NCBI GenBank assembly: GCA_015487015.1
Contig: WFQP01000117.1
Location: 1 to 35,862, forward strand
Direction: 5' to 3'
DNA: 35,862 nucleotides
From: Thiomicrorhabdus sp.
Lineage (GTDB): Bacteria > Pseudomonadota > Gammaproteobacteria > Thiomicrospirales > Thiomicrospiraceae
A model generated the notes under the pieces. The model searched no databases. It was not told the origin of the DNA and worked only from the letters and a program-made list of their open reading frames with translations. Positions 1 through 35,862 of this stretch are shown in pieces. Each line of letters begins with the position of its first letter. The stretch's first letter is position 1. The translations under genes and the position numbers were made by a program.

Positions 1-16318: not shown

Positions 16319-16574
16319 TAAAGGTTTTTCTTTAGTTGTCTTAAATCCCCCTTTTTATTGAGAGGGTATAAAAAGCCTGTCAGTAAGCATTTGTTTTTAT
16401 TGAGGTTTGATTGTTTTGGTGTAATTATAGTGATGATGGTATAAAAAAGATTTAGGATGAAATACGGGCCGCTACGGCAGTTGTGCTTAGATAGTATAAA
16501 ATTTCATTATGAATGTGGTAGTATCCTTTTTCTGAAATTAGTGCGCTCTATTTTTAGATTAATTTTAGAGTGGA

Positions 16575-17480
16575 ATGATTGGAGTTGTGCTGAATATGAT
16601 TAGTCGCAATACATGGTTTATCGTCGTTGCATTTGTAGGGGCGTGGTGGTCAGTTACATTGATGGCTGGAGTTCAGGGAGGTGTTGTTGATTCGGGTGCT
16701 TCGAAGGTTCTCGAGAGGGAGTCATCCGAGTCAATTGCTCGAAAAAAAGCTGAAGCACACGCTGAAACAATGGATGAGCCAGAGTTTGGTTGGGATCCGT
16801 TAGCGATTATTGGTTCTAAGCATGACTTGTCGGCGTTAAATAAACGTGCTGGGGCTAAGGCAATGGAGGGCGTGGCTTATGATGATTATGGTTATGCTTG
16901 TGTGTACTGTCATGTCCCACCTGATGTTGATAAAAAGGGTGACGGGCCACAGCAAATAGCGGGTTGGAATCGCATTCGTTCTGATATGCGGGACTACACA
17001 CTCTATTCAAGTAGAACGTTTAAATCTACCGCTAGAATTCCTAATGAAATTACTATGCTGTGTCTGTCTTGCCATGATGGAACAATGGCGGTGGATCAGG
17101 TTGTGAATACACCAAGAGCATGGAAAAGTGGTGAGAAAATGACGCTACACATGAAGATTAATTCGGGTACAGATTTGGATCATTGTGGCTTGTGTCATGA
17201 TGGTTTTACCGCGCATCACTTGGGTAATCGACATATTGGTACTGATATGCGTCGTAATCATCCTGTTTCAATTCGTTACCCAGGTCTTGGAGCGGGCGCG
17301 TCCGACTCATTGCAAGCAGCGTTTAATTCACCGATTGACGACTTTGGGTTTGCTAATGGGGTACGTTTGTTTGACGGATTTGTTGAGTGTGCTTCATGTC
17401 ATAACGTACATGAACCCTCTAAAGTTAAGTTTTTACGAGTTAAACCGGAGTATTTATGCATTACTTGTCATTCTTATTAA
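16575..17480 (+). CDS. Secreted pentaheme c-type cytochrome (OmcE-like pattern with extra heme)
   Basis: A 301-residue exported protein with an N-terminal hydrophobic segment (about 12-32) and five CXXCH sites, at 109-113, 163-167, 204-208, 272-276 and 295-299. The order CVYCH, CLSCHDGT, CASCHNVH, CITCH plus KHDLS before heme 1 and NHPV before heme 4 copies the tetraheme cytochrome at 25862; the CGLCH between hemes 2 and 4 is extra. After heme 1 the usual TPHG is VPPD, so that distal His is missing and other His (for example the AHH and NRH cluster at 214-220) must serve. The ATG at 16596 is an alternative start. It overlaps the next gene by 25 bases. Likely periplasmic or cell-surface electron carrier. 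Confidence 0.8.
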   Translation: MIGVVLNMISRNTWFIVVAFVGAWWSVTLMAGVQGGVVDSGASKVLERESSESIARKKAEAHAETMDEPEFGWDPLAIIGSKHDLSALNKRAGAKAMEGVAYDDYGYACVYCHVPPDVDKKGDGPQQIAGWNRIRSDMRDYTLYSSRTFKSTARIPNEITMLCLSCHDGTMAVDQVVNTPRAWKSGEKMTLHMKINSGTDLDHCGLCHDGFTAHHLGNRHIGTDMRRNHPVSIRYPGLGAGASDSLQAAFNSPIDDFGFANGVRLFDGFVECASCHNVHEPSKVKFLRVKPEYLCITCHSY

Positions 17481-18562
17481 AACGATTTTTTCCTGTTGTA
17501 ACGCTTACTTTGTCTGTGGTGGTTTTGTCTGCTTGTGGTACCAAGGAGGAGTTAAAGCCTTTTATTGCCCCTGTTTACCCTGTTGCGCCAGAAGAGCCTC
17601 GTTTTATTTATGAGCGCTCTTTGATGGGCAGTGCTGATGTGCGTGAGTTAACGTCTGAAGAGAAGTTTAAGGCGATGGCGACGGGGGTCGCAACCGGAGA
17701 GAAAAGTCTTATTAAGCCTTTTGATGTTGCGGTGCGTAAAGGGCGTATTTATGTAACGGATACGGTTGGACGAATGGTTGTGTTATTCGATATAAAGGGC
17801 AAGCGATTCGTAGAGTTTGGTCACCGTGGGCCGAATGTTTTGTTGAAGCCTGTTGGTATTACTGTTGCGCCTTCGGGAGATGTTTTTGTCGTTGATCTGA
17901 CAGATAAAAGTATTCATGTTTATGATAAGGATGGAAGGTTTTTGCGTAAGTTTGGCTCTGCTGAAGAGTTGAGTCGACCTGTAGATGTTGCCGTGAGTAA
18001 TGATGGTCGCTATGCTTATGTTGTGGATACTGGGGGGGTTCTGAGCGCCTTTCATCGGGTAGTAAAGTATGATGCTAAGACGGGTGAGGTGTTACAGATT
18101 ATTGGTGAGCGTAGCCCCTTGCTGGGTGGTTTTAACTTTCCTATGACGATTGCGATTGATTCAAAGGATCGTATTTATGTGTTGGATTCTGGAAATTTTC
18201 GTGTACAGCGTTTTAATTCAGAGGGGGAGTTTGATCTGACCTTTGGTAAAGTGGGTACGCGATTTGGACAATTTTCGCGTCCAAAAGGAATTGCAGTTGG
18301 TCCTAATGATAATGTGTATGTGATGGATGCATCGTTTGCTAATTTTCAAATATTTAATGATAAGGGTGAGTTGTTGATGTTTATTGGTCAACGAGGCGCA
18401 GATAATGAGCCTGGGGTGTTTTCATTGCCTGCTGGAATTGATGTAGATGAGGATGGTCGTATTTATGCCGTGGATCAGTTTTTCTCTAAAATTGAAGTGT
18501 TTCGCCCTTATGGTATGAAGCAGGGTGATGGTTATGCAGGTGTTGCGCCTGCTAAAGAGTAG
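17456..18562 (+). CDS. NHL-repeat beta-propeller lipoprotein
   Basis: A 368-residue protein with a good lipobox (VLSAC, Cys27), predicting a lipid-anchored protein. From about residue 85 it is built of NHL repeats such as GITVAPSGDVFVVDLTDKS, AIDSKDRIYVLDSGNFRVQ and GIDVDEDGRIYAVDQF, about six blades. Before the propeller, the stretch PRFIYERSLMG...TGEKSLIKPFDVAV has a counterpart in the lipoprotein at 34620, so the two are paralogues. NHL proteins are known companions of multiheme cytochrome genes; binding the cytochromes or their filaments is an inference. GGAG lies about 5 bases before the ATG, inside the cytochrome gene. A G7 tract is at 18032-18038. ccmA follows after 23 bases. Confidence 0.85.
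   Translation: MHYLSFLLKRFFPVVTLTLSVVVLSACGTKEELKPFIAPVYPVAPEEPRFIYERSLMGSADVRELTSEEKFKAMATGVATGEKSLIKPFDVAVRKGRIYVTDTVGRMVVLFDIKGKRFVEFGHRGPNVLLKPVGITVAPSGDVFVVDLTDKSIHVYDKDGRFLRKFGSAEELSRPVDVAVSNDGRYAYVVDTGGVLSAFHRVVKYDAKTGEVLQIIGERSPLLGGFNFPMTIAIDSKDRIYVLDSGNFRVQRFNSEGEFDLTFGKVGTRFGQFSRPKGIAVGPNDNVYVMDASFANFQIFNDKGELLMFIGQRGADNEPGVFSLPAGIDVDEDGRIYAVDQFFSKIEVFRPYGMKQGDGYAGVAPAKE
18032..18038. repeat. G7 tract inside the NHL lipoprotein gene
   Basis: Seven G in frame (Thr-Gly-Gly-Val). It is the last run of 7 or more G or C in the window. Confidence 0.85.
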
Positions 18563-18585
18563 TTTTAGTTGAACGAGAAAGGTGT

Positions 18586-19203
18586 ATGTTAAAAATTGAA
18601 GGTCTGGCGGTTGAGCGCGAGGAGCGTTTACTGTTCTCTGGTTTGTCTGTGTCGCTATCAGCAGGAGAGGGGTTGCACATTGTTGGTGAAAATGGGGCGG
18701 GTAAAACAACGTTATTGAGGGTTCTTTGTGGCTTAACTTTGCAAGCGTCAGGAAGTATAAGTTGGTGTGGACAAGATGTTTCAGTTTTTCGTGAAGAATA
18801 TTGTTCAGATTTACTTTACTTAGGTCATAAAAATGCCAACAAAACAGAGCTGAATTGCCGTGAAAATTTAAGGCTAGCTTTAGGGGTTTTATCAGTGTCT
18901 GATGAAGCGATAAGCGATGCATTGCATGATGCGGGTTTGGGGCTAATTTCTCATCTACCTACACGGTTTTTGTCTCAAGGTCAGCAGCGTCGGCTTTCGT
19001 TGGCACGTCTATTGTTAACAAAATCAAAGTTATGGATATTGGATGAACCTTATGTTGCCTTGGATTATAAGGCAATAGATTGGCTAGATTCTCACTTGGA
19101 ACGGCACTTAAAGAGTGGTGGAATGTTAATACTGACTTCACATCAAACGCTTACCTTGTCGAGCAAAATACGGGTGTTAAATTTAGGTGAGCAACATGCA
19201 TAA
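18586..19203 (+). CDS. ccmA: Cytochrome c maturation ABC transporter ATP-binding protein CcmA
   Basis: ATPase of the CcmABCD complex that releases holo-CcmE for heme delivery to apocytochromes. The 205 residues have Walker A GENGAGKTT (about 34-42), the signature LSQGQQRRLSLARLLL (about 131-146) and Walker B LWILDEP. It is the first gene of a complete ccmABCDEFGHI set, with AAGGTG before the ATG. It lies only 23 bases after the NHL lipoprotein gene, so the upstream cytochrome genes and the ccm genes are probably one transcript. Its 3' end overlaps ccmB by 8 bases. Confidence 0.96.
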   Translation: MLKIEGLAVEREERLLFSGLSVSLSAGEGLHIVGENGAGKTTLLRVLCGLTLQASGSISWCGQDVSVFREEYCSDLLYLGHKNANKTELNCRENLRLALGVLSVSDEAISDALHDAGLGLISHLPTRFLSQGQQRRLSLARLLLTKSKLWILDEPYVALDYKAIDWLDSHLERHLKSGGMLILTSHQTLTLSSKIRVLNLGEQHA

Positions 19204-19864
19204 AATGCTTTGGGCGTTATTCAGTCGAGATATGACTCTTTTTATGCATAGAAAGCAGGATGTTGTGACGGTTCTGGGTTTCTTTTTAATCGCAGTTGCA
19301 CTGTTTCCGCTAGGAATTTCCTCGGACCCTGAGTTATTAAGGACGATTGCACCAGGAGCGATTTGGATTGCGGCATTGTTTTCAACAGTTTTAGCTTTGG
19401 ATCGGTTGTTTTCAGAGGATTTAGATGATGGAACACTGGAGCAGCAAATGTTGATGCCTGTTCCTATTTCGTTGATGTTACTCGTTAGGTTAATCGCACA
19501 CTGGGTGATTACAAGCTTACCTATCGTATTGCTTGCGCCGATAATGGGTTTGCAGTTTGGACTTGCATTTAATGAGATTGTTATCCTTACATTAAGCTTG
19601 CTTGTTGGGACGCCAATATTGGTTTTATTGGGAGCAATTGGTGCGGCTTTAACTGTTGGATTAAAAAGTAGTGGTGGATTGGTTACATTATTACTTTTGC
19701 CGCTGTATGTTCCGGTCTTGATTTTGGGGAGTTCGGCCGTTTCATCGGTAATGAACGGTGCGGATGTAACGGCACATTTTTCTTTGATGGGTGCGGCTTT
19801 AATTATAAGTCTCGTTTTATCTCCTTTTGCGGTGGCTACGGCACTTAAAATTACACTGGATTAG
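19196..19864 (+). CDS. ccmB: Heme exporter / Ccm membrane subunit CcmB
   Basis: Membrane subunit of the CcmABCD complex, 222 residues with about six helices and the typical N-terminal FSRDMTLFMHRKQDVVTVLGF stretch (quoted in part: FSRDMTLF). The ATG at 19196 is preferred over the GTG at 19187 because AGGTGA (19185-19190) lies 5 bases before it. It overlaps the end of ccmA. Sixty-four bases separate it from ccmC, the only real gap in the operon; a TATAAT at 19875-19880 there lacks a good -35, so an internal promoter is doubtful. Confidence 0.95.
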   Translation: MHKMLWALFSRDMTLFMHRKQDVVTVLGFFLIAVALFPLGISSDPELLRTIAPGAIWIAALFSTVLALDRLFSEDLDDGTLEQQMLMPVPISLMLLVRLIAHWVITSLPIVLLAPIMGLQFGLAFNEIVILTLSLLVGTPILVLLGAIGAALTVGLKSSGGLVTLLLLPLYVPVLILGSSAVSSVMNGADVTAHFSLMGAALIISLVLSPFAVATALKITLD

Positions 19865-19928
19865 TTTTTATGCGTATAATCTGCAACCATATAAAATATC
19901 AAAAAATTAACATGTTAGGAAATTATCA

Positions 19929-20675
19929 ATGAGTATGACACGTCGAATACCTTGGATGAAGTATGCTTCAGCGTCCAATTTTTACCCTTTAGCAGATCGT
20001 CTTGTTCCTATTTTTATGGGGCTTGCTTTGGTTCTTGCTGTAATTGGTTTGTATTTAGGGTTTGTTGTTGCCCCTATTGATTACCAGCAAGGGAACAGTT
20101 ATCGAATTATGTTTATCCATGTGCCTGCGGCTTGGATGTCGATGTTTATCTATTTGTTGTTAGCTATGTACGCCATTATCTCTTTGGTATGGCGAGTTAA
20201 AATGGCCGATATAATGGCGTATTCTTTGGCACCTACTGGTGCAATGTTTACGTTTATTGCATTGTTAACGGGGGCTTTGTGGGGGCGTCCAACTTGGGGG
20301 ACATATTGGATCTGGGACGCACGATTAACTTCCGAGTTACTTTTGCTATTTTTGTACCTTGGTTATATGGGGCTTTACAGTGCGATTCCTGATCGCCAGA
20401 GAGCCAGTCGTGCCGCAGCATTTTTAGCGATCGTGGGTGCGGTGAATGTACCGATTATTTATTTCTCTGTTATCTGGTGGAATACCTTGCATCAAGGTTC
20501 CTCATTCTCTTTTTCTGAGGGGGCAAGTATGACGGATGCAATGCTCTATGCTCTGTTGTTAATGGCGCTTGCATGTTGGGCTTATACGATTGCGGTTGTT
20601 CTTCGTAGAGCGCAGGCATTGATTCTAGAACGTAAAAAAGTGGCTTTATGGGCCAGTCAGATTTCAAAAAAATAA
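19929..20675 (+). CDS. ccmC: Heme-handling protein CcmC
   Basis: Presents heme to CcmE on the periplasmic side. The 248-residue protein has six predicted helices, the tryptophan-rich WWD segment WGTYWIWDARLTSELLL, the conserved His in YRIMFIHVPAAWMS near residue 64 and a second in VIWWNTLHQGSS. These two His are the known axial ligands of the bound heme in the family. TTAGGA lies before the ATG. It is followed 13 bases later by ccmD. Confidence 0.96.
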   Translation: MSMTRRIPWMKYASASNFYPLADRLVPIFMGLALVLAVIGLYLGFVVAPIDYQQGNSYRIMFIHVPAAWMSMFIYLLLAMYAIISLVWRVKMADIMAYSLAPTGAMFTFIALLTGALWGRPTWGTYWIWDARLTSELLLLFLYLGYMGLYSAIPDRQRASRAAAFLAIVGAVNVPIIYFSVIWWNTLHQGSSFSFSEGASMTDAMLYALLLMALACWAYTIAVVLRRAQALILERKKVALWASQISKK

Positions 20676-20688
20676 GGAGACGTGAGTC

Positions 20689-20877
20689 ATGGATATAGCA
20701 GAGTTTTTACATATGGGTGGTCATGGTTTCTATATTTGGGGTTCTTATGGAACAGCGTTATTTTTAATGGTAATAGAAGGTATTTGGGTTTTTAAAAGAC
20801 GCAATAAAGCTAAAAAGGAACTTGAGCGAATGGAAGCAGATTTTGCACGTGTAGATGGTCAAGGGGTGAACGGATGA
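20689..20877 (+). CDS. ccmD: Small Ccm membrane subunit CcmD
   Basis: A 62-residue single-helix protein starting MDIAEFLHMGGHGFYIWGSY, with the helix (about 16-36) followed by a charged cytoplasmic tail (FKRRNKAKKELERME). CcmD stabilises the CcmABC-CcmE contact and is needed to release holo-CcmE. AGGAGA lies about 8 bases before the ATG. Its stop overlaps the ccmE start by 4 bases (ATGA). Confidence 0.93.
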   Translation: MDIAEFLHMGGHGFYIWGSYGTALFLMVIEGIWVFKRRNKAKKELERMEADFARVDGQGVNG

Positions 20878-21356
20878 AGCCTCGTAGTAAAAGACTTGTA
20901 TTGATTGGAGTGATTATTGTTGCATTTGGTTTTGCGGTGACGTTAGTTTTAAATGCTTTTCAGGAAAATCTCGTGTTTTTTCATACACCAACAGAGGTAA
21001 AAGAGCGAACTGTTGCTTATGATCGAACCATTCGCATTGGTGGTTTGGTTGAAAAAGGTACCTTTAAGCGTGAAGAGGAAACGACAACGGTTACATTTAA
21101 TGTAAGTGATGGCGAATCTTCTATTTTAGTCAGTTACACTGGTATTCTGCCGGATCTTTTTAGAGAAGGTCAGGGGATTGTTGCAGAAGGAAAGCTGTTA
21201 ACCAGTGGTCTGTTTGTAGCAAGTCATGTATTTGCGAAGCATGATGAAACATACATGCCTCCTGAAGCAGCAGAAGCATTAAAACGTGCGGAAGATAAGG
21301 CTATGGCACAGCCTGCAGAGCAGGCTGTGCTTGAATCAGTAGGAAAAGGAGAATAG
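20874..21356 (+). CDS. ccmE: Heme chaperone CcmE
   Basis: Periplasmic carrier, membrane-anchored by an N-terminal helix (about 7-28), that binds heme covalently through one histidine and passes it to CcmF. The OB-fold domain ends in the heme site H123-D-E-T-Y127, the normal HxxxY form rather than the Cys variant of some archaea and deltaproteobacteria. The 160 residues include a C-terminal Ala/Glu-rich tail. Start and stop are tightly packed with ccmD (4-base overlap) and ccmF (3-base gap). Confidence 0.96.
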   Translation: MKPRSKRLVLIGVIIVAFGFAVTLVLNAFQENLVFFHTPTEVKERTVAYDRTIRIGGLVEKGTFKREEETTTVTFNVSDGESSILVSYTGILPDLFREGQGIVAEGKLLTSGLFVASHVFAKHDETYMPPEAAEALKRAEDKAMAQPAEQAVLESVGKGE

Positions 21357-21359
21357 AGG

Positions 21360-23348
21360 ATGCTTCCTGAAATAGGACAATTTTTGATGGTATTGGCATT
21401 TTGCCTTGCTGTAATTCAGAGTATTTTACCGCTATTAGGTGCGCAACGTGGACAGTTGTCTTGGATGCGTATGGCGCCTAATTTGGCGTGGGCACAATTT
21501 ATTGCATTGGCATTTGCTTATGGGTTATTAACCTATGCATTTATTTATAATGATTTCAGTGTGGCTTATGCGGCTTCCAATTCAAGTATTAACCTCCCTA
21601 TAGAGTATAAAATTAGTGCGGTATGGGGTGGTCATGAGGGTTCATTGTTGTTATGGATTCTTATTTTAGCGGGCTGGGGGGTTGCGGTAGCAAGTTTCAG
21701 TAATAACTTACCCGTTGCTATGAGTAGCCGAGTTTTAGCGGTAATGGGGATGGTTTCCGTAGGGTTTATAGGGTTTATGGTTTTTACATCCAACCCTTTT
21801 GATCGTTTGATGATGGTACCTTTAGATGGTAATGATCTTAATCCAATGTTGCAAGATCCAGGAATGATTTTTCACCCTCCTTTGCTTTATATGGGGTATG
21901 TAGGGTTTGCGGTTGCTTTTTCATTTGCGATGGCGGCATTGATTGGCGGACGCTTAGATGCGTCTTGGGCTAGATGGTCAAGACCTTGGACAACGGTTGC
22001 TTGGGTTTTTCTAACATTCGGAATTGCACTAGGAAGCTGGTGGGCTTATGCCGAACTTGGTTGGGGAGGCTGGTGGTTTTGGGATCCAGTAGAAAATGCC
22101 TCGTTTATGCCTTGGTTACTCGCAACGGCTTTAATTCACTCATTAGCCGTAACTGAAAAACGTGGTGCATTTCGTAGTTGGACTGTGATGTTAGCTATTT
22201 TGACATTTGCATTGACGATTGTGGGTGCCTTTTTGGTTCGTTCTGGGGTTATTACTTCTGTGCATGCGTTTGCAACAGACCCTACGCGTGGTGTCTATAT
22301 TTTAGTTTTTCTTGCGGTAGTTATTGGTGCTTCATTAATTTTATACGCTTGGCGCGCTCCGAAAGTTGGAATGGGCGGAGGTTTTAGTTCTTGGTCGAGA
22401 GAAACGGTGCTGCTTGCCAATAATGTATTGTTGGTTGTTGCTTGTTCAGCGGTATTTATTGGAACAATGTATCCACTGATTATTGATGCACTAGGCATGG
22501 GAAAAATGTCAGTAGGGCCTCCATATTTCAACTCTGTTTTTGTACCCTTAATGGTTCCTTTGCTCGTTATGATGATGATTGGGCCACTGGTCTCGTGGAA
22601 AAGTGCCACCTTTAAGGCAAGTTTTGAGCGTTTGTATCCGGTGCTTGCGGTAGGGATTTTGGCTGCGGTAGTTTGGCCTTTGGCTATGGGTGAGTGGGGG
22701 TTGATTCCTGCTGTTATGGTCTTTATTGCGACGGGTATTGTAGGTGCATTTGTTGTGGATGTATTGCCTAGAATTAAGGCTCCTGATCTGGCTGGGCGAA
22801 TGGCTAAGGTTAAACAGTTAAATACCAGTTGGTTGGGAATGCATGTTGCTCACATTGGTATGGCGATTACGATTATTGGTATGGCGATGGCGGCAGGTTA
22901 TCAGTCTGAAAAAGATGTTCGAGTGGTGCCTGGTGACGTGGTTGAGCTTGCTGGTTATAGCTTTACTTTTAAAGGTGTTCAGAATGTGAGAGGTGCGAAC
23001 TACGCATCTCAGTATGGTACGGTTGAAGTAAGAGAAAACGGCGAGTTATTAACCACATTACACCCTGAAAAACGTACCTATGATAAGCATATGGGTATGC
23101 CAATGACGCAAGCCAGTATTGACCGTTCGCTCTTTAGGGACTTATATGTTTCTTTAGGTGACTCTGTTGGTGCAAATGGTGCCTGGATTATCCGAGTGTA
23201 CTACAAGCCATTTATGACATGGCTGTGGACAGGAGTGATTATCATGGGTCTTGGAGGGGTTCTTGCGATCAGTGATCGACGCTACCGAGTTAAAATTAAG
23301 CGACGTCTAACAGGGCGTCGAGAAGAAAATCCAGCGGTTGTTGATTAG
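21360..23348 (+). CDS. ccmF: Heme lyase subunit CcmF
   Basis: Large integral membrane subunit of the cytochrome c heme lyase, 662 residues with about 15 helices. It contains the WWD segment GWGGWWFWDPVEN, with flanking periplasmic His residues (VWGGHEGSLLLW and IFHPPLLYMGYVG, and a C-terminal NTSWLGMHVAHIGMA), which hold heme b and receive holo-CcmE. The C-terminal periplasmic domain (about 520-625) and last helix are complete. The length is normal. It is followed 9 bases later by ccmG. Confidence 0.97.
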   Translation: MLPEIGQFLMVLAFCLAVIQSILPLLGAQRGQLSWMRMAPNLAWAQFIALAFAYGLLTYAFIYNDFSVAYAASNSSINLPIEYKISAVWGGHEGSLLLWILILAGWGVAVASFSNNLPVAMSSRVLAVMGMVSVGFIGFMVFTSNPFDRLMMVPLDGNDLNPMLQDPGMIFHPPLLYMGYVGFAVAFSFAMAALIGGRLDASWARWSRPWTTVAWVFLTFGIALGSWWAYAELGWGGWWFWDPVENASFMPWLLATALIHSLAVTEKRGAFRSWTVMLAILTFALTIVGAFLVRSGVITSVHAFATDPTRGVYILVFLAVVIGASLILYAWRAPKVGMGGGFSSWSRETVLLANNVLLVVACSAVFIGTMYPLIIDALGMGKMSVGPPYFNSVFVPLMVPLLVMMMIGPLVSWKSATFKASFERLYPVLAVGILAAVVWPLAMGEWGLIPAVMVFIATGIVGAFVVDVLPRIKAPDLAGRMAKVKQLNTSWLGMHVAHIGMAITIIGMAMAAGYQSEKDVRVVPGDVVELAGYSFTFKGVQNVRGANYASQYGTVEVRENGELLTTLHPEKRTYDKHMGMPMTQASIDRSLFRDLYVSLGDSVGANGAWIIRVYYKPFMTWLWTGVIIMGLGGVLAISDRRYRVKIKRRLTGRREENPAVVD

Positions 23349-23357
23349 GAGAGAGTT

Positions 23358-23888
23358 ATGAATCGACATATGATTCCATTGGTTGTTTTTGCCGCCCTGT
23401 TGTTGTTATTTTGGGTAGGGCTTGGTTTGAATCCAAAAATTATTCCCTCTCCCTTAATTGGAAAGGAGGCGCCTAAGTTTGAGCTCCCTGAGTTGCATGA
23501 TCCGCAAAAAGTAGTGAATAATGAGATGTTAAAAGGGCAGGTTACGCTTTTTAATGTATTTGCTTCGTGGTGTGTTTCATGTCGTGCTGAGCATCATCAT
23601 TTATTGAAGTTGCAACGCCAAGGCTTTCACTTAATTGGCTTGAATTATAAGGATGAAAAGCGTGATGCGTTACTTTATTTAAGGCAGCTAGGCGGAGACC
23701 CTTATGAGATGATTGCTTATGATCATAAAGGAGATATTGGTATTGAGTGGGGTGTTTATGGAACACCTGAAACATTTGTTGTGGATAAAAAAGGGATTGT
23801 TCGTTATAAACATACAGGGCCTTTATATCGTGAAGTCATTGAAAATGAGTTAATACCATTGATTAGAGAGTTGGAGCAAGAGTCATGA
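23358..23888 (+). CDS. ccmG: Thiol:disulfide interchange protein CcmG (DsbE)
   Basis: Periplasmic membrane-anchored thioredoxin that reduces the CXXCH cysteines of apocytochromes before heme attachment. The 176 residues have an anchor helix (about 5-23), the CcmG-type IGKEAPKFELPEL stretch, the active site FASWCVSCRAEH (C72, C75) and the YGTPETFVVD cis-proline loop with the acidic CcmG signature GVYGTPE. AGGAG precedes the ATG. Its stop overlaps the ccmH start by 4 bases. Confidence 0.96.
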   Translation: MNRHMIPLVVFAALLLLFWVGLGLNPKIIPSPLIGKEAPKFELPELHDPQKVVNNEMLKGQVTLFNVFASWCVSCRAEHHHLLKLQRQGFHLIGLNYKDEKRDALLYLRQLGGDPYEMIAYDHKGDIGIEWGVYGTPETFVVDKKGIVRYKHTGPLYREVIENELIPLIRELEQES

Positions 23889-24364
23889 GAGCAGTGATAG
23901 GAATCTTTATGGCGATGAGTTTGTTATTAAGCTCTTCGGTTTATGCGTTAAAAGCGGGTGTTCCTTTGGAGTTTAAAGACGAAGAACAAGAAGAGTTGTA
24001 CAATGATATGCTCCATGAGTTGCGTTGTACCGTCTGTCAAAATCAGTCCATTGCAGGTTCAAATGCAAGTTTGGCTGATGATTTGAGAGGTAACTTATAT
24101 AAGATGGTAAAAGAAGGGGCTGATGAAGAGGAGATTAAAGGGTTTATGGTAGATCGTTATGGTGATTTTGTTTTATATCGTCCTAATTTTAACTCATCTA
24201 CCTACTTACTTTGGATCGGGCCTTTCTTGTTATTGTTACTAGGAGTCATTGTTTTAAGGTTGAATGTTCGTTCTCGGAATAAAATTAATAATAAAAGTGA
24301 ATTAACGTCGGAAGAGTCTGAAATGTTGGAAAGTTATTTAGACTCAAAAAAGGAGAAGAAATAG
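23885..24364 (+). CDS. ccmH: Cytochrome c maturation protein CcmH (short form)
   Basis: Heme lyase subunit that holds apocytochrome thiols. The 159 residues have a signal peptide (cleavage near VYA-LK, residue 21), the redox motif LRCTVCQNQSIAGSN (C48, C51) and one C-terminal membrane helix (about 103-122). The second half found in fused E. coli CcmH is separate here as ccmI, the usual arrangement outside enterobacteria. It is followed without a gap by ccmI, whose GGAG lies inside ccmH. Confidence 0.95.
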   Translation: MRAVIGIFMAMSLLLSSSVYALKAGVPLEFKDEEQEELYNDMLHELRCTVCQNQSIAGSNASLADDLRGNLYKMVKEGADEEEIKGFMVDRYGDFVLYRPNFNSSTYLLWIGPFLLLLLGVIVLRLNVRSRNKINNKSELTSEESEMLESYLDSKKEKK

Positions 24365-25210
24365 ATGTTTATAACGATAATAGCGTTAATTTGTTTGGTT
24401 GTCGTCGTATGGGCGGTGTGGCCATTGATTAGGGCAAAAAAAGATGTAAGTCCAGACTTACAGTCGGTTAACTCAAAGCTTTTAGAGTCACAAATTTCGG
24501 AGTTAGATGTTGATTTAGAGCAGGGAGTGATTAAAAAAGATCAATATGATGCTGCGCGACTAGACTTACAGCGAACTTTTTTAGAGACGGCTACGGTAAG
24601 TGATATTCAGCCGAGTTTACATGCAAAATCTGATCCTTTGCTTATTTTATTGATTGCTGTTGTGTTACCAATTAGTGCTTATTTAATTTATAAACAGATT
24701 GGGACAGACCCTGCTTCAATTAAGTATATGGCTGATCAGCCAGCAGGAAGTTCACATGGTGCAGGTAGTGATATTGATGCAATGTTGGTGGCTGTGAAGG
24801 CAAAAGCAGAAGCAGATGATGGGGATTTGGAGAGTTGGAGAATGTTGGCCCAAATCCTCCATGTTAAGAAGGATATGTCTGGTGCAGAGAAGGCATATGC
24901 TCATTTATTAAATCAGGGTGTAGAGGATGCTGAAGTTTATGCAAATTATGCCGATGTTTTAGCATCGCAAGCGGGTGGAATTTTAGTTGATTCTCCTGCG
25001 TTTAAATGGGTTGAAAAGGCACTGAGCCTTGAGCCAAATCATCAACAGGCGTTATGGATTGCAGGTACAGCTGCTTACTACAGTAAAGACTATGAATTAG
25101 CTGAATATTTTTGGAAGCGTTTATTAGTTCTTCTCGATCCAGAGTCAGACTCCTATAAAGTGATTGCTCAAAATTTAGAAGAAATGAAGCGAGAAGCATC
25201 TTCTAAGTAG
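24365..25210 (+). CDS. ccmI: Cytochrome c maturation TPR protein CcmI
   Basis: Apocytochrome chaperone of the heme lyase complex, 281 residues. Two membrane helices (about 2-22 and 94-115) are followed by a periplasmic TPR domain (about 130-280) with repeats such as WRMLAQILHVKKDMSGAEKAY and ADVLASQAGG, ending near the membrane-distal helix. The N-terminal part has the usual basic cytoplasmic loop. This is the last ccm gene, and a strong terminator follows 27 bases past its stop. Confidence 0.93.
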   Translation: MFITIIALICLVVVVWAVWPLIRAKKDVSPDLQSVNSKLLESQISELDVDLEQGVIKKDQYDAARLDLQRTFLETATVSDIQPSLHAKSDPLLILLIAVVLPISAYLIYKQIGTDPASIKYMADQPAGSSHGAGSDIDAMLVAVKAKAEADDGDLESWRMLAQILHVKKDMSGAEKAYAHLLNQGVEDAEVYANYADVLASQAGGILVDSPAFKWVEKALSLEPNHQQALWIAGTAAYYSKDYELAEYFWKRLLVLLDPESDSYKVIAQNLEEMKREASSK

Positions 25211-25236
25211 GGTGGTTTTTGCTCCCATTTAGTAAT

Positions 25237-25271
25237 AAAGAGGCGTCTTGATAAAAGAGCCTCTTTTTTTT
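25237..25271 (+). terminator. Terminator after the ccm operon
   Basis: An 8-bp stem AAAGAGGC (25237-25244) with GCCTCTTT (25259-25266), 14-base loop, running into eight T (25264-25271). The next gene starts only 28 bases later, so either the terminator leaks or a promoter overlaps it. Confidence 0.8.
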
Positions 25272-25298
25272 AGTTCAAAAATTATAAAAGGGATAAAA

Positions 25299-25610
25299 AT
25301 GAATAAAATAGTGTTTATATTTGTGGCTAGCTTGCTCTCTTTTAATGTATCTGCAGGGAGTAGTGGTGAGCGAATTTATAATCAAGTTTGCTTTACTTGT
25401 CATAATCAAGGGGTCTTTGGGGCTCCAAAGCTGGGTGAGATTTCAGATTGGGTTGACCGCATATCTACGGGAAAAAGTATGTTAAATCATCATGCAATTG
25501 AGGGGTATGCGGGTAGCCGAGGTTTTATGCCACCCAGAGGAGGAGATCCTTCATTAAGTGATCAGGAAGTTCGAGACGCTGTTCAGTATATGATAGATAA
25601 AAGCTGGTAA
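25299..25610 (+). CDS. Monoheme cytochrome c5-like protein
   Basis: A 103-residue secreted class I cytochrome. The ATG at 25299 is chosen because AAGGGA lies 7 bases before it and it begins a clean signal peptide (cleavage after VSA-G, residue 19); an earlier in-frame TTG sits inside the ccmI terminator. The heme site is C31-F-T-C-H35 and the sixth ligand is probably M77 in GFMPPRGG. The short GAPKLGEISDW spacing fits the c5 family, soluble periplasmic carriers of fairly high potential. It could shuttle electrons between the multiheme conduit and the terminal oxidase. Confidence 0.88.
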   Translation: MNKIVFIFVASLLSFNVSAGSSGERIYNQVCFTCHNQGVFGAPKLGEISDWVDRISTGKSMLNHHAIEGYAGSRGFMPPRGGDPSLSDQEVRDAVQYMIDKSW

Positions 25611-25744
25611 ATAGGGCTCTATGTGTAGTATTTTTTGCACAGGAGGGGGTATTAATTCGACTTGTTTTGTTTGGATTGATGGGTGTAAACTAGAGCTAAG
25701 TCAATAATTATTGAAATAGTATTAAGAAGTGGGTTAGTTTTTAG

Positions 25745-25771
25745 TTGACCTGTAACCGTCTTTTGTATTAT
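25745..25771 (+). promoter_or_regulatory. Candidate promoter of the tetraheme cytochrome
   Basis: TTGACC (25745-25750, 5/6) and TATTAT (25766-25771, 5/6) with a 15-bp spacer; TATACG at 25769 is an alternative -10 with 18 bp. It would give a leader of about 85 bases before the start at 25862. It lies in a 251-base gap (25611-25861) in which nothing else was found. Confidence 0.4.
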
Positions 25772-25861
25772 ACGATTGAATCATGTAGTCGGCAAGTTTT
25801 TTATCTAGCTATTAGTTTTATTTATGTTTTTTGTTTGTTAAAAGTTATTAAGGAGTTTGTT

Positions 25862-26644
25862 ATGGCACATTTTAAAATGAAGTTATCATTGGTTGGTCTG
25901 GGGTCAGCGTTATTTTTAGGCGTTGCTCAGGCAGGAATTGTGGGTTCTATGCATGATTTAAGTACGACAAATCCAAATGTAGCAACCCCTATTCCTGGTG
26001 GAACGGCAGAAATATGTGTGTTTTGTCACACGCCGCATGGTACAGATACATCCGCACCAGCACCTTTATGGAATAAAATACTGCCTACTGCCGCAAGTTT
26101 TACAACCTATGATGCGTTAGGTACAGCCACATTGGATGGCCAAATTGATTTGAATGAGGGTGGTATCTCTTTGGCTTGTTTGTCATGCCATGATGGAACG
26201 ACAGCTCTTGATTTGGTCTTAAATGCACCAACAGTTACACAGGGTACTTATCGTTATGATGCGGCAGGAACGAATCTTGGTGGAGGAATTACCATGGCTT
26301 CATTTGCGACAAATATTGTCCCTGTATTAGGAAAAGATTTGAAAAATGATCATCCTGTTGGTGTTCAGTATGCAGGGGGTGGTTTAAATTGGGCTCCAAT
26401 TACTGGTGGGAATACGGTTGCTTTGGCGGCAAATGATAAGTTATTTAATGAGCCTATTTGGGATAATAATCGTTTATGGATAAGTGCGGTTGGGGATGCC
26501 GGTTTACCTTTATATAAAGGTACAACATTAGGGCCGATGGTTGAGTGTGCCAGTTGTCATAACCCTCATAAAACAGATTTTGGTTCTTTTTTACGTATGT
26601 CAAATTCGGGTAGTGGTTTGTGTTTGGCGTGCCATATTAAATAA
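25862..26644 (+). CDS. Secreted tetraheme c-type cytochrome, OmcE-like candidate nanowire subunit
   Basis: A 260-residue exported cytochrome. The ATG at 25862 has AAGGAG before it and begins a signal peptide cleaved near AQA24. Four heme sites: C52-VFC-H56, C106-LSC-H110, C229-ASC-H233, C254-LAC-H258. The mature protein has exactly four further His, H31 (MHDLS), H59 (TPHG), H164 (NDHPV) and H236 (NPHK), which would make every heme bis-His. The order CVFCHTPH / CLSCHDGT / NDHPV / CASCHNPH / FLR / CLxCH is the pattern I know from Geobacter OmcE and related extracellular cytochrome nanowires; filament formation is inferred. Between hemes it is rich in Gly, Thr, Ala and Asn. It has its own candidate promoter, and a hairpin follows it. 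Confidence 0.85.
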   Translation: MAHFKMKLSLVGLGSALFLGVAQAGIVGSMHDLSTTNPNVATPIPGGTAEICVFCHTPHGTDTSAPAPLWNKILPTAASFTTYDALGTATLDGQIDLNEGGISLACLSCHDGTTALDLVLNAPTVTQGTYRYDAAGTNLGGGITMASFATNIVPVLGKDLKNDHPVGVQYAGGGLNWAPITGGNTVALAANDKLFNEPIWDNNRLWISAVGDAGLPLYKGTTLGPMVECASCHNPHKTDFGSFLRMSNSGSGLCLACHIK

Positions 26645-26689
26645 TAATTATTCAATTAATAAAACCGTTCCTAATGATTTAAATTTTTT

Positions 26690-26720
26690 CTAAGTACTGT
26701 TTTTGTCTTGTAGTGCTTAG
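26690..26720 (+). terminator. Weak hairpin after the tetraheme cytochrome
   Basis: A 9-bp stem (26690-26698 with 26712-26720, one wobble) with a 13-base loop, 46 bases past the stop. It has only a short T-run. It could be a partial terminator leaving more mRNA for the cytochrome than for the genes behind it. Confidence 0.35.
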
Positions 26721-26756
26721 TTTAGGCTGCTTTATTGATAATCGATTGGAGTTTAA

Positions 26757-27728
26757 ATGTTTTATATGCAAAAACGAAAAATACCAATTTTTTGGTTCGG
26801 TGGAATTTTAGCTGTATTTTTGGGGATCTCTACTTCTGTATCCTCGTCTGGTGAAAAGGGTGGTGAGCTGTTTGCAACGGTGGATGGTTATAACATCACA
26901 GAAGCTGTTTATTTTTCTGCACTGCAGGCCGAAGCTAAAAGACGCTACTATCATGGTCGAATTACGGATGAGCGACTTGCAGAGTTAAAAAAGGATGTTG
27001 CGAAAAACTTGATTGATCAGGTTTTACTCATTAATGAGGCTGAACGTTTAGGTTTGGTACCCGATTTTAAAAAAATTGAGTTAGCTTTAGAGCAGTTTGA
27101 TCAGCGATATGCTGAGGATGAGGCATGGCAAAAAGATCGGGATCGAGTTCTTCCGCAGTTAAAAAAGCAATTTGAATCTAGGGAATTAGTTACTTTACTA
27201 GAGAAGAAGGTGCGTTCAGAATTTGTTTTAACGGATGCTTTAAAGAGGGAGTTTTATAATGAAAATCCTGAGCTATTTATTTTTCCTGAGCGTAAAAAAG
27301 TATCTTTAATTTTGAAAAAAGTGCCCCCAACTTCTCTTTCAGAAGAGTGGGAGGCTGCAAAAGATCTATTAGTCTCTTTATCTGAACGAATTGCTTCCGG
27401 TGAAGAGTTTTCTGAGTTGGCCAAAAAGTACTCTGATGATGAAACGGCTTCTCTAGGAGGGGATATGGGGTATCAGCATAAAGGGATGCTTCATAAAGAT
27501 GTGGAAGAAGTTTTAAGCAAATTAGATTTAGGGGAGTTAAGTAAACCTATTCGATTATTGCAAGGTTATGTTTTAGTTCGTATTGAAGAGGTAGTTCCTG
27601 CACAAAAAATTGCTTATAAGGATGCAGAGCAGCAGGTGACTCAGTTGCTGTCCAGAAAGCTTTCAGATGAGCGATGGGCTAATTTGTTAAAAAAATTACG
27701 CAATGACTCTGTTGTTGTTACGTTTTGA
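26757..27728 (+). CDS. Exported parvulin-type peptidyl-prolyl isomerase (PpiC/SurA-like)
   Basis: A 323-residue protein with a signal or anchor helix (about 10-30), an N-terminal chaperone-like helical part (VDGYNITEAVYFSALQ, DQVLLINEAERLGL) and one parvulin domain (about 175-285) with FPERKKVSLILKKV, FSELAKKYSDDETASLGGDMGY and IRLLQGYVLVRIEE. It is expected to help proteins fold in the periplasm; here the clients may be the barrel encoded next and the secreted cytochromes. Isomerase genes of this kind are recurrent neighbours of outer-membrane multiheme cytochromes. TTGGAG lies 5 bases before the ATG. The barrel gene begins 14 bases downstream. Confidence 0.88.
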   Translation: MFYMQKRKIPIFWFGGILAVFLGISTSVSSSGEKGGELFATVDGYNITEAVYFSALQAEAKRRYYHGRITDERLAELKKDVAKNLIDQVLLINEAERLGLVPDFKKIELALEQFDQRYAEDEAWQKDRDRVLPQLKKQFESRELVTLLEKKVRSEFVLTDALKREFYNENPELFIFPERKKVSLILKKVPPTSLSEEWEAAKDLLVSLSERIASGEEFSELAKKYSDDETASLGGDMGYQHKGMLHKDVEEVLSKLDLGELSKPIRLLQGYVLVRIEEVVPAQKIAYKDAEQQVTQLLSRKLSDERWANLLKKLRNDSVVVTF

Positions 27729-27742
27729 TTGTGAGCCTGAAT

Positions 27743-29527
27743 ATGAACAGGTTATCTTTCAGTCTTATTTTAAGAATGCATGGTGCAATGTTTGCTATCG
27801 TATTTTTTATTGGTCTGTTGGGTTCTGTTTCTGTATTGGCAAGTGGCTTGGTAAGCACTAATGTTAATGGAAGTATTGGGTATGTTTATCGCTCTACTAT
27901 GTACGACTCTGGTGCTTATGATAATCAGAATTTATTAAAGGCTAATATAGATAATACTTTTTTTATTTGGCGTGACTGGTTTATTGTAGGAAGTTCTAGC
28001 TTAGTTTTTACACAAGAAGAGACTGATTCAGAAAATGGAAGCAGTGGTAGCTTTTCTTCTACGGGGCAAGTTTCATTTAGTGTGTTGCCTCAAAGCGCGA
28101 CACCATTTGGATTTAGTTATAGTCGCTCTGATTCTAGAGTTAATTCGAATTTTAAGTATTTTGCAGGCAGTAATGCGGCTTCATTAGATGATAATGTTAC
28201 CAATGATTCATTGGTTGTTCATCAAAGCTTGGTGGGAAAGGGGTATCGTTTAAAGGTTCAATACTCGGATGATCAATTTGATTCCTCTTTGCGTGGTAAG
28301 TACGGAGCAAGTACAGTTGGAGTTTCGGGGACTTTGAGAGGTGTTGCAGGTGTACTTAGAGCTTCTATTACGCAGAAAGATGAGGTAACTTATGATAAAG
28401 TGGATCGAAAAAGTAATGCAGCAAGGTTAAACCATCATTACACGGGTTTTCAGCAAACAACAATCAGTACGTCGTTAAGCAGTAGTCAGATTCAGCAGGT
28501 TTTGCCAGCCACAATAGCTAATGCAAATAGTCGCTTGGCAAGCTATGATGTGACATTAAATCAGGCATCCATTTCATTGATTTGGCGAAGTTTGAATAAA
28601 AAAATGACTATTACGAGTGGCCTTAGGTATTCTGGGGTAGAAAGTGCCGTCAGTAATAGTTTGGCAGATGCTTCAAGCTCCGCCTTATCTGCTAATTTAG
28701 GGCTGGTTTATCGCATTACACAGAATTTAACGTTTAATTCAAGTAGTACGCGTGTGGCCAATGAGTTTTCAGGTGGTGAGTCTACTGTTGCACAAGACAG
28801 GATTGGAGTAAATTATCGTTCTGATGGTATTAAGTTAGGGCGCTATAATTATGACTGGCGTTTTGGTGTAGATTTGGGTCGTCGTGAGGATGATGGTAAA
28901 GAATCAAATAGCTCTACTGTTTCTTTAGGGCATGGCATCGGTCGTAAATGGTCCTTTGCGCGTAGCCAGCAGGTGTATGTGAGGGGGGCACAAGATTATT
29001 CTATGGACTCTTTAGTCGATCGTGTTCGTCAAAGGTTAAGTCATCGAGCTAGCTTGGGTTGGAAGCAGTTTTCACCAGGAATTAGCCGCAGAGCTCAGTT
29101 GCAGTTTTCTGACCAGCGTGATGTTGGTGATGAAACGACTCTACAGACGTTTAGTATGGATATGAGTCAACAAACTTTGTTGACTCGACGCGTGAAGCTA
29201 AATGGTTCTCTAAACTATCAGCTTACAAATTATCAGTATGCAGGTAGTTCGGGTGATGTTTCCTCATCTGATAGCTCAGTAATTTCTGCAGATGGTGGGT
29301 TGTCTTATATGAATCCTTTTTCAATGGCAGGATTGATGTTTACCTCGAATTATAGGTATAGTCAATCTATTGTTGGATCAGATAGTGATTTGACTGCTCA
29401 ACAAACGTGGAATAATAAGCTAAATTATCGGGTGGGAAAAATTGATGTTTCGTTACAGTATCTGTATCGCGAAGCTCGAAAAATTAGTTATAATGGCGTT
29501 TACTTTAGTGTAAAACGAGTATTTTAA
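27743..29527 (+). CDS. Outer-membrane beta-barrel protein (candidate electron-conduit porin)
   Basis: A 594-residue exported protein with signal peptide (to about VLASG, residue 35). The rest is a long series of alternating polar/hydrophobic segments ending in aromatic residues, such as SFSVLPQSATPFGFSYSR, RLKVQYSDDQF and KLNYRVGKIDVSLQYLYRE, and the last residue is Phe after FSVKRV, the signal for BAM-dependent insertion. It has no Cys and no CXXCH, so it carries no heme and lacks the Cys pair of MtrB. The neighbours (cytochromes, isomerase, propellers) suggest it houses or exports a cytochrome; that is inference. An unrelated porin or a TIGR03016-like barrel are alternatives. The ATG at 27743 is chosen over an upstream TTG that overlaps the isomerase stop. 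Confidence 0.75.
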   Translation: MNRLSFSLILRMHGAMFAIVFFIGLLGSVSVLASGLVSTNVNGSIGYVYRSTMYDSGAYDNQNLLKANIDNTFFIWRDWFIVGSSSLVFTQEETDSENGSSGSFSSTGQVSFSVLPQSATPFGFSYSRSDSRVNSNFKYFAGSNAASLDDNVTNDSLVVHQSLVGKGYRLKVQYSDDQFDSSLRGKYGASTVGVSGTLRGVAGVLRASITQKDEVTYDKVDRKSNAARLNHHYTGFQQTTISTSLSSSQIQQVLPATIANANSRLASYDVTLNQASISLIWRSLNKKMTITSGLRYSGVESAVSNSLADASSSALSANLGLVYRITQNLTFNSSSTRVANEFSGGESTVAQDRIGVNYRSDGIKLGRYNYDWRFGVDLGRREDDGKESNSSTVSLGHGIGRKWSFARSQQVYVRGAQDYSMDSLVDRVRQRLSHRASLGWKQFSPGISRRAQLQFSDQRDVGDETTLQTFSMDMSQQTLLTRRVKLNGSLNYQLTNYQYAGSSGDVSSSDSSVISADGGLSYMNPFSMAGLMFTSNYRYSQSIVGSDSDLTAQQTWNNKLNYRVGKIDVSLQYLYREARKISYNGVYFSVKRVF

Positions 29528-29690
29528 CTTTTTATGTAACAGTTCTACTGGCCTTTAAATTATGGGTCAGGCCATGTAATAAATATGCGTTTATAGCTAT
29601 AAATTCATGTTTTTTGATGCGGGTATATCCTCTTTGTAGGGGCTGCGTGAGTTGTTATCTTTTAACTTTAAATTTTGTGGGGATGAAATA

Positions 29691-30089
29691 GTGGTGATAA
29701 AACAAAAACTATTAGGTTTGGGCGTTATTCTAATATCGCTTTTTACTATGCTAGCACCAATGAAAGCAAATGCTGAATATGGTGATATTGTAATTAATAA
29801 CTTTGCTGATGCAGCAGAAATGAGACCTGCTGTATTTCCGCATTGGTTTCATCGTATTAGATTTAACTGTAGTGTTTGTCATGCCGATTTAGGCTTTAAA
29901 TTTGGTGCAGGTAAGAATGAAATTACCATGGCTAAAATTATTGAAGGTGAGTTTTGTGGTGCCTGTCATAATGGTGAAATTGCGTGGTCAATTGAAAATT
30001 GTGATGTTTGCCACTCAGGTATTCCTGGGACACCAACACAAGTGAAGGGTAGCCCTTTACGTGCCTCTAATATTGCAGCTCCTAAATAA
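29691..30089 (+). CDS. Triheme c7-type periplasmic cytochrome (132 aa)
   Basis: A small exported cytochrome starting at GTG 29691, which has GGGGA 7 bases upstream; the signal peptide ends near ANA (residue 28). Three heme sites: C60-SVC-H64, C89-GAC-H93, C104-DVC-H108. PHWFH just before heme 1 supplies two distal His. There is no third spare His, but a Met in EITMAKI is conserved in the two sister proteins (30099, 33170) and may be the last ligand. This is the c7-type triheme unit known from Geobacter-like periplasmic and nanowire cytochromes (TIGR04257 type). Likely a periplasmic electron carrier. The gap upstream (29528-29690) holds no clear promoter. Confidence 0.85.
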   Translation: MVIKQKLLGLGVILISLFTMLAPMKANAEYGDIVINNFADAAEMRPAVFPHWFHRIRFNCSVCHADLGFKFGAGKNEITMAKIIEGEFCGACHNGEIAWSIENCDVCHSGIPGTPTQVKGSPLRASNIAAPK

Positions 30090-30098
30090 GAAGGTTGG

Positions 30099-30701
30099 AT
30101 GATTATGTATAAACTATCAGTTCTAATATTAATAGCATCCATTTCTGGGATTTTTTCTCTGGCTGCTTCTGCCGATTCAAGTAATACGTTTAACCGTATG
30201 TTAAAGCCTCAGGCACCAGCAAATTTACCACCTGCTGAGGATGGGCTCCATGATCCAGATAACGCAGGTACTCATATGTTGCAGCCACCTAAAGAAGCGT
30301 TTAATGGTTTAGTTAAAGCAAAGTGGGGTAATAAGGTTGATTGGATTAAGTCAATTAATACTAAAAAGATCTCACCACGTCATAATGCTTCTGATGCGGC
30401 ACCCAAGCCGATTATTATGAATTTGAATATTGTGCGTCAAGTAAAGGGTTCCATGCCTGATGTGGTTTTTCCACATGATAGGCATACGCTGTTATTAGCG
30501 TGCTCTAACTGTCATACTGGTATTTTTATTCCTCAAAAAGGCGCGAACCAGATGAGTATGGCAGCGATTATGTTGGGTGAATCTTGTGGTAAATGTCATG
30601 GAGCGGTTGCGTTTCCAATTACAACGTCTACCTGTAAGCTGTGTCACTCTAAGCCTAAAGCTAAAAATGCGGTTTTAAAACGTTCAGTGGCTGGTAATTA
30701 A
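30099..30701 (+). CDS. Triheme c7-type cytochrome with N-terminal extension (200 aa)
   Basis: Exported protein with a signal peptide (to about ASA25), an unusual about 95-residue segment without hemes (THMLQPPKEAFNGL, VDWIKSINTKKISPR), and a c7 triheme domain with C135-SNC-H139, C163-GKC-H167, C179-KLC-H183, distal H126 and H129 (FPHDRH) and conserved M154. The whole layout is shared with the protein at 33170; the pair are paralogues. The front segment may dock to a partner. The ATG at 30105 is an alternative start. It follows the first triheme gene by 9 bases and precedes the helical gene by 2. Confidence 0.85.
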   Translation: MIMYKLSVLILIASISGIFSLAASADSSNTFNRMLKPQAPANLPPAEDGLHDPDNAGTHMLQPPKEAFNGLVKAKWGNKVDWIKSINTKKISPRHNASDAAPKPIIMNLNIVRQVKGSMPDVVFPHDRHTLLLACSNCHTGIFIPQKGANQMSMAAIMLGESCGKCHGAVAFPITTSTCKLCHSKPKAKNAVLKRSVAGN

Positions 30702-30703
30702 TT

Positions 30704-31537
30704 ATGACTAAGTACCTATCGGCTTTTTGTTTAGCTGTGTTGGTCACGAGCTCTGCCTTTGCGGCAGAGTCCGTAAAACCTTCACCTAAAATTAACTATG
30801 CTGATAACTTATTGATGAACTCAAAAACTGCCAAGCGTCTTGAAGAGATGGATTCTGAGGACGCTAGATTGGCTTTACAAGAGGCAAGAGAGTTATTGGA
30901 GCAAGCGAAAGTTGCTCATAATAGCGGGCAGGCCGCAGAGGGTAGTTCATTAAGTAGTTTAGCATTAAAAAAGTTTACGCAGGCTGCAAAGTTGTTGCCA
31001 AAATCTGAATCGGCTTTAAAGGTTTTACGGAAACGTTATCTAGAGTTGGATGAAGAAATTTTGTCTTACCTTGAGTGGTATGATTCAGCTCCTTATGTTT
31101 CGGGTGATGAGCAGGAAGCCGTAGATAAGGCAAAGTCAGAGGTATTGAAAGCAAAAATGCTTTTTGATAACAGCAAGTATGAGGCTGCAAATAAGCTTTT
31201 AACACGAGTATTGGATAACGTTGTTGTGATGACGAATCGTTCAATGACTAGTTCAGAAATTGTTAGTTCGCTTGATTTTGAAACACCTGAGCAAGAGCAC
31301 CAATATGAGCTAGCGCGTAATAATGAATACAAACGTTTAATACCTATTGCAGAGCAACAAAAGGTGCCTAAGGGCGGTAAGCTTATGTTATTTAAGAGGT
31401 TTGTTAAGAAAGCAGAAGATGTTCGTGTTCAAGCTGACTCAGAGTTGCAGTCTGGAGATATTAAGGCCTCCATTAAGACCTTGCAAAACTCAACAGATCA
31501 GTACTTGAGAGCACTACGAATGATTGGTATTCGATAA
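30704..31537 (+). CDS. Exported helical protein of unknown family, copy 1
   Basis: I do not recognise this family. The 277 residues have a signal peptide (cleavage near AFA-AE, residue 20) followed by an almost wholly alpha-helical, charged protein with TPR-like pairs (LLEQAKVAHNSGQAAEGSS, AKMLFDNSKYEAANKLL, SELQSGDIKASIKTL). No Cys, no CXXCH. It shares with the next two genes the block SLDFxTxEqExxYELxRxxxYxrL (here about 188-211) and a C-terminal helical hairpin ending in LRMIGIR. Lying between triheme cytochrome genes, it is probably a periplasmic scaffold or assembly factor; that is inferred from place only. Confidence 0.7.
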   Translation: MTKYLSAFCLAVLVTSSAFAAESVKPSPKINYADNLLMNSKTAKRLEEMDSEDARLALQEARELLEQAKVAHNSGQAAEGSSLSSLALKKFTQAAKLLPKSESALKVLRKRYLELDEEILSYLEWYDSAPYVSGDEQEAVDKAKSEVLKAKMLFDNSKYEAANKLLTRVLDNVVVMTNRSMTSSEIVSSLDFETPEQEHQYELARNNEYKRLIPIAEQQKVPKGGKLMLFKRFVKKAEDVRVQADSELQSGDIKASIKTLQNSTDQYLRALRMIGIR

Positions 31538-31561
31538 TTTATTCTATAAGGAATTTTTGAA

Positions 31562-32443
31562 TTGAAATATTGGTTAAAAATACCTATTTTTACTGCCCTT
31601 TTTTGGGCAGTTTCTTTTTTCATACCTTACTCTATGGCCGCAGGTGTTGTGACAGCTGAGGGAGTGAAAAAATCATTAGCGATGAATGAAAGTTTGTTAA
31701 CAAACTCCAGTCTTGTTCGCAATATTAAAAAGGTGGATCTGCCACAAGTATCTGAAGCTCTTGAAAAGGCTTTATTATTTCATAAAGTGGCCGTCAAAAA
31801 ATTGTCGGTTGGTGATTTGAGTGCCTCAGTGAAAGCAAGGGATGAGTCGTTACGATTACTAATGTTAGCCAGTCGTCTAGCTCATCAAGCTTCGGGTTTT
31901 GTTGAAAAGAAAGCAAAGAAAAGTTATGAAAAAAAATTAAAAAATATTCAGGGACTCCTTGCTGCCCATAAGCGTATTACGGATGATAATTCGGAGTTCG
32001 ATACAGAACGAAAGTTGCAAAAAGAAGTCTCGTTATTAATTGCCGATGCTGAAAAAAATGAAGCGGAACAAAAAACTAAAGAAGCGATAGCATCTTTAGA
32101 TAAAGCTTATCTTATTATTGCGAATTCAATTAAGTCGCAACGAACTGGACAAACACTTGTAAGAAGCTTAGATTTTGCAACCGAAGAAGAAGCGTATGAA
32201 TATGAGCTAGGTCGATATGAAAATTATCAGAGGTTAGTGGATATGATGATTGACGAACGACGTGCTTTTAAACGTGATGAAAGAACTAGGCCCTTTTTTG
32301 ATGAAGCAAATAGCTATCAAGCGAAAGCAGAGAGCTTGGTGAAAGAGGGGAAATATAAAGAAGCGTCTAAATTAATAGAAAAAGCCTCTAAAACGTTGGT
32401 TAATTTATTACGAGATTCGGGTGTTCATATTCCTGGTGCATAA
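31562..32443 (+). CDS. Exported helical protein of unknown family, copy 2
   Basis: A 293-residue relative of the proteins at 30704 and 32471, unrecognised. The TTG at 31562 is the likely start: AAGGAA lies 8 bases before it and it begins a good signal peptide (to about SMAAG, residue 27). The mature part is helical and Lys/Glu-rich, with two TPR-like hairpins at the C-terminus (YQAKAESLVKEGKYKEASKL) and the family block SLDFATEEEAYEYELGRYEN. About 80 residues at the front (LAMNESLLTNSSLVRNIKKV...) are missing in copy 3, to which it is otherwise very similar at both protein and DNA level, pointing to a tandem duplication. Confidence 0.68.
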   Translation: MKYWLKIPIFTALFWAVSFFIPYSMAAGVVTAEGVKKSLAMNESLLTNSSLVRNIKKVDLPQVSEALEKALLFHKVAVKKLSVGDLSASVKARDESLRLLMLASRLAHQASGFVEKKAKKSYEKKLKNIQGLLAAHKRITDDNSEFDTERKLQKEVSLLIADAEKNEAEQKTKEAIASLDKAYLIIANSIKSQRTGQTLVRSLDFATEEEAYEYELGRYENYQRLVDMMIDERRAFKRDERTRPFFDEANSYQAKAESLVKEGKYKEASKLIEKASKTLVNLLRDSGVHIPGA

Positions 32444-32470
32444 GCTAATTTTTGTTTTTAGGGTAAATGA

Positions 32471-33160
32471 ATGCAGGGTATAGAGATATTTAAAATGTTT
32501 AAATTAGTATTATTTATAGCTTTTCTGTTTTCTGTTTTTTCAAACTCTTTTGCTAGTGAAAATAAGGCTCAAAGTATTGTCATTGCAAATAAATTAGCTC
32601 ATCAGGTAAGTGGCTTTGTTGAAACAAAAGCCAAAGCCGATTATGAAAAAGAGTTAAAAAGTGTTCAAGGTCTTTTATTAGCACATAAGCGAATTACAGA
32701 CCTTAATTTAGACTCTGATAAAGAATTAAAATTACAAAAATTAATTAAGCCTTTGCTTAGTCAAGCTGAAAACCTTGCTAAAAATTATCAGTTTAAAGCG
32801 GCTAAATCTACTTTAGATGAAGTTTATCTTGCCATTGTGGTATCGATTAAGTCTCAGCGAACGGGGCAAACTTTAGTAAGAAGTTTAGATTTTGCTACGG
32901 AAAAAGAAGCTTATGAATATGAACTGGGTCGGTATGAAAACTATAAAATGTTGGTTAATATGATGATTGATGAGCGGCATGCTTTTAAAAGAGATGACCG
33001 TACCAAGCCTTTTTTTGAAGAGGAGGATCGTTATCATGTACAGGCAGAGGTGTTGGCAAAAAAAGGCCAGTATGGCGAAGCGGCAATCCTAATAGAAAAA
33101 GCTTCGAAAAGTTTAGTTAATTTGTTACGAAACTCTGGCATTTATATTCCAGGTGTATAA
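32471..33160 (+). CDS. Exported helical protein of unknown family, copy 3 (shorter)
   Basis: A 229-residue paralogue of copy 2, beginning after its signal peptide (to about FASE, residue 29) directly at the region matching LAHQASGFVEKKAK of copy 2 (here LAHQVSGFVETKAK). The block SLDFATEKEAYEYELGRYEN and the C-terminus YIPGV are almost identical to copy 2. The ATG at 32471 has AGGG upstream; the ATG at 32495 would give a more compact signal peptide. Long runs of DNA in the two genes match with scattered third-position changes. Function unknown. Confidence 0.68.
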   Translation: MQGIEIFKMFKLVLFIAFLFSVFSNSFASENKAQSIVIANKLAHQVSGFVETKAKADYEKELKSVQGLLLAHKRITDLNLDSDKELKLQKLIKPLLSQAENLAKNYQFKAAKSTLDEVYLAIVVSIKSQRTGQTLVRSLDFATEKEAYEYELGRYENYKMLVNMMIDERHAFKRDDRTKPFFEEEDRYHVQAEVLAKKGQYGEAAILIEKASKSLVNLLRNSGIYIPGV

Positions 33161-33169
33161 GGATTAGAT

Positions 33170-33682
33170 ATGTTTAAAATGTTATTGGCAGGGTGCTTAA
33201 TATTGCCCGTTTTTACCTCCTCGTTTGCAGCAGAAATTACCACGCTCAAAGAAGATAAAATTCATGATGTAAATGGCCCCGGTTTTTCTAAGTTACAAGA
33301 GCCAAAAGAAGCACTGTCAGATTTTCCACAGCGTGCGGATGGAACAATTAATTGGGTAAAAGCACTTGATCAAAAATTGATTTCTCCTCGTTCTAATAAA
33401 GTAGGAGATGGGAAAATGACCAGTGTTAACTTAGATTTAATTTTAAAAAATACAGGCTCAATGCCTTATGTATTATTTAGTCATAAAGTTCATACTCAAA
33501 TATTAACCTGTGCAAATTGTCATGTTGATATTTTTTTGCCAAAACAAGGTTCTAATTTTATTAATATGAACAATATTATGGCAGGAGAGCAATGTGGTGT
33601 GTGTCATGGTGCCGTCGCCTTTGCTGTTCAAGATTGTACACAATGTCATAATGTTCCTTCTGATAAAGGCAGCTTACGTTAA
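33170..33682 (+). CDS. Triheme c7-type cytochrome with N-terminal extension (170 aa)
   Basis: Paralogue of the 200-residue protein at 30099. Signal peptide to about SFAAE (residue 21); LAGC at residues 6-9 looks like a lipobox but comes too early. The pre-heme segment KLQEPKEALSDF...NWVKALDQKLISPRSN matches its sister, followed by GSMPYVLFSHKVH. Hemes C114-ANC-H118, C142-GVC-H146, C156-TQC-H160; distal H105 and H108; conserved M133. AAGGAT lies 6 bases before the ATG. The stop overlaps the start of the next gene by one base. Likely periplasmic or outer-membrane-associated electron carrier. Confidence 0.85.
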   Translation: MFKMLLAGCLILPVFTSSFAAEITTLKEDKIHDVNGPGFSKLQEPKEALSDFPQRADGTINWVKALDQKLISPRSNKVGDGKMTSVNLDLILKNTGSMPYVLFSHKVHTQILTCANCHVDIFLPKQGSNFINMNNIMAGEQCGVCHGAVAFAVQDCTQCHNVPSDKGSLR

Positions 33683-34620
33683 TGTTGCGTTTTTGGGCTA
33701 TTTTATTCTGTCTGGCTATCGCGCCGCTGAGCGTTCGTTCAGAGATACTAGAAGAGCTCGAAACGGTTGATAGTTTTCGCACAATCAGTGAAGGGTGGCT
33801 GTCTTCTATTGTAGGCACTGAGTTTGAGTTTCTTGAGAGCCCCGTTTCTGTCGCGGCAAAAGATAATAAAATCTATTTTATTGATGATGTTTTGATGGGA
33901 TTATATGTTTATGACATGGTGAGTCAGCAAGCATCGAGTTTAAAATCCGTCTATAAACAGCTCAAGAGCAATTCTGCTCGTTTATTTGTTACAGATGATC
34001 AAACACTGTTTGTTATTGACTCTTTTGGTAGTCAAGTCTCTAAGTACAGTTTAAGAGGCAACTTGATTACTGATTTTTATGACTCTTTAAATTTAAATTC
34101 CCCTGTTGATATGTGTATTAACCCAGCTAATCAACATGTGTTTATTGCAGATGCTTTTTTTGGGCATATTATTGAGTTTTCTGCAACGGGGAATCCTTTG
34201 GCTTTACATGGAATAAAGGAGGAAGGAGGTACACAAGCGGGTCGAGATATTGTTGGCATGGCTTGTACTGATGATGAATTATTTGTTGTTTCTAAATTGA
34301 GCAAAAACATAAATGTATTTTCTTTTTCTGGTAGGTTTTTACGTCAAATTCCACGTTTAGAGATACGAAGCCCTTCCTCAATCGCAGTGGATTCTTATGG
34401 CAGGATTTATATAAGTGATAATTTTAATGACCAAATTGTTATTTATAGTAGTGCTGGAGGTAAGCCTGAACGTTTTGGGCGTTCTGGTTTAGGGCCTACA
34501 CACTTTAGAAAAATTAAAGATTTATCAATTGATGGTGATTATTTATATGTAGCAGATAATATGAATCATAGTATTAAGGTTTTTATAATTAAGCCACCTA
34601 AAGAAAGAGTTGTGGACTGA
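33682..34620 (+). CDS. Exported beta-propeller (NHL-like) protein
   Basis: A 312-residue protein with a signal peptide (cleavage near VRS-E, residue 20) and about six degenerate NHL-type blades: SPVSVAAKDNKIYFIDDV, SPVDMCINPANQHVFIADAF, SPSSIAVDSYGRIYISDNF and IKDLSIDGDYLYVADNMN. There is no lipobox, so it should be soluble in the periplasm or exported further. It is translationally linked to both neighbours by one-base overlaps (TAATG and TGATG). A contact role with cytochromes or the filament is a guess from context. Confidence 0.8.
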   Translation: MLRFWAILFCLAIAPLSVRSEILEELETVDSFRTISEGWLSSIVGTEFEFLESPVSVAAKDNKIYFIDDVLMGLYVYDMVSQQASSLKSVYKQLKSNSARLFVTDDQTLFVIDSFGSQVSKYSLRGNLITDFYDSLNLNSPVDMCINPANQHVFIADAFFGHIIEFSATGNPLALHGIKEEGGTQAGRDIVGMACTDDELFVVSKLSKNINVFSFSGRFLRQIPRLEIRSPSSIAVDSYGRIYISDNFNDQIVIYSSAGGKPERFGRSGLGPTHFRKIKDLSIDGDYLYVADNMNHSIKVFIIKPPKERVVD

Positions 34621-35648
34621 TGCGTTTTAGCATTTTATTATTACTCATCTTATTATCAGGTTGCTCAACTATGCAGCCTAAAAGTTTTCAATTAAAAAAT
34701 ACAAGCCTATCTGATGTTTGGCCATCAGGATCAGAGGTTCCACGTTACCGTTATGTTGGGGAGTTACATGGGGAATCGATTGATAAGACCGCTTCGACAC
34801 AAAATATCTTTGAAAAAATTATCGGGTTGATTACAGGTGAGCCAGAGCCTTTAATGCTTAAGCGTCCTTATGACCTTTATGTAAGCCCAAAAAATATTCT
34901 CTATATTGCTGATTTAGCATTGCCGGGTGTTATGGTTTTTAACTTAAACGATCAAACGGTGACTGTTTGGGATGAAGTGGACAATAAAACTTCTTTTCAA
35001 GCTCCTGTAGGTATTGCAGGTACAGAAAATGAAGTTTTAGTGGTCGATACTCAGCTTGCTAAGGTTTTTCGGTTTTCTGCAGATGGAAAGTTACAGGGGT
35101 CTTTTGGTTCTAATTATTTAAAGCGCCCTATTGGTATCGCTTATGATCCAAATAAAAAACAAATTTATGTTTCAGATGCCGCTTTACATACGGTTCAAGT
35201 CTTTTCATCGAGTGGAGAATGGCTTTCATCTATAGGTCATCATGGAGAGGCTCTTGGAGAGTTTAATTATCCTTCTGCAATCGAGTTTAATCATAATCAA
35301 CTTTATGTCAGTGATACCATGAATGCTCGCATTCAAATCATTGACCCAAGTAACCTAGAAAAAGAGGTAGAATCCTTTGGGGATAGAGGCCTTAATATTG
35401 GAAACACACCTCGTCCTAAAGGAGTTACTGTTGATAATGATGGTAATGTCTATGCCGTTGAGTCTTATTACGGGTATTTGTTAGTATATAGCGATCAAGG
35501 TGATTTTTTACTTCCTATTTCAGGAAAAGACCGAAAAATAGGTGAGTTTTACCTTCCTTCAGGAGTAACCACTGATGCGAATAATCGAATTTATCTAGCG
35601 GATACTTTTAATGGTCGTGTAATTGTTTTGCAGTATTTGGGCGACTAG
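34620..35648 (+). CDS. NHL-repeat beta-propeller lipoprotein, second copy
   Basis: A 342-residue lipoprotein (lipobox LLSGC, Cys15) with about six NHL blades from residue 80 on, for example GIAYDPNKKQIYVSDAALH, AIEFNHNQLYVSDTMNARI, GVTVDNDGNVYAVESYYG and GVTTDANNRIYLADTFNGR. Its front part VPRYRYVGELHG...TGEPEPLMLKRPYDLYV corresponds to that of the lipoprotein at 17456, so the cluster is bracketed by two paralogues. It is followed after one base by the next cytochrome gene. Its placement on the membrane beside a secreted cytochrome suggests an anchoring or assembly role; not shown. Confidence 0.85.
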   Translation: MRFSILLLLILLSGCSTMQPKSFQLKNTSLSDVWPSGSEVPRYRYVGELHGESIDKTASTQNIFEKIIGLITGEPEPLMLKRPYDLYVSPKNILYIADLALPGVMVFNLNDQTVTVWDEVDNKTSFQAPVGIAGTENEVLVVDTQLAKVFRFSADGKLQGSFGSNYLKRPIGIAYDPNKKQIYVSDAALHTVQVFSSSGEWLSSIGHHGEALGEFNYPSAIEFNHNQLYVSDTMNARIQIIDPSNLEKEVESFGDRGLNIGNTPRPKGVTVDNDGNVYAVESYYGYLLVYSDQGDFLLPISGKDRKIGEFYLPSGVTTDANNRIYLADTFNGRVIVLQYLGD

Positions 35649-35649
35649 T

Positions 35650-35862
35650 ATGCAAAAAAGATGGTATTTTTGGGGTGGGAAGGTTTCTAGAAGGTTTAGA
35701 AAACTTTTTTTATGCTTTACGTTATGTTTGACAACATTATCTGTTGTGGCAGGTGTCGAAGACATCGTCAACACCAAACACAACCTGTCCAGCAGTGGTC
35801 CAGGAACCGTTAAAGCCACCACCGAAAGTCGTGTGTGTGTTTTCTGCCACACCCCTCATGGC
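35650..35862 (+). CDS. Secreted multiheme c-type cytochrome, OmcE-like (3' end outside window)
   Basis: The frame opens at 35650 and runs out of the window after 71 codons. It has a signal peptide (MQKRWYFWGG..., cleavage near VVAG, residue 35) and then TKHNLSSSGPGTVKATTESR followed by the first heme site C63-VFC-H67-TPHG. The H44 and H70 positions match H31 and H59 of the tetraheme protein at 25862, so a further nanowire-type cytochrome is expected downstream. Codon use changes sharply at about 35755: the signal peptide uses the usual A/T-ending codons, while the mature part is dominated by C-ending ones (AAC, ACC, CAC, GTC, TCC), suggesting very high expression or recombination. Confidence 0.8.
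   Translation, partial: MQKRWYFWGGKVSRRFRKLFLCFTLCLTTLSVVAGVEDIVNTKHNLSSSGPGTVKATTESRVCVFCHTPHG

Follow-up and report, generated by a model that had tools for sequence, protein, structure and literature searches.

In the OmcE and OmcS filaments, one heme is ligated by a histidine of the neighbouring subunit, as passages of PMC9473688 and PMC12954529 describe, and OmcE homologues have been described across bacteria and archaea (passages of PMC12307469). The OmcE filament has a rise near 34 A. OmcE is associated with metal reduction, whereas the Uet cluster has been linked in print to electron uptake. Passages of PMC10734462 describe the Uet set as a tetraheme cytochrome (UetA), a peptidyl-prolyl isomerase (PPIase, UetB), a barrel (UetC), triheme cytochromes (UetD, UetE and UetG), NHL proteins (UetH and UetI) and an undecaheme cytochrome (UetJ). 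MHCR is the homologous cluster in Ca. Thiomicrorhabdus electrophagus ISEC-1, which was enriched on a cathode at a vent (passages of PMC9751133), and a homologous cluster was also described in SREC-4 and a clade of vent Thiomicrorhabdus (passages of PMC13293256); according to the same passages of both papers, the Thiomicrorhabdus that carry it were enriched or grown on cathodes. The Uet/MHCR cluster in Thiomicrorhabdus is already in print. When Ca. Tenderia grew on a cathode, three triheme genes were among the most highly expressed (passages of PMC5371394).

We analyzed a stretch of 35,862 nucleotides from Thiomicrorhabdus sp., called the window here, and found that it holds together a UetA-type tetraheme, a UetB-type PPIase, a UetC-type barrel, the trihemes UetD, UetE and UetG and the NHL proteins UetH and UetI, as compared with the descriptions in the passages of PMC10734462. 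Matched in this way by gene descriptions, not by sequences, the tetraheme gene is uetA in the electron-uptake cluster published as Uet/MHCR. The Uet cluster of Ca. Tenderia electrophaga and the MHCR of Ca. Thiomicrorhabdus electrophagus have, in the passages that describe them, the tetraheme, trihemes, PPIase, barrel and propellers found here, together with an undecaheme whose counterpart here would be the incomplete UetJ, and the Thiomicrorhabdus MHCR also has cytochrome c maturation (ccm) genes, as the window does. The features are as follows; H59 is a histidine of UetA discussed below.

16575..17480, + strand: OmcE-like pentaheme sister in which the H59 equivalent is absent (first motif CVYCHVPP), a candidate for a terminal subunit; residues 78-300 match 7TFS at E=7e-16
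17456..18562, + strand: NHL beta-propeller, lipoprotein-like leader by eye; PF01436 E=1e-25
18586..25210, + strand: cytochrome c maturation (System I) genes ccmA, B, C, E, F, G, H and I; labels by inspection and gene order
25299..25610, + strand: small monoheme c-type cytochrome; PF13442 E=3.7e-12 for 25302-25607
25862..26644, + strand: UetA, tetraheme OmcE-family cytochrome, the finding reported here; 7TFS and 9YUQ matches, eight conserved histidines
26757..27728, + strand: UetB, parvulin-type peptidyl-prolyl isomerase with SurA-like N-terminal domain; PF00639 E=4.3e-17, PF13624 E=1.5e-9, PDB SurA E=2.4e-11
27725..29527, + strand: UetC, outer-membrane beta-barrel type protein with 28 long strands; predicted fold (AlphaFold2)
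29652..30089, + strand: UetD, triheme c7-type cytochrome; TIGR04257 66.5 bits, cut-off 40
30099..30701, + strand: UetE, triheme c7-type cytochrome; TIGR04257 62.2 bits
30704..33160, + strand: three UetF-like proteins (30704-31537, 31562-32443 and 32471-33160)
33170..33682, + strand: UetG, triheme c7-type cytochrome; TIGR04257 67.1 bits
33682..34620, + strand: UetH, NHL beta-propeller; PF01436 E=4e-11
34620..35648, + strand: UetI, NHL-like beta-propeller, lipoprotein-like leader by eye; NF035926 (ScyF, NHL) E=1e-32, 113.7 bits against a cut-off of 350
35650..35862, + strand: first 71 codons of UetJ, where an OmcE-like N-terminal domain begins; the contig ends here

UetA and its solved relatives

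The uetA frame encodes 260 amino acids from an ATG at 25862, with AAGGAG 6 bases 5' of it. It contains four CXXCH motifs (C52-H56, C106-H110, C229-H233 and C254-H258), and beyond these and the leader the only histidines are H31, H59, H164 and H236; a ninth, H3, lies within the hydrophobic leader. Provided that the leader is cleaved near A24, a site judged by eye, the count of eight histidines that the original prediction gave for the mature protein is borne out.

When all PDB chains were searched with phmmer, UetA matched the OmcE filament of Geobacter sulfurreducens (7TFS) at E=3.8e-26 over residues 7-260, its full length, and 9YUQ, a putative multiheme cytochrome c with 16 chains in the entry, at E=3.6e-20. 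Beyond these two there was no significant match; the next was unrelated at E=1, and no other cytochrome appeared up to E=10. Because 7TFS matches UetA so strongly and over this length, the histidine pattern is not a product of chance. OmcE has a leader, four CXXCH motifs and four further histidines at equivalent positions, as does UetA, and the two are 37% identical; OmcE has 232 residues against 260, the extra residues of UetA lying mostly between hemes 2 and 3, and its host is a Geobacter whereas that of UetA is a gammaproteobacterial sulfur oxidizer. 9YUQ, 40% identical to UetA, has four hemes and the same eight histidines. All eight were invariant in an alignment of UetA, OmcE, 9YUQ and three orthologues from the genus, and UetA has the four-heme, eight-histidine pattern at the OmcE positions.

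We also searched with a profile of 81 UetA-family rows, which found 7TFS at E=2e-39 and 9YUQ at E=2.6e-37. It reached OmcS (6EF8) at E=0.0074 over 18 positions only and the periplasmic carrier NrfB at E=5.6 only, and AvECN (8E5G) and PcECN (8E5F) were absent up to E=10. Since the latter two were absent, the match of UetA is to OmcE and not to cytochrome nanowires in general. Kinship by sequence with AvECN and PcECN was ruled out on the same ground, and kinship with the OmcS nanowires was rejected given the short 6EF8 match and the difference of four versus six hemes. The profile search that had been proposed against OmcE, AvECN and PcECN was positive for the first and negative for the other two, and the protein is OmcE-like, as the original prediction had it; best matches to soluble periplasmic cytochromes only had been named as the outcome that would speak against this, and the sole significant solved relatives were OmcE and 9YUQ.

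In Pfam, UetA matched a generic doubled-CXXCH model (E=2.7e-11) and, at its C-terminal end, cytochrome c7 (25.2 bits, cut-off 24.8); no NCBIfam nanowire model names it. Its AlphaFold2 model was poor (mean pLDDT 50.9). The top PDB fold match of this low-confidence model was again 7TFS (E=4.1e-3, prob 0.85, TM 0.30), with no fold match at E<=0.001, and 9YUQ was absent among the fold matches listed.

A scan confirmed at least 572 relatives of UetA, and the counts for loci use the best 80 of these. Exactly four CXXCH motifs were present in all 80, and the matched stretch had exactly eight histidines in 43, 9 to 12 in 35, and 7 in two, both of whose matches begin behind H31. Among 81 aligned relatives, H31 was conserved in 79 of the 79 that cover it, H59 in 80, and the other six histidines in all 81. 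The nearest named relative among the matches listed was from Thiomicrorhabdus sp. S012_112 (92% identity), and UetA orthologues of the genus were 76-92% identical to that of the window.

The gene had also been credited with its own promoter-like site and with a hairpin behind it. The promoter scan gave no + strand site within 25611-25861, ahead of uetA, and only three sites in 25200-26900 as compared with 5.5 in shuffles. A 10-bp stem is present at 26690-26720, 3' of uetA, but its z was -0.78, 43 of 200 shuffles folded equally well, and no + strand terminator was listed 3' of the gene. The promoter scan and the shuffle folding give no support to a separate promoter for uetA or to a terminator 3' of it, and this arrangement was rejected. 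Kinship with OmcE stood, these two regulatory features did not, and the identity of the gene as uetA of an electron-uptake cluster had been missed.

The gene cluster and its distribution

UetC had no Pfam match and no PDB sequence match. Its AlphaFold2 model (pLDDT 86.0) showed 28 long strands, and the top PDB fold match was MtrB of the Mtr complex (6R2Q_B, E=4.7e-10, TM 0.44), with many other barrels ranking behind. The window cluster differs from Uet/MHCR in its three UetF-like genes and in a UetJ split by the contig end; the C-terminal remainder of UetJ lies on contig C104 with 3 CXXCH motifs there, and the middle is missing. The UetF-like genes stand three times in tandem here against one or two recognized in most other loci, and the last two copies (31562-32443 and 32471-33160) are 65% identical over 193 amino acids; the label equates them, by position only, with a TPR protein that neighbours the trihemes of Tenderia in the published passages. 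Directly 5' of the cluster is a tRNA-Arg (ccg), behind which the first gene is, by inspection, TlpA/thioredoxin-like (both in window 15589-16318); tRNA genes are common integration sites.

A comparable set reportedly accompanies the filament cytochrome in the Osc (OmcS-companion) assembly cluster of Geobacter, where a PPIase, a channel and a beta-propeller, which we take to be OscH, OscEFG and OscD, lie beside it as their counterparts do here; this likeness is one of description, not of sequence. Two further systems, both from methane-partner bacteria, were put aside as counterparts: the 16/26-heme operons and the Oet conduits. A PPIase and propellers or a barrel occur there as well, but the passages on them describe other cytochromes.

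Within the family, an OmcE-type match (E<=1e-5) occurred in 5 of 62 genomes, and all five belong to the 32 genomes of the genus. Four genus genomes had UetA itself, G044 had only its sisters, and the TIGR04257 triheme family was above cut-off in the same 5 of 32. In the tree, the four Thiomicrorhabdus UetA rows form a long separate branch. The ccmF-like ORF of the cluster was 88-94% identical to its counterparts in the 4 other genomes that carry the cluster, as against 49-50% identity to the ccmF of 11 other genus genomes, which forms a separate lineage, and 16 of the 32 had no ccmF at E<=1e-20. Because of this identity pattern and these absences, the maturation genes seem, as far as sequence can tell, to travel with the cluster.

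Beyond the genus, we examined the neighbours of uetA in the best 80 of the at least 572 relatives; contigs often end early, and all these counts are lower bounds. The PPIase adjoined UetA in 77 loci, triheme cytochromes were present in 71, and the barrel was recognized by sequence in 39. Downstream in the 77 UetA-PPIase loci, an NHL protein was found in 63 and an OmcE-like ORF in 53. Two UetA-like genes stood apart. The one in a Caldilineales MAG of the Chloroflexota (L047, 10001-10768) has no recognized cluster neighbours and groups with gammaproteobacterial sequences, the result of either transfer or a binning error. The other (L075, 10001-10744, Ramlibacter alkalitolerans) is an orphan copy without the cluster in which H59 is replaced by Q; the same strain has the cluster elsewhere (L099).

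H59 in UetA and its sister proteins

The cluster encodes three OmcE-like proteins: UetA, UetJ and the pentaheme sister at 16575-17480. UetJ of genome G045 has 793 amino acids and 11 CXXCH motifs; its residues 16-227, which hold three heme motifs, matched positions 9-219 of 232 in 7TFS (E=1.9e-22), and a fourth motif follows at 248 with seven more behind it. UetJ of G044 also has 11 CXXCH motifs, the start of this copy being cut.

The H59 equivalent was kept in all 80 UetA rows that adjoin a PPIase (79 distinct; 77 scan loci plus L016, L018, which is the L026 contig, and L019, several others being near copies) and in all 42 UetJ-type ORFs, defined as downstream ORFs with at least 4 CXXCH motifs. 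We found 26 OmcE-like ORFs that lie 5' of UetA or, on contigs of the genus, at the corresponding position, 22 of them without H59 and 4 with it. The 22 comprise 18 tetrahemes and 4 Thiomicrorhabdus pentahemes in which the other seven ligand histidines are kept; with the window pentaheme, this class makes 23 rows, and its seven other histidines are invariant in the alignment. The four upstream ORFs that keep all eight histidines are pentahemes of another class. Such eight-histidine pentahemes (CVYCHTPH or CVYCHAPH) make up one tree group (L155-L160, L165, L176, L177, L027, L031, L034 and L103) and occur in Magnetococcales and several beta- and gammaproteobacteria.

We then considered 30 draft genomes chosen for a UetA locus without an adjacent H59-less copy. 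They contained 26 further OmcE-like ORFs, neither UetA nor UetJ-sized (UetJ-sized matches and two frames of 605 and 623 amino acids were left out); 13 of these lacked H59 and 13 had all eight histidines. Of the H59-less 13, 12 were pentahemes whose loci carry the label gammaproteobacterial or Chromatiaceae, and the remaining one was a Gallionellaceae tetraheme; they kept the other histidines, one row being incomplete. Counted per genome, 14 drafts had an H59-less copy (one being L075), 9 had H59-bearing third copies only, and 7 had no third match at E<=1e-8. All 36 H59-less rows aligned, one of them incomplete, lack the H59 equivalent and keep H31.

A quick tree of 113 domains, with 30 of the 80 UetA rows and 28 of the 42 UetJ rows (those with at least 6 CXXCH), placed five changes of the H59 state, with 40 of 110 inner branches under 80. 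The number was still five without OmcE, 9YUQ and L039, a tree in which 27 of the 28 UetJ rows have the H258 equivalent outside the aligned part, and three when L100 and L103, two long H59-less rows of unsure place, were also removed. A single clade of all 36 H59-less rows was rejected (p-AU 0.0011). We infer from these trees that H59 was lost three to five times. If loss fell evenly on the four distal histidines, and the quick trees are trusted, the chance that every loss struck the same one is 1/256 for five losses and 1/16 for three.

Passages of the review PMC7096707 state that the ligand of heme 5 in OmcS comes from the adjacent monomer, and in their two-monomer figure heme 1 is exposed at one end, while at the opposite end the exposed hemes are 5 and 6. 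Because heme 5 takes its ligand from the adjacent monomer and the ends are exposed in this manner, the cross-subunit donor of OmcS appears to sit near the heme-1 end. H59 of UetA is located three residues behind the heme-1 histidine, in CHTPH, the same place as that suggested for the OmcS donor, which is presumably His16 of a CHTMH motif. Since H59 stands beside heme 1, where the OmcS donor appears to sit, H59 rather than H31 is, by this analogy, the likely cross-subunit ligand of UetA. H31, which had been put forward as the histidine donated between subunits, is less likely in this role because the sisters lose H59 but keep H31 in 36 of 36 rows. The literature searched did not give the residue number of the OmcE inter-subunit ligand.

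The H59 pattern could also be explained if H59 were an ordinary intra-subunit ligand and the H59-less sisters, rather than being filament ends, acted as enzymes or as points of electron entry whose heme is open or has a different ligand. This explanation concerns the sisters and is compatible with UetA as a filament subunit. It would fit the gammaproteobacterial pentahemes without H59, in which 11-14 histidines and a fifth heme make a substitute ligand possible, and the 16 of 30 UetA-bearing genomes in which no H59-less copy was seen. However, no Met or other substitute residue conserved in at least 80% of the 22 H59-less rows stands out against 7 UetA rows, the residue at the H59 position itself varies (P, Q, T, S, A, I or R), and L051 and L102 have seven histidines for four hemes in the stretch read. 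We regard this explanation as one to be taken seriously, though the odds are against it.

A proposed filament of UetA and its possible ends

We propose that UetA forms an extracellular bis-His heme filament for electron uptake, in which a histidine of the neighbour, most likely H59, completes one heme, and we give this reading a probability of roughly 0.7. It is based on homology, conserved ligands, the gene set, the predicted barrel fold and a patchy distribution; from these we infer secretion, polymerization, H59 as the donor, the roles of the partners and the direction of flow. UetA would be exported and, like OmcE, would most likely polymerize extracellularly into an insulated bis-His heme chain, in which each subunit has one heme that a histidine of its neighbour, most likely H59 of CHTPH, completes. 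UetB would be a likely folding helper, the MtrB-like barrel UetC would provide the passage through the outer membrane, the trihemes UetD, UetE and UetG would act as periplasmic carriers, and UetJ, with its OmcE-like domain and seven more hemes, would form a junction or tip. Electrons would probably move inward, from a mineral or electrode, and support CO2 fixation; this direction is taken from papers about relatives. Several observations count against the filament reading: identity to OmcE is no higher than 37%, the poor monomer model does not establish the fold, Pfam offers a generic model and a c7 match barely above its cut-off, no NCBIfam nanowire model names the protein, and the barrel was recognized by sequence in 39 of 80 loci only.

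It is also conceivable that UetA works at the outer surface or outside the cell as a monomer or short stack that passes electrons to UetJ and the barrel without a filament. Passages of PMC10734462 place this tetraheme cytochrome outside the cell, as part of a porin-cytochrome system, the word nanowire is absent from the main text of PMC9751133 and PMC13293256, and the OmcE-like domain also occurs in proteins of other architectures. Non-polymerizing OmcE-like proteins may exist, as UetJ and the pentahemes share this domain. Against this, UetA matches a proven filament subunit over its full length with all ligands kept, and a monomer would leave one heme short of a ligand if, as in OmcE, that ligand is supplied by the neighbour; we consider a UetA without a filament improbable. 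Far less probable still is a UetA that carries electrons within the periplasm and has no extracellular role: it is a small c-type cytochrome with a weak c7 match at its C-terminal end, and tetraheme carriers are common in periplasms, but among solved structures only OmcE and 9YUQ match it significantly, NrfB appearing only at E=5.6.

Within the filament reading, a wire with distinct ends can be drawn, a tentative extension that we would not expect to hold in full. UetA would be the repeat that donates H59. A sister without H59 could accept a ligand but could not donate one, and is therefore a possible terminal subunit; it may start or cap the heme-1 end. UetJ, in which seven more hemes follow heme 4, would finish the wire at the opposite end and connect it either with the MtrB-like barrel or with the exterior. 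Two observations run counter to the sister as an end: the H59-less pentahemes have spare histidines, and no H59-less copy was seen in 16 of the 30 draft genomes, including 7 without a third OmcE-like match at E<=1e-8.

In the literature searched, as far as the passages seen extend, we found no paper tying UetA, the tetraheme of the cluster, to OmcE filaments, and none in which a Uet filament had been imaged or its structure solved. The term OmcE does not occur in PMC9751133, and neither OmcE nor filament occurs in PMC13293256; PMC13264449 covers undecaheme cytochromes and OmcE and states, in the passages seen, that nanowires were not investigated there. New here are the three OmcE-like proteins in the cluster, the H59 pattern and the idea of specialized wire ends. 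If the filament reading is true, cytochrome nanowires do more than export electrons from metal reducers, and the same subunit family serves CO2-fixing bacteria that draw electrons in, including vent bacteria reported on cathodes in the passages cited above. UetA is a concrete protein to seek in biocathode biofilms, and the single-histidine difference between UetA and its sister makes both the subunit-linking residue and wire termination testable. A wire with distinct ends, if true, would answer how cytochrome nanowires terminate, since passages of PMC7096707 call the capping of OmcS filament ends unclear.

As for the surroundings of UetJ, Ccs-type maturation genes, an oxidase-like membrane protein and a TPR protein precede it in G045, by inspection (L020, 1-3472 and 3529-5910). 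Contig C49 of the same genome has another OmcE-like N-terminus behind NHL3, and G038 has two different UetJ C-terminal parts; because of these, some genomes may have two UetJ genes.
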